A DNA stretch of 64,000 nucleotides from Auriscalpium vulgare (taxonomy: Eukaryota > Basidiomycota > Agaricomycetes > Russulales > Auriscalpiaceae). The notes beneath the pieces were generated by a model that did no database searches, was not told where the DNA came from, and was given only the letters and a program-made list of their open reading frames with translations. Shown here piece after piece: positions 1 through 64,000 of the stretch. Made by a program: the position numbers and the translations under genes. Each line of letters begins with the position of its first letter. Position 1 is the first letter of the stretch. Location: NCBI GenBank assembly GCA_019915015.1, contig JAHBBC010000009.1, positions 372,001 to 436,000 of the forward strand, in the 5' to 3' direction.

Positions 1-525
1 CTCCGACGCGCTATGTTTCTCCTTGAAAGAACTGATTCCCAATGTGGAATCAGAACAGGACATGCTTCAAGAGATGTGTAGGGTGCCTAGGTCGAAAATG
101 TACGAACCTTCAGGAAGTTGTAGACACCCTTCAAGAAAATGTATGGACCCTTCAAAGGTTTGTAGTCCCCCTTCAAGATGCACAGGCATGGCAGTTTGCG
201 ATCTTTAATTATTCTGGACCGCAAATGAAAAGTAATCTTTCTTTATTTCGGTGAGCTCAAATTTATTTTATATTGCACCTGCCCAGAAGCCAATAGAGCT
301 GTCAATATTCAAATGTTGATATATGTCGCACTCAATAGCACTCAGCCTCTGAGCTGACCCAGCAACATTGAGTCTTTTAATATGTATTGTGCTCAGAAAG
401 AATTTAATAATGCTCCGGAAAAACGCGGGTGAGCCTCGGGTGAACCCGTAAAGTGTACTTTACTTCGGACTCCGACGCGCTATGTTTCTCCTTGAAAGAA
501 CTGATTCCCAATGTGGAATCAGAAC
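1..525. repeat. 56-bp direct repeats flanking about 410 bp
   Basis: Positions 1-56 and 470-525 are identical, 469 bp apart. Each copy contains the short inverted repeat TGATTCC-CAATGT-GGAATCA. The window begins inside the first copy, so the repeat may be longer. The pair could be ends of a small element or a local duplication. I see no convincing protein-coding gene in the DNA between, apart from the heptad-coding minisatellite at 107-184. Confidence 0.75.
107..184 (+). repeat. 21-bp tandem repeat coding a leucine/valine heptad
   Basis: Three full units of exactly 21 bp start at 107, 128 and 149, with a partial unit from 170. Each begins CCTTCA. In the frame opening at 42 they read as seven-residue units of the type LQExVxT, so the repeat would make a short coiled coil. 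The open frame is only 70 codons (42-254), so whether it is translated is unknown. Confidence 0.6.
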
Positions 526-1438
526 GATCTCCTTCACGACCCTCACCATGTGTAATATTTTGTGAATAATAACGCGGTTCAGGTGAAGCGGCCTAACGAC
601 TGTACAGTGCGGACATGGCTCTGTCAAGACTGGCGGCCACGCGGTGTTTCTCTACGCACGCAGCCACTATGACGCTCGCCGCCTTTGCGCGCAACAAGCG
701 GACGTCGTCTACCATCCTTGGCGCGCGTCTCTCGACACCCAATCGAAAGTGGTCTGTGTTAATATGGCTGCGACTGAGGAAGAAGCTACGTAGGACATAA
801 ATGAGCTCTTACCTGCGGCCAAATCAAGCACCCAAAGTTTTTTCTTCTCCGGTTGATCTCTCACCATCTGTCTGAACTTGAGTCATGCGGTTTAGTTATA
901 ATAGAGTCCAGGTACGCACCTGGTTCGCCGACCATCGTTCGGAGCAGTCTGAGAGGGCCCACTTAATCTCGCTCTGATGAAGCTGACACTCTTCCCACCA
1001 CGGATTGGCGATGCGTGCCTCTGTATAGCCCATAGTCTGTTGCTCAGGTCCCTGCGGCAGCATGCTGTAGATGACGTCCAGGTTGTCTTCCACGACGGCC
1101 GCCGATCGTCCGTACCAGCGGATATCGCAGACAGGCTTCGTTATGTAAAACTCGTCGGTCTCCTCTAGTATCTGCATCCCCAGCAAGGCTGGTATGAATT
1201 CCTATAGGTAAAGTATACGTGAATTGACAGCGAAACGTTGCCGTTGTACGCACAACTTCGCGGGCAATGCCTTGAGAGAACCAGCGGAGGTGATTCGAGT
1301 AGAGGGGCAGTGTCCGGTATGCCAGCCGAATGCGGGCAGTGGCGGCGTACAGTTGTGCTGTTTCCACGTTCTCTGTAAACGGACGCCATCTCTGGTTGAC
1401 TGAACTCTTCGTGCGAGCTGAAGTCATGACTGGCGGCG

Positions 1439-2029
1439 ATGATGATGCGCGGGATGAAGACGCGTGTGAGTCGGCGCCCGGTAGCGCCTGTAAAGTCGTT
1501 GTCACGCCGCGACCTCGGCTTAACCACGCTCCTCATGCTGCCCGAACTAGCTCGCACTGAACTCCAGCACTTCGTGAACGTTGTGACTCTGCGACTGTAT
1601 GAGGCCGCAATACACTTCTCCCATGGCATCGTGGCGGGCGATTCTGCCGCCCGCTTGAAGGAAGAGATGGTGCGCGGTGTCCTGCTGCACCTTACCAACG
1701 GGCTCTGACGCCGCACACTCACATGTTAGGATCTGGTTACCTACCTCTTCGGGGTAGCGTCACTCGGCCAAGTGACCCTCGTCATTCCCAAGGCTCTCCG
1801 CCTCTGTATGCCAGAGCTGAAGGCCGGCACCCTTCGCTGGGAGATGATCAGAGCCGTCCCTTACACCCCGGCTGAGTTACCCGATGACGCTATGGGACTC
1901 TCGGAGTGGTGGATCGATACCAGCGCGTCAACGGCGCTTGAGGAGGTCACCGCCTACCTCGAGTACTGCATCGAATCAGTGAATGTCTCTAACCACGAGC
2001 GCGCGCATAGCTCTAACATCTTTCTTTAG
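1439..2029 (+). CDS. possible gene of unknown function (unresolved exons)
   Basis: Two open stretches on the plus strand, 1439-1708 and 1772-2029, have the residue mix of real protein: an aliphatic helix-like segment around ELARTELQHFVNVV, then a second piece with LVIPKALRLCMPEL. They lie in different frames about 60 bp apart and I found no clear GT-AG pair joining them. It is either a spliced gene with a missed exon or a decayed one. I recognise no family. It sits just upstream of the A/B gene pairs. Confidence 0.3.
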
Positions 2030-2350
2030 TCTAATGTGCCTCGATACGGTTCGAGGTGGGACGCGTTTGCGAAGGCGAGGCATTACTCGAAGGCATGCGA
2101 CGCCGTTTTCATGAACGGCGCTCGGCATGCGCGGCGCGCCGCTGTTGAGCAAAAGAGCGTCTGCGTCATGTTATCGGAGATCATGGACAGAATATACGCA
2201 GCCTAACGTGGTCTCAGTTTACGCTGCGGCTGTATGTACGTCGTGGCAGTTTGCATTTCAGTCTGCGCGAGGTGCTTTGTTGGCCCGAAAATGGACCGCT
2301 CGTGCTTGCCGCGCTGGTTCCCGGTCATAGCGCCGGCGAAGGCCGAATCG

Positions 2351-2357
2351 TATAAAA
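2351..2357 (+). promoter_or_regulatory. TATA box of gene A1
   Basis: TATAAAA lies 37 bp before the chosen ATG at 2394, the usual distance for a basidiomycete core promoter with a short leader. Confidence 0.55.
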
Positions 2358-2393
2358 CGGGTGCCCGCGGTTCTTCTACGCGGCTTATCCACC

Positions 2394-3220
2394 ATGGCGC
2401 CCATTTCGGACATGCATGATTCCGACGCGGAGGACGACGGGCTCTCCCAGACGTGGCAGGGGTGACTGTTTCTCGTCTGCTTAAAGCAATTGTGCTCTGA
2501 CATGTGGACAGGCGTGTCGCTGCTGTTGGCCAGGTCTTCGGGGGCGTCGACGTATTCGTCCTACCGAAGCTCTGCGAGCTTCACTGGGTGTGGAAGAACA
2601 ACCTGCTCGCCCGTAGCGATGATTTGGACGCTATTCAGCCGCCCACGCGGGTTTTCTACCACGGACGCGTTGTCGCACTAAACATGGTAGACGATTACTC
2701 GCTGCCACTGGCCGAAGTCAGCATATCCGTGATCCCGATGGACAAACACGTCTTCTACTCTGCGGAACATATGCTCTACACGGCGAACCATCTTCTCCAT
2801 GGAAGTCCTGGTCCGTAATCGTTTACGTTGACGGTACTACTGCTAATGTTTACTCAGCTAAGCGTCGGTCCAACTCGTGTGACGTTGTAACGGCAATGCG
2901 CATCCAGGTCCGAGAAGAAAACGGGATGATTAAGGTGCGTAGGTTATACCGTAGGGCATCACGATCCTTTCTCATCGTCGGCCCAGGTCAAACAGTTCAG
3001 ATCGGTGTACGACACGATCGGCACGACGTGGCCAAGAGGCGACGCTGTGACGCTCCCTGCCGGAGAGATCGGCGTGGGCGACATCGTCATGGTGGAGGCC
3101 AACATAGAGCGCCGAATCGTTTTACACGGTGGGATCGAAACAATGTTCACTGTATTCCGGCTGGTGAAGGTGTTCAGGCTGGCATATTGGTCCCACAACA
3201 TTCTCATAGACACGCCGTAA
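2394..3220 (+). CDS. gene A1, unknown protein, first copy of paralogue A
   Basis: My model has four exons: 2394-2461, 2512-2810, 2858-2934 and 2987-3220, giving 225 residues. The second donor (GTCCGT at 2811) is weak; the other sites are ordinary GT-AG. The model is supported by gene A2 about 3 kb downstream, which needs the same exon number, the same intron phases and a third exon of exactly 77 bp. Shared blocks include VFYHGR, EVSISV, DTIGT, VGD-VMVEA and RLAYWSHN. The second half alternates hydrophobic residues as in a beta-barrel, loosely like BAH or Tudor-type modules, but I see no diagnostic motif. No signal peptide or membrane segment. Function unknown. Confidence 0.7.
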
Positions 3221-3693
3221 AACAAGTTCAATCGGATTGATGTTTCCTGCGTGTCGCCGCCGGTTACCGTGCCTGGTTTAAAACCGTCAGGACGTGTGCT
3301 TTACGTTGCGTATCTCTGCGTGACTGTTGCGCCTTGCCTTTCTCACCTGAAACCGTTTGATGGGGCACCTTGTGTCCTTTCGTCGACATCGGTTGCCAGG
3401 TTGAAATCCCGGCCCTCTTCGGATCACCGGCCCAGCGCGCAGTAAATGCGACGATCATGTGCTGTGTTCCCTCTCAGAGCCGGATGGGTCCCATGCGCAC
3501 CGCGCCCTCGTCCGCGCGGTGACAAGCGCAACTTCGCAACGCGGTATTGCGCTCGGACAAACACGGCAGACACCATCAGTTGTAGGCGGCGTTCGTATCA
3601 GCACCTCAACCGTCGCATCGGAGCGCATCGGTCGAAGCCCCCGTCCGATATCAGGCCAGTGTCCCTGATAACGCCTGCCAGTCGGTTATGCGT

Positions 3694-3987
3694 TGACGTT
3701 ATCTTGACCTCGGGCTTCGGTCGGATCTTTGAGCACGCGCGCGGTACGTAGCGCATGTTTGGTCGGAGGTCCCTCGTGTCCCGGTGGGTATCACATGAGC
3801 ACTGGGCATTCTTCCGCGCGGCGCAGTTATTCCGCAAATTTGACGTTATCTTGACCTCGGGCTTCGGTCGGATCTTTGAGCACGCGCGCGGTACGTAGCG
3901 CATTTTTGGTCGGAGGTCCCTCGTGTCCCGGTGGGTATCACATGAGCACTGGGCATTCTTCCGCGCGGCGCAGTTATTCCGCAGATA
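3694..3987. repeat. 147-bp direct tandem duplication
   Basis: The stretch starting TGACGTTATC at 3694 recurs at 3841, an exact 147-bp period, with only a few differences over about 144 bp (for example T against G near 3904). It lies between A1 and B1 and holds no convincing gene. Confidence 0.85.
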
Positions 3988-4325
3988 CCGGGACACTGTC
4001 GAATAGGTATCGCGCGTGGTCTCAATTTTATGTTGCGGCTTCCGTTCAAGGCATCGGCCGCACTTAGACATCGATAATCAGGCACTCGGTATTACTTACT
4101 GCCCATGCTTTCAGCTCTCCAGCGCTCTTCGCATCATTGAGTCAACCTCCTGTCGGACGTCACTTGTGAAAAGCCGATCTTTAGCGCTTGCCCTGATTCG
4201 GTGCTCGACTCAATACGCGGGCGTGGATTGACTCGGGCGTGCGGTACAACACAGCGGCCACTGGATCCGGACATCTTTCCTACACTTACTTCACGGGTCT
4301 CGTCGCCCGCCCCTGCCTATTCGCC

Positions 4326-5189
4326 ATGGAACTTTTCAACGGTCATCCAGGAAACCTGCCGCTGCTTCCTACCGACCGGTACCGCGTCTTTCACGAGCTC
4401 GTTGCTGATGGGGAGGATGGCGAGGTGCTTATTCTGGAGACGCTCGATATAGCGCGTCTTCGTGGTCCCTTGGAGATCGTGTGCGCAGCCCATGATAATA
4501 GGTCCGTCGTAGGCTACTGCTTGGTCGCATGTGGCTAATTAAGACTACAAGTAGACTGTACGACAAAGGCAGTCTCCCTATATTGTTCAACCTGGCAGGC
4601 TTGCCAACGCGGCGGTATGAAGAGCGCGTACGTGAGTGTGGGACAAACGCCGTCATAACATGGTACGCTTTACGGTCTCGCTATTCGACGGCATGCTCAT
4701 AATAGGGTTCACAGCGTGCGTACTGGCCAGTGCCCTTCGTTGTTTGTCCTCATGTGTGTCACACAGTTCCCCCGGTTCAAAGACTTTGTCTCTTTCGCGA
4801 TGAACTCGTCTACCCCAGGCGCCTTTAATAGCCCCCTGTCACCGATATGGCACGGCTATCCAACCTATAATGGTGTTCCTCCATCCAGAGAGTTGAAGAT
4901 GCGAACAGGGTCGCTGTACTTTATGGTCCACGGCGTGTTTGTGAGAGGCACGCTGATCGATGCCGGGACGGTTGTGTGCGTCCGCGCTTTCCTTCGAGCT
5001 GGAGTGCTGGTGGATGCATATGTGTCTGATTCTACAACATCTTTCGTCCTGACCCGCAGCGTCTGTGTCACAGAGAGTATCACCGGTTTATACGATACTT
5101 TCATACAGTTCCCGATCGTCGATGTCGGGGTCGTCGCTTCTTTAACTCTCCCTCCCAACCCGTTGCTCGTATATGCTGAACCGCACTAA
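4326..5189 (+). CDS. gene B1, unknown protein, first copy of paralogue B
   Basis: The 3' part (about 4895-5189) is a clear coding block ending YAEPH. It matches the B2 remnant at 6.7-7.0 kb in VLVDAY, LTxSVC, TFIQFP and a C-terminal LPP-x-LLV. The 5' part probably starts at ATG 4326 and is spliced: a 42-bp intron-like segment follows 4510 and another begins near 4631, but exon borders are not secure. It is the partner of A1 in a duplicated two-gene module. No known domain, signal peptide or catalytic motif is visible. Confidence 0.5.
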
Positions 5190-5280
5190 TTTCACTGAGT
5201 TTTCACGTAATGTTAAACGCTTGACAAACGTATCCAACTTAGTGACCATGGTGGGGCATTCCACTGAGCTGCCCCATGGG

Positions 5281-5331
5281 AGCCGGACCTCTCTCAACCG
5301 ACGCAAATGGGTATCAGGGGTAGGTCCGGCT
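5281..5331. promoter_or_regulatory. inverted repeat upstream of A2
   Basis: AGCCGGACCT at 5281-5290 and its exact complement at 5322-5331 form 10-bp arms about 60 bp before the A2 start. It could be an operator-like site or a hairpin; function unknown. Confidence 0.4.
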
Positions 5332-5392
5332 TACGCCGGGCCTCTTAAGAGACCGATGTCCCTCCTAATCCTCCCCTCTTCATCCACCCCCC

Positions 5393-6206
5393 ATGACATC
5401 CCCCTCGTCCCTGGTTGAGCTTTCACGTACGTGGCAAGGGTGTGTGGTTATTGCGCATCGTCGCGTCTCTAGCACTCACGAATATGCAGCCGTGTTGCCT
5501 GCGCTGCGGCAGATTTTCAAAGCGACGACGTTTTCGTGCTGCCAAGCGTCAGCGACCCCCCCTGCATATGGAATAATAACCTGCTGTCTCGTAACATTGT
5601 GAGCGACGATGGCACGAGCCTGATTGGTCCACCCATACGCGTGTTCTATCATGGGCGAATTACCGCAATGCATATCGTGGACGAGTACTCGCTCCCCTTG
5701 GGAGAGGTGAGCATCTCTGTGCAGCCGTTAGAAGACTCTGTCTCCGTGGCGGCAGAGCACCTGCTCTACACGACGAGCCGGCGAGGCGCACATAGATTCG
5801 GTGCGCACTTCTTACGCACCGAATCCGATATGTCACTGACGATTGATCAGTTGCACGCAACAACAACGTTTCTGGTAACATAACGGCGTCTCGTCTTCAG
5901 GTGCGCGGGGACGACGGCGCCATTTACGTAAGGTCTTCATACCATTGTCCTGCACATCCTGTAACCTCTGCGCAGGTCAAGCGGTTCAATTCCGTATTCG
6001 ATACGATCGGCACCTCTTGGCCAAAGGGAGAGGCCAATCGTATGTCTGTGGAGCAGATGGACGTCGGAGATCTCGTTATGGTGGAGGCCCAGGTTCAATA
6101 CCGCTCCTACTCGAGCGGTCCACAGGGCTCTGGCTTCGCTTGGTTTCGACTGTTGAAGGTGTACCGGCTCGCGTACTGGTCGCACAACGTGCTAATCAAT
6201 AATTGA
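5393..6206 (+). CDS. gene A2, unknown protein, second copy of paralogue A
   Basis: Four exons, 5393-5439, 5490-5800, 5851-5927 and 5976-6206, give 221 residues. All three introns have GT and AG ends and sit at the same phases as in A1 (2, 1 and 0). The third intron is 48 bp and stays open in frame, so a naive ORF call would include it. The protein keeps the A1 blocks VFYHGR, EVSISV, DTIGT, VGD-VMVEA and RLAYWSHN. Differences are spread along the length, so the duplication is not recent. The start is set by TWQG just before intron 1, shared with A1. Function unknown. Confidence 0.72.
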
Positions 6207-6645
6207 GCGCGGCGACGTACAATGCCTTGCTTACGATCGTGTATGAGAACGTACGTGAGCGCCCTTACGGCTAGGATGCAATGATCCCACTCGCATGATT
6301 TCCGCGCGCGCGTCAGCGTATATGCAAGTCAATGCCCACAGCGGTCAGTGATGCGCCACCCCGTATCTCCACCCCGTATAGGAAGATGCGCGCCGCCGCA
6401 GCCTTAATGCGAGCACGTGTTTCGATTCATACGCCACCGAAAACCTCCGCGGCGTGTCCTTCCTTATCGCTACATGGCTGCGATCACGGACATGAGCGGA
6501 CCCTATTCGATAGCGTTTGATTCCCGCGCGCGCACGCGAGCCGCCAGGACCCCCAGATGGAGGGTATTGCGATGCTATCGGAATAGGCACAAAGGGCGCG
6601 GCGGCGTTGCATGACAGCGTTGCGTGAACATCACGCGCTCCGCAT
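6207..6645. other. intergenic stretch with no gene seen
   Basis: Between A2 and the B2 remnant. Short open frames here have no coding character that I can support. Alternating GCGCGC runs occur at about 6303 and 6525. Confidence 0.5.
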
Positions 6646-6993
6646 GTGCTGATTCAGTTATTGAATGGCGCTTTTATCATGATCGCCCGATCCACTCGCA
6701 TCTATTGGTTTTTCTCACCCTTGAGTCCGCTGACATCGGTCCTACTTTCTGGCGCACAGTATCTTCGTGAGAGGAAGGCGCGTAGACCCAGGGACCGTGG
6801 TCTTAGAGTGTTGGTCGACGCATACCTACCTGATCGCACAGAGGGCCTTATGCTAACCCAGAGCGTCTGTAAGACCCTGTCGAACCAAGACGAACATCAC
6901 ACGTTCATACAATTCCCTCTTATCAACTTTGTAGCTGCTGCATCCCTAGGCCTGCCGCCTCACACGTTGCTCGTGCATGTCGAGCGCCTCTAA
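6646..6993 (+). pseudogene. gene B2 remnant, decayed second copy of paralogue B
   Basis: The C-terminal half matches B1 (VLVDAYLP, MLTQSVC, TFIQFP, LPPHTLLV). The upstream homologous block, equivalent to B1 residues around VFVRG and GTVV, is present but in another frame. Between the two blocks B2 has 14 bp where B1 has 36, a 22-bp deletion that shifts the frame. I found no matching 5' exons. This is the broken second copy of the A-B module. Confidence 0.6.
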
Positions 6994-7122
6994 TATATGT
7001 TCTATACGATGCGCTCTGTACTTCCACCGCAGGCTATTCCCCATGTGCCGGCTTTGTTCATAACTCATCCGCAAACTCGGCGAGTCGGGAAAGGGCAAGC
7101 TTCGTACCAAACTTGTCATCTA

Positions 7123-7850
7123 CTAGTCGCTAAGCATTCTCTCCAAGGTCTTAACCCGACCGTCGAGCTCTTGTACTCTGCCATCCATTTTATCTACTCG
7201 GTTGTCCAGCCTGGCGACGTGATCAATCACCTCTCCCATGCCTTCGCTCACATCGTAAGCCCCCGTTTCCATCGCGTACTCTATGCTGTGGATGTCTGCG
7301 CGCAGGCTTGCGATGTCCCTTAGGATTGCCTGTATGGGTTCGACGAGCGGAGCGGTCTCTTCAGGGTCGTCCTTGTTGACATCCGCCTCCTCCACCGCGT
7401 CGCCGGCCGACGGCGAACGGCGGGCAGTGTCAAGGTTCTCCTGGGTTTGGCCTATCGCACCATTGAAATCAGGGACGGCTCTGTCTTGGATGTACACACC
7501 TGCATCGACGGAGCACATAGCGCCCGTTTGCAAACACCTCACGCATCCACTTTCTTGCAGCTGGTAGCATCCAACGGCACGCTGCGCACACAGAGTGCAC
7601 GGGGGTTCTCTGCATGCATGAACGCCCAATGAATACGCGCACTTCCGGCGTTTGCTTCGGCACTCGATGCACGTGCGAGCGCTGCTGCGGTAGCAGACAA
7701 GCGCACCTTGGATGCAGGCGTCGCAGTAGACCTTAGTAGCGGCATGGGTTTATCAATGCTACGGAAAGCGACCAGTCAATCACGTACGATCATACGCCGC
7801 CCCACAAGAACGTCTTTGTTCGGGTTGCCGGCGAGGACTGGGCTGGACAT
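7123..7850 (-). CDS. gene C, protein with two tandem Zn2Cys6-type clusters and a coiled coil
   Basis: Two exons: 7850-7788 and 7731-7123, joined in phase 0 by a 56-bp GTACGT...AAG intron, 223 residues. Right after the junction come four CxxCx6C units. Units 1 and 2 together read C-x2-C-x6-C-x7-C-x2-C-x6-C, the spacing of a fungal Zn(II)2Cys6 cluster; units 3 and 4 repeat exactly the same spacing. The second unit carries the basic run RSKRRK expected of a DNA-contacting cluster. The C-terminal part has heptads (RLDNRV, KMDGRV, ELDGRV, TLERML), a likely dimer coiled coil. There is no room for the usual fungal transcription-factor middle domain, so it may be a DNA-binding adaptor or repressor. 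Function is inferred. Confidence 0.72.
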
Positions 7851-7928
7851 AGTGGCTCTTAGTGGTTTGTCGTTAAGACAGGTCTGGCCAATGACATATT
7901 TATTTGCATCTGTTTGGCTGTACCGCTG

Positions 7929-9066
7929 CTAATCTACCTTCACTTTCTCTGACGCCGACGACATAGGAACATCCTCCGTCTCCTGGACGTCAAGCCTGGC
8001 TTTCTTCACCGCTCCTTCATTGTAACCGACACGACGCTTGGGTCGCACGATGACGGCTTGCGTCGATTTCGTGATATCGGCCTCTAGGAGCGACAGGTCG
8101 TAGGCCTGTAGTCGTCAGCAGGATCTTCGTAGACGCTATCACGACGCATGCTCACTTCCTGTATGCCCCTGTCTAGCAGTGCCAACGACACCATCTTGAG
8201 AATCATCTGCTCGTTCGCCTTCTTGCCCATGCGCGGGACTGACCCAAGCGTAAATTGAACTTCGACGAGTTGGCCAACACGGAAGACGGCCGGATCGGCA
8301 GGCCTGTACGTGTGACCCCGTCTATCGGCACATTAATTCATAATCCCTGAAAGGCGTGAGGTGGCTCGCACCCAACAGACGTGTGCTTCTCGAAATAGAG
8401 CACTTCGTTGTCCTGCGTGTGCACGCCGAGATGCGCCGAGGCCTTTCGAATGATGCCATGTGGGTCCACGTTGTCTGGGAACGGCACCGCATCCTGGCCC
8501 TTCATGACGCTCTTCGGCGTCACGTACCTGTTTGAAAACGTTATCAAAGGTAGGTCCCCGATATAGTCTGGCTGCCATCTCGTGAAGTCTCCCTCTTGGA
8601 AGAGCGCGGACATGCGCTGGTGTATGCCAAGGACCGCACCCATTGACTGGATGAACTGGGGCGCATCCAGGCCTGTGATGGTGACTGATTGCTTGGCCCA
8701 AATGGCGTGCTGTGGAAGCCTGGGGAAAATCGAAAGATAAGTTTGTGACCAGGAGGGTCAGAGGACGCTTACTGAGTTTTGTTGGTTATGGGCGGCAGGT
8801 CGTGTTCCATGACGATGCCCCTCAAGACGAACACGGCCTCATCCAGGAGCGCCTCGCCATTCTCCTTCAGCATTATCTGCGTGCGCCCCTCTTCCGTCCT
8901 CGATACGTCGATGTTGTTCCTCAGCGCATCAATCTAAGAAACGTAAGCGAACATGATGTCAGGCGCGCTCCTTTGCACTGACGTTGGCCATGTCATGTAG
9001 CTTCAGTTTGTCCGTCTCCTCATTGTCCAGTCCCTCGATACAGCGGTACACGCGATCCACTACCAT
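7929..9066 (-). CDS. gene D, unknown protein, possibly defective
   Basis: Exons that fit in phase: 9066-8983, 8933-8773, and a third starting at 8719 that contains LPLITF and VPFPDNVDPHGI. Later exons carry FRVGQLVEVQFTLG and MILKMVSLALLD, and the gene ends at 7929 with a basic tail (RPKRRVGY). After the third exon I find no GT donor where the frame needs one (about 8345), and translation would stop at a TGA. So the gene is either broken there or my join is wrong. A further 5' exon (toward 9300) is possible. The VGQLVEV segment resembles VGDIVMV in A1 and VDSFVAV in F, hinting at one distant superfamily. No named domain. Confidence 0.5.
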
Positions 9067-9547
9067 CTACGTGAGCATCACCTCTCTTCTGGGAGATATC
9101 GCTCACCGATACGATTGTCCGCCTTCAGGTAAGACAACAGCCTGTCCATTGCGACGGTCGAATACCCACAGCGGGGGAGGGTGAAGCACAATGGCACTGC
9201 CTTCACGCCTACACGATTTCATGCCAACTCGGTTGATCTCCGCGCCATTACACTGAAACCTCCTGGCCAGCACGGCTCGGGCCTTTGTCGCAGACCGCAT
9301 GTGCGTATTTCAAACCAAGGATCGCCATTGACTGAAACGAAAGGAGAACCGATAACATGCGATCACGACGGTTCAGGATTGGATGATGGACGTCCGATTG
9401 CGGAGCTTCGTAAAAGATTGCGGATCTTCGTAAAAGTCAGGAGCCATGCGGACCGCATGCATTGGGCATTACCCGCTGGCCGAACAAGCCCGAGACAAAG
9501 TCGTGCGCCGATTCGTGGCCCTAATCCGAGGCTCGCCTTCGTACGGC

Positions 9548-9554
9548 TATAAAA
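9548..9554 (+). promoter_or_regulatory. TATA box of gene E
   Basis: TATAAAA lies about 55 bp before the ATG at 9609. Confidence 0.5.
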
Positions 9555-9608
9555 TGCCGAGCTAAACCGCCTCTATTCTTTCAGGGCACGCCGTCGGAGT
9601 CGTCCGCC

Positions 9609-10995
9609 ATGCCTCCTCGCGCTTCTAATCGTACTCCCAAGCCAACCCCGAAGAAGGCAGCGCAGCAAGAACGCAAGAAAGCCAAGGCAGAAATGTTCGT
9701 AACTTCTGCCGCTTTCTCCACCGCGTCTTACCATGCTGTCGTGTATTCAGGTCTGCGAGCGACCAGGAGATGTTGTCCGCCGAAGAAGACGACAGGTGAG
9801 AGCAAACACGTCGCCCATGTTCAATCCCACCTGACGACCTCGACAGCGACGGCAACCGCAAGCGGAAGAAAAAGAGGTGGGTACTTCTGTGTGGCCTCCG
9901 TTACCAGCTGACGCGCATTCCAACGACAGTTCCAAACGGCACCGTTCACGGTATGTCAGAGCCCTCGTGCCGTGCACCGCCCCCTCACACGCCGAACAGT
10001 TCATCTGAGAGGGATGACTCTGAGCAAGAGCATAGCGACGAATCTCGCCGTCAGCGAAGGCGCAAGAAGCGTCGCCACCGGTCCCGATCTTCGTGCGTCG
10101 GTCGCGCTGCAGCCCTAACACCGTCGCTCATTTCCGTGTCGACAGCTCCACAGAGTCCGAGAACAGCGGCCCTAAAGCCGCAAAGCGCGACCGAGGGAGG
10201 GCGCGTCACCGCGACAGGCTTATCGACGACGAAGCGGTCGAGTCTACAATGTCTAGGTACGCCTATATCTCTCAATAGAAACCGGCGTCTCACGGACCCC
10301 TTCCAGTGATGACGCCCCTACGAATCGTGACGGGAAACGCAGCTCTACGTGGGTATTTTCTTTATCTGCCGCCACCATGGCATTGGTCCAATCACGTTTC
10401 GGACAGTCGCACTCCAAAGTCCGGCAAGGCAAAGGGCGCGCACAACACACCGTCAAAGTCCGCAAAAGGCAAAGCAACCCGCCATGCGTCACCGTAAGCG
10501 TCGCTTCACCGACTTTCGTCTATGACTTGAGGTAAGCCTCTTAGATCCCCACCGCCCGGTGATGACGGGACCAAGAAGAAGAAGGCTCGCGCGAAGCGGA
10601 CGCCGTACGTCGGCGGCATACAACAATTGCTCGAGATGCTCACATTACTCAGCACCCCGGATCCTGACGACGACCTGGGCAACTTCGACGAGCCTCTGAA
10701 ACCGATGTTATTGTCTAAGACCAATGCCTCGTACGGCTTTCGTCTTCGCTATAACCTCGCATACCCCTCTTTCTGATAACGCTCTTTGCAGGAAGACCGC
10801 CGCGCCCATAGTGGATGTCGAGGACGTTGAAATGACGCCCGAGGACCGCGCAGTGTAAGCGCATTTGCATGCCCGGCAGGAACCCTATTTATTTGACGGC
10901 AACGTAGGCTGATTCACCAAGACGCACTAGCGATAGCCGAAGCAGGAAAAACCGTCACGTTCGTCATCCACAAATGCTGCCCGTACCATCGTTGA
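9609..10995 (+). CDS. gene E, charged low-complexity nuclear-type protein
   Basis: Many short exons separated by introns of about 40-60 bp. It begins MPPRASNRTPKPTPKK, then alternates acidic stretches (SAEEDD, SERDDSEQEHSDES) and basic ones (RKRKKKR, RQRRRKKRRHR). Near the end is a more ordered segment (QQLLEMLTLL, then VDVEDVEM), and it stops after CCPYHR at 10995. The basic clusters look like nuclear localisation signals. I recognise no folded domain. A chromatin or RNA-associated role is a guess from composition. Exon borders in the middle are approximate. Confidence 0.5.
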
Positions 10996-11012
10996 CTACC
11001 GTCCGCAGGCCG

Positions 11013-11095
11013 ATGACGCGCTGCGATGTCACCATTCCCGCTCGTATGGACCCTCTCTTAATCCGCACGTACAGAACTGCCCTCGCTCCGTTGAG
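11013..11095 (+). CDS. gene F, proposed first exon
   Basis: ATG at 11013 opens a short reading frame (start MTRCDVTIPARM) that ends at a GTAGTG donor at 11096 in phase 2. The next plus-strand exon of the same gene appears at 19266 and needs phase 2, so the two fit. Everything between would be an 8.2-kb intron filled by mobile DNA. The phase match alone is only one-in-three evidence, so the assignment is tentative. Confidence 0.4.
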
Positions 11096-11261
11096 GTAGT
11101 GTCGCAAAAACTGGTCCGAGTATGTAATGCATTGTAAGAGTTAACAGGGACTTAATGACATATCCGTATTATTAATGAATGTTATGCACACGTCACGTTT
11201 ACAATGACGATTACATGTATCATTGTTATGGGCATTGTAAGACATATCTAATCGGCATTAA

Positions 11262-11385
11262 AATCATCAGGAGACCGGGGATCATACCCGCATCTCCGCG
11301 TATTTTTATGTGCATTGCAATGGATTCGAACCCGCGGCATTTTTTTGTTATGCGCTAAAGACCACTAGACTAACTGGGCTTCCTT
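11262..11385 (-). mobile_element. tRNA-derived SINE-like unit with Pol III promoter boxes
   Basis: On the minus strand, TAGTCTAGTGG (11372-11362) fits the A box consensus and GGTTCGAATCC (11332-11322) is a perfect B box, 29 bp downstream. A run of T on the minus strand near 11262 could terminate Pol III. The acceptor and T stems do not pair properly, so this is not a working tRNA gene. A tRNA-headed SINE is the simplest reading. It lies in the proposed first intron of gene F. Confidence 0.55.
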
Positions 11386-11561
11386 ACTGTAGAGACATAC
11401 TTGAATATATAGCGTTGTTCTGAGGGCTCCACCTGCTAAGTCTCATCATTTGCGAAACAAACGCAGCATCTCATAACGACTTCCAGGCTACTTCCACGCT
11501 ACATGACATGGACAATGGTTCAACAGAGTGCGAGAGTATTTAAGGCTATCTAAAACGACTG

Positions 11562-13359
11562 TTACTGCAAAGTGATACCCTTCCGACGACTATTTCCGTT
11601 GCGACCGCTGCGCCTCACCTCTCCCGGAAATTCAGTGCGGGCTGGGTCCGAAGCAGTGATCATACGAGGAGTGGGCCTGGGGCGATTTGGCAGGGGGCGA
11701 GGCAGGCCGGCATCGACAGCAGTGTCCGCAGCAATGGGGGCGGTCACGTGGGCAACTGGCGCGGGAGCGGCGGGCACAAGAGCGACGGGGACAGGAGCGG
11801 CGGGCACGGGAGTGCTGGAGATGTGAGCAGCGGCGACGTGGGTGGCAACTACAGGGGCGGGGGTGGCGAGCACGGGGGCAACAAAGACGACCGCACGCGC
11901 GGGATCGTCCACCATCTCCACCTCGTCATCGACATCGGCAAAATTGAATTCCTCCTCCGACGCTGTGGCTGGCTCTTCATAATCGCTGTTGACAGCAAGA
12001 CCCATCGCATGCATTGTGTCCGCTAGTTCGTCATCAGCTTGCTCGGACAAACCAGCATCCTGCTCGGAAATGGCTGGCCTCGGAGCACCCGGCATCACCA
12101 AACAATTGAACCACGTTCGCAGGAGCTTGCCGCGAGGCTCGTTCCAAGTGGAGACCAGCAGCTTCTTGAAAGCGGGGAACATCTTGGCCTTGTACTGAAT
12201 GCCAGATACAGCACCGACATCTTCGAAAACGCGGTCCGGAGAGCATAGAAAGACAGCCTGCCAAAGCTCGCATGAGTCAAGCAAATTGGTGAGACAGAAA
12301 ATCTCTTACATAGACTGAAGCGAGCGCAATGCAGCCCGGAGTGACATCGGTGAGGCCCCACTTCTTCCCCATAGGCTGGCGACCTCCTTTCGACTTCCTC
12401 TCGCTGTCAAGCGAGCTGGGGCCGTAGAGCATGGACTTCACAATCTGTAACCAGACATGTGAGTAACGTTGAAAACGATGTGATGTACAGAGACTGCTAA
12501 CCTGTACAATTGCGAAGTGCCGAAATACCTTCTTATGGTCCCGAACGAGATCTGGATAGAGAATCGGGGGAAGGAGAGGGTATTCCTTGCTGTTGATGTC
12601 GTACTTCAGGCAGCGGACAAGCTCATCAATCTCGTTCCGTTTCGCCGAGATGACGAAGTAGGACGCAGGCATTCCGAAGATCTGCGCGGCATTTTGTCGG
12701 AGGCGGTGAATGGTTGTGGAGCCAACAGCGGAGTGTGCCTGCGCAAACTGATGAGAGTTAGAACGTCAGCAATGTTTCATGCAATACAAAGAGGACTACT
12801 CACCGCTTTCAGAAAACGCGAGTGCTCGCGCATCCGCTCATGGTGTTCCTCCGGCATGAAGGCATACAGCTCAGCCACAAGGCCGTCGTAAGCTGAGGAT
12901 GCAGACATGTACCGATCGGCACTGAGAGGATCGACGTCCGGCCAGGGGTGCTTGAAGATCGAGGTGTCCAGAAAAGGTTCGCACATCATAAAGTAACGAC
13001 GGCCGAGGGCTGCGAACGCGTCGTCGAAGGCTGCCAAGGCATCGGCTGCGGCGGGAGCAAGGCCATCAGATACGGCGGTGTTTGCCTTACGTTTGCGCTG
13101 GTTTGCTCGCAGAACCACTGCCTCTCGGTTGAGCGCCCTGACGCGGTCCTGTAGCAAGCCGATAGCAACTTGAGCATCTTTCAGGGACTACGGGTGTATG
13201 GCAGTGAGTGAATAAGACACCTCTCGGGAATAAGTCAATACGCACCGACTCGTACTCGTCGATCGAGGACCCCGCATCCGGAACGTCCACTTCGAGCTCG
13301 AGGAGCTCCCGGTCAACTTCGTTGAAAGACGCGAGTTCAATGTCGATGGAGGGGGGCAT
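11562..13359 (-). CDS. DUF6698-like protein
   Basis: Multi-exon gene starting at ATG 13359 (MPPSIDIELASF). Clean introns follow EYES, follow SRFLKA, follow HFAIVQ, and follow ASVY, where a 50-bp intron joins AVFLCSPD. The core (YGPSSLDSE, MGKKWGLTDVTPG, then SGIQYK and a WNEP motif) recalls the DUF6698 family of agaricomycete hypothetical proteins. An N-terminal helix around LKDAQVAIGLLQDRV is followed by a basic patch RKRK. The C-terminus is a long Ala/Pro/Val low-complexity tail ending with basic residues. Function unknown. It lies in the inserted block between the SINE-like unit and the DOT1 fragment, so it may travel with the transposon. Confidence 0.62.
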
Positions 13360-13929
13360 GCTGGACGCTGGTCTTCTCTGTAGTCTGCGCAGAGCTTAAA
13401 AGGATGGCAAGTGTTGCCTCGTGTCAGCTGAGCCGAACAAGGAGTCCGCATTGCGCACCACTCAGAGCGATAACACGTCAATCAGATGCTGTGCAAATTC
13501 AGACATTTCAACTCACTTACAATGCGGACGTCCACAACGCGAAACACGACTGCTCGAGGAAGTAAGAGACGCTGTGAGACACGTCAGACAAGACAGATGT
13601 TGACATCATATATTGAATTTCACCTGGAACGTGGGACTAAAAAAATACCTGCACGTAATATTGTTGAATTGGCCACGGTTTTGGAAGGGGGAAGGAAGTT
13701 GCGCGTGCGGCCCGAGTGGATGCTCCAGGGAGTCGGGGACAGGCCGTATGGACGGACATGCATGCAGGAAGAAGCACCTGCGCCACAAATTGAGCGTAGC
13801 GTCCGGCTCCTGAGCATGAGATCGAGAACACAAGTGTGAGGCAGAGCCCACACTAGATGAGCGACTGAGTGCGCGATCGGATGACAACACAGAGGCTCAG
13901 CAGCTCTGGTCGGCGCGCATTACCGGCGC

Positions 13930-14830
13930 GCCCGCGCGTTCAGACCCCGCGCGCTGCTGCCCGCGCTCGAACTGCGTGCGGATCGCAGCGTACCCCTCGC
14001 GGTCGACGCGGTGCACGTAGTAGCTTCCCGCGACGGCGGACCACGACACGTCCATGGGCTGGTACATGTGCTCCCAGGTTGCGCTCCGTGAGCCGCGCGT
14101 TGAGCGACGCGATGAACGGCTTCAGTGACACGACGATCGCGCCTCCTTTCAGGTCGAGGAACTTTGGACGGATGACTTTTTCACTATAGCGGGCGGTCAG
14201 CGAGGCGCAAGAGGAGGTGGAAATGGATGTAGACATACGCGACTCCTCAAAGACCTTGTTTTCACGAGGACCACGTCCGCTTTGCCCTAATGAGCTCCGT
14301 CACACGCGCGCTGTTGAGCATGTCACCCTGCTCCAGCTCAACGTCGCCCATGTTGATGCCCCACATGCGTGTGCGGATCGCCATTTGGCGGCGCTGCTTG
14401 CGCGCGAGGTCTGCGGGCCTGGGCATCATCTCCACACCGAACGCGCTGCTGCCCGCCTGCAGCGCGATGGCGACATTGCCCACGCCCGAGCTGAGACCGA
14501 GGAACGGCGAGACAGGCCCCAGCCGCGTCTGCGCAATGAGCATCGCCACGAGCGCGGGCGTCAGCTCGCCGTACATCTGGGGGAGAGTGCCGTGTACCGC
14601 TTGAGCTCGTTCATGTGCGGGCTGAGCTGGCAGGTCTCCTCCATGATGCGCAGCGCGAGCACACGTGGCAGGCCAGTGGACGTCCAGCCCCGCGTGACTG
14701 CCTTGAACGCATTCTCCGGGGGCGGAGAGAAGAGGTCGTTGGGGAAGGGTGGGTATTTGAATGTGCGGATGCTGATCTGCAGCACGGTGGAATGGATGAG
14801 CGTGCCAAATATGGCGCGTTGTTCGCATGT
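13930..14830 (-). pseudogene. DOT1 histone H3K79 methyltransferase fragment
   Basis: Minus-strand translation in shifting frames gives a run of DOT1 landmarks: STGLPRVLALRIMEET, ELKRYTALS, YGELTPALV, the SAM-binding loop as SSGVGN (family DLGSGxGN), FGVEMMP, MWGINMGDVELEQGDML, and late RPKFLDLKGGAIVVSLKPF. The chain is frameshifted between these blocks, the SAM loop has lost the usual DLG, and no full N-terminus exists. It is a partial genomic copy, not a functional gene. It directly follows a RAB5 fragment in the same orientation. Confidence 0.75.
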
Positions 14831-14924
14831 TAAGTATGCTAGAGGACTGCTAGAGGGGCATGAGAGGCGACAGTAAAACGCACAGGCGGCAGGACTCACT
14901 ATCGAGAATAACATAGAGAATGCA

Positions 14925-15245
14925 AAGTCATTCTCGTTCTCCGACTCGGAGGCGCTGCTGCTAGCGGCGGGTGACTCTGGCTGCACGAGGTCGACCTTGT
15001 TACCAGCTAGTGTGATGACGATGTTTGGATTCGCCTGCCGTTGCAGCTCCTCCATTCACGTCTTCACCTTCTCGATGCTCGTGGCTTTCGTGACATTGTA
15101 GACGACAACGGCGGCTTGGGCGCTGCGGTAGTACGTGGGCTGCGGGGGTGAAATCGTTTCAGAGTACAGCGCCCACACTGGCACAGAGAGCCACGTACCG
15201 CGAGCGAGTGGAAGCGTTCCTGTGCGGGATCCAACGGATACCAAA
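14925..15245 (-). pseudogene. RAB5-type small GTPase fragment
   Basis: Minus strand carries the switch II region (QERFHSLA), a retained intron with GT and AG ends, then YYRSAQAAVVVYNVTKA, LQRQANPNIVI and the guanine-specificity motif NKVD. This pattern is that of fungal Rab5/Vps21. The conserved Trp after EKVKT is replaced by TGA (15056-15058), and the P-loop and C-terminal prenylation site are absent. The retained intron shows copying from genomic DNA, not from mRNA. Downstream the frame runs straight into the DOT1 fragment. Confidence 0.78.
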
Positions 15246-15340
15246 GACACGCAGGGCCAAAGGAAGGAGACTTTGTGATGGTAAAACCTGCATGTCAACG
15301 AGAGAGAAATAGTCCGAAGATGAAGGTACTCACTTATATA

Positions 15341-18300
15341 TCAAAACAACGAAGGAACTCGTAGAAACATATCACCATCGACAACATCCATCACAAGAAA
15401 GTCACCCTCCTTTTGGAAGTCCGGGATCAGCAAGGCCCCCCGTACAATTGACCGCGCTGATATAAATTCGGCATACTGAGGTCGCCGGGCGCGAACACGA
15501 CGAAAACCTAGATCTTGGTCCTTTCGGGAAAGAGGACCAACCGGAGCATCATATGGTCGGATGAGGGCCAAAGGGTATTCCTCGTCGCCCACCTGACACG
15601 TGAAAACATAGAGGAGGCGGGCAAAAATGTACTTAGGTGACTCGACGGTGGATACGTCCACAATTGCACAGTCATTGCGAGGTTGTCCGTGGAACAGGGG
15701 AGCGCACCGTAGGTAATCGGTCGCCTCACGCCAGTCAACCATGGACTCGTAACGAGGCTTCACAAGGCGATACTCCTGGACCTGGGTCAACGAAATCAGA
15801 CCTCGCATCGATACACTGGCAATGTGACATCACCTGGTTAATTGTGCTGAGGTCCACGGACTTGCCATCTGGATGCGGCGGCAGCAAGCCAGTCAGGAAC
15901 TCACAGAGCCGCTTCCGGAAGTATTTGAAGTCCAGGTCGGCGCTGTGTTCGGATTCAAGCGCGGCAAACGTGCACATACGCTGTCGAGAACCGAGTGTCA
16001 CGTTTCCGGCATCAAAAATTGTAGACTTGGGCTTGGGCTTTGCGGATGCTCCACCTTCGTTGGCATTGTCGTCTCTGGTCTCACCATTGTTGTCGGCACC
16101 GATGTTTACGTTGTCGGCGTCGTCAGCCTCGATGGACTTCTTGTATCTGTCTACCTCGTTGATCTGCTCACGGAGGAAGCGAGCCACGAGATGACGGTGA
16201 TCATTGCCCAAGATCTGATATTATGAAGATGATCTTTTTCAGTCTCTTCCGTTGCACAAAAAAGTCGGTATACCTGTGAGGCAATGTTCTTCTTGTTTGA
16301 TGCGCGATAGGCTGCCTTGAGAGGGCCGTGGAGCTGCTCATTTGGCTTGGTGTTGTAGTTCCTACTGGCTCCTTTCAGTGTTATGTCGCGGAAGATATGC
16401 TGTTGGGTGTGCATCTTCGGGAAATTCCAATTTTTGTCCTTTTCGGTCTGACCGGCGGCGGCGGCGATATATTTCTGCGAGTGGTTGGTAGTAAGCGGCC
16501 GACGACATGCATGACAAAATTGGAGTACGCACTGTCATCAGCTTCCCAAACCTCAACTGCTCCATCTTGCCAGCGTTGATTCGAGACTCTGTTTGGACTT
16601 CGAGCCCAACAAGTGTGTCTAGAACGACGAAGCTCCTGACGCATTGAAGGAGCAGGTACGCGTGCGGTGTTCTTGGTAGAAGGATGTTATGGGCGATAAA
16701 TACCAAAATCTGTACACCAATTATGAGCACGAATCACATAAGAACAGGGTCGCTTACCTTTGCAAGGTCTTCGAACTTCCGACCGTCAGAAAAAGCTATC
16801 TTGATGACCGCTGTAAAATGATTCAGCCCGCGCCAAGATGGGATCAACTGCGCCCTATAGATGCGAACATTAGTGTAAGAAACAAATATGAGATTGCACG
16901 AGCGTACTGGTCATCTAAAAGCTTCATGGCTTGTCGACCAGCGGCCTCTACTTCCTTCTTGACCGCGTTCCAAAGGTGGTCACCGAAGAGGCCGGTGTGG
17001 TATGCATGAAGCCGGTCAAAAGAAAGCGCGCGATGAACGTCCGAGTTTGCGACCTTCCAGAATACATTCTGAGGAATTAAAATAAATATGGGGAAACCGA
17101 GATGCACGAGCACACGCACGTCAAAGCCTCGGAGCCCATAATCCTTGAGAGTCTGCTCTCTATCAGCAGCCGACTCGCGCCGCGCCGCTGTGACGATGTT
17201 CTTCGAGTCTTCTGCAGTGCGGAGTGGATGGCCGGTGGCGAGGTCGGCAAGCATCGTGTCCCCGACAAGGCAGATAGGGCAAGGGCACTTGCCGCCGAAC
17301 CCGCGAATAAGTGACATATAGCATCTATAGCAGAATCAGATCGGTCTCTAAGTGATGTTCAGGGAAACACATACTGCTCTTCGTAGTCTGCAGACAGGAT
17401 GATAACACAAGGGAAAAGACGACGAGTGATTTGGTCCGCACACTCGAACCAATATCCGGTCTTCGAGTGCAGCGCGATTGACTCGATTATCTTCCAAAAT
17501 GATTCATGCCATACAACGCGCTTGAAATTGACAAAGCTCGTCTTGTTACTTTCGGCAGGATCTTCTTCAACCTGGATAACTTGTCTCGTTAGAAAGCTAG
17601 ATGTAAACAACACGGGGGAGCTGTTCTCACAATCGGTAACCACCCCACCACCCGACCGCCACCAAAACCTCGGCCGTTGCGGATCTCGACAGGAAGATTT
17701 GCGCACCGGGCGATAACGGGGTAGCCCTTCTGAGTTCCGAAGGACGAGAGCTTTGTCTTGTCCGCATACAAGATGATGCAGAGCGGCTTCCCATCCGCAG
17801 GTATGTTGGACTTGTGCATGATTATAGTCAGTAGATGCTTCGTGCGGTGACAAGCAAATGAGAACACACCTGTACTTCCCAAAACGCGTCCGCAGTCCAC
17901 GGCTCGTGAAAAAAGCGCTCAAATTTCTCACCATCAAATTTGAAGACCTTTTGCGCATCCCAGACGAAGTGGGGCGCAAGATTTGGATCTCTCAATAGGT
18001 CCGTTGCCCAATCCCACAACGGGCGGTATGAGACGTCGTAATCACGAGGCTGCTTATTATATTCAACGGATACAGTTGATGTTCTAAACTACATCTTGAG
18101 AGCGTTAGCAACGATCGACGGGTGATATGAGAAAGGTGACATACCGAGGTGAGCTCGTCGGATGCCTGCTTCCATTTTGTCGCTATTTCAGCATGGTTGC
18201 GCAGGTTAAATGTTCCTTCGCCGCTGATACACTTCTTGATGAGTTTGATGAGGGTATTGCAGTTAACCTCGCTCATGGCCACGTCCAGCATGAGCTCCGC

Positions 18301-18940
18301 GAACGAAAAGTCCTCCTTTGAGTCGAAGTACGGCTTCCACGGCTCGGCATGGGAAGGAGGCCTCGATTCTTCTGCGCGCTGGCCATAGGCCTCGAAGCGC
18401 TCGGTTTGGGTCCCGAGACCACTGGCCGGGTGATGCTCCGTACGGATGTCATCCATTCGGACACCATCTTGATTCGGAGGGAAGTCTTCCGCCGCGAATG
18501 GTACGGACACGTCTGCAGGAAGCTTTGTCAAAACACGGTTGGATGGACATCAGCAGATCACGCACCTTCGATCGACGCCGCAGCGTAGAGGTCGTCGGCG
18601 GGATCATACGCAGCACTTGGCGCCGTGCCAGCAACGAGAGGGGTTTCTACGGGAGGTGCTGGGAGCCCTTCAGGCTGGGTGCGCTGGGCTTTCTTGAGCT
18701 GCGCACGCCGGTTGGCTGACGACAATTGATAGATGATAAGCGGCGGGTTGCTAGGTATAGACAACACCAACGATCTACTCACCGTCATGGACCTGCCGCA
18801 AAAGCTTGGCCTCGTATGGCCGATCTCCTATTTTGCTGTCGTGGCGCCTTTTGCAGGACTTCTCGTGGTTGGAGAGACCTCGCGTGGAGAACAGTGATCC
18901 ACAGTATTTACACGCCGCTTTCGAGTTGTTTGAAGACATT
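15341..18940 (-). CDS. Plavaka-type transposase
   Basis: Starts at ATG 18940 with a C2H2 zinc finger (CKYCGSLF...HEKSCKRR), then runs through many exons to a stop at 15341. Family landmarks in order: WKPYFDSKEDF, LWDWATDLLRDP, FADK-equivalent YADKTKLSSFGTQKGYP with the first acidic catalytic residue, GGGRVVGWLP, CPCPIC, NSDVHRALSFDRLHAYHTGLFGDHLW, and near the end MVDWREATDYLRC, FHGQPR, PYDAPVG, RKDQDLGF and DVVDGDMFLRV. This is the fungal Plavaka (CACTA-related) transposase, which cuts and moves its own transposon. Every block looks readable after splicing, so it may be intact. I could not define its terminal inverted repeats. Confidence 0.82.
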
Positions 18941-19265
18941 GGAGGATAAATATGATGCAGAATATGATGCAGAAAAACAGAATGCGACAAAGTATACAAA
19001 ATTGGAGGGAAGAGCTCAAGAATCAAGCATAGAGTGAAGTTGCGGCATTGCATACGGCTTGCCTGATGAAAACCGCCGTTGCCGGGGCAATGCAATGCCG
19101 GCCGTAGATAAGCATGTGATAGCAATGCTGGCCGCAGATTAGATATTGATTGCAAACTCATTATCTCGGCGATTAAAATGCCGCCCATTGCAAACCCCGA
19201 ACAAACTTTTCCGACAAGGCCCACGCAAGGCGCCCTCTATACGTCGCTGACTAGCCGACCGACAG

Positions 19266-19349
19266 GCAAGTCGTTACGATCCCGGACATTCTTACGCGTA
19301 GCTTCAGCGCGCTCACGGACAACAAATTGTACGGCGAGCTTGACTGCGC
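19266..19349 (+). CDS. gene F, exon 2
   Basis: Begins after acceptor CGACAG and ends at donor GTAAGT (19350). Encodes QVVTIPDILTRSFSAL and onward to DCA, joining in phase to exon 3 at 19405. It lies just outside the Plavaka region. Confidence 0.6.
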
Positions 19350-19404
19350 GTAAGTCATCTCCTCGCACATGCGCTTTCAGAGCCTAAACGCTGCGTTGCA
19401 ACAG

Positions 19405-19594
19405 CGGTCTGGCAGATCTAGTCGCGTTCGCCCGTGAGGGAACGAAACTCGTCAATCCGGCACGGGCCGACCCTGGAGAATACGAAATTATGCTGGCTGC
19501 CCGTGGCGGCAACAGTACAATTGCCATCTGCTTCCAAACGTGCTTGATGGTCACGTTTGGCTTCATCACCATGAGTAACCTGCTCACGCCGCGC
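19405..19594 (+). CDS. gene F, exon 3, interrupted by the gypsy element
   Basis: Reads GLADLVAFAREG, then FQTCLMVTFGFITMSNLL, and is cut at 19594 by the left LTR. Reading across the element (19594 to 33157, counting the 4-bp target duplication once) stays open and reaches a GTGCGT donor at 33173 in phase 1. The next exon at 33223 needs exactly phase 1. This shows the gypsy element landed inside an exon of a once-continuous gene. Function unknown. Confidence 0.65.
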
Positions 19595-20252
19595 TGATAG
19601 GTTCAGGCCGCGGGCAAGCGTGTAGCGAGACGTCGCGAGACGGGGAAGCAGCATGCGAGGCGCAGGGTCGCGGGAGCGGGGGTGATGGGAACGTGGTCCG
19701 GCGACCCAGGAGCAACCGGGACTGGCGACGGAACGGATCACCGGAACGGGCTAGATCGGGAGGGCTTAGCGACGTAGGTAGAGCCACTACTTAGGGAGCT
19801 GCGCGAGACGTAGCAACCCAATCAACCTGTGGGCGGCGCAAGCCACCCACACCCTTTACCTCACAGAAACTGTAGCCTGAGGCGCTACCAGACTTAGGAA
19901 GGAAGGACCCCACCGATGTGGGAACAGGTAGGCAGGCGGACAGGCAAGAGGGGGTGCGACGGCCCATAGGCGGACGCTTCGCACACGGGTGCGAAGCACT
20001 CGGAGGAGGATCCCGTAGAGGGCATCCCCAGGCAGGTGAGTGTTTAGTTTGGTGTTTAGGCGGTAGGAGGTGGCCCCGCACGACCGCGGGGAGGGCACGA
20101 AGCGCAACAGCGACACGAACACCTTTCCCCCTCAGCAAGACTAGTCACCCGGACTGGATCGCGACGTATAGGAGGCAGTGTTGGTGGTTGTTGTCCCTGT
20201 GAGGCACTCGCCGCACGCCTCGCTAGGGTCCGTCCCGGGTGATAGCGTATCA
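19595..20252 (+). repeat. gypsy 5' LTR
   Basis: 658 bp, TGATAG...GTATCA. Matches 32495-33152 base for base except at 20161. Contains one paired-hexamer motif (TAGCGA-GACG-TCGCGA, 19623-19638). Confidence 0.95.
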
Positions 20253-20255
20253 TTT

Positions 20256-20273
20256 TGGAGCCCACCGCGAGGG
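20256..20273 (+). other. gypsy primer-binding site
   Basis: Starts TGGAGCCCACCGCGAGG three bases after the LTR, the form expected of a site complementary to a tRNA 3' end (CCA). The tRNA was not identified. Confidence 0.6.
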
Positions 20274-20342
20274 GTATGGTGATGACGATCGTGTTCGAGC
20301 TTTAAAATCAGCCTCGTAGACGGCACCCGGTCGCTGATCAAC

Positions 20343-23300
20343 ATGGCGCCGAAACCCAAGATAGCCCACCTCCCAACGCGAACACAGCCGCAGAGGACCA
20401 CGAGGGCGGACGCTCGCAATACGTCGCGACAGGCGGCCATAGAGGCAGAAATCGAGGAACCACAAGACGAACAGGGGGAAGTCTCATCGCTATCAAGTCT
20501 GCCATCAGAAGAAGAGGATCCGCATGGACCGACCCTCAGTAGGGAGATCCGACGCGCCGGAGAGGACCCTAGGTCCCTGATCACAGGAGGGGATCGCGTC
20601 ACGATCGAGGGACTAGAAGGTTTGCTTCTGAATTCTGATGGTGGCGATAGCGACCATCACACACGGCATGATCCGGAAGGGGAATGCTCGAGGAACGAAC
20701 GGGTCAGTCCGGGATGGGGACGGGCCGTTTCCTTACAAGATAGGACTTCGCGAAACGTCGCGGAAGCTAGCAACAATCCCCAAGAAGCTCCATCAAGCCG
20801 TTCGAACCCCAGCAACCCAAAGTCGCCAACACAGTCAGGAATGAGTACACAGCAACAAGGAACAGGAACGGGTGGAGGAGGCGGCGGCGGAGGCGGAGGC
20901 GGTGGAGGAGGGGGAGGCGGCGGACAACAGGCAATACCGCCTCAGCCCAACGTCGCGCCAGTCGCAATGCCTACCCGCGGGGACCGCAACGCACCGTCTT
21001 TCAATCAGAAGGCCCGCGAGTTACCGCGTTACTTCGACGAGCTGAACCATCTCTTTGCCCGGGCTCAACTAGCGGATGATACGGCGAAGAAGGGCCATGC
21101 AGTGCGTTACCTAGACGTCGCGACGGCTGAGGAGTGGGAAGCGAGGCCGGAGTTTAAGGATCCCACCAAGACCTACCAAGACTTTCAGGACGCCATTGTT
21201 AAACTGTACCCGGGAGCCGATGAGGACCGCAAGTATACCATCGCGGACATGGACGCGCTCGTAGGCAGTCGGTACCGTCTGGGCATTGCGTCCGGCGGCG
21301 AGCTCAGCGAATTCTATCGGCAGTTCTTCGCGATCACCGACTTCCTGGTTAAGAAAAGCAGGATCTCGACCCGTGAGCGCGATATCGCGTTCCTTCGCGC
21401 TTTCCAGGACAGCCTCATGAACAGGGTGGCGACGAGACTGCAGATCAAATTGCCGGACCACGATAAAGAAACACCGTACCCCATGGCCGACGTGCTAGAG
21501 GCAGGAGAGTACGAGCTGAGGGGCACTCCCTCAATCGTACCAGCGGTCAGCGCAGGACCGGCAGTGGCGGTTGCAACGACGGAGCCTGTAATCAAAATAG
21601 AACAGTTTCAAGAAGCAATCAAAGCCGCGGTTGCCGAACAGTTCGCGCGGATGCTCGTCAACCAGGGGAACGGCGGAGGTCAGAGGGGTTATGGGGGTAC
21701 CTCGGGAACTCAACAGCCGCGCGCCACGCAAGGAAATCAAGGCGGACAGGGAGGGCCGTCAGGATGCCTTTTCTGCGGCCAAACGGGGCACTTCGTCAGG
21801 GAATGTATGGTGGTCCAGGACTACATCGCGACGGGTCGCGTATCTAGGGACCACAACAACCGGGTCGTTCTGAAGGGTGGAGGACTTATCCCGCTAGGAG
21901 AAGGCCCGCTGAAGCAGCGTGTGGATGCGTACTACGCCGGGAATCAACACGGACAGTCAGAAGCCATGATGCTGACGACGATGGACTACGAGCCAGTGCC
22001 GGCCAAAGTGCAGACGGTCGCCGGCCTAATCCAACTGACGCCGCAATTGACCGACGAAGACAGAATGACGGAGCTCCAGCAGGAGATGGCAGTGCTCCTG
22101 ACGGCCCGAGCGGAAAGGCAAGCTCAGAAGGAACGCCGGCAGGCCGCACTGGACGCGGGCGAGTTTCCCCAGGCAATAGGGCTGCTGCCTGGCGAGCGCG
22201 AAAGATCGCGACGAGTTCCAGAGGTGGTCATTCCGAAGAGGAAGCCGTTTACGCAAGCCAAGAAGCAGGTTTCCTTCGAGCCGGAGGCCGTCGACCGACC
22301 AGGGGAGACTGGGGATAGCGCAGACAAACAAAGGCAGGCCGACGAAGACACCACAGCGGGTGAGGAGCCGTTAACACCTCCGATCCACCCTTTCGCGAAG
22401 GTGCCCGACGCGACGTACATAGGGCCGGCAAGTTACCAACGAAGCGCGGGGCAGCGCAAGGCGGACCCAGCATACAATAAGGTCGCCCCGGTCCGCGACC
22501 CCGTAATAGCAAGTAAGGTTTATGAGAGGGCCATGAATGCGGAGGTCACCTTGACACAGAGGGAGCTCATGTCCATTGCCCCGGAAGTACGCGCTCAGGT
22601 TCGCAACGTGGTGACCCCTAAGCGGGTCCCAAACGAGGCAAGAGTACCAGTAGTCCAGGCGATGGTGGAAAGCGAACCAGAGCTCTTTCCGTTCGACTTT
22701 GACCAGGACGAAGGGGAAGGAGAGGACGAGAAGGTGGTGAGGGGATTCGCGGACCATATGCCCGAAACCTTTCTGCAAGCCCTGGGACACCAGCCAACGG
22801 AGTTGCCCGAGGGGACGCGTGTAGGAGAAGTCATTGTGGAGGTTCTGATGGGAGATCTAGGAGAAGCAGGAGAAGGGGAACCAGACCCTGAGCCGTTGGA
22901 AGTCGCCAAGGAATCGCTGGCCCTCCGTTCGATCTTGCCACTAGTCGACAACCAAGCGCACATCGAGGCAGTCGTGGATCCCGGGTCGCAGATTATTTCC
23001 ATGTCCGAGGACGTATGCCATTACCTCGGGCTGCATTACGATCCGAACGTTCGCCTGGATATGATATCGGCCAACAAAAGTCGCGATAGGTCGCTAGGCC
23101 TGGCTAGAAACGTCCCGATGAAGATTGGGGGTATAACGCTATACGTACAGGTGCATATCATCCGCAACCCGGCGTACGACATGCTCCTGGGGAGGCCCTT
23201 TGACGTTCTCACGGGAAGTACCGTGCAAAACTTTGCAGACGAGAGGCAGACAATCACGATCACGGACCCAAACACGGGAGTCATGGCGTCAATCCCCACT

Positions 23301-23366
23301 ATTCCACGCGGCCGCAAGCGCATCTCGCGAACCCAGAAGCAGGGGGTGGAGGGTTTTCGCGACTAG
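20343..23366 (+). CDS. gypsy Gag with zinc knuckle and aspartic protease
   Basis: 1007 residues. The N-terminus is acidic and disordered, with a poly-Gly run near residues 178-196. The retrotransposon Gag core lies around 220-380 (FDELNHLFARAQL, RYLDVATAEEW). A CCHC zinc knuckle (CLFCGQTGHFVREC, about 475-488) binds RNA. The C-terminal part is a retropepsin-like protease with active-site triad written DPGSQ (about residue 879, family usually DTGS or DSGS) and a later LLGRPF. Stop at 23364. A -1 slippery site just before the stop leads into pol. The first ATG after the primer-binding site is used. Confidence 0.92.
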   Translation: MAPKPKIAHLPTRTQPQRTTRADARNTSRQAAIEAEIEEPQDEQGEVSSLSSLPSEEEDPHGPTLSREIRRAGEDPRSLITGGDRVTIEGLEGLLLNSDGGDSDHHTRHDPEGECSRNERVSPGWGRAVSLQDRTSRNVAEASNNPQEAPSSRSNPSNPKSPTQSGMSTQQQGTGTGGGGGGGGGGGGGGGGGGQQAIPPQPNVAPVAMPTRGDRNAPSFNQKARELPRYFDELNHLFARAQLADDTAKKGHAVRYLDVATAEEWEARPEFKDPTKTYQDFQDAIVKLYPGADEDRKYTIADMDALVGSRYRLGIASGGELSEFYRQFFAITDFLVKKSRISTRERDIAFLRAFQDSLMNRVATRLQIKLPDHDKETPYPMADVLEAGEYELRGTPSIVPAVSAGPAVAVATTEPVIKIEQFQEAIKAAVAEQFARMLVNQGNGGGQRGYGGTSGTQQPRATQGNQGGQGGPSGCLFCGQTGHFVRECMVVQDYIATGRVSRDHNNRVVLKGGGLIPLGEGPLKQRVDAYYAGNQHGQSEAMMLTTMDYEPVPAKVQTVAGLIQLTPQLTDEDRMTELQQEMAVLLTARAERQAQKERRQAALDAGEFPQAIGLLPGERERSRRVPEVVIPKRKPFTQAKKQVSFEPEAVDRPGETGDSADKQRQADEDTTAGEEPLTPPIHPFAKVPDATYIGPASYQRSAGQRKADPAYNKVAPVRDPVIASKVYERAMNAEVTLTQRELMSIAPEVRAQVRNVVTPKRVPNEARVPVVQAMVESEPELFPFDFDQDEGEGEDEKVVRGFADHMPETFLQALGHQPTELPEGTRVGEVIVEVLMGDLGEAGEGEPDPEPLEVAKESLALRSILPLVDNQAHIEAVVDPGSQIISMSEDVCHYLGLHYDPNVRLDMISANKSRDRSLGLARNVPMKIGGITLYVQVHIIRNPAYDMLLGRPFDVLTGSTVQNFADERQTITITDPNTGVMASIPTIPRGRKRISRTQKQGVEGFRD
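23351..23357 (+). other. -1 ribosomal frameshift site between gag and pol
   Basis: In the gag frame the heptamer reads G-GGT-TTT, the X-XXY-YYZ form of a -1 slippery site. It lies six bases before the gag stop TAG at 23364. After a one-base slip the frame continues open into pol, which has no ATG at its start (first listed codon TTG 23372). Confidence 0.75.
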
Positions 23367-23371
23367 AGGAT

Positions 23372-26300
23372 TTGTTGGAGGACCAGGAGGAGGTAGGGCT
23401 GGTCGTGGGGTTCGAGCCCGATAAGCCTGATACTCTTAGAATGGAATCCCTGGTGTACCTCGAATCCTCGCCTACAATCGAAGATGTGCAGTCAGCTTAT
23501 TTGTCAGTGTGCGACCTACCGGAGGAATACGCGGGAGTGTTCGCGAAGCGAGCGGAAGAAGGAGAGGAAGAGGAGGAACGAGCAAGAGCAGGGACGTTTA
23601 TTTGGACGGCGGCAGACTGGGGAGACGGCGAGAGTGGGAGAGAAAGAGAGGAGGAAACGGACAGAGGTGAGCTACAGCCGACCGCGATGCAGCGCGAAGT
23701 CTTTGCGGCCACGAAGAAGCGTTACAAGCCAGCACACCTCAAGGTAAAGCCCATTCGTACGGACCTGCCGGAGCACTTCCGGATCCTCAGAGAGATCAGA
23801 GGGGACCCCCTGGCGGATATGCCGCCGCTCCCAGAGAAGCCACCGGACTTCGTACCCACGGGAAGGTACACCGCGGAACGTCGCGAACAATTTGACCGAG
23901 TCCACGACGGAGATTTCCTATGGCCGGAAGAAAGGAAGCTCATGCATGCGTTTATGTGCGCACAAAACGAGGCATTTGCCTGGGACGACTCGGAGCGGGG
24001 GCGCTTCCGAGAAGACTTCTTCCCCCCCGTCACAATACCAGTAGTTCCGCATCGGCCGTGGGTTCAGCGAAATATTCCGATTCCGCCAGGGATATACGAC
24101 AAGGTCATGGCGCTCATCAAGACCAAGATCGCCGCGGGAGTCTACGAGGACTCAAACTCGTCGTACCGCTCTAGGTGGTTCTGTGTGGTTAAGAAGGACG
24201 GGACCAGCCTCCGTATAGTCCATAGTCTGGAACCCCTGAATGCGGTGACCATCGCGCACTCAGGAGTACCCCCCTTCCCAGATCATTTGGCGGAGCAGTT
24301 TGCGGGGCGGCCGTGCGGGGGAATTCTGGACCTCTACGTGGGCTATGACGAAAGGAGACTAGATGAAGCCTCAAGGGACCTCACGACTTTCCAGACGCCG
24401 TACGGCGCAAAACGGCTGGTGACCCTGCCTATGGGGTGGACGAATTCCGTCCCGATCTTCCACGACGACGTGACCTTTATTCTCCAACCGGAAATCCCGC
24501 ATATTACGGTGCCTTTTATAGACGACGTCCCCCTGAAGGGGCCGGACTCGGACTACAGGACGGAAGGCGGAGGATACGAAACGATCCCCGGCAACAACGG
24601 CATAAGGCGGTTCGTATGGGAACACTTTAACAACGTTAACAGGGTAGTCCAACGAATGCGCTACTGTCATGGCACGTTCTCAGGATGGAAATCACAGCTG
24701 TGCGTACCAGAATTCTACGTGGTAGGGCATCGCTGCACACCGCAAGGAAGGATGGCAGACGAAGAAAAGGTCGCGAAGATTCGCAATTGGGGGCCGTGCA
24801 CGGACCTCTCAGACGTACGGGCTTTCTTGGGGACAGTCGGAGTCCTGCGCATCTTTATCCGTAACTTTGCGCACCGAGCCCATGCCTTGACACACCTGAC
24901 GAGGAAGGACGTCCCGTTCGAATGGGGACCCGAACAGTCGCGAGCTATGGAGGACCTCAAGGAGGCAGTCCTCGCATCACCAGCGCTCCTACCGATTGAT
25001 TACACGTCGGAGGCCCCCGTGATCCTAGCGGTAGACACCTCGTACATCGCGGTGGGTTTCCTATTGAGTCAGGCGGACCCCAACGTTCCCCAAGACAGGA
25101 AGAGACGCCGATATTCTCGATTTGGTAGCATCGCGCTAAACGATCGCGAAGCGCGGTTCTCGCAGCCCAAGCTGGAGCTCTATGGTCTTTTTCGAGCCCT
25201 GCGGGCCCTTAAAGTCTACCTGATAGGGGTGAGGAACCTGACCATTGAGGTCGACGCCAGGTATATCAAAGGCATGCTGGAAAATCCTGACCTCGAGCCA
25301 TCGGCCAGTATGAACAGGTGGATTATAGGCATCCTGATGTTCCATTTTGAGCTAGTGCATGTGCCGGGACTCTTCCACGGGCCCGACGGCCTATCCAGGA
25401 GGCGTAGGCAACCAGGAGACGCTCTGGAACAGGAAGACGACTTCGACGACTGGGTTGATGCGGTGTATGGTTTCGCACATATCGTAAACATGGTAGTCCC
25501 GAAGACAGCGCAAGAGAGAGCCTCGCGACGGCAAGATGGATGGACGGGGCCAGGAAGCATACCAGACGAACATGGGGCTGGTTCAAGCCAGGACGCGATA
25601 CGTCGCGAGGAGGCCCGGCGCTCCCACGATGAACCGGCCGACGTCTGGGCAACTACGGTCCAAATGCAACCCGCACCAGTACAGGACGCGACGTATCGCG
25701 ATGTTCCCAGATCAGACAAGGCTCATGAAGCTGACAAGCGGCTGGAACTAGTCAGGGACTGGTTAGGGACCCTGGCGCGGCCGGCGGACTTGACCGACGA
25801 ACAGTTCGCTCGTTTCGCTCGATACGCGCTCCAGTTCTTCAAGGATGGGGACCGCCTTTTCAAAAGGCACCACCAAGGCAGGCACCAACTCGTGCTGGGA
25901 GGAGACCGACGTATCGCGGTCCTCAAAGCAGCTCATGACGATGTCGGACACAAAGGCGTCTACGCGACGCGGATGATGCTGTTGGAGCGTTTCTGGTGGC
26001 CATACGTGGACGCAGACGTGGCCTGGTGGGTGAGAACGTGCCATATTTGCGAAACCCGACTAGTTCGCCACAGCCTGATACCGCCAACGGTGGCAACGCC
26101 GGCGAACCTTTTCGCAAAAATGTATGCAGACACCATGCATATGCCAGCAAGCGGCGGATTCAAATACATCGTGCAAGGACGCTGCTCCGTAACCCACTAT
26201 CCAGAGTGGAGAATGCTAAGGGCGGAGACGGCGGACGCCATCGCGAAATGGATTTTCGAAGACGTCTTGTGCCGGTGGGGCGCCCTGCGAGAAGTGGTCA

Positions 26301-27142
26301 CGGACAACGGCGCACCGTTCGTGTCGGCCTTGGAATCCCTGTCGCATAAGTATGGAGTCCGGCACATTCGAATATCGGGATATAATTCGCGAGCCAACGG
26401 AATAGTCGAGCGGTCTCACTTCGACGTACGTCAAGCGCTCTACAAGGCAGCCGATGGAAATGCTGCAAAATGGTCAACGGTCGCGTACTCGGTATTCTGG
26501 TCGGACAGGATAACGATCAGGCGGAGGATGGGCTGCTCGCCATACTTCGCGGTAACAGGAACGCAGCCGCTAATGCCGCTGGATATCATCGAGGCTTCAT
26601 ACTTGATGCCTCCGCCCGAGTCTCTACTGTCTTCCACAGACCTCATAGCGCGCAGGGCAATGGCCCTACAAAAGAGAAAAGCCCAGTTAAGGACCATCCA
26701 CGACAAAGTCTTTGAAGCGCGACGTATCGCGGCGGTAAAATTTGAACGTGACCACGAAGCGACGATTCGCGACTACAATTTCAAGAGAGGCGACTTGGTC
26801 CTCCTACGGTTCACGCGGTACGAGAAGTCATTAGATCGAAAAATGCTTCCGCGCTACGATGGACCGTTCGTGGTAATTGGCCGACGGAAAGGAGGACCTT
26901 ACGTGCTTGCGGACCTCCACGGTGCGCTCTTCGACCGACCGGTCGCGGAGTTTCGCGTCCTGCCTTACTTCGCGCGAACGAACATTGCGCTGCCAGAGTT
27001 GCCCGAATTTCTGGACGTCCCACAGTCCAGGGTGGACGAGCTACTTCATGAAGATAGGCAGGATCACGATGCCATTCATGAAGAGGAAGCAGACGACCCC
27101 ACCAGGGAAGACGATGACAAGGACGACGAGATCACCGTCTAA
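23372..27142 (+). CDS. gypsy Pol: reverse transcriptase, RNase H, integrase
   Basis: About 1256 codons in the -1 frame relative to gag, so made as a Gag-Pol fusion. RT core begins near RWFCVVKKDG; catalytic residues are in LDLYVGY and FIDD (about residue 381). RNase H starts with LAVDTSYIAVG (about 552). Integrase has an H2C2 finger (H855 region to CHIC), catalytic D in YADTMHM, D in VTDNGAPF and E in GIVERSH, the D-D-E triad. A GPF/GPY-type module follows (RYDGPFVV, GGPYVLADL), and an acidic tail. Domain order RT-RH-IN marks Ty3/gypsy. No stop or frameshift seen. Confidence 0.93.
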   Translation: MLEDQEEVGLVVGFEPDKPDTLRMESLVYLESSPTIEDVQSAYLSVCDLPEEYAGVFAKRAEEGEEEEERARAGTFIWTAADWGDGESGREREEETDRGELQPTAMQREVFAATKKRYKPAHLKVKPIRTDLPEHFRILREIRGDPLADMPPLPEKPPDFVPTGRYTAERREQFDRVHDGDFLWPEERKLMHAFMCAQNEAFAWDDSERGRFREDFFPPVTIPVVPHRPWVQRNIPIPPGIYDKVMALIKTKIAAGVYEDSNSSYRSRWFCVVKKDGTSLRIVHSLEPLNAVTIAHSGVPPFPDHLAEQFAGRPCGGILDLYVGYDERRLDEASRDLTTFQTPYGAKRLVTLPMGWTNSVPIFHDDVTFILQPEIPHITVPFIDDVPLKGPDSDYRTEGGGYETIPGNNGIRRFVWEHFNNVNRVVQRMRYCHGTFSGWKSQLCVPEFYVVGHRCTPQGRMADEEKVAKIRNWGPCTDLSDVRAFLGTVGVLRIFIRNFAHRAHALTHLTRKDVPFEWGPEQSRAMEDLKEAVLASPALLPIDYTSEAPVILAVDTSYIAVGFLLSQADPNVPQDRKRRRYSRFGSIALNDREARFSQPKLELYGLFRALRALKVYLIGVRNLTIEVDARYIKGMLENPDLEPSASMNRWIIGILMFHFELVHVPGLFHGPDGLSRRRRQPGDALEQEDDFDDWVDAVYGFAHIVNMVVPKTAQERASRRQDGWTGPGSIPDEHGAGSSQDAIRREEARRSHDEPADVWATTVQMQPAPVQDATYRDVPRSDKAHEADKRLELVRDWLGTLARPADLTDEQFARFARYALQFFKDGDRLFKRHHQGRHQLVLGGDRRIAVLKAAHDDVGHKGVYATRMMLLERFWWPYVDADVAWWVRTCHICETRLVRHSLIPPTVATPANLFAKMYADTMHMPASGGFKYIVQGRCSVTHYPEWRMLRAETADAIAKWIFEDVLCRWGALREVVTDNGAPFVSALESLSHKYGVRHIRISGYNSRANGIVERSHFDVRQALYKAADGNAAKWSTVAYSVFWSDRITIRRRMGCSPYFAVTGTQPLMPLDIIEASYLMPPPESLLSSTDLIARRAMALQKRKAQLRTIHDKVFEARRIAAVKFERDHEATIRDYNFKRGDLVLLRFTRYEKSLDRKMLPRYDGPFVVIGRRKGGPYVLADLHGALFDRPVAEFRVLPYFARTNIALPELPEFLDVPQSRVDELLHEDRQDHDAIHEEEADDPTREDDDKDDEITV

Positions 27143-27183
27143 AAAGTACCGCCCAGCACTACGGCGACTGAGGACAGTCGATA

Positions 27184-27199
27184 TTTCAGTTGGGGGGAG
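27184..27199 (+). repeat. internal copy of the polypurine-tract region
   Basis: TTTCAGTTGGGGGGAG here is identical over 16 bp to the sequence at 32476-32491 beside the 3' LTR. It sits just after pol, where the polypurine tract of an ordinary gypsy element would be. Confidence 0.7.
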
Positions 27200-27614
27200 G
27201 ATTAGACGGTGGTATTTAGGACTGAACAGCTGGAAGTACGGATGGAGACGAGTCAGGACGATAAGTCGAGGTCGCGAGCGCTAGCGAAGCTCGGACTGGG
27301 CAGGCACCGACTAAGGCTTCAAGGGTCTGGAACAAGGCTGAGGTCGCGCCGGAAACGCGATAGGACACGCTCACACTGTGACACAAGCAATGGACTCTAT
27401 TCACAACATAGCAGGATAGCGAATTCTATGTACACAGCAAAGAAGTAGCGACGGATAGCGAACAACTATGAACAGACCGATAACGAGCGGACAACACGAC
27501 AGCGAGACGCCGAAACCCCCACCTAGGACACGAGGAACGCCCCCCGCATCGAAGCACCAAGGCCCTCTGCTGTTGAAGCAGGGGCGACTCCTTTTAAAGA
27601 AGGCTCGCAAGCGG

Positions 27615-29315
27615 CTAAGCGGCGGGCGCGGGGTCAGCGGGACCATCAGCCGCGGCGGAGGGCGGCGTGCCGACATCCTCGAAGGAGGGAGCGGCGGCGG
27701 TAGGCATGGTAGGGCCGGGGGCAGGGTCCGACGCGGGAGGAGCGGCAGAGGCGAGCGGCGAGAAGGGCGCAGCGGGAGCAACCGGAGGCACGGGGGAAGG
27801 AAGGCGAGAGGCGCGACCAACGAGAGGCACGACGGCGGCGCTAAGCAGCGGGAGGGAAGAGGCGATGAGAGCCGACGAGGGTGGCGCGAGGAGGAGGCGC
27901 GAGGCAGGCCTGGCCGGCGCGGGAGAAGCGGCGCGCGACGCGGGGGGAGCAGGGAGAGGGATGCGGCGCGGCGGATCGAAGGGGCCAACCTGCGGCGAGA
28001 CGAGGCCCCCGGCAGGCGCAGGGAACGCGGGGTCGCCGAGCTGCTGCAGGGTCCGCCAGACCCAGTTCCGCTCAGCGACGATGCCGCGGGCCCGGGCGTC
28101 GAGCGTCGCGTAGTTGACGCTGATGGTGTTGAGCTCCTCCGTGAGCGCGTTGTAGGTCCGGAAAAGCTGCGGCGGGGAGTCGTGGCGGAGGATAGGGACG
28201 GCGCCGGCAGGGCCGGGGTGGTCGGCCCAGTCGAAGGCGGAGGACCGGGGACGGACATGGATGCCGGCAGGGTCGACATCCTGCGAGACTCCGTCGCTGC
28301 CCACCACGTAGAAGTGCGTCCCGCGGACACCGTCGTCGCACTTGTGGTGGCCCACGAAGCAGCGATGGCACTGGCGGCCGCTGACGTCCGTGAAGAAGCA
28401 CGTGGGGTGGGAGTCCATCGTGGCGCAGCGGTAGCAGGGGGCGGAAGCCTGAGGGTCGGAGTGTGAGCGGCGCAACACGACGGACAAGAAAAGGGCGACG
28501 TACCTGAAGGCGGCGGCCCGGGAAGGTGTCAGCGACGGGGATCTTGGCGCCCTTGACGGAGGTGGAAGGGTCGGCGGCGGGCGCGGGGGAGCCGGCCTCG
28601 GAAGAGGGGACAGTGGCGGCGGGCGGAGGCACGAGGGAGCCGGAGGGGACGTTGGCAGGGCGCTTGGAACTGCGGACGGCTTTGCCCTTGCCCTTCGACT
28701 TGGCGGCGGCGGGGACTGATCGGGGGGCGGGGAGTTTGGTGGCGCCGCGGGTGCGCTGCGCGACGGGCTCCTGCGGGTCCCCCGCCTCATCTAGCTCGTC
28801 GACCTCGGCCTCGGCGTCAGCCTCGGAGGGGGCGGACTCGCGGTTGCGCTTGGTGGGCGGCGGGGAAGCGCGGGCGGCGGCGCGGTGAGGCGTGGAGGAG
28901 ACCGGGGGGCGGACAGAAGGCGCGGGGAGGGCACTGTCGGCGCGGGCCCGCTTGCCAGCCTGACGGGAGAGGGGAGCGGCGACGGGAGTGGAGTAGGGGA
29001 TGGCGGGTGAGGACGGCGTGGGGGAGGGGCCGGAGGACGGCCAGGCGTCGACAACGGCGGACACGGCCCCGATCCTGTCCAGCACCTCGGACGGCGGGGG
29101 GTCCTCCCCCAGCACCTCAGCATAGGCGGACTGGACACAAGGGAGGGTCAGCAGAGCGTCGGGAGCGAGAGGCCGTGGGCACTCACCGTGGCCGACTCCC
29201 AGTTCGCGGCGAACTCGCCGTAGTGGGCGGAGTCGACTGTGGGGAGGGAGGCGACGAGCGCTTCTACGGCGGACAGCCGTTTCCTGAGGTTGATAGGGCG
29301 GGAGAACGCAGACAT
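27615..29315 (-). CDS. gypsy accessory gene 1, Zn2Cys6-like cluster protein (antisense)
   Basis: Three exons, 29315-29187, 29130-28504 and 28448-27615, all joined in phase 0 by GT-AG introns, 529 residues. Begins MSAFSRPINLRKRL with a short helical domain; a long charged linker carries basic patches (KSKGKGK). At the start of exon 3 is a cysteine cluster C-x2-C-x8-C-x9-C-x2-C-x6-C (CYRC...CHRC...KC), close to Zn(II)2Cys6 spacing. A helical segment LTEELNTISVNY follows, then an Ala/Pro tail. It lies opposite to gag-pol, between pol and the 3' LTR, with paired-hexamer motifs at 29379 and 29497 upstream. DNA binding is inferred from the cysteines. Not a standard retroelement gene. Confidence 0.72.
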
Positions 29316-29594
29316 GGCCAGGGAAGGGGGGAGATAGGGAGAGGTGAGGGGAGGAAAGAGAGAGACGGAGAGGTCGAGGCGCAACGCGTCGCGTTAAGAC
29401 GGGGCGCCGCGCCAGCGTGTGGGTTTTTGCTTCCGACGTGGAAGCAGAGCGGGCCCGCCGGGCCGCGACAGGTGCGGCGCTTACCTTCACACGGCTTAGC
29501 GAGCGTTCGCGCGCGAGTCAAGAAGAAGGGATAGGGAACGGAATGGCATTACTGGGCCCTAAGGGCGCCTTGGGCAAATTACAGGAATCGCTCG

Positions 29595-30777
29595 CTACGC
29601 GGGCGCACCGGACCCAGACGCACCATTGGGCGCGGGAGTCCGGGCGCGGTTACCCCCATTCCTACGACCAGCCCGTCGACTCAGGGCATCAGGAGGCCTC
29701 GGGCCCACGACCTCAACAAGGTTGGGGACCCCCCACGAGAACGCGATAGAGCCGCGGCGGATGACTCGGTGAGTAAGCGGCGGGAAGGGAAGGGCGGTAA
29801 GCATACGGCGCATAGGACCGGCACCGGCGAGGTGGTCGAGGACCGCGGCAACTTCGCAGGCATCGTACAGCAGCTTTCCCGCGGTGCCTTCGAGGCGAGT
29901 GACGGCGTGGCGCAGGTGGCTGGCGTTCAATTGGTCCGCCCAAACGAAGTCGCGAAGCTCCGCGACCAACTTGAGGCCGGGAACGAGATAGTCGGCGGCT
30001 TCACGGACGTTCGCACGATGGGCAGCCTGCAACGAGGGACTCGCGGCCGCAAGGAAGTCGAGGACGCCAATGTCGCGGGGGTGGGTCATTCCGATCACGG
30101 CGCGGTTCAAGGGGAGCATGAGGGCCCCGACCAGCCCGTCGGCGTGGTCGAGGTCGTCACTCAAACGATCGAGGTCGCGAAGGAATAACTCGGCAACACG
30201 GGTGGCAAGGCCGTCGGGACGGGGGGCAAACTCGGGGCCGAACAGCGCTGCCAAGTTGACCTCGAAAGTTGCCCGGCCGTGAAGTTGGTGACGGTACAGC
30301 AACCAAACGGAGCGCTCCACCAGGTGGGCCAAGGAGTCCACATGGACCACGTGAGGAAGCAGAGCGACGCTGGGTGGCTGCCCCGGGGCGTTGTCCCCTC
30401 CGAACGGAGTATTTCCTACGATATTCGCGCGAATGGGGGCGGTTTGTTCGAACGTTTCGGGAAAGCGCTCCGCTAGGTAGGAGAGCGTCGAGACGACGGT
30501 CATGGACGCGAGGGCCGGTAGGGTAAAATGCGACGTCTCGCGATGGTCCTGCTGAAAAGGGGGGAAGAAGCGAAGACAACGTCAGTACGAGGCCGGGGTG
30601 AGGGAAAAGAGGGCCGCGGGACGACGCACCAATAGGTCGGAGATCTCCTGAAGCCAGGCAACGGCGGCCGCGGGAAATGAGGAAGCGTCGGCACCAGGCA
30701 AGGGCACCTCAACCGGATGTATCAACAGCTGGTACAGCCGGAAACGCGAAAACGCGCGGAGTAGGACGGCCTGCATG
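29595..30777 (-). CDS. gypsy accessory gene 3, unknown protein (antisense)
   Basis: ATG at 30777 (MQAVLLRAFSRF); one intron starts GTACTG after LTPAS and ends TTTCAG before QDHRETSHF; then a long exon through MTVVSTLSYLAERFPETF to 29595. About 380 residues, mostly helical by composition (LVERSVWLLYRHQL, DAEVA-like repeats of hydrophobic residues), ending in a basic Arg-rich tail. No known domain. Three paired-hexamer motifs lie 110-245 bp upstream (30893, 30956, 31008). A start further upstream cannot be excluded. Confidence 0.6.
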
Positions 30778-31117
30778 TGGAGGAGGTAGTCGGACGGACT
30801 GGGGCGTTGAGGGTTTTTTTTTGGAAAAGGCCATCGTCGCAGCCCCCTCATATAGGCGGCGCGAGTAGGGAAAGAGGCACACCATCGCGGCGTCGCGATA
30901 CAGCGCGAAGACCAAAACACGAGGGTCTCGCCGGAGTTCCGGCCAACGTGGGTTATCGCGACAGATCGCGACCCAGACGGAGCCTCCGGCATGGGCCCAG
31001 GAGCTTATCGCAAGGCATCGCGAAACGTGGCACAGGGACAGGGGGAAGCCGCACATGGCTCCTGGTTCCATTTCAATAGCTATGGAACATTCTACAGACA
31101 TTGGCCCGGGAATATAC

Positions 31118-32366
31118 CTATTCCTCGCGCTCCATCAGAAGCTCGATCACCTCCCCCTCCTCGACTTCTTCCGAGCTGGCGATGGGCGGCGGTATCTCCC
31201 CGGCGTAGGTAGGAGACGCGGAGGGGGCCGTCGGCGCTGGTACCGTGGGGTGCGCGGGGAAGGGAAGAGGGCCCGGCCGGTCCGAGGGATGGACTATGGC
31301 ATCGAAGCCTAGGGGTATCTCAGCTATGGCTTGGGAGGAGGAGATGTGCGAGAGGCGCGCAGAACTGATCTGCTCGATGGCGCGAATCGAGGCCACGCTG
31401 ATATCCTGGACCAGGAAGTCTGCGGGCTGGAGGTTGGCCAGGAGGCGGGACCCTAATCCCCATGCGTCCAGCATCCCGCCCATACAGGTTGCCATCGCGG
31501 CCCAGCGCATGTCGAGGCGATCCAACACCAGTGGCCAGTCCGCCCAAATATCGCGAAACGTGTCGAAGGCCTCGGAAATGGTGGTAAAGTCCCGTAACAT
31601 ATCCACCGAGTCCTCCGCGAGGCCCCCCAATAGGTAGTACACCACGCCCGTGGTGAGGCGGCCCGCGTAGGCACGAGAGTGGGGGGAGCTGGAGGCACCA
31701 CGGACGTGGTAGGCCAGGGCGCGGCACACGGCGTCTTCGCGGGTAATAACAAACATCCCATGGACGGCCCGGGCGTCGAAATCACGTAGGAGCCAGCTCT
31801 GCATCCCCTGAGGACGCAGGGTGGGGAAGGCGCCATGCAACTCCGTGATTTCATGGAGGTAGGATTCGACAGAACCGTCTCCGAAGTAGTACACGGTCCA
31901 GAGCCCAGCCTCCACGATGGTGATCAAGACGTGGAGTTCCGCGTCGGTAGCGTCGGCAGGGAAAGGGGAGAACATCTGGGACCACCGCGGGCTGGCGCGC
32001 GCTGAGTCGGGGAGGGTACGCATGAGGGTGCCCTCGAAGCGCTGGGCGAGAGGGGCGGACGCTGGAACGAGCTTCACCATGAACTCGAGGATCGGCGAGG
32101 TGAAGTGGAAGGCAAGATCGCGCAGGCTGCGGGACGCGCGGATTGAAGAAAGGGTCTGGAATTGAGTTCATCATCAGCCAAGCCGGGAAAAGACGCGGTC
32201 GGGGACCAGCACGCACCACGAGCTGGTTGACTTTGTCGGCCCACTCTAGACGTAACGCAACCTCCCGTTCGGCATCCCCAAGGTCAAAACCAGCGAAGGG
32301 GGCCTGCGTCAACAGGCGGAGGAGGTCGAGGTTGTCGGCGGTGGCAGACGCTGCGGGGAGGGACAT
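31118..32366 (-). CDS. gypsy accessory gene 2, unknown protein (antisense)
   Basis: First exon starts at 32366 (MSLPAASATADNLDLL) and ends at a GTGCGT donor after VNQLV. The second begins after TTCCAG with TLSSIRASRSL and runs to 31118. About 400 residues. Many aromatic and leucine residues suggest a globular helical protein (YLHEITELHGAF, VVYYLLGGLAED). It ends in an acidic tail rich in Glu. No recognisable domain. The promoter has TATAAGG at 32433-32427 and a perfect paired hexamer at 32409-32424, on the 3' LTR side. It is the most 3' of the three antisense genes on the plus map. Confidence 0.65.
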
Positions 32367-32408
32367 CGCGGGACAGAAATCGGCAAAGGGATGCTACAAG
32401 CGACGTTA

Positions 32409-32433
32409 TCGCGAAAGGTCGCGAGCCCTTATA
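32409..32433 (-). promoter_or_regulatory. promoter of accessory gene 2
   Basis: On the minus strand TATAAGG (32433-32427) lies about 60 bp before the ATG, directly next to TCGCGA-AAGG-TCGCGA (32409-32424). Confidence 0.55.
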
Positions 32434-32482
32434 TGCCGCTTCCGCACGGCTCCTGGCAACTGGGGACAGTTGCAGTTTCAGT

Positions 32483-32494
32483 TGGGGGGAGAAA
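32483..32494 (+). other. gypsy polypurine tract
   Basis: TGGGGGGAGAAA ends exactly at the 3' LTR, the expected site for plus-strand priming. Confidence 0.75.
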
Positions 32495-33152
32495 TGATAG
32501 GTTCAGGCCGCGGGCAAGCGTGTAGCGAGACGTCGCGAGACGGGGAAGCAGCATGCGAGGCGCAGGGTCGCGGGAGCGGGGGTGATGGGAACGTGGTCCG
32601 GCGACCCAGGAGCAACCGGGACTGGCGACGGAACGGATCACCGGAACGGGCTAGATCGGGAGGGCTTAGCGACGTAGGTAGAGCCACTACTTAGGGAGCT
32701 GCGCGAGACGTAGCAACCCAATCAACCTGTGGGCGGCGCAAGCCACCCACACCCTTTACCTCACAGAAACTGTAGCCTGAGGCGCTACCAGACTTAGGAA
32801 GGAAGGACCCCACCGATGTGGGAACAGGTAGGCAGGCGGACAGGCAAGAGGGGGTGCGACGGCCCATAGGCGGACGCTTCGCACACGGGTGCGAAGCACT
32901 CGGAGGAGGATCCCGTAGAGGGCATCCCCAGGCAGGTGAGTGTTTAGTTTGGTGTTTAGGCGGTAGGAGGTGGCCCCGCACGACCGCGGGGAGGGCACGA
33001 AGCGCAACAGCGACACGAACACCTTTCCCCCTCAGCAAGACTAGTCACCCGGACTGGATCACGACGTATAGGAGGCAGTGTTGGTGGTTGTTGTCCCTGT
33101 GAGGCACTCGCCGCACGCCTCGCTAGGGTCCGTCCCGGGTGATAGCGTATCA
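32495..33152 (+). repeat. gypsy 3' LTR
   Basis: 658 bp, identical to 19595-20252 except A at 33061. The change is G to A at a CpG and destroys one TCGCGA hexamer. Confidence 0.95.
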
Positions 33153-33156
33153 GCGC

Positions 33157-33922
33157 TCAACGAACAACGGCTGTGCGTCCTTTCCTTCGCGATCTCGAGC
33201 CACCGCTGACGAGCCTGCGCAGCGACCCTGTACAAAGAGATTCGCCTGCATGCCATCACCCTTGAATGGGAACGCCTCCTCGGTTTCTGCGGCGCTGTGA
33301 TGCGGGAGAGCTCTTTTGACCTGTTCGCCCTCAATGGAACGGTTGGGTTCAGCTCGTTCGGAGACAAGCCTGAAGGTCCGTGCTTACACCCCGATAACTC
33401 GGACCACGCTCATGGCTCTGTAACAGCCCCGGCACCCAAGGGTCCGGACAAAGGGTGGATGTCAACGAGCCCATCAAGTAAACGGTACGCGGCACCTGGC
33501 CGCACGGCAGTCGACCTCAACTCTATGACTCGTAAGGCGCTCTCTACCGCGGACAGTGGTACGCACGTTCTGTCCAATACAGGGGCTCGAGTGCTGAATC
33601 CCGCTGCGTAGTGCCGGTGTGGGACATCAGCTCTGGATACCGTGGGCCTGCCCCGGACAAACTCCGCGATGCGCCGGAGGACATCATCACGATGTTCAGC
33701 GACGATGCGGATAAATGGGAGAAGGAGATACCGGTCGACTCTTTTGTCGCCGTCTTCCACACCATCTCCTCGTTCCGTAACAACCAGATGCAGCAAGCCC
33801 TATCGTTCAACATACAGGGCGCGCTCATCCTTGCCATGCCGCTCTCGGATGTCCCGAACCCCGCATCTACTGCCACGGAGTTTGTGCAGGGCAGTTCCCG
33901 CCGCCGCGCTGCTAGGAAATAG
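33157..33922 (+). pseudogene. gene F, 3' part, separated by the gypsy insertion
   Basis: Continues exon 3 (33157-33172), then exon 4 at 33223-33375 (TLYKEIRLHAITLEWERLL). Further exons follow; the last, ending at 33922, reads VVPVWDISSGYRGPAP, then VDSFVAVFHTISSF and ALSFNIQGALILAMP, with a basic end. The splice between about 33427 and 33540 is unresolved. The final exon resembles D and A in having a VDxFVxV type strand. Because a 13.6-kb element sits in exon 3, the gene is presumably inactive. Function unknown. Confidence 0.55.
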
Positions 33923-33999
33923 TACCTACCTCGTAACATCAATTGTGCAATGCAAATCTATGCCTGTCGTGAATTACCGCGTGATCTAAGACCCAATTT

Positions 34000-36900
34000 T
34001 AAACGAGCACGCGACGCGCCTGCTCCGAGGCGATTTTATCGGCGTATACTACCTTGCCTCAACACACCTCCACCATGCTCCACACCCAACGCAATCCCCG
34101 AGACGCTCACGTCGACCAAGAGTCTAATGAGACATTCCAAAGGGATACTAAAGTGTACGCCATAACGGCAAAAGAACGGTGGCCAATGGGCAATGGAACG
34201 ACCAACAGGTCCGCCATATGGGCAAAGCAATCGTGGCTACATGGCCTCCTGTGCCTTTGGGTATTTAGCGGGTGCTTCGCATACGTGACGCTCTTGCAGC
34301 GAGGCTGGTCTCGCTCACTTGCGTCTTATGCAGAGCTGCTGTGCGTAACTGTCCAGGCATGCGATCCGCATGTTCGATCGTCCTGCTACGAGTTATTTGC
34401 TCTGGCGCACTTTACATCCGCTGCTTTGTTTCTGATACGGCGCTTCCTCATCCCCATCTCTCATCCGTTGAAGGCACGCACGAATGCGTACGTAGGCGTA
34501 CCGATAAGACACTCTACAAGGGATGATTCGTGCATTTTTGCCAACGCCTATGATCGCCTACAACCCTCTGAACTACCTACGCTCGTCGGCGGGGGGCGTG
34601 GTAAACAGGTAACGCTGTGGACCGCCGACGAACTTCAGCCATACCTGTTGCCGGGAACGGCACCCCTGAGTGCTGACAGATTCTATGAATTCTTTGACCA
34701 CTTTACTGACGACAAGACGCCGTCCGTGACGGAAGAGGACAACATCCGCACCTCTGTTCCAATACAGATGCTGACGCGTACTAATCGAAACAACCTCAGG
34801 CGCGTTTGCACGCAGCACGAAATAGGCCATCTCGCCAACGTAACCGTCTCTGATATGCGGGTTCTAATCGGTGACCATGTACATACTGACGCATGTAACC
34901 ACCATATAACGCTGTTCAAGGCTGCTGGGCTGCCAAGTACGAAACGGAAATCGAAGCCGGTAGAAGACAGCGCATACGGAGCTACGCCTGTGTTTCCACC
35001 GAGCCCTCTGTCGGACGACCTAATGCACCTGATTATATCAGGGTTTTGCTCGGAGTTGGACGATGTGCATATCAAAGAAGCCGCGTGCTCAGTTTACGCG
35101 TGCCTATATCGCGTGAAGGATCTCTTACCGTTATCGGATAACGCGTTCGAGACATCGCTATTGGAGTCTGAGAGCATATTTATCACGCGTAAGGAAAGGC
35201 AGAGCGTCGCTGAGGAACCGCGAGCCCATGACGGGCCCGTAATGATCGGAACGCCTTTCGTATGCAAGTCCTGCTACGGGCCGCTGAAAAAAGGCCGCAT
35301 GCCTCCCAGTGCTTTAGCAAACGGAAACTGGTTGGGAGATGTACCCCCTCAGCTTCAAAATTTGTCTTGGGCTGAAAAAATGCTCGTTTCAAGAGTGTGC
35401 CACAACCGGTCTGTTGTGCGGGTCGTGTCCTCAGGAATGCACAAAATGAGCGCGAACGCCGTCTTCTTCGCAACTCCTACTGCGAAGGTATACGCCGCCC
35501 TTCCACCCCCAAGAGAAGACCTGGATGAGGTATTGGGTTTCGTGTACATAGGTCCCACAAAACCGACAGATAAGGATCTTCGCCGTACGCCTTTATTAGT
35601 TAGGCGGAACAAGGTCGCTTGTGCCCTGGAATGGCTGAAACGCAACCATGCGGACTACAGAGATCTCAATATCTCATACGAGAACCTGGCTCAGTATGAG
35701 GAAGAGGGCGTGCCCGTGGTTACACAGTATAAATTATCAACAGACGGCGAGACTGGGGAAAACCGACCAGTGTATAACGCCGAAGACACGACAACGTCGG
35801 AAGGCGACTGCGCGTTCACGATACACGGACTGACTGGTGACGAGCTGGAACACAAGTCTACCGCACAACTACGCGGCATAGCATTGAAACACTTGATGCA
35901 GGGCGGGAAGGCCTTGGGAATTGGGCATTCAGAAAAGCCAATGTCCTTGTATGCCAATCCGCAACTATACCCTCAAATATTCCCATGGTTGTTCCCGTAC
36001 GGGTTGGGTGGGGTGGGTAACGTTAATGGCGTCAGACGCGTCAACGACAAGAAACGTATACGTGACTTGTTGCTATACCATGATAAACGATTCCAGCAGG
36101 AGCCTATGTTTCCGCTAATCGCACTGAACCATCAGCAAATCAAACAAGGTGGTTTAGGAGGATTTCTTCTAGCTAAGCAGGCTAATTTCGATCACATCAA
36201 GGAACGTCTGAGCAAAGTAGATACGGCTGTTCTCAACGGATTGATTGAACGTCTCTCCAAAGGTGAGCGGATCACAAACAAGACAGAGATGGAACAGAAT
36301 TGCTATCAGGTGTTAAACGACCTTGATTACGTCGCGGCGAACGTACCAGGGTCGAAGACAAGTAAGAAAAATATGCGGACAGAGATATGGTCCCTCATTT
36401 CATATCTTGGGGCCCCTTCATGGTTTATCACATTCTCTCCTTCGGACGTCAACCATCCGATCGCATTATATTACGCTGATAAAGATGCCGCAATATATCC
36501 TACATTCTACAGCCAGGACGAGCGCGTCCGCCTCATTGCCAACAACCCCGTGGCCGGTGCCAAGTTCTTCAACCTGATGGTGGAGCTCTTTATAAAACAT
36601 GTCCTCGGTGTCGACGCGGACCACGATGGGGTATACGGTAAAACAGCAGGATACTACGGAACTGTAGAACAGCAGGGTCGTCTCACGCTTCACTTGCATC
36701 TGTTGCTGTGGATCGCGGGCGCTCCGACGCCACAGGAAATCCGGGATAAAGTGCTTGATCCGGAGTCAGATTTCCAGAGAGAGATTATAAAATACTTGGA
36801 GAGCGTACACGCGGGCCAACTGTCGACAGGAACGATAGAGAACTTTGACAGCTATATCAAAGAGGCTCAAGGCGAGATAGACTATATTAACCCCGCACTC

Positions 36901-39900
36901 AATTTGCCAGTTGCCCCTCCGGCCATGTGCTATACCCACACCGTGCGGTCTGTACACAACTGTCATACCTGTGTGAAATACGGCAAATGGAAAGCGCTAT
37001 ATGAGTCAACTGTAGATGACTTGCTAGTTAGGTTGAACAAGCACAAACATCACGCCGGCTGTATCAATCAAAAGTACGACACCTGCAAATCGCGCTTTCC
37101 CAGAGAGACCTTTCCTACTACCACAGTAGACCCAGACAACGGCAGTATCACTATGAAACATGGCGAGTCTTGGCTCAATACCTTCACGTACGTACTCACA
37201 TACGTCTTACGTTGCAATTCCGATGTGAAAAGTCTGCTGTCTGGAACCGCAATTAAATCCGTCATAGCGTATGTAACGGATTATATTACCAAGACCCCTT
37301 TGAACACTCACGTTATGTTTGAAGCTGTGAGATCCATATTTGAAAGAAACGCCATAATAGATGATAGCTCTTTGTCAAGCACACAGAAGGCCAAAAGAAT
37401 CATGGTACAGGTGGTCAACAATTTGACCTCAAAGCAGGAGACGGGAGGTCCGATGGCTTCCTTGTACCTTCTACAGCATCCGGATCACTACACGAAGCAT
37501 CAGTTTGCCAAGCTGTACTGGAAAAATTATGTCAACGAGGTCGCTCACTTTTGGCGTCTTACTAAGGAAGAGTCTGAAACATCCGACCCAACGATTGTAG
37601 TCAAGAACATCAAAGGTTATATTGTAGGCCAATCTAACACAATGGATTACACACATAGACCTGCATCATTGAAGGATATGAGCCTACACACTTGGACCAT
37701 GCTATGCTCCAAAGTCTTAGTCCGAAAACGCAAAGAGAAACGGACGTCCGATGACCGGAAAAGCGACTCGGATGGCTCGGAGCATGATGGCTTAGACTCT
37801 GACTTGGACTCAGACGATGAAGGCCTGCTTTTAGCGGCAAATGATCCAGACTCTGATTATGAGCCAACACGGTCAGTTCCAAAACCATCCAAGGCAAAGT
37901 CGACACCTCACAGGTTCCCTTCGACGCACCCGCAAAGTCAAAGTCACGCCGTACGTATTAGTAAAGAAGCGAAAGTGCCGAATTTCATAGGAGGCGCAAT
38001 GCCCAGGCGAGATCAAGGCAATATCGAGGAATACTGCATGGCGATGCTTGTTTTGTTTAAACCCTGGTGTCACCCTGCGGACCTTAAAGAAGAGCACTTG
38101 TCCTGGCAGGAGACGTTCGAACGCCATACCTTTTCTTCTCCGGAAAAACGGTTTATGGACTTTATGCAAATCCGCTATGAATGCAACGACGCCCGGGACG
38201 ACTATGCAGCCAGGAGGAAGGCCGGAATAGCGGAAGGCAACTTAAGTCCAGATATAATCAACCAATTCATAGATGATATGGAACCCCAGGCCGGTGTGCA
38301 TGATATTGACGATACTCTGAATGTGGAAGAACTCGTTCAACAGTTAGAAGCTCAATGGCAAGTTATAGGTAAAAGGACGTTAAATTGTAGGAGTCAAATG
38401 GATCAGATTGAGAAAGTGATGTTGGAGTGCGGGTGGTTAGATCGTGCTACAGAAGACGCCCCGGATCATGACATGGAGCCTCATTTCATGGGTGGTGACA
38501 GGGCTGCGAGTTACTGGAAGAACGTCTTGGCTGTCGAAAAACAGGCAATCATTGATAGCAGGATTGCACAAGCTGAAAAGGCAGCAGGCCGGAATTCGGC
38601 TGAACATGCCGACCCGAAATCCGCTGACGCCGTCAAGCTTGTTGATCTTGCCTACCTTCAAGAGGCACATCACCCAGGTACGCAACAAGAGCAAGATGTG
38701 GCGACCGAAACCGCAAAGTTGTTTACGCTTAATACTGAACAAAAACGTGCATTCCGTATCGTTGCGAATCATGCGTTAGATCCTGCATCGGAACAGCTCA
38801 AGATGTATCTCGGCGGAATGGGCGGAACAGGAAAATCACAAGTCATAAAAGCCTTGATGTACTTCTTCGAAAAACTGAGCCAAGACTACAAGTTTCTTGT
38901 TCTTGCACCAACTGGGGCTGCTGCCGCTTTGGTATCCGGTTCAACCTATCATTCGGTGCTGGGCATCAACGGATTTGGTGTTAAACAGTCTACAGCTGCC
39001 ATTAGTGAAGTGCGCGATCGAATAAAGCATGTGCAGTATGTGTTTCTAGATGAGATCTCCATGGTCGACTGTGAGAGCTTGTATAATATTAGCGCCCAGA
39101 TGTGCTTGGCCATGCAAATATACGATGTCCCGTTTGGAGGCAAAAATATGGTATTTGCCGGCGATTTCGCACAACTACCGCCACCGTCAACAAGCCCAGC
39201 CTTATACTACAAAACGGCAGATTCAACCTTGCATACTACGCATAGCCACAAAGCGCAGAAAGCTGCAATGGGAAAGGCCACATGGCATCAAACAACTCAT
39301 GCGGTGATCCTCAGACAAAACATGAGGCAGAAAACACAATCAGAGGAGGATGCCAAGTTTCGTACGGCACTCGAAAACATGCGCTACAAAGCTTGCACAG
39401 ATGAGGACATAGCGCTCTTACGAACAAGGATTGCAGGCCAGCGACCGGAACAGCCCCACATTAATGACCCTCAATTCAGATACGTCTCAATAATCACAGG
39501 CCTCAACTCCCATCGTGACAGGTTGAATGAATTGAACAGCAAACAGTTTGCTAAGGATAACGGAAGGCAACTGGTCAAGTTATACTCCGTTGATAAGTGG
39601 AGAGGTCGTGCTACGGGATCTGCTGATCATGAGCAATCCAGAAAACTTAAAAATGTAATCGATCCCTTGCGCACTGTGAATTCTATTGCACTAAGTGCTC
39701 AACAAACACTTTGGAATCTACCGCATGCGGTCACCAACAATCACCCGGGTATTCTATCACTGTGTAAAGGAATGCATGTAATGATCAAGAAAAATGAAGC
39801 CACAGAGGTTGGTGTGACCAATGGTGCCGAAGGAATTGTCACAGGGTGGAAGGCATTTGACATTGGCAACAAACGTCAGGGGTTAGATACGCTGTTTGTC

Positions 39901-41500
39901 CGCCTGACAAACCCTACTAAACCCGTCCATCTTCCAGGGCTTGACATCAATGTTGTGCCTGTGTCCCATCAGACTCTGGATCTTACATGTGAAATGCCAG
40001 ACGACTCAGCATGGAACATATCACGGCAACAAGTGCCTGTAGTGCCGAACTACGCAATGACAGATTTTGCCGCGCAAGGTAGAACAAGACAATTCAATGT
40101 CGTTGACCTGCACAACTGTCGTACACACCAAGCATACTATACTGCACTGTCCAGAGGTTCTTCTTTACATGGGACACTGATCGTGCAAGGTTTCTTCCCA
40201 CAACGGATACAAGGTGGTCTGTCTGGGTGGTTGAGACAGGAGTTTAGAGAACTTGAAATCCTCGACCACATTACCACACTGCGTTATATGGGTAAACTGC
40301 CTCCGGAGATCAATGCTCGCACAAGGACAGCACTTATTTTGCAATATCAAGAATACCGAAAGTCAAGTGGCCAGCCTCTTGTCCCAAATCACTTGCATAA
40401 CGCGATCAAATGGTCACCAAAAGAGCCGATGGATAGACTGCCTGAACAACCTGAGGTTCCATGGGGTCTCATAAAGAAACCACCAGCAGGCTCCAAAATT
40501 ACGACTAAGGCTACAAGTAATACAAATGCACCACAAGTTTCAAAGCCGACACAAGTTCGCAAACGTAAAGTTGCAGACAGGACAACAACCATCACAAACC
40601 AGACGGAACTAGAAAAAGCTAAACGTCCTAGACTCTCTTCTGCCAAAGACATGCATCGAATACAGATCAAAGGTCTTCGCTGGGACAAGAGAACTTTGAG
40701 TTGTGCATATGACAGTACTTTTACCATTTTGCGTAACATATTTGCAACCGACAGTCCCACTTGGACTCAGTACATTGCAAACAGTAATGACCATCTTGAG
40801 TTATTGAGCACACTATGGTCAAGTCCTGTCACAGCGAGATCTGCTGAAACTGAACGTGACTTAGTCAGGGCTAGTATCCGACATACCAATGTTCGAGAAT
40901 TCCCAAACAATTCCACAGATGGCACGGACATCAGAAGCATGTGTCTTGAACTTTTTAAGACTTCGCATGGGTCAATACAGCAAATAGAACAGTGTCCTTC
41001 CTGTCACATTATTTATGCACAACATCGTATGCCAGGACCTCTATTGGATCCAGCTAATTCACCTGCCAAATCAACTGATGAATTCTTCCAACAAGTGCTA
41101 CATAACGTGTTATCTAGGAATTGCAATCAATGCAACTTGCCATTGATCCAGTCTGTGCAGTTTCAAGGGGCGCTACCCCCTGTTATCATGATCTCCTTGA
41201 CAGGAAACACAATATCTCTAAGCAAGCATATATCTTATTCATCTCCTTCTGCAAACAGGTCTTTTCGTCTGGCAGGAATTATTTATCATGGTAGTTTCCA
41301 TTTTACTGCCCGCGTGTTTGACTTGTATGATCAATGCTGGTATCATGATGGGGTTTCAACAAAGACAAAATTTATATCTGAAGGTCTCAAGGACAATGTG
41401 GATTTATACCGCGCCTATGATCGCATGGCTGCCCTCGCCTTGTATGTGTAAAGAATCCCGGAATCGTACCGCCATGCTCTGCAATGGCTCTCTAAAAGCT
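34000..41500 (+). mobile_element. autonomous Helitron (ends approximate)
   Basis: The intact Rep-helicase frame defines it. A possible 3' terminus is CTAG followed by T at about 41500, but I see no clear hairpin before it. A 5' TC end near 33980 is a guess. On its right it abuts a copia element that has lost its 5' half. Confidence 0.6.
34054..41451 (+). CDS. Helitron Rep-helicase with C-terminal USP-like protease domain
   Basis: One uninterrupted frame of 2465 codons. The first 180 or so residues look unlike known Helitron protein and the true start may be later. The Helitron N-terminal domain follows (ANPQLYPQIFPWLFPYG). The HUH nickase motif is HLHLLLW (about residue 878) with paired tyrosines in YVTDYITK. 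The Pif1-family helicase begins near LNTEQKRAF, Walker A GGMGGTGKS (about 1585), Walker B FLDEISMVD, and a late TALSRGSS. After a linker, a domain has SCAYDSTF (about 2215), two CxxC pairs (CPSC, CNQC), and FHFTAR...WYHDG, the Cys box, zinc ribbon and His box of ubiquitin-specific proteases. It moves the element by rolling-circle replication. Confidence 0.88.
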   Translation: MPQHTSTMLHTQRNPRDAHVDQESNETFQRDTKVYAITAKERWPMGNGTTNRSAIWAKQSWLHGLLCLWVFSGCFAYVTLLQRGWSRSLASYAELLCVTVQACDPHVRSSCYELFALAHFTSAALFLIRRFLIPISHPLKARTNAYVGVPIRHSTRDDSCIFANAYDRLQPSELPTLVGGGRGKQVTLWTADELQPYLLPGTAPLSADRFYEFFDHFTDDKTPSVTEEDNIRTSVPIQMLTRTNRNNLRRVCTQHEIGHLANVTVSDMRVLIGDHVHTDACNHHITLFKAAGLPSTKRKSKPVEDSAYGATPVFPPSPLSDDLMHLIISGFCSELDDVHIKEAACSVYACLYRVKDLLPLSDNAFETSLLESESIFITRKERQSVAEEPRAHDGPVMIGTPFVCKSCYGPLKKGRMPPSALANGNWLGDVPPQLQNLSWAEKMLVSRVCHNRSVVRVVSSGMHKMSANAVFFATPTAKVYAALPPPREDLDEVLGFVYIGPTKPTDKDLRRTPLLVRRNKVACALEWLKRNHADYRDLNISYENLAQYEEEGVPVVTQYKLSTDGETGENRPVYNAEDTTTSEGDCAFTIHGLTGDELEHKSTAQLRGIALKHLMQGGKALGIGHSEKPMSLYANPQLYPQIFPWLFPYGLGGVGNVNGVRRVNDKKRIRDLLLYHDKRFQQEPMFPLIALNHQQIKQGGLGGFLLAKQANFDHIKERLSKVDTAVLNGLIERLSKGERITNKTEMEQNCYQVLNDLDYVAANVPGSKTSKKNMRTEIWSLISYLGAPSWFITFSPSDVNHPIALYYADKDAAIYPTFYSQDERVRLIANNPVAGAKFFNLMVELFIKHVLGVDADHDGVYGKTAGYYGTVEQQGRLTLHLHLLLWIAGAPTPQEIRDKVLDPESDFQREIIKYLESVHAGQLSTGTIENFDSYIKEAQGEIDYINPALNLPVAPPAMCYTHTVRSVHNCHTCVKYGKWKALYESTVDDLLVRLNKHKHHAGCINQKYDTCKSRFPRETFPTTTVDPDNGSITMKHGESWLNTFTYVLTYVLRCNSDVKSLLSGTAIKSVIAYVTDYITKTPLNTHVMFEAVRSIFERNAIIDDSSLSSTQKAKRIMVQVVNNLTSKQETGGPMASLYLLQHPDHYTKHQFAKLYWKNYVNEVAHFWRLTKEESETSDPTIVVKNIKGYIVGQSNTMDYTHRPASLKDMSLHTWTMLCSKVLVRKRKEKRTSDDRKSDSDGSEHDGLDSDLDSDDEGLLLAANDPDSDYEPTRSVPKPSKAKSTPHRFPSTHPQSQSHAVRISKEAKVPNFIGGAMPRRDQGNIEEYCMAMLVLFKPWCHPADLKEEHLSWQETFERHTFSSPEKRFMDFMQIRYECNDARDDYAARRKAGIAEGNLSPDIINQFIDDMEPQAGVHDIDDTLNVEELVQQLEAQWQVIGKRTLNCRSQMDQIEKVMLECGWLDRATEDAPDHDMEPHFMGGDRAASYWKNVLAVEKQAIIDSRIAQAEKAAGRNSAEHADPKSADAVKLVDLAYLQEAHHPGTQQEQDVATETAKLFTLNTEQKRAFRIVANHALDPASEQLKMYLGGMGGTGKSQVIKALMYFFEKLSQDYKFLVLAPTGAAAALVSGSTYHSVLGINGFGVKQSTAAISEVRDRIKHVQYVFLDEISMVDCESLYNISAQMCLAMQIYDVPFGGKNMVFAGDFAQLPPPSTSPALYYKTADSTLHTTHSHKAQKAAMGKATWHQTTHAVILRQNMRQKTQSEEDAKFRTALENMRYKACTDEDIALLRTRIAGQRPEQPHINDPQFRYVSIITGLNSHRDRLNELNSKQFAKDNGRQLVKLYSVDKWRGRATGSADHEQSRKLKNVIDPLRTVNSIALSAQQTLWNLPHAVTNNHPGILSLCKGMHVMIKKNEATEVGVTNGAEGIVTGWKAFDIGNKRQGLDTLFVRLTNPTKPVHLPGLDINVVPVSHQTLDLTCEMPDDSAWNISRQQVPVVPNYAMTDFAAQGRTRQFNVVDLHNCRTHQAYYTALSRGSSLHGTLIVQGFFPQRIQGGLSGWLRQEFRELEILDHITTLRYMGKLPPEINARTRTALILQYQEYRKSSGQPLVPNHLHNAIKWSPKEPMDRLPEQPEVPWGLIKKPPAGSKITTKATSNTNAPQVSKPTQVRKRKVADRTTTITNQTELEKAKRPRLSSAKDMHRIQIKGLRWDKRTLSCAYDSTFTILRNIFATDSPTWTQYIANSNDHLELLSTLWSSPVTARSAETERDLVRASIRHTNVREFPNNSTDGTDIRSMCLELFKTSHGSIQQIEQCPSCHIIYAQHRMPGPLLDPANSPAKSTDEFFQQVLHNVLSRNCNQCNLPLIQSVQFQGALPPVIMISLTGNTISLSKHISYSSPSANRSFRLAGIIYHGSFHFTARVFDLYDQCWYHDGVSTKTKFISEGLKDNVDLYRAYDRMAALALYV

Positions 41501-41531
41501 AGTCCTCAAGGAGTGTCTACACGCGCCGGAC

Positions 41532-44500
41532 ATGGGACTCACCATCGTCTCCATAAGCCGCATCGCACGGGCGGGATACCCGGTCACCTTTGAAAAGGAC
41601 TCATGCAGGATCAAGAATCCAAAGGGCGCAACCGTAGGAGTTATCCGAGCTGCAACGAACGGCCTGTACAAGGTCGAGCATGGCGACGCCGCGAATCTGG
41701 CACTGGAGAAAGTCAACCTCGAGACTCTGCACCGACGTCTTGGTCACATCTCGGCAGACGCAATCCGCTCCCTTGTCAAGAAAAACATGATTACAGGAGT
41801 GTCGCTCATCGACGACCGCTCACCACTCATTTGCGACTCGTGCGAGTATGCGAAGACAACTCGCAAGCCTATCCGCAAGGAGCGCTCGACACCTCAAGCC
41901 GACGCACTTGGCGAGGAAATACACTCCGATCTCTGGGGCCCCTCCCCGGTGCAGACCCTCGGCGGACGACGGTACTATGTCTCCTTCACCGACGACTACT
42001 CCCGTTACAGCGAGGTTGACCTCTTGCGGACCAAGGACGAGACACTCGACGCGTACAAGAAGTTTGCCGCGTGGATGAAGACCCAACACGACGCCTCAAT
42101 CAAGCATTTTCATTCCGACCGAGGCGGCGAATTTCTGAGCGCAGACTTCGACAAATTCCTCGCGGAACAAGGCACCGAGCGGCGTCTCACCACGCACGAC
42201 ACCCCGCAGCACAACGGCGTCGCTGAGGCCCTCAACCGTCGTCTTCTCAAACGAGTCCGCGCCATGCTCCATCACAGCGGCCTGCCGAAGAACCTCTGGG
42301 GCGAGGCCGTTCTATTCGCAACATGGCTCAAGAACCGCACGGCAACTCGTGTCCTGGGCGACATCACACCCTTCGAGCGCCTCACCGGAGAGAAACCAAA
42401 CATGGGAAGCGTCCCAGAGTGGGGACAGCGCGTATGGGTGCACAACGGTACTGGCAACAAGCTCGAGGCGCGTGCTACTGAAGCCCGCTGGGTAGGCTAC
42501 GACAAGGACAGCACACACGCGCACCGCATCTACTGGCCCGAGAAGCGCTCTATTTCAGTCGAGCGCGACGTCAAGTTTGTCGCTACGCCCACCGTCACCC
42601 TCCCTTCCACGCCGGTTGCCTCCCTCTTGCTGCCTGAGGGGGAGAAGATAGCCGCGACGAGCAAGACCAGCCAGCAAGACGGAGGAGCACCGGACAGCGT
42701 CTCACCAGACAACACCGAGCACGACGCGAGTGAACCGACGCCCAAGCCATCGAAAATCCCCGTCGTATCCCCGCCGGCACGCCCGACACGTACCGTCAAG
42801 CCGTCCGAATACCAGAAGCGCCTCATGAACGAAGGCCCCACGCAGGGTCACACGCGCAAGGGCAAGGCCGTCGGTCCCGCACTTCCCAAGGGCATGCAGC
42901 CTCAGGGGGAGTCTGCCGCGCTTGCAGACGACTTCGACAACCTCCCCGAGCTCATGGACGATGACGACGGCGATGAATGCGCAGAAGACTTTGCGTATCA
43001 AGCCAACACGGAGTCCGCAACGACAGGAGCCACCCAATGGGACTTGAATGTTGAGCCGAAGACGATCGAGGAAGCACGAGCACGTCCAGATTGGCCGAAG
43101 TGGAAGGCAGCAATCGAGAAGGAGATGAACACGCTCGACAGGGCGGGCACCTGGAAGACCGTGCCGAAGCCGTCTGGCAAGAACATCGTAGACTGCAAGT
43201 GGGTTTTTCGCTTCAAACGCGACGCGCAAGGCAACATCGAGTCGTACAAGGCCCGTCTCGTCGCGAAAGGGTTCACGCAGATCCACGGCGTGGACTTCTT
43301 TGACACCTACTCACCCGTCGCCAAACTCTCCAGTTTCCGAGCGATACTTGCCCTCGCCGCACGACACGACTGGGATATCGCGTCATTCGACTTCAACGGT
43401 GCATTCCTCAACGGCGAGCTCGACGACAACGAAGAAATCTATATGCGGGAGCCTCCCGGCTACGAGAGCAGCAACGGTGCATTCGTCAAACAGCTCATCA
43501 AGGCACTCTACGGCTTGAAGCAGGCTGGACGCAAATGGTACGATGCCCTCTGCCGCATTCTCTTCGAGCTCGGATTTTCAGTCAGCAAAGCCGACCCCGG
43601 CGTCTTCTATGCCCATATCGACACCCATATCCTCATCCTCGCCATTCACGTCGACGACTGTGCCATGACCGGAGACTCACCGAAGCTTATCGCCGAGTAC
43701 CGCGAGAAGCTCAACGCACGCTACGCGCTCACCGACCTCGGCGCCATCCACTGGCTCCTCGGCATCAAGATCACTCGTGATCGCGAGGCGCGCACCATAT
43801 CACTCTCCCAGACCTCTTACATCACCTCCATCATCTCTCGCTTCAATCTCGAAGATGCACAGCCGCTCGCAATGCCCATGCTACCCGGAGTCTCGCTCTC
43901 AAAGGACGACTGCCCGACCAACCCTACGGACATCGCGAAGATGAAAAAGATTCCTTACCGCGAGGCCATTGGCTCGCTCATGTACGCCTCCGTCGCCACG
44001 CGCCCTGACATCACATTCTCTGTCTCGACTCTATCTCAATTCCTAGAGAACCCCGGCCCAGCGCACTGGGAGGCCGTGAAGCGCGTCTTCAGGTACCTCG
44101 CTGGTACGAAGGACCTGGCACTCACATTCGGCACTGACCAGCACGAGCTCATTGGCTACACGGACGCGGACGGCGCCTCGCAGGAGCACAGGCGCGCTAT
44201 CTCGGGCAACACATTCCTTATCGACGGCGGCGCAATCTCGTGGAGTTCGCGCAAGCAAGAACTCGTCACCCTCTCGACAGCGGAAGCCGAATACGTCGCC
44301 GCAACACACGCCGCGAAAGAAGGCATCTGGCTCAGGCGTCTTCTGGGCGAACTTTTCGAGCCAGCAAGCTCGGCCACGACGCTCTACTGCGACAACCAGG
44401 CCGCTCTCAAGCTTGCCACGACGGAGAACTTTCATGCACGCACGAAGCACATCGATATCCGCTATCACTTCATCCGCGACACAGTCAACAACGGCACCTT

Positions 44501-44612
44501 CGATATCGTGTACTGCCCCACCGACACCATGACGGCCGACATCCTCACGAAAGCCCTTCCCAACTGGAAGGTGAAGTACTTCGCGAGCGCGCTCGGACTG
44601 CGCATGGCTTGA
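41532..44612 (+). CDS. Ty1/copia polyprotein, 5'-truncated: integrase, RT, RNase H
   Basis: Open for 1026 codons from ATG 41532; the same frame extends upstream to a stop at about 41495 and includes LHAPDM, so the ATG is internal to the old protein. Gag-pre-integrase domain with LHRRLGHIS and a CxxC pair; integrase DDE in HSDLWGP, HSDRGGEF and GVAEALNR; a proline-rich linker; RT with YSPVAKLSSFR and the catalytic pair in HVDDCAMTG (about residue 706; copia usually YVDD); RNase H with LSTAEAEYVA, YCDNQAALKLA and a terminal KHIDIRYHFIRD. Order IN-RT-RH marks copia. No internal stop. Confidence 0.92.
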   Translation: MGLTIVSISRIARAGYPVTFEKDSCRIKNPKGATVGVIRAATNGLYKVEHGDAANLALEKVNLETLHRRLGHISADAIRSLVKKNMITGVSLIDDRSPLICDSCEYAKTTRKPIRKERSTPQADALGEEIHSDLWGPSPVQTLGGRRYYVSFTDDYSRYSEVDLLRTKDETLDAYKKFAAWMKTQHDASIKHFHSDRGGEFLSADFDKFLAEQGTERRLTTHDTPQHNGVAEALNRRLLKRVRAMLHHSGLPKNLWGEAVLFATWLKNRTATRVLGDITPFERLTGEKPNMGSVPEWGQRVWVHNGTGNKLEARATEARWVGYDKDSTHAHRIYWPEKRSISVERDVKFVATPTVTLPSTPVASLLLPEGEKIAATSKTSQQDGGAPDSVSPDNTEHDASEPTPKPSKIPVVSPPARPTRTVKPSEYQKRLMNEGPTQGHTRKGKAVGPALPKGMQPQGESAALADDFDNLPELMDDDDGDECAEDFAYQANTESATTGATQWDLNVEPKTIEEARARPDWPKWKAAIEKEMNTLDRAGTWKTVPKPSGKNIVDCKWVFRFKRDAQGNIESYKARLVAKGFTQIHGVDFFDTYSPVAKLSSFRAILALAARHDWDIASFDFNGAFLNGELDDNEEIYMREPPGYESSNGAFVKQLIKALYGLKQAGRKWYDALCRILFELGFSVSKADPGVFYAHIDTHILILAIHVDDCAMTGDSPKLIAEYREKLNARYALTDLGAIHWLLGIKITRDREARTISLSQTSYITSIISRFNLEDAQPLAMPMLPGVSLSKDDCPTNPTDIAKMKKIPYREAIGSLMYASVATRPDITFSVSTLSQFLENPGPAHWEAVKRVFRYLAGTKDLALTFGTDQHELIGYTDADGASQEHRRAISGNTFLIDGGAISWSSRKQELVTLSTAEAEYVAATHAAKEGIWLRRLLGELFEPASSATTLYCDNQAALKLATTENFHARTKHIDIRYHFIRDTVNNGTFDIVYCPTDTMTADILTKALPNWKVKYFASALGLRMA

Positions 44613-44619
44613 GGGGGAG

Positions 44620-44988
44620 TGCTGGATTTCGGATCGGAAGGACCTTGCGCTGCGCGCAAGGACCCGTTTCACTCATACTTTGACCTGTCTTATTTCTTCT
44701 ATTAGCAAGCACAATGCGCAGCGCGCGCACGAGAAGGACCGAGCATCTTGCTCGGACCTGTATACCAGGAGCTTTGCTCTCGCCGTCTTGTTCCCTTTTT
44801 CTTTACCTGCTTTGCTGTATCACTCAGATGTCTTAGCTGCTACCATCTACTCTACGTATTTATACCAGTCTGTAGCTACTCTCGAATGCATCCAGTTTTA
44901 CCTCTCCAACCCGTGTGTCGCTCATCACTCACTCCCGCGCCTATCTTGTCGCTTCTTCTCTCTCGCTGTCACCCGCTGATGGGTACCA
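44620..44988 (+). repeat. copia 3' LTR (right end approximate)
   Basis: Begins TG right after the purine tract GGGGGAG (44613-44619), following the pol stop. A TATA-like stretch lies near 44857. No second copy exists here, so the end at ...TACCA is only a guess. Confidence 0.5.
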
Positions 44989-45059
44989 GCCGGTAGTAGG
45001 GCGGTAATGTCTTGTATACCTATCCCTAGAGCACAGTGCACGGTACCGTTGTGTGAGGG

Positions 45060-46330
45060 GCGAGTCGTCAGTGGTCCCGAAGTCTCCGGGAGCATCTCCG
45101 AAGTGGGAATGGGGTGGTCGTAGCGTGATAGCAGTGAGTTCGGGAGTGATCCAAACTAGGAAGGATGAGGAAGTGTGGGGATGTTACGATCTGCGGGGTG
45201 TCGAGTGGTCGTGCAACGTAGGCAAAGTCGAAGTTGAATGCCGTGGTTCCGAAGTGCCGAGGTGATGGAGTCGAAGTGCCAAAGTGATGGAGCCGAAGTG
45301 CCGAAGTGATGGAGCCGAAGTGCCGAAGTGATTGGGTCGAGGATGGAGTCGAAGTCGAAGTTGAATGACAAAGGAGGGTACGAAAGGCGAATACGATACG
45401 TGCGTCAAAGGCGAAGTCGAAGTCGGAGTCGAGATCCGAAGTCGAAGTCAAATACTATACGTGCGGCGTGCGGCGAAGGCGAAGTCGAAGTCGAAGTCGA
45501 AAGTTGCAAAGTCAGAAACGCTTTGACAATGCGAGAGGTCGAGGAGAGTCTCTAGCGTGAGTCTCACTATGAGGGGGAAGAAGGGGGCATATGATATGAT
45601 CCAGAATATTGTACTGACAAGTCCTATATATACTACGAGTGAGTCCGAAGTAATATACAACCGTGCGAACAAACAAGGGCATAAGTAGAACGAAACACGA
45701 AGCAAGTGGGTCAAGATCACAAGAAATGAGTAAGTCGCAAGCAAACGGTAAGTCGAACGCCATTGTTAGGAAGCCTGAGAAGAGTAGTCATGAAACCTAA
45801 GACAATGAAACATAAGGGACTCCACAGTGGGATTGTGCGCCTAACTTCGGAACGTGTTCCGAAGTCGCTGCGGCTATCGTCCGAAGTTCCGAAGTATTGC
45901 GTTGCATAGCGGTTCGACGCAGCTAGAAACGCAGCGAACCACATCTGGAGGGCTCGAGGTAGGGTCGGAATGGAGGGGACAATACTGGGAACGAGGGGGC
46001 AATGTTCTGGAGTGGATATGGCCTAGATGCGACATAGCCCAACAATCTGTGAGTGTTTCGACTCTGGATCACGTTTGGGGCGTGTCTGATGATGATGGGC
46101 TTGTGAAGTCTGGACCGAATCACGTGCGGGCGCTTCGGAAAGATCCGTGGAGGCTGTGCTAGCGGGCCGAGACCGGTGCGAGTTCGGAATCCGAAGTCAC
46201 GTGACTTCGGAAAGTTCCGAAGTGACTGGGTTGAAACCTCGGAAACTGCTGGCCAAATTCCGAAGTCAGGTGACTCTGAAGCGAAACTCTCGACTTGACG
46301 AAAGTTCGAAAATTGAAGTGAGATCTCCGC
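45060..46330. repeat. palindrome-rich stretch built on TCCGAAGT
   Basis: No gene seen. The octamer TCCGAAGT or its complement recurs many times. Three palindromes stand out: 45844-45865, a perfect 22-bp one at 46190-46211 centred on CACGTG, and 46204-46223 overlapping it. Between 45245 and 45350 a roughly 20-bp unit (GATGGAGCCGAAGTGCCGAA) is tandem, and 45410-45500 is rich in CGAAGT repeats. Confidence 0.65.
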
Positions 46331-46463
46331 ACACCGCAGAACCAGGCGTATCACCGCGCGCATCATCTATCCTTTCTCTACTCTCACGGCCATGCAAGTT
46401 AGACTGGTGACCAGCTTTATATCAACAGTGACGACGGGGTGGGTACTGTGAGATATAAAGACT

Positions 46464-47526
46464 GGTAGGACTCGGAGTGGCGTGGCGGGGACCCGCGCCA
46501 TCTCGTGTGGGAACGCCAAGCCATCACGTGAAATGGTCACGGGATCGCGGCGGAGCGGACCGTCGCGCGGCCGCGGTCGCGCGTCTCCTAGTCAGTGTCC
46601 TACGCCCTCGTCGTCCGAGCCACACTCGCTCAATAGTCATCGTAATACCCTTAGAAACCTCAGTGTGGACAATACAGATGCATCACAAGAACCATTTTCT
46701 TCCTCACCAGCAATTCCAGCAATTCCAGAGCTTCACAAGAGCTTGCTATCATTCTCCCACAGCACCGGGCCATTTCTCACTGTGGACGAGACTTTCCATC
46801 CCGTAGAACACGTAAGGAGCGACAAGTGGCATTACAAGCAGCCGCAGGCCCCGGCAGAAGTCCATGCATTCACGCCCGAGCAACTGCGCGAGTACTTATG
46901 CTGCCAACTGCTTGCACACAGCCTCGTCTCCCGAGTTCATGATATTGGACGACAACTTCTCCCCTACACCGTCATAAAGGTCCTCTGTCTGTCTCCTGCC
47001 TGCAGCCAAGATTTGTTCCTCTCGAGTCTCAGCAGCTGGCATGCATACAGCATCGCCATCTGACCACGTCTGTGGGCACTCTCTCCCCTCTCGATTCGCC
47101 TCGCCTGGCCACTCCGCTGGAAGCCGTTGGTCTTCGCAATGGCGGATCTCGCCATCCAAAGCATCGCAGACTAGGCTGAGGATGCGACGTGCAGTAGCGG
47201 CGGCTGTACGTGATACGTCTTGTATTTCTTGTGCGAAGGACTCCGAGAAGGGTGCGGGCATATGATAAATAAAGGAAGACATAATATCTCATAAATATGA
47301 GCATAAATTGGTTAGGAGCGTATGTACACGCTTCCGCGTACACGCTGCGTTGCGGAGGAGGTGAAGACTTAGAGCTGACGACACGCGTCGCGCGGCGGCG
47401 CGCAGTTGTCGACGCTCGTCGCTGGCCCCTGGGCCCTGGCAGCGGTCCCGTGACCATTTCACGTGATGGCTTGGCGTTCCCACGAGAGATAGCGCTGGCT
47501 CCCGCCACGCCACTCCGAGTCCTACC
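46464..47526. mobile_element. 1063-bp DNA transposon with long terminal inverted repeats
   Basis: The left end GGTAGGACTCGGAGTGG is repeated inverted at the right end, and the match continues for about 80 bp with a few mismatches (46464-46545 against 47526-47446). A 5-bp target duplication AGACT flanks it (46459-46463 and 47527-47531). Too short for a known transposase, so probably non-autonomous. Superfamily not assigned. Confidence 0.85.
46482..47063 (+). CDS. open frame inside the inverted-repeat element, unknown
   Basis: 193 codons starting within the left inverted repeat (MAGTRAISCGNAKPS). The middle (HVRSDKWHYKQP, FTPEQLREYLCCQLL) looks protein-like, the ends do not. No transposase motif. 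It may be a relic of captured DNA. Low confidence as a real gene. Confidence 0.25.
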   Translation: MAGTRAISCGNAKPSREMVTGSRRSGPSRGRGRASPSQCPTPSSSEPHSLNSHRNTLRNLSVDNTDASQEPFSSSPAIPAIPELHKSLLSFSHSTGPFLTVDETFHPVEHVRSDKWHYKQPQAPAEVHAFTPEQLREYLCCQLLAHSLVSRVHDIGRQLLPYTVIKVLCLSPACSQDLFLSSLSSWHAYSIAI

Positions 47527-47654
47527 AGACTACATGCAAGTCACATCACGGTTGCTCCGCTCGGGATCCCGGGCCGATGGGCCTACGAGGCAATAGGTTG
47601 GGAAAAGGCAAATATAACTGGACCTTTGACGTGCGATATCCTCTTTTCTACGAG

Positions 47655-48660
47655 CTAGATTTTTACTGACGTACTAGTAGTATCGGGGACAACCTGGCGC
47701 AGTGCCTCTAAGTACTCCGCGGTCGGTCGACAATTCTTGCCACTGAGCCGCAGCCTTGCGAGCGCATGTCCATCGCGTGCACGCTGCGCCAGCCAGCGGG
47801 GCAAATCCACGTCGACCGTTCCCATCTGACCAGGCCCTAGAAGTGGCAATGTTGTCTGGACATGATTCCCATCGAGGTGCAGCTCATGCAAGCTCAGGGA
47901 AGACAGCGCCGGGAAGTGAATCGGGGAGACTCGCTGGGGATCGGATGTCAGATTAACTTCGTCTCGATGTTCGGGGTGTGCTGTCGTCATCGCCGGGCTT
48001 TGCTGCTGAGGCACATTTTGGGCGGTCGGGGAGCTTGCGTATAGCACAAATTTGAAGAAGCTGATGGCAGCTGCGCCTCTGACTTTCAGGATGCGCAAAT
48101 CTGGGCACTCGTTGGCAACAGCCATCCATGTATCGTCGTCCAAAGCTATGCTGTTGACGGTCAGCTCCTCTAGGTGCGGAGAGCCCCATAGTCGGATGGC
48201 GCTCCGAATGATACGGCATGTGCGCCCACTGCCGAGCCATTCTCGGGACTTGAACTTAACAATAATCGGCTAGGCTTCTCCCGGCGACACGGTAATAGTG
48301 AGCCTGTGCTTCTGTTCTCGGTTATCATGCAAACAGAATGAATGCAGACACAGTGTTCGTATGTTTCGTTGCCCACCATCTTCTACCAGTCGCGGAGCGA
48401 CTATGCCTTCCACGTGTATCTGTTTGTGAGCAGAGGCGGAGGATTTCATCGACACACTGTAACGGAGGAGGGTGTAAAGATGGTGCAAAGAACCGTGGAG
48501 CGATAAGGCTTTCATATTTGGCAGAGGCACCGAACATTGTGGAGTTCCATCGGTGGATAGAACAAGGTCAAGACTCAGCTCTACCAGATTCGGCATGTTC
48601 TGTAAACCCTCCAGAATATCTTGCATGGGTGACGACACTCCGAAGGCGGATTCCGTTCAT
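47655..48660 (-). pseudogene. F-box/LRR protein remnant
   Basis: Minus-strand frame reads like the leucine-rich part of agaricomycete F-box proteins: MPNLVELSLDLVL, MKALSLHG, HLEELTVNSIALDDDTW, CPDLRILKV, ALSSLSLHELHLDGNH, and a tail ending VKI at 47655. A single in-frame TAG at 48270-48272 splits the two halves, which otherwise run in one frame. No F-box is seen upstream. Hence a pseudogene or a 3' fragment. Confidence 0.6.
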
Positions 48661-49313
48661 CCTGAGTGAACAGCAAGTCATCAAGATCAATATTTCTTAC
48701 AGTCTCGTTGTAGAGTAGCGGTGTGTCATTGGCGAGTGGCGGCAACTCATTGCCTAGTGCTCTTTGAGTGCCACATCTGATTTGTTCAAATGATTTTTAC
48801 GTACCGGTGTAGTCCTCCATCACAACATCATCCATATCTGAGGGCAATGGGCTCATTCCCCTCAGGGAATCATTAAAACTAGCACTCTGATGACTATCAG
48901 AGTTATTTCTTATTACACTACAGGGACTGGTGATCTTGATAGTTGTCTAGCAACTCTTAAGCTTTACAGGAGAGACAATAGGAAAGAGAAGACAACGAGA
49001 TGGAAGAACAGAGAAAAGAAAAAACATGTTGTAATATGAATGCTCGCTGTTACGATTCCTATGAATTGTTGCTTATGTCATCTACATACAGCATTTTTTC
49101 GACCCATGCAACGACAGTCTGTGTCGCCTTTTTTGGGAATTTACTCCCACGCTATGTCTACTCACGCTTTACCCCTCCTCACTTTCGCTCCACAAAACAT
49201 ACACAAATGATTGCCTACATACACCATTTATTAGACCATGCAACACATACAGAAGTTGCAGAACAGTGATGTTGGAAGAACTAAGCAGCACCAGACAACA
49301 CAGGCAGAAATAC

Positions 49314-49366
49314 GATGACATCACTCCGGGGTTTTGAATTACATTTAGAACCCGGAATGATGTCAT
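49314..49366. repeat. hairpin-forming inverted repeat
   Basis: GATGACATCACTCCGGGGTT (49314-49333) and its near-perfect complement (49348-49366) form about 19-bp arms around a 14-base loop. It may be a miniature element or its end. Confidence 0.7.
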
Positions 49367-49838
49367 CACCCTTGATCCCACAATGACCACCTCGGGCTGC
49401 AACTGCACAATTTCATGCCCTCCGGTGTCGCCCAATGGTGCACATTAATGCCCACCGTTGTTTGGTACCCCTAGGGCCACCCAGTTGTGTTTTAGTGTCC
49501 AATTGTGTCTCAATGCTATTATTTAATGTATATATTTGATTATGTAACCAGAAACCACTTTGAGCGGAGTCGTACTGCCGCGCTACACGTCGGCCCACTC
49601 CCAGCAAGTTAGTGCTAGTCAAATTTAAATACATACAAGTAGATTTAAAGTCCGACTTATCTAATCTACTGACTACTAATCTTCTAGCTTCCTGCGCTGA
49701 GACTAACTCGCAATCTCGCGTGCCTCCGACACCCGTCACAGATTTGGCCAATTTTCCAGGTGAGGTACTCATGAAGTAATTTCCGGCAAGGTGCGGGAGC
49801 AACTCTATGGTGAAGAACTGCTGTATGTTGGTATCACT

Positions 49839-50080
49839 AGCCCTAGGGCCACAAGTATTTTGATGTACAGTCTAGTTTCACTTGCCCTAGGGCTGAAAGT
49901 AATTTATAGCAGGCGGTATGACAGTTTCACTAGCCCTAGGGCCACAGGTAATTTGATTTACAGCCTAGTTTCACTATGTCTAGGGCTGCTAGTAATTTGT
50001 AGTGGGATGTATGTCGGTTTGTTTTACTAGCCCTAGGGCCACAAGTAATTTGATGTACAGCCTAGTTTTATCTAATCACT
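49839..50080. repeat. tandem repeat of about 95 bp carrying GCCCTAGGGC
   Basis: Three starts of CTAGCCCTAGGGCCACA occur at about 49839, 49933 and 50028. Each unit also holds a second degenerate CCTAGGGCTG half-way, so the basic unit may be about 47 bp. Confidence 0.7.
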
Positions 50081-50284
50081 TTACATTGTAGCTACACAGA
50101 ACACTTCGCATTCACTACTATTGTAGTACTTAGTATTACTACAGAGGCCCCTGCAGTTGCAAGAATAGTGAAGGAGACGGCAGAAGAACTGACGTAGCTG
50201 GCAACTGAGAAGGTGTTTCGCTTGAGGAGGACCAAGCTATATAATTGGCTTTTAATATAGGGCTAATCTAATATCTACTCAACT

Positions 50285-53200
50285 TCAGTTGTTATGTTTC
50301 AGCTCTATCAAGGCATTTGTGAGATATTCAGTGGCAGTGGGATTCATGGTGCCTTCTAATATAACTAAAGCCTTTCTGTACCAGCCAGCAGCTAGGATAG
50401 CGTTTCCACTTTTTCTACACAGGTCTCCGAGGGATTGTAATACTCTTGAATGTGTATTCAAGAAGTTGCTTTCTTCACAAAAAGAGAGGGCCTTAAGAAA
50501 GTAGTTTTCTGCCACTTTTGGCTGCCAGTCCTCTAAATAAATCCAACCAAGACACATAGTAGTATATGCTACGGATTCTGTGTTGTCGTATTTCTCCCAG
50601 ATTTTTAATTCTTTCATCCAATACTCCTCAGCCAACTCATAGTTATCCACATCATAATATAATTTGCCAAGCATACTGAAGTCTTCTGCTAAGAACTGTT
50701 TTTCATTGCACTTTTCATGAACCACTATTGCTTGCTCCAGATAATTGATAGCATCTGAATGCATTCCTCTATTGAAATAAGCATGACCTATTCCTCTAAG
50801 TGAATAACCTTCTTTAACTGAATCATGATTAATTCGATTTATTAACACAGCTTGATGATAGAATTTAAGTGCTGTGTCATACTCCTCTAGAGCTATATGG
50901 ACCCCTCCAACTGAAAGAAGAATTTCAGGGTTTCTTCTCAAGCCATGGATTTGTTTTCTGAGTGCTAGAGCCTTGTAGTAGTAATCCTTTGCAACTTCAT
51001 AGTTTCCTTCTATAATATAAAAATTTCCAATCTCCTCAAGTGCACCGCTCTGATCACCTCTACTATTTGCTTTACGGAATATACTCAATGCCTTTTCATA
51101 GCATTCACGTGCATCGTCAAGCTTGCACTCTGATACAAACCAGTCACCCATGGATATCCAGGCATCACCAATGCAGTACTGTTCATTGATACTTTCAAAA
51201 AGCTCGATTGATTTTAGTGCATATGCTTTAGCGTCAAGATATAAGTCCTGCACTAAACAGATTTTGCTCATTTGACAAAGTACCCTGGCTTGTCCATGAA
51301 TGTCTTGACACTTTTCATATTGAATTAGAGCACTCTGCATATATCTTGCGCACTCTTGATGCTCAGAAATACTACTTGATAACATGCCAAGAAACATCAA
51401 TACTTCAGCTTGACATAACTGATCTTCATGTAGTTCAGCATATACCAAAGCCTTCTGATACTTTACTTCTGCTTCAATATAATTTCCAGTGTTTTTTAAA
51501 CATGAGCCCCACTGCAACCAATATCTGGTGATGCTCTCCATAGGCAAATGTTTATCATATTGTTGTAATGACAAAAATAATTCCTCAGTAAATGATCCGG
51601 TCTCAATGGATGCTAGCCATGAGTGTGACATAATAGCCCTCAATGTGTCTCCGCTTGGACAGTGTTCTTTGACAGATTTTAGCAGAATATAACCTGTATT
51701 TGTGGATTCCAGTAACCGCTCTAGGCATATTTCACTGCCATCATCTGACTCTTTAAGATTGAGTTCAACATAATGCCTTTCCAGTAGCTTCATCTGTGAA
51801 GCAGACAAGGGAAGGTGCTTCTGACAATAGTACTGAATAAGTGGATGGGCATGAAGTCCATCAAATGTCAGGTGTCCCAAACCGCTATCAAGAAGAGGTT
51901 TGACACCACTTTCAATATTGTTTATCTCTGTAAATGTTGACTGTAACTGTTGAATTCTTTTCAGAGTCAAACCTCCAGGAAGTGTTCCCAAGAGGCCCAA
52001 CATAAGTAAGACACCGGGATTTGATCTTAATTGATGACCTTCAATAGACAGGTGAATAGAGGCTTCCAGGCTTGTTAATCTATGGCCCTTGCCTCTTTCC
52101 AAAATTTCAATGTTGACTTTCTCCCACTGTTCCCACAAGACCTTGCACTGAAATGACTGTGCCAGATTTGCAATGATTGTGATTGCAAGGGGAAGCCCAT
52201 CAACACATGCAACCAACTTTTCTGCCCATTCATCCCATTTATTTGATATTTGCTGAAATAGCTTCTGCGCAATATCAATAGGAAATGGCTCCAAAGGGGG
52301 AAGTAATGGCTGCGACCAAGTGATAACTTCTGGATATCTCTGACCTCTCATAGTAATCAAGAGCGACGCATATGTTATAGATTTGATATCATTTATAAAT
52401 TGTTCTATCATGCCTTTAACAGAAGAATCTGTGTTCCATAAAGTCTCAAAATTATCAAGACATAGCAACATATCAGAAGAAGATCTTAGATAAGAAAGTA
52501 CACTATCTTTCAGTAGATCCAGGCCTCCATCTAAAATGTTGCCTACACCAAGCACTTTGGCTATATTTTGGACCAGCATTACTTCAGATAAACATCCTTC
52601 ACAGGAGATAAAATAGATATGTTCTCCAAATTTCTGAATAATCATGGGATGATGCAGAACTGCTAATGCCACAGTAGTTTTTCCGATTCCTCCCGGACCA
52701 ATGATTGCTGCATATGCAGGCAGTCTATTCTTTTGGCCTAATTGCTTCAAAATGATTCTTAAATGACTATCACGGCCATAAAGAATTGAAGGGTAAGCCG
52801 GTATTTTGGTATTTATACTGAGAAAGGTTAGTTTGAGGCATTGTAGATTACCTGTAAATTCATACCTCTGAGCTGGCAAAAAGTTCTAAGATTGACAAAC
52901 TAATGTCAATTTGAATAGAGAGTTTCTAGGGAGTAGTCATACCTGTGTATTCATATCTGTGTTGGTCTGGAGAGTGAGTAATAACTTTGTCTGGCAAATG
53001 CTTTAGTCTATCTTATGGATTTCCTAAGACTTTGTTCACATACTTGATAACATTGAGCAAGTTGCTGCAATTTAGCATTGCAATGTATGAACTCTGTCAT
53101 TGGGCTTCCAATCTTGAGGATTCTCTTCCACCTTGACCTTTTGTGATCTTCAAATTGGTGCAGCACAGCTGCAATGCATTCCAACTCTCTGCAACAAGAA

Positions 53201-53813
53201 CACACAAATAACATCAGACTCATTTCCATTTCATTGCACAGTTGCCCTCTGAAGTGAGAAAGTTGAAGCTCACTGTGGCCATAACTTCAAGATACACTCC
53301 ACATCTGGAGGGATAATCCAGGCATGACTGCTGGCATACACTGAAACCTCCAACAGGATTGCAGAAATATGCTCAATGTTTTCCAGAGCCTCTTTCTTCT
53401 GTTTATCCCTCATGCTGAGCTTCTGCATAGTCACTCTCATGTCAGGCAAAGTCAACTCAGTGAGAATGGCAGGAAACAGACATCACTGATCATCATGATT
53501 CTCAGCAGTATGCCTGCAGCACCTTTGATATACGGCACTTCACTACAAATTTCACCAACCTCCCGTAGCATTGCAAATGACGTGGCAAGGATGGCTTTGC
53601 CATGCGATGGATCATCAATGTCTGGAGAGGGATCTGTTGCAACATGGATAAAGTGAGCAATGAGAAGCAAATGTCCAACGACTTGCCTTGGACAGAGTGA
53701 AAGCACCGCGTCAGCTTGGATACGAGTGCGTTGCTATGCTTGAAAGTCATCTGAGAGGGGAGCGTGGTCGTGCGGTAGGAGAGGAAGAACGGAGCGAGAT
53801 GCTTATCAGCCAC
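50285..53813 (-). CDS. NB-ARC/TPR receptor (fungal NLR-like STAND protein)
   Basis: The large last exon (ends 50285) has a nucleotide-binding domain: P-loop GPGGIGKTT, Walker B MLLCLDNFE, SLLITMRGQ, and GLPLAI as in NB-ARC. It is followed by a long array of TPR-like 34-residue repeats (NYELAEEYWMKELKIWEKY, NYEVAKDYYYKALALRKQ and others) to the C-terminus. Upstream exons (53813 down to about 53010) give a helical N-terminus (PYIKGAAGILLRI, SFAMLREVGEI) like the four-helix MLKL-type or NACHT-adaptor domain of mushroom NLRs. Such proteins act as innate sensors or in allorecognition. Start MADKHLAPFF at 53813; exon junctions upstream are approximate. The gene is much AT-richer than its neighbours. 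Confidence 0.8.
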
Positions 53814-54259
53814 GATCCGCCCGCCGCGCGTTTACTTACATAACACGGAGTAAGTCCACTGACTCACACCTACATACAATCCACACGTCTCCCAGAATCT
53901 GGTATGTATGCACTGGCACTGACGTGTACGAGGAGGTGGTGACACGCGATGATGTGTACAGGTCTTGGGTAGCGTCAGAGGCGATCGGATGAGACGCGAT
54001 GGCACGGAAAACATAAGCGCCATCGGCAGTGAGGACGTCCTGTGCGTTCACCCGTCTCAACCGTGACTTTTGGCACACCTGTGCTTTACATATTGTGAGC
54101 CTGGGTTTGTAAGGTGCGCATCGTAAACTATGGGTGCTACTGCTGAGATCTCGAATTCCAGGAAGCCATTCCTATTTGAAGAACATCCCGGCTACGCGCA
54201 GCTGCTCTCAGGATCTGAAGCCTGTTCCAACTACCGCGCGCGGCCCTTCATGCCTTCTG

Positions 54260-54544
54260 CTAATTCCCCTCTGCCTTGGATATTGCGCCCGCACATCCAC
54301 GACCTGGGGTGTTGACAGCGACGACGGAACGGAATGCGCGTGGCGTGGCGAGGGCGCAAAACGCGTGATTGACGAGACGCAAGCAAATAAGGTCATCCGC
54401 CGAAAGCTCGGATTCAACCATCTTGTATATGAGCGCCAAGAGCTCGTTGGGAATGAGCGGTCGAGGAAAGCCAGCCTGAGACGCTGACGCGGAGGAAGAA
54501 GGTATGCTCGCAGATTGACTGCCGGTGGGACGTCGTGCAAACAT
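54260..54544 (-). CDS. F-box-like N-terminal fragment
   Basis: 95 codons from ATG 54544. After a Ser-rich start comes LIPNELLALIYKMVESELSADDLICLRLVNHAF, then ATPRAFRSVVAVN, the usual F-box-like opening of agaricomycete F-box/LRR genes. No leucine-rich part follows in any frame I could join, so the gene is truncated or its next exons are unrecognised. Confidence 0.5.
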   Translation of the reverse strand: MFARRPTGSQSASIPSSSASASQAGFPRPLIPNELLALIYKMVESELSADDLICLRLVNHAFCALATPRAFRSVVAVNTPGRGCAGAISKAEGN

Positions 54545-54834
54545 TTCCTGAAGACTAGGACGGGTGAGAGTACGCTGAGTCGACGGGGGTATTTATCCAT
54601 CGCACACTGTCCCTTCCTGTGTTCTATGCGTCCACCCTCACCGTAGGTAGCCGTAGTTTCGCCGTATGCAAGATGCCGCTGGCACTGTCGCACCACCACA
54701 CGAACCGACCGGGGTCGTCGGCCATCGGGGTTGCGTGGGAGTAAGCCCTGACTTGGCCCTGACACTGTACTGTATAAACGCGTGAAAGGATTGTGAGAAT
54801 ACACGACAACGCGACAGGCTCTCGGAGTCTCGGA

Positions 54835-56654
54835 CTACTCGTCGGGTTCCGGATCCTTAACCGTGACCAACACGTGGTCCACCACTCTTTCCACATTCTG
54901 CAGCCAGTCAGGGTCGACGTCGCAGCTCGTGTTCAGAAGCTGGAGTGAGTTGAGCGCAGCACCACGCTGATGCCGGTGCTCGAGCTCCCGCAAGAGCACC
55001 TCGTCCACTCGCATCCCGATGAATTCGGCCCACGAGTTGTCTGCTTTGTAGCAAAACGATAGGTCGGTCTTGTCCAGCTTCAGGACTCGGAGTTTGGGCC
55101 ACACCGGAATGCCTTCTGCCCCACGGCCGTACGTCCCATCGTCGAGGATGCTGGCAGACAAGATCTGGCACAGCATGTGCCCCAATTCTGCGTCCGCATG
55201 CAACGTCTGCAGCTCCGTGGCAGCCCCAATCATCGCCAGCCAATCCTCCGGCGGGACCTTGAGGCGGTCAAAACTATCCTCCTCCCAACTGAGCCACAGC
55301 GACACCGACACCGACACCGACAGCGATTGGCGCACCCGCACTTCCGCGCACAGCGCGGACACAAAGCCAAACGCGGTTTCTTCGTGAGTTCCCCAATCAA
55401 AAACGAACTCCCGGTCGTACAGCGCTTGGTCGGCATCCAGGTTGTGGCGTGCAGAGAGCGTAAGGTCACCCGGGCCGTACGATTGGAACCGCATGTCGCG
55501 AAATGGGTTCGATCCATACCCGCACGCGGGTGCGAGGAACGGGTACAACACAGCAAAGTCATCTACTCCTCCAGGCGTGGAGGCCCCGATGTGCAGACAT
55601 GCGGTGTCGGGTGTCTGCGCGTGGCGGAGGAAGCCTACGCACTCCAAGACCGTGCCGTCAAGGTCCAACAAGTTCAGGGAGGGCAGTCGGGCAATCTGTG
55701 ATGCGGCCGGAGATTCCGGCGCGGAGGAGAAGTGGTCCAGGCACTTTGCCAACGTGAGCGTCTCGATTCGCTTGAGCCGTTGCAGTGCAGCGATGAACTC
55801 CGGCAGAGAGGGTGGCTCTTCAATGTAGCCTATGTCTAAAGACACGATGTTGGGGAGGAAGGGAAGGAAGGAAGACAACGGGGATACACGGGCAGCACGG
55901 ATGGTCAGGTTGCGCAGGCGAGGTGCACAGTTTGCGAAGAGCGCCTCACGAGGCAGGTCTCCCGGGATCTCCATGAAGGCAACCTCGAGGATCGGGGCCG
56001 GTGTGGAAAGCAGTTGGGAGTAATCGCCAGCAGCGTCGAAGTGTACGTGCATAGATAGGACTTGCTCGAGGGTGTCGAAAGGCGGTACCCACCCCTGCGA
56101 GCTTGCAGGTGATTCGTGTTCAGGCGCTTCGTTCCCGGGTGCTTTGTGTCCATAGGAGATGGAGAGAGGATGACGTTGAGACCGCACGAGCATCGCGCGG
56201 GCCCATTGCGGGGACAGCGGCCAGACGATGTCGCACCAAAGCGGCGGACTGGTGAGAATAATGTGTCTCCAACGCTGGCAGACCCAAGTCAACCGCACCC
56301 ACGGCACAGTCGGTGGGAGTTCCATCGATGGAACACGCTCGGACAGGGCTCCGTTGGCAAAATACGAGAATATGGGGACAATGAGTTTGGGTGGAAGACG
56401 CAAGATCGGCGCGGACTCGTTGATTCGGGCCTTAACGATGGAAAGCACGGATGCAATCGCAGCCCTTTCATTGCGCAGCGCAGCGAGACTGTCCGGGGAG
56501 CTGTTCTCGATGCGAGACAATTGCGAACGAAGAGTTGACAGCCAGGCGTCTGCCGTACTGGCAGGACCGCTGCGGGAGATGGTAAGTCAGAACCTGGGGA
56601 GCGAGACGTCGTCGCGTACCCGTCGGCCAGACTACGCACTTCCTGACCATCCAT
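54835..56654 (-). CDS. F-box protein with leucine-rich C-terminal part
   Basis: Two exons, 56654-56620 and 56569-54835, joined in frame by a 50-bp intron, about 589 residues. Begins MDGQEVRSLADG; a coiled segment (LSTLRSQL, LAALRNERAAI) is followed by the F-box LRLPPKLIVPIFSYF and VRLTWVCQRWRHIILTSPPLW, the standard mushroom F-box signature. The remainder is irregular leucine-rich repeats (LRNLTIRAARV, LNLLDLDGTVL, LRVLKLDKTDL). It would present targets to an SCF ubiquitin ligase. The long exon alone lacks an ATG, which is why the short first exon is needed. Confidence 0.85.
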
Positions 56655-57521
56655 GCTTCCTTTTTCAAAAGGGCGCTACAACTAGTCGTTTGGAGCCTAA
56701 CTCTGCGTCGTGCTGTTAGGATCGTTCGTCTGGCGCTGGAGGGCTGGCAATCACCTTCAAGTCGCGTGTAGAAGTCACAACGCGTCCCCTCGTCCTGCGT
56801 CAAAGGGTTTTGGTGGCTGTATGCCCGTCGTGGTCGTCAGAAGCTGACGCTGAGCTGGCACAGGCAGAGCAACTCCGACTCGGACTCGTCGCTCGAGCGC
56901 TCGTCAGAGCATTGAGCGCTCGCTGTCGTCTAGTCTCTGGGCGCACTCTAGAACCTCCACAGCGACTGTCACGATGTGGGGCCAGCACTCAGCGTCCTTT
57001 CAATACCAGCAAGACCACTTGAAGGGCTCGTGCGAAACCGGCAACCTTCGCTGCTCACCGTGCGTATGTGTAATTGCCCACTTGTCGTTCTTCCAAACTC
57101 GGTGATTTCTTGCCGACCTCCCAGTGCTCAAATATAGGGCCTCCTTGGCTGTGAACGCAAAATCCTCGGTCCTTGAGGGGCGTGCCCATTTCGATATGAT
57201 GCGGACGTCCACAGATGGCCCTTGCTGTTTGGACGCTGTGTGACGCGCAACGAATATGTCGAGTCCAACACAAAGGACACACACACGCATGTTGTGGGTG
57301 ATAGAGTGTTGCAAACGAGGTCGGAAAGGAGGAGACTTTGAACTGATGGCAATAATGGCAAACTTCAAGTTGGCGGCGGCCACCCGGCGCCTCCCGGCAC
57401 GCGCGCGGCCCGCCAAAGAGCGCCCACCAGTGGTTGACTTGTTCCTTGGAATCGGCCACGATGCTGCGAAACCCTTGTTCTGTCTTCTCCCATCTCCTAC
57501 TACCCACAGCAGCCTGATCGA
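56655..57521. other. intergenic region between divergent genes
   Basis: Divergent promoter region of the F-box gene and the ABC transporter gene. Open frames here (for example on the minus strand at 57055-57657) have no coding features I trust. Confidence 0.5.
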
Positions 57522-60284
57522 ATGCGCGGCGGAAGGAACAGGTCATCCAGGAAAGGACCGGCATTCGACCCCGACGATGACCACGTCGAGCACCGTCATC
57601 TCGGCGTCTGGGATCTGTACATCCAACGAGAGCCAAGGCTGTCGCGTTTGCCTGCATCGTGGAAGCTCGAGGAGTACGCAGAGATCATAAACGACCTCCC
57701 GTACCTCTGGCGAACCCTCCATGATGTGCGCACGATGTGCGGGCACTTGCTAGCCCTATACCTGGTTGTTCAGATCGCCATTTCTCTCCTGCCGGCCTTG
57801 AGTTTGTGGTGAGCGGTTCGACCGCTATTTTACCAGCTATGTATGACCTTCTAGACAGGTACTCTGGACAGCTGCTGAAGATAGTGCGTGTCAGGGTGTT
57901 CAAATAGTGTCAACTGTCTGACGCATGTTTACAGGTTCAAATTGCTGTCGACGAGCGCACAGTCGACAAACATCTACTCTTCAAAGTGGCAGGAGGGCGT
58001 GTTGTGTGTGCCGTCGCAGAGCGCTGCGCTATGTATTTCCAAGTCAAAATCTCTGCGACACTCAACGGGCGCATGAAGCGGCACTTTTCTGCGCACATCT
58101 TCCATTCCATGGCGCGCCTCGACGTGCCGACCTTCGATGACCCCGTGGTTTCACAGCAGATAGCCTCGTCTGTCCCCACCAATCACATGAATGTCGCATG
58201 GTCGGCCATTACAGGCGTTTCACACACCGCGACGAGCGGCCTGCGTCTGGTCACACAGGCTCTCGTTCTCCTGAGTGTCCTACGCGAGCAGCGTGACGGA
58301 CCGTTGCTCGCGGCCATCTCATTGGGAGACTATCTGCTAAGCAAAATCGCCGTCAACTCAGAGTTGAGCTTGGGAAGTGCCTGGGCAGCTACTACGAGCA
58401 ATCAGGACTACATCCGAATGGAGGGCCTGAAGAAGTTGATTAGCTCTGGTCGACATCGCAAAGAGCTTGTTGCCGGTGGACTTTCAAGCTCACTTGAAGC
58501 AGGTGGAAATTTTCGCTTATTTACTCGCTATCCAATTGACTCTCTCTCCCAGAGTACCGAACCCTAGTCGACCGTCTCGGCGAAAACGCCAGCGACTTCT
58601 GGTCTCAGTATCATGACGATATGAACAAAGCCAGGATCAGCTTCTTCAACCTTGTCCGTCTTCCACTTGAAGAACTTCCCCAGGTGCGCGTTCATTTCCC
58701 GCTTTTATCTCTCAGGAATTTCAATTTACATTTGCGTTCCAGATCGCTTTCTCCCTACGGGCCGTGCAATACCCATCCTCCATCCCTGTGTCACTTGCTT
58801 CCCTACATCTCATGCAACAAACGACCATGGCATTCACGCAGAATGTGTCGGGGTTGATGCAGCAGGCTGGATCCGTCGCGGATCGCCTTTCCAGCTTACG
58901 CAAATTCTACGAAGCGGCCAATATAAAAAACATAGTCCCCGATGGTACTGCGCCTTTCCCAGAGAATGCGCAGACTGTCCGGCACGGTGTATCCCTCGAG
59001 TTCAAGTCAGTCTTGGTACTCAAGTAAAGAAATCTGTGCTGACAGCTGCACTCTAGGGACGTATCATTCCGATATCCGGGTAGCGAAGACTATGCGCTGC
59101 GCGATATATCTTTCAAGGTGGAGTCGGGGCAATTATGTGTAAGCCGTCCTGAGTATCGTGCCACTGTGAATACTGATCCTCACCTGACTTCCGCTAGGTC
59201 ATCGTGGGCACTAACGGCTCGGGCAAGAGCACCGTTTTGAAACTCCTCGCACGCATTTACGATGTCACATCGGGAACTATCCTCATCGATGGCCGCGACA
59301 TCACAACGCTGAAGCTCGATGACCTCCGCCGCGCCATGGCGATTCTCTTCCAAGACTACAGTCTCTTCCCCCTCTCCGTAAGCTGCCGTCCACCTCCCCA
59401 GCTAGACTTAACCGAGCCCGACCGACAGATTCACGACAACATCGCCTTGGGCGACCCTGCCGCCGCGACGCCCGAGAAAGTCATGGAAGCTGCCCGCCTT
59501 GGCGGCGCGGCCGAGTTCATCGCGCGCCTCCCCGACGGCTTCGACACCTACGTCGAGCGCCCCGTGCGCGACCTGTACTCCGGGCTCCCCGAGAACACCA
59601 AGACCCTGTTTGGGCGCACGATCGACCACGCGCGGCTGCGCGGGCATATGGGGGGCGGGCACGAGGGCTCGGGCGACCTCGGCCTCAGCGGCGGTCAGCT
59701 CCAGCGGCTGGCGGTGTGAGTCCTTGGGTGCTTTCCTTGTGTACAGCGCCATCTGCGTAGCGCGGGCCCCCGCTATGTTCCTCATCGGGACCCCTGCGGG
59801 TTTAATCCTATCCTATCCTATCCTATCCTATCCTTGGTGCGAGATGCTGACGTCGCGGCGTGTTTGCAGGGCGAGAACGTTCATGCGCTCCTCGGTGTCG
59901 GAGCCGAAGGTTGGGTTGCTCCTCTTCGACGAGCCCAGCGCCTCGTTGGATCCCAAAGCCGAACAAGGTGAGATTCCTTGTGCTTCGGCACATATATGTT
60001 GCTGACTGCTTCCACTCGTCAGATCTCTTTGCGCGACTGCGGGAACTACGCGGCAATAAGACTATGGTGTTCTCGACCCACCGCTTTGGAAACCTTACTC
60101 GACATGCGGATCTTATCATGTGAGCCCGCCTCCATACAAACACGATCACCAGCGCACTGATCTCGTCCGCCGTAGGTATATGAATGACGCACTTGTCCTC
60201 GAGACCGGGACACATGAGCAGCTGCTGAAGCGAGATGGGGACTACGCACGCCTGTGGCGTATGCAAGCAGAAGCATTTCTCTGA
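57522..60284 (+). CDS. ABC transporter-type half protein (membrane and ATPase parts)
   Basis: Multi-exon plus-strand gene starting MRGGRNRSSRKG. Hydrophobic helices follow (HLLALYLVVQIAISLLPAL and a later ITGVSHTATSGLRLVTQALVLL). The ATPase part has Walker A VGTNGSGKST, a Q-loop in ILFQDYSLF, signature LSGGQ, Walker B VGLLLFDEPSASLD and H-loop FSTHRF, ending RMQAEAFL at 60284. Introns split it between these blocks. Architecture is one membrane region then one ATPase, an ABC half-transporter of unknown cargo. An intron at about 59715-59869 holds a TATCC microsatellite. All catalytic motifs are present. Confidence 0.85.
59805..59835. repeat. TATCC pentanucleotide microsatellite
   Basis: Six units of CCTAT inside an intron of the ABC transporter gene. 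Confidence 0.9.
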
Positions 60285-60505
60285 AGAGCCGCAGCTGTCA
60301 GATTTATGCACATGGATTCATGCAGCTACGGGCGTCGCGTGCGGGCCGTCAGTTACAATGCTCACATACGCATATACGTTTTACGTGGAGCCATCGTCCA
60401 TATCTAGTAGGCAGAAAACATTTTTTCATGAGATTGCGTGAACTATGATACATACAGAGTGATCGAATCCTTGTGCAGTTTGTTCCGAGAAGTACCACGC
60501 TTGAA

Positions 60506-61700
60506 TTACGCGGCCGACTTCTCCGGCACCGCCACGCTGCTCACCTCCCTCCCGAAGGGCCCCTACGACACACGAGCACCATCAGCGCCTTTTTCACGCA
60601 ATACTAAGACAGCCAACTCACCTCCTGCATGCGCACGCTCTCCCGCTCGGTAACCAGGCCCACCCCCGGGCTGACCTTCATATCGAAGTACCGTGCCCGC
60701 ACGCGCGCGCCGAAGCCCCTGCTCGCGATGCGTGTCTTGCGGCGGCTCAGCACAAGGAACAGGACGACCAAGAGCGCCGCGGCGCCGCCGACGACGCCGC
60801 CCGCGATGGCGGCCTTCGCGCCGCGCGAGAGGCCGTGGTGGCCGGTCGACGCGGGCGAAGAGGAGACGGGGGTCGGCGTCGCGCTCGAGTTCACGTAGGG
60901 TGTTTCCGGGTATGCTGGGAGATGCAGGGTCAGTGGTTGTCGGTTGCAGGGAGGGAGGGAGGGCGTACTGCCGATACTCTCGGCGACGGTGCTGTTCCAC
61001 GTCGAGCCGAGATTGGCAAACGCCCAGAGCGGGACGCGCGTCGTGTCCGGGATCTCGAAGCCGCTCAGATCCATCCTAGCACCGATTGACAGATGCGTCA
61101 AGTCTCGCTGTCAGCGCGGCGGGAAAGCGCGCACGTACTGGAGCAGCGTGCAATTGTTCGTCGTGAACCAGTGGTTCCAGCTACGAGACAAGAGAAGACG
61201 TGAGCCTAGCATGGATGCGTAAGGGTGAAGACGACGCACTCTTCCCAGCTGAGCGTCTCGCAGGCGCTGCACGCGCTTGCGAGCGAGTAGACAATCGTGT
61301 TGCAGGCGCACGCTGCAGACCACGAGGCGAGGCGGCAGGTTCATCGGGCATGTGCAATGCGTAATCGGAATGCATGCATCCGTGATAGACAACATGCGTG
61401 TCAAAGGTGGGGAAATGGGGACGATATGAGCGTATGTCGCAACCCGCAGACAGAGCACGCACCATTGCCGCAGTTGTCCTCCAACAGCGCTTCTATCACG
61501 CAGGGCGACTGGCCCAGGCTGTTGAACGTCTATCGCAGCAGAGCGACACCGCGCGTCAGGACCATCGGGGCACGATCATCAGTTGGACGCACCCAATCCC
61601 AGCCCGCTGCACACTCCTCATTCGGACCCTGCGCCATCGCCGAGCTCGCGCCTGCGATGAGCGACAACGCTGCTCCCGCGATGATCCCAAAGGTCTTCAT
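60506..61700 (-). CDS. secreted single-pass membrane protein, cysteine-rich ectodomain
   Basis: Starts at 61700 with a signal peptide (MKTFGIIAGAALSLIAGAS, likely cut after AMA). The ectodomain is spread over short exons and holds conserved Cys and Trp (SLGQSPCVIEALLEDNC, CACNTIVYSLASACSAC, WNHWFTTNNC). A Ser/Thr/Pro stalk leads to one membrane helix (AAIAGGVVGGAAALLVVLFLVL region) followed by RRK on the cytosolic side. After RMQE a last exon adds GPFGREVSSVAVPEKSAA and stops at 60506. The pattern is common in agaricomycetes; a cell-surface role is likely, ligand unknown. Confidence 0.72.
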
Positions 61701-62208
61701 TCTGGGGACACACGAGGAGGGCGATGAGGTGCGGGGAGTGGAAAGGCGAAGCGCAAGATGCCATGTCCTGAGCTTATCGTTATATACAGGCGGCTTGATC
61801 CCTTGTTGTCATGTTGGCCGGCGCTGGCAGGGTTGAGCAGGCGCTGATGCGCCGTATCTCCGGCCGACACCGTCGGGTAGGGCGGCGAGGAATTCGCCGT
61901 AATCGTCATGTCAGGGCAATATGAGGGCAAATGTTGCAGGCGATCTGTGCGGAGGAAGACGAGACCTGTTCAAATGGGGACTGCCCGTGGGCGATGAGAT
62001 AGCGCTATCTTGTCAAGCAACCGTGACCAAGACATCTCATCATCTTTGCATTAGCAGCGTACACGAGTCGTACAGTCGTGAACTCGTGCTCTTCGTTGTC
62101 CGTGACTTCGCGGGTATATGGGATCCAGAATATGCACGGGCGGGCGCTGGAGAACGGCGACGACGTAGACGCACAACCCCACATCATAATAGCCGCCCTT
62201 GATGACCA
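61701..62208. other. intergenic region
   Basis: Between the membrane protein gene promoter and the 3' end of the hydrolase gene. A short minus-strand frame (62005-62187) has no clear function and may be 3' untranslated DNA. Confidence 0.45.
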
Positions 62209-63980
62209 TCAAGAAACGTACGTTTCCGAACCTTTCATGAAGCGCGCCCGGGGCTTATACCCCGCGATCTGCGCGTCGTTCTCCTCTCGCATCTTGACGC
62301 TCTCGTGGAACGCAGGGTCTGACGGGAGGTTGCGCCCCCGTCCAAAGTGGAAGCTGCACGACGTCAGTCCTCTCATGCAGGTCGAGAGGACGGGAACGCG
62401 ACGCACCTCCACCGCTTGACCCACTTGTCGCCGTTCGCGCAGTCCCGATACCGCTCGACGGTCGGGATCAGCTCCATGAGCCACCACATCGGCCTTTGCC
62501 TGAGCTGGTCGTTGATCGGCTGCACCGCGTCGAGCTCGTCCAGCTCCGCCACCGTCTCCTCTGCGGTCGTCTCCCTCGCCTTCTGCTTCTCCTTGTCGCT
62601 GACCGGGGCGTCGGGGAGGGGCACGCAGTTCATGCGCGCGAGCACAGCCTCGTCGAGCACGATGCCGCACCGCGCCCGCACGATCTCCTGCACCATCCAG
62701 CGCAGCGGGATGTTCGCGAGCGCGTGCGGCGCGGTGTCGGGCACTGAGCCGCCGCCAACGTCTGTTTTGCTCTGCTTAGCACTCGAACAAGGGAGACGCC
62801 ATCGCACGAACCGCAGTGGCATCCAGCGAACCACACCTCCTTCACGTCCGTCTCGAACTGCTTCGATATGTCCGAGCGTGCGTCGTCCTCGTCGTCTTCA
62901 TCCGCGCTGGGGCTCGCGTTCTGGGCGGCCTTGTGAAAGACCTTTTCCTTGAGATCTGAGAAGCGCGCCTTGAGTAGAGTCTTCGCGCGCTTCAGTGTCT
63001 GCACGCGCGCTCGGGGAGGGTGGTGATAGAGGCTCGGACGGAAGGCAGCGCGATGCTGGACTCAGAATCAGTCCGAAGCTGCACCGCGCGCTAGATGTAT
63101 GCTCACCTCGTCCAACGCGAGCGCATGCCTGAACGTCTTGATCGTCCGGTTCTGCTCCACAAACGGCAGGCTGCGCGACTTGATGAGGCCGACGCTCGCC
63201 ACTGTGTCCCTGCTAAGTGTCAGAGTCCCGCTTCGATACGGGAAAATTGATCACGCACCAGACGCCGAGGAACTCGATGGGCACAGAGCGCGCAAAGGTG
63301 CGCTTGAAGCCCTCTGAAAGCGCGTGCTGCGACTGGTACATGCGGTATGCGAAGGAGACTTGCTCGTGGTTGTCTTTCGAGAGCAGGCCGACCTGTATAT
63401 GCGCGTCAAGGAGCGAGCTGAGGACGGACGAGGCGCGTATACTCACCTTGTGCAGCATTCCCGCCAGCGCGCGCGCCGTGTACGCGCCCCGCGAGAATCC
63501 TGCGCGCATATATGCGCATCAGCACACGCCCGCGGAGCAGGAGAAACGAGGGGACGCACCGAACAGGCAGACGCGATCGCCTTCGTTGTAGTTCTGCATG
63601 AGGAAGGTGTACCCATTGATGACATGCTCGGGGAGGTACCACGCGAACGCCTCGTCGAGGACGCGCGCGGCGAAGCGGAAGACGGGCTTCACGACGCCGG
63701 GCTGGAAGTATGTCCCGATGCCGGCCTGCGCGCCGGTCAGCGTGGGCAGTGGGAAAGAGGGAAGACGCGTACTTGATAGTAGCAGAGCTGGTCCTCAACG
63801 TGGTCTTTCGCGAGCAGAGAGTACAGTTTGACGACATTGGTGTTCTGTTGTGGCGAGCAGCGAGTCAGCGGATGACCGGGAGGCCAGGGACGCAGAACGC
63901 ACCTGGGCACTGTATTCGTCCGCCGTCCCGTCGAAACACAGCACAAGAGTGCGCGGCTTGCGCGCAGCAGGGGAGGCCAT
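62209..63980 (-). CDS. DUF2235 (Tle1-like) alpha/beta hydrolase
   Basis: Starts at ATG 63980 (MASPAARKPRTLVLCFDGTADEY), 20 bp from the window edge, and runs through several exons: NTNVVKLYSLL, QAGIGTYFQPG, then the nucleophile elbow CLFGFSRGAYTARALAGML (GxSxG), the second catalytic region IEFLGVWDTVASVG with the Asp, and VWFAGCHCDVGGG with the His. The C-terminus is WWLMELIPTVERY and YKPRARFMKGSETYV at about 62209. DUF2235 proteins include bacterial type VI phospholipases; fungal members are cytosolic hydrolases of unknown substrate. Catalytic residues are all present. The exact 3' end is uncertain. Confidence 0.85.
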
Positions 63981-64000
63981 GGGCGTCGCTCGTGGGGGTT

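Follow-up and report, generated by a model that had tools for sequence, protein, structure and literature searches.

Dispersed dyads of a TCG half-site with family-specific spacing in gypsy retrotransposons of Auriscalpium vulgare, and a candidate reader

The gypsy element at positions 19595-33152 of the Auriscalpium vulgare window (the whole stretch of 64,000 nucleotides that was analysed) raises the question of why a pair of hexamers at a fixed distance recurs throughout its length, in coding as well as noncoding DNA, and what may read it. The limits given earlier for this element, a member of family fam1, hold in a comparison of its LTRs, and the target duplication around it is 4 bp long. 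LTRs with a target-site duplication and the order protease, RT/RNase H, integrase (Pfam domains PR, RT_RNaseH_2, RT_RNaseH, Integrase_H2C2) make it a Ty3/gypsy LTR retrotransposon. The antisense genes accA, accB and accC lie between pol and the 3' LTR (Table 1). Dyads in the table are matches to TCGCGA-N4-TCGCGA at a pitch of 10 bp with at most two mismatches in all; the element was analysed without its 3' LTR (19595-32494, 12,900 bp).

Table 1 Features of the fam1 element and its dyad sites (window positions)
Feature	Position	Strand	Location or basis
5' LTR, 658 bp	19595..20252	+	1 mismatch to 3' LTR; flanking GCGC duplication
3' LTR, 658 bp	32495..33152	+	
gag and aspartyl protease, 1007 aa, CCHC-like knuckle	20343..23366	+	PF13650, PF13975; knuckle by alignment
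pol: RT/RNase H and integrase zinc-binding domain, 1256 aa	23372..27142	+	PF17919, PF17917, PF17921
accC exon, beginning just ahead of the six-cysteine cluster; a helical stretch lies downstream	27615..28448	-	cluster alignment
accC predicted intron, 55 nt, GT..AG, just upstream of cluster	28449..28503	-	splice sites
accB, 302 aa	29595..30503	-	MAFFT alignment
accA, main open exon, helical protein; upstream exon may be at 31851-32393	31118..32080	-	ORF comparison
Dyad TAGCGAgacgTCGCGA	19623..19638	.	LTR
Dyad TCGCAAtacgTCGCGA	20414..20429	.	gag
Dyad TCGCGAaacgTCGCGG	20748..20763	.	gag
Dyad TCGCGTtcctTCGCGC	21385..21400	.	gag
Dyad TCGCGAcgggTCGCGT	21826..21841	.	gag
Dyad GCGCGAaagaTCGCGA	22196..22211	.	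gag
Dyad TCGCGAaggtGCCCGA	22393..22408	.	gag
Dyad TCGCGAtaggTCGCTA	23081..23096	.	gag
Dyad GCGGGAgtgtTCGCGA	23531..23546	.	pol
Dyad CCGCGAtgcaGCGCGA	23682..23697	.	pol
Dyad CCGCGGaacgTCGCGA	23871..23886	.	pol
Dyad TCGCGAagatTCGCAA	24771..24786	.	pol
Dyad ACCCGAacagTCGCGA	24928..24943	.	pol
Dyad ACGCGAtacgTCGCGA	25593..25608	.	pol
Dyad ACGCGAcgtaTCGCGA	25686..25701	.	pol
Dyad TCGCCAtactTCGCGG	26537..26552	.	pol
Dyad GCGCGAcgtaTCGCGG	26717..26732	.	pol
Dyad AAGCGAcgatTCGCGA	26757..26772	.	pol
Dyad TCGCGGagttTCGCGT	26943..26958	.	pol
Dyad TCGCGAgcgcTAGCGA	27272..27287	.	3' region
Dyad TAGCGAcggaTAGCGA	27446..27461	.	3' region
Dyad TAGCGAgcgtTCGCGC	29497..29512	.	3' region
Dyad TCGCGAagctCCGCGA	29950..29965	.	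3' region
Dyad ATGCGAcgtcTCGCGA	30528..30543	.	3' region
Dyad TCGCGAtacaGCGCGA	30893..30908	.	3' region
Dyad TCGCGAcagaTCGCGA, exact	30956..30971	.	3' region
Dyad TCGCAAggcaTCGCGA	31008..31023	.	3' region
Dyad TCGCGAaacgTGTCGA	31551..31566	.	3' region
Dyad TCGCGAaaggTCGCGA, exact	32409..32424	.	3' region

The paired hexamer that an earlier note had described is confirmed. At a pitch of 10 bp there are 29 pairs, compared with 1.38±1.21 in shuffled sequences (maximum 5, n=300), and each of the remaining pitches from 6 to 60 yields 0-9 pairs. The fixed pitch also stood with the degenerate pattern proposed earlier, for which 21 pairs were counted as compared to 3, 3, 2 and 4 at pitches of 8, 9, 11 and 12, and to 1.85±1.36 in dinucleotide shuffles (maximum 7 in 300). 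In a scan of all 4096 hexamers at pitches of 6-40, TCGCGA at 10 ranked first, the runners-up among those listed being mostly shifts of the same word. All 23 sites listed earlier are present in the sequence, with the corrections that the one given as 23082 starts at 23081, that the one at 29379 has three mismatches, and that 32523 is the 3' LTR copy of 19623; 21 of them and 8 newly found sites make up the 29. The sites are evenly spread along the element (KS p=0.79), and their information is symmetric, limited to the two hexamers and strongest at the inner bases. Of the reported preference for NACG or CGTA in the spacer a mild tendency is left, with at most 0.27 bits per position. The pair had not been met in the flanking genes; it is indeed rare there, but not absent, with 2 dyads (at most two mismatches) in 50.8 kb of flank. 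Since TCGCGA is itself a palindrome of two TCG half-sites, the direct pair amounts to two palindromes at a 10-bp pitch.

Such a pattern could in principle result from codon bias, GC content or tiny insertions instead of selection for binding. Although GC content is high in the element, reaching 70% at 28-30 kb, and TCG and CGA are frequent, dinucleotide and synonymous-codon shuffles preserve these biases and yet lack the excess. Protein sequence does not explain the sites either, as had been claimed: gag holds 7 and pol 11, whereas synonymous-codon shuffles give 0.81 and 0.75, respectively, with none of 300 reaching the observed number in either gene. Their occurrence in different codon phases was also borne out (1, 3 and 3 sites in frames 0, 1 and 2 of gag; 3, 7 and 1 in pol). 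As to insertions, alignments to family fam2 are free of gaps at 14 of the 18 coding sites of fam1 and at 19 of the 22 sites in the related family fam3, so most were not created in that way. The shuffles led us to reject an artefact of codon use or composition, and an origin in mutational processes is considered very improbable.

A perfect site is self-complementary and strictly spaced, and could thus be read in RNA as a hairpin with a 6-bp stem and a 4-base loop, but the pairing is not maintained: the 40 deviating positions in the 27 variant sites comprise 35 broken pairs, 5 wobbles and no compensated pair. Perfect 6-bp stems number 8 with a 4-base loop versus 2-4 at each other loop size from 3 to 8, and the codes of fam5 and fam3, with spacers of 0 and 1 bp, are unable to form such a hairpin. 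The hairpin was rejected because compensatory changes are lacking, and we hold this explanation to be extremely unlikely.

Copies of fam1 are almost the same in sequence, with 0-11 differences over 3771 bases of pol in 8 copies, and are therefore uninformative on conservation of the sites; there are 16 variable pol positions, all of which fall outside the 11 pol sites, each 16 bp long. Dispersed pairs of the half-site TCG occur in six related families of the genome, fam1 included, and their spacing is typical of the family. In fam1 the pair is TCGCGA twice, at 10 bp, in fam5 a single TCGCGA (0-bp spacer), in fam3 TCG-N1-CGA, and in fam2 and fam6 TCG-N11-CGA; fam4 has direct TCG repeats with a 10-bp pitch together with the N1 form. 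The hexamer scan detected no TCGCGA at 10 bp in fam2, for which reason a dyad scan was run, and this found N11. In synonymous shuffles across the families (11 coding segments, 500 shuffles, 99 segment-pattern tests), observed versus shuffled counts per coding segment were 10 vs 2.5 and 11 vs 2.4 for TCGCGA in fam1, 15 vs 2.8 for the same word in fam5, 12 vs 3.3 and 13 vs 2.8 for TCG-N1-CGA in fam3, 8 vs 2.7 and 7 vs 2.5 for TCG-N11-CGA in fam2, 10 vs 4.6 for that pattern in fam6, and 11 vs 3.0 for TCG-N7-TCG in fam4. Unexpected p values near or below 0.05 among the 99 tests were those of N2 in fam2 pol (0.012), N0 in fam6 pol (0.036), and N10 and N11 in copia (0.050 and 0.054). By a maximum statistic over all 3-mer dyads, fam1 to fam5 exceed each of 40 shuffles; fam6 does not go beyond them, its code resting on the preset N11 pattern, and the copia element, the Helitron and the left flank of the window give no comparable signal.

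Within both sister pairs of families the code differs, and the codes recur in the other clade. Ungapped alignments show that none of 19 fam3 sites and none of 14 fam1 sites is retained in fam2: the sites of sister families arise at non-homologous places. Family-specific motifs are predicted by the analogy with plant VANC proteins, and the codes of the six families agree with this. A search of viral contigs gave 21 pattern matches and no relatives. Related proteins number 1341.

The antisense genes were examined for a possible reader. AccA and antisense ORFs in fam2 and fam3 are 26-34% identical in amino acids; accA has no Pfam match and is predicted to be helical (pLDDT 53), while the likeness of accB to its fam2 and fam3 counterparts appears in the MAFFT alignment only, BLASTP giving no match. 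The accC product carries a cluster C-x2-C-x8-C-x9-C-x2-C-x6-C, of which the six cysteines are invariant in 6 rows. The predicted splice sites of its intron coincide in L015, L024 and L032, the intron position is common to fam1-fam3, and dN/dS is 0.21-0.33 among fam2 subtypes. The gene is found in four of the six families (fam1, fam2, fam3 and fam6); the remaining two, which have clear codes, leave no room for it after pol.

From these patterns we infer protein binding, encoding of the binder by the element and marking of its DNA. The reading that we prefer, with a probability of about one half for the whole, is that the dyads are bound by a protein that is either dimeric or phased along the DNA helix, the spacing of the sites being specific to the family. 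That they are DNA-binding sites at all is very likely on sequence grounds: the excess, the rank in the scan, the synonymous shuffles and the missing compensation support a sequence-specific binder of double-stranded DNA, much as the earlier note supposed, whereas the binder stays at the candidate level, since two of the six families lack room for accC after pol. As a dimer, the protein would recognize TCG half-sites, which abut in TCGCGA as TCG followed by CGA, and in fam1 it would occupy a pair of these palindromes spaced by one turn of the helix. With the half-site kept and the spacing changed in relatives, each family would obtain its own DNA address, spread through LTR, gag, pol and 3' region. 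The binder is probably encoded by this clade, and accC, with its six-cysteine cluster and helical stretch, is the prime candidate, though a tentative one; families without accC could be served in trans by the protein of a relative. Binding may serve to label the DNA of the element itself, whether as a protection from silencing or to control its expression and copy number, anti-silencing in particular, as argued from analogy, being doubtful. A wider scheme, rather unlikely as it stands, is that of a retrotransposon clade with orthogonal self-recognition, in which each family would label all of its DNA by a private spacing of one half-site, the reader being a cluster protein that is encoded antisense and changes fast. 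Sister families within a nucleus would have been driven apart in spacing so that their regulators do not cross-answer, and gene-poor relatives would borrow another family's reader in trans.

The binder might instead be part of Gag or integrase, with the sites serving replication through cDNA handling, nuclear import, integration or packaging. These proteins occur in all families, and a code is present in each of the six, even in the two that lack 3' antisense genes; the CCHC-like knuckle of Gag and the even spread of sites over the transcribed element would also fit. Even so, what recurs is a palindrome in double-stranded DNA, its spacer being 0 or 1 bp in fam5, fam3 and fam4, and since the hairpin pairing of fam1 is not kept, an RNA ligand fits poorly. 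A Pfam scan of Gag and Pol found no DNA-binding fold beyond the integrase zinc domain, and this explanation is judged unlikely. Recognition by a host transcription or silencing factor, with elements having gained or kept sites because the factor helps or targets them, is likewise improbable. The sites of APSES/StuA (WCGCGW) and MBF (ACGCGT) resemble TCGCGA, and one half-site is common to all families, but sister families in the same nucleus differ in spacing, each lacking that of the other, and the flank is nearly free of dyads. Furthermore, exact TTCGSCGAA is concentrated in fam3, three copies of which hold 42 of the 68 plus-strand matches among those listed for contig 1, up to 2.92 Mb.

If the reader is element-encoded, as we favor, LTR retrotransposons would share a system that is otherwise known to us only from plant MULE transposons, the recognition of self-DNA by sequence. 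This could explain the persistence of near-identical, recently active copies (1 mismatch per 658 bp of LTR) in a genome that is expected to silence them. The spacing code is directly testable, since the six families of one genome provide as many natural variants of the site and of its candidate reader, to which the sister pairs that differ in spacing can be added. Even with Gag, integrase or a host factor as the reader, dense, spacing-specific dyads in gag and pol constrain retrotransposon coding sequence, and we know of no such constraint elsewhere.

The nearest analogy is found in Arabidopsis, where the VANC anti-silencing proteins (DUF1985) of VANDAL transposons bind a motif and remove DNA methylation. 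Both have short motifs that recur throughout the DNA of the element and are specific to the family, with different ones in related families, and an accessory gene as candidate reader. The present elements are fungal LTR retrotransposons instead of MULE DNA transposons, however, with sites in gag and pol besides noncoding DNA, a code that varies by the spacing of one half-site, and a candidate antisense six-cysteine protein instead of DUF1985, of which gag, pol, accA, accB and the accC cluster stretch gave no Pfam match. The DNA uptake sequences of Neisseria and Haemophilus, which occur as dialects in relatives, are similar as self-recognition words that run through coding DNA in several frames, but belong to cellular genomes and DNA uptake, not to transposons. 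In LTR retrotransposons of plants and fungi, extra or antisense ORFs can follow pol ahead of the 3' LTR, in the position and orientation seen here; we know of no dispersed family-specific dyad code in them. Zn2Cys6 (GAL4-type) transcription factors of fungi read three-base half-sites at specific spacing and orientation, inverted or direct, and also have a six-cysteine cluster followed by a helical stretch, C-x2-C-x6-C-x5..12-C-x2-C-x6..8-C. The second gap of the accC cluster is longer (8-11 vs 6), its other spacings fit, and it has no match to PF00172 at E values up to 10. Searches of PDB gave no significant hit: with the cluster model, GAL4 was the only match at E up to 10 (E 7.6), and the two chains listed by a profile search with the cluster are each Pho7 or its locus (E 1.4 and 1.6). 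Pho7 binds TCG(G/C).

The TCGCGA pairs in the gypsy element of the window (fam1) are a real signal and very probably are binding sites for a DNA-binding protein, as the earlier note had proposed. All sites which that note listed are present in the sequence, one of them with its coordinate off by one and another with three mismatches. At up to two mismatches, 29 TCGCGA pairs have their hexamer starts 10 bp apart, as compared to 0–9 at other pitches from 6 to 60 and 1.38±1.21 in shuffles, and TCGCGA at pitch 10 ranks first in an unbiased scan of 4096 hexamers at pitches 6–40. Exact TCGCGA is partnered at 10 bp in 24 of 34 cases within the element, and in 0–4 at 7, 8, 9, 11, 12 and 13 bp. Information sits in the two hexamers only (about 1.0–1.9 bits per base; spacer at most 0.25). 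The pairs number 7 in gag and 11 in pol, compared with 0.8 in synonymous shuffles of either. Genome-wide counts, taken over the 51.6 Mb in 96 contigs of the assembly, gave 125 exact TCGCGA-N4-TCGCGA against 12 for the reversed pattern.

Features of the window
Feature	Position	Strand	Description
fam1 gypsy element	19595-33152		658-bp LTRs, 1 base apart; GCGC target duplication; gag-protease ORF and pol ORF
Helitron-like ORF (DUF6570, Helitron_like_N, PIF1) and copia-type ORF	34054-44612		directly after gypsy element
NB-ARC/TPR protein	50285-52879	minus	

The best named relatives of fam1 pol are from Agrocybe and Mycena, pointing to an agaric fungus as the probable host, and at least 37 matches at 98–100% identity in a pol search point to recent activity of the family. 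The sole difference between the LTRs (20161 vs 33061) is a single event, TCGCGA in the 5′ LTR reading TCACGA in the 3′ LTR; this type of change is typical of methylated CpG.

The palindromic nature of TCGCGA means that the pair could also fold into a hairpin. Among 27 variant sites, the 40 deviating base-pair positions comprise 35 broken, 5 wobble and 0 compensated ones, which contradicts an RNA hairpin; the half-sites vary independently, as expected of protein contacts.

Spacing codes specific to related families of the same genome carry the observation well past the original single element. The family fam2 (69% nucleotide identity to fam1 in pol, 858-bp LTR; read from L025 1493-9001 with L015 up to 7187) lacked the pitch-10 TCGCGA code in a hexamer scan, and when every 3- and 4-mer dyad was scanned, GTCG-n11-CGAC emerged instead (24 vs 5.6). 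After fitting, fam2 has 44 GTCGS-N9-SCGAC sites against 2 in the reversed control; for the fam1 code, the corresponding numbers are 32 and 6. In fam3, whose pol is 85% identical to that of fam2 at the amino acid level, TCG-N1-CGA reaches both-strand counts of 100 vs 16. Three further families were read over 7–8 kb from near the pol start only. There, fam4 carries TCG-N1-CGA and direct TCG repeats at 10 bp, in part as a dense LTR array, and fam5 has 18 TCGCGA in 4.8 kb of element, 7 of them partnered at 10 bp (neighbouring distances 0–2). In fam6 pol, exact GTCGS-N9-SCGAC occurs 3 times vs 0.4, and an unbiased test of the region read found no dyad beyond shuffles. Genome-wide, TTCGSCGAA, the fam3 form, occurs 576 times (control pattern 259) and GTCGSN9SCGAC 1062 times (control 664). 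The array in the fam4 LTR (L037 3741-5008) is directional, with TCGC in 10-bp steps and TCG-N7-TCG 19 times on the plus strand vs 2 in the other sense; in fam6 (L036), words of the type ATCGGA/TCCGAC are mildly over-represented.

In a matrix of nine patterns by 11 coding segments, each compared with 500 synonymous shuffles, every family has an excess of its own spacing and for the most part of no other, the exceptions being a two-base spacing (N2) in fam2 pol (p 0.012) and TCGCGA (N0) in fam6 pol (0.036). The copia and Helitron controls of the window were flat, save copia at N10 (p 0.050) and N11 (0.054). A max-statistic test agrees for fam1–fam5 and was negative for fam6, copia, Helitron and the left flank.

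The inverted TCG partner starts 3 bases on in fam1 and fam5, 4 in fam3 and fam4, and 14 (4 plus 10) in fam2 and fam6, and half-site repeats come at 10; by our own reading of these offsets, all arrangements would keep the half-sites on one helix face.

Minus-strand genes between pol and the 3′ LTR may encode the reader. One, accA, has 26–34% amino acid identity with its fam2 and fam3 counterparts. In another, the candidate accC, six cysteines are invariant across fam1, fam2, fam3 and fam6 (where it lies inside the element), a predicted GT-AG intron has an identical position in fam1–fam3, and dN/dS between fam2 subtypes is 0.21–0.33. Structure and profile searches gave a faint, non-significant similarity to GAL4-type factors; Pfam searches did not recognize the cluster, and a second profile search ranked another zinc finger first. 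The strongest argument against accC as general reader is its absence after pol in fam4 and fam5, where the 3′ LTR follows within about 250–270 bp. These two may be served in trans by a reader from another family; more generally, the reader may reside in Gag or integrase or be a host factor. Among fam2 copies with pol 99% identical to the reference, accC clusters are only 73–86% identical (e.g. C14:567154-570039 with C14:565524-565691); while the rest of these elements is uniform, accC behaves like a cassette that is exchanged and diverges fast.

The pol tree gives, with full support, the clades {fam6,(fam4,fam5)} and {fam1,(fam2,fam3)}; within each sister pair the two families have different codes, and each of N0, N1 and N11 (the fam2 spacing) is present in both clades. 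In gag-pol alignments, fam2 retains 0/19 fam3 sites and 0/14 fam1 sites, and fam3 1/15 fam1 sites; under a looser pattern, fam3 shares 5/36 and fam1 5/32 of the fam2 sites. Sites arose afresh by substitution. Around 4388 in L022, an internally deleted fam2 copy has pol fused straight to the far 3′ region.
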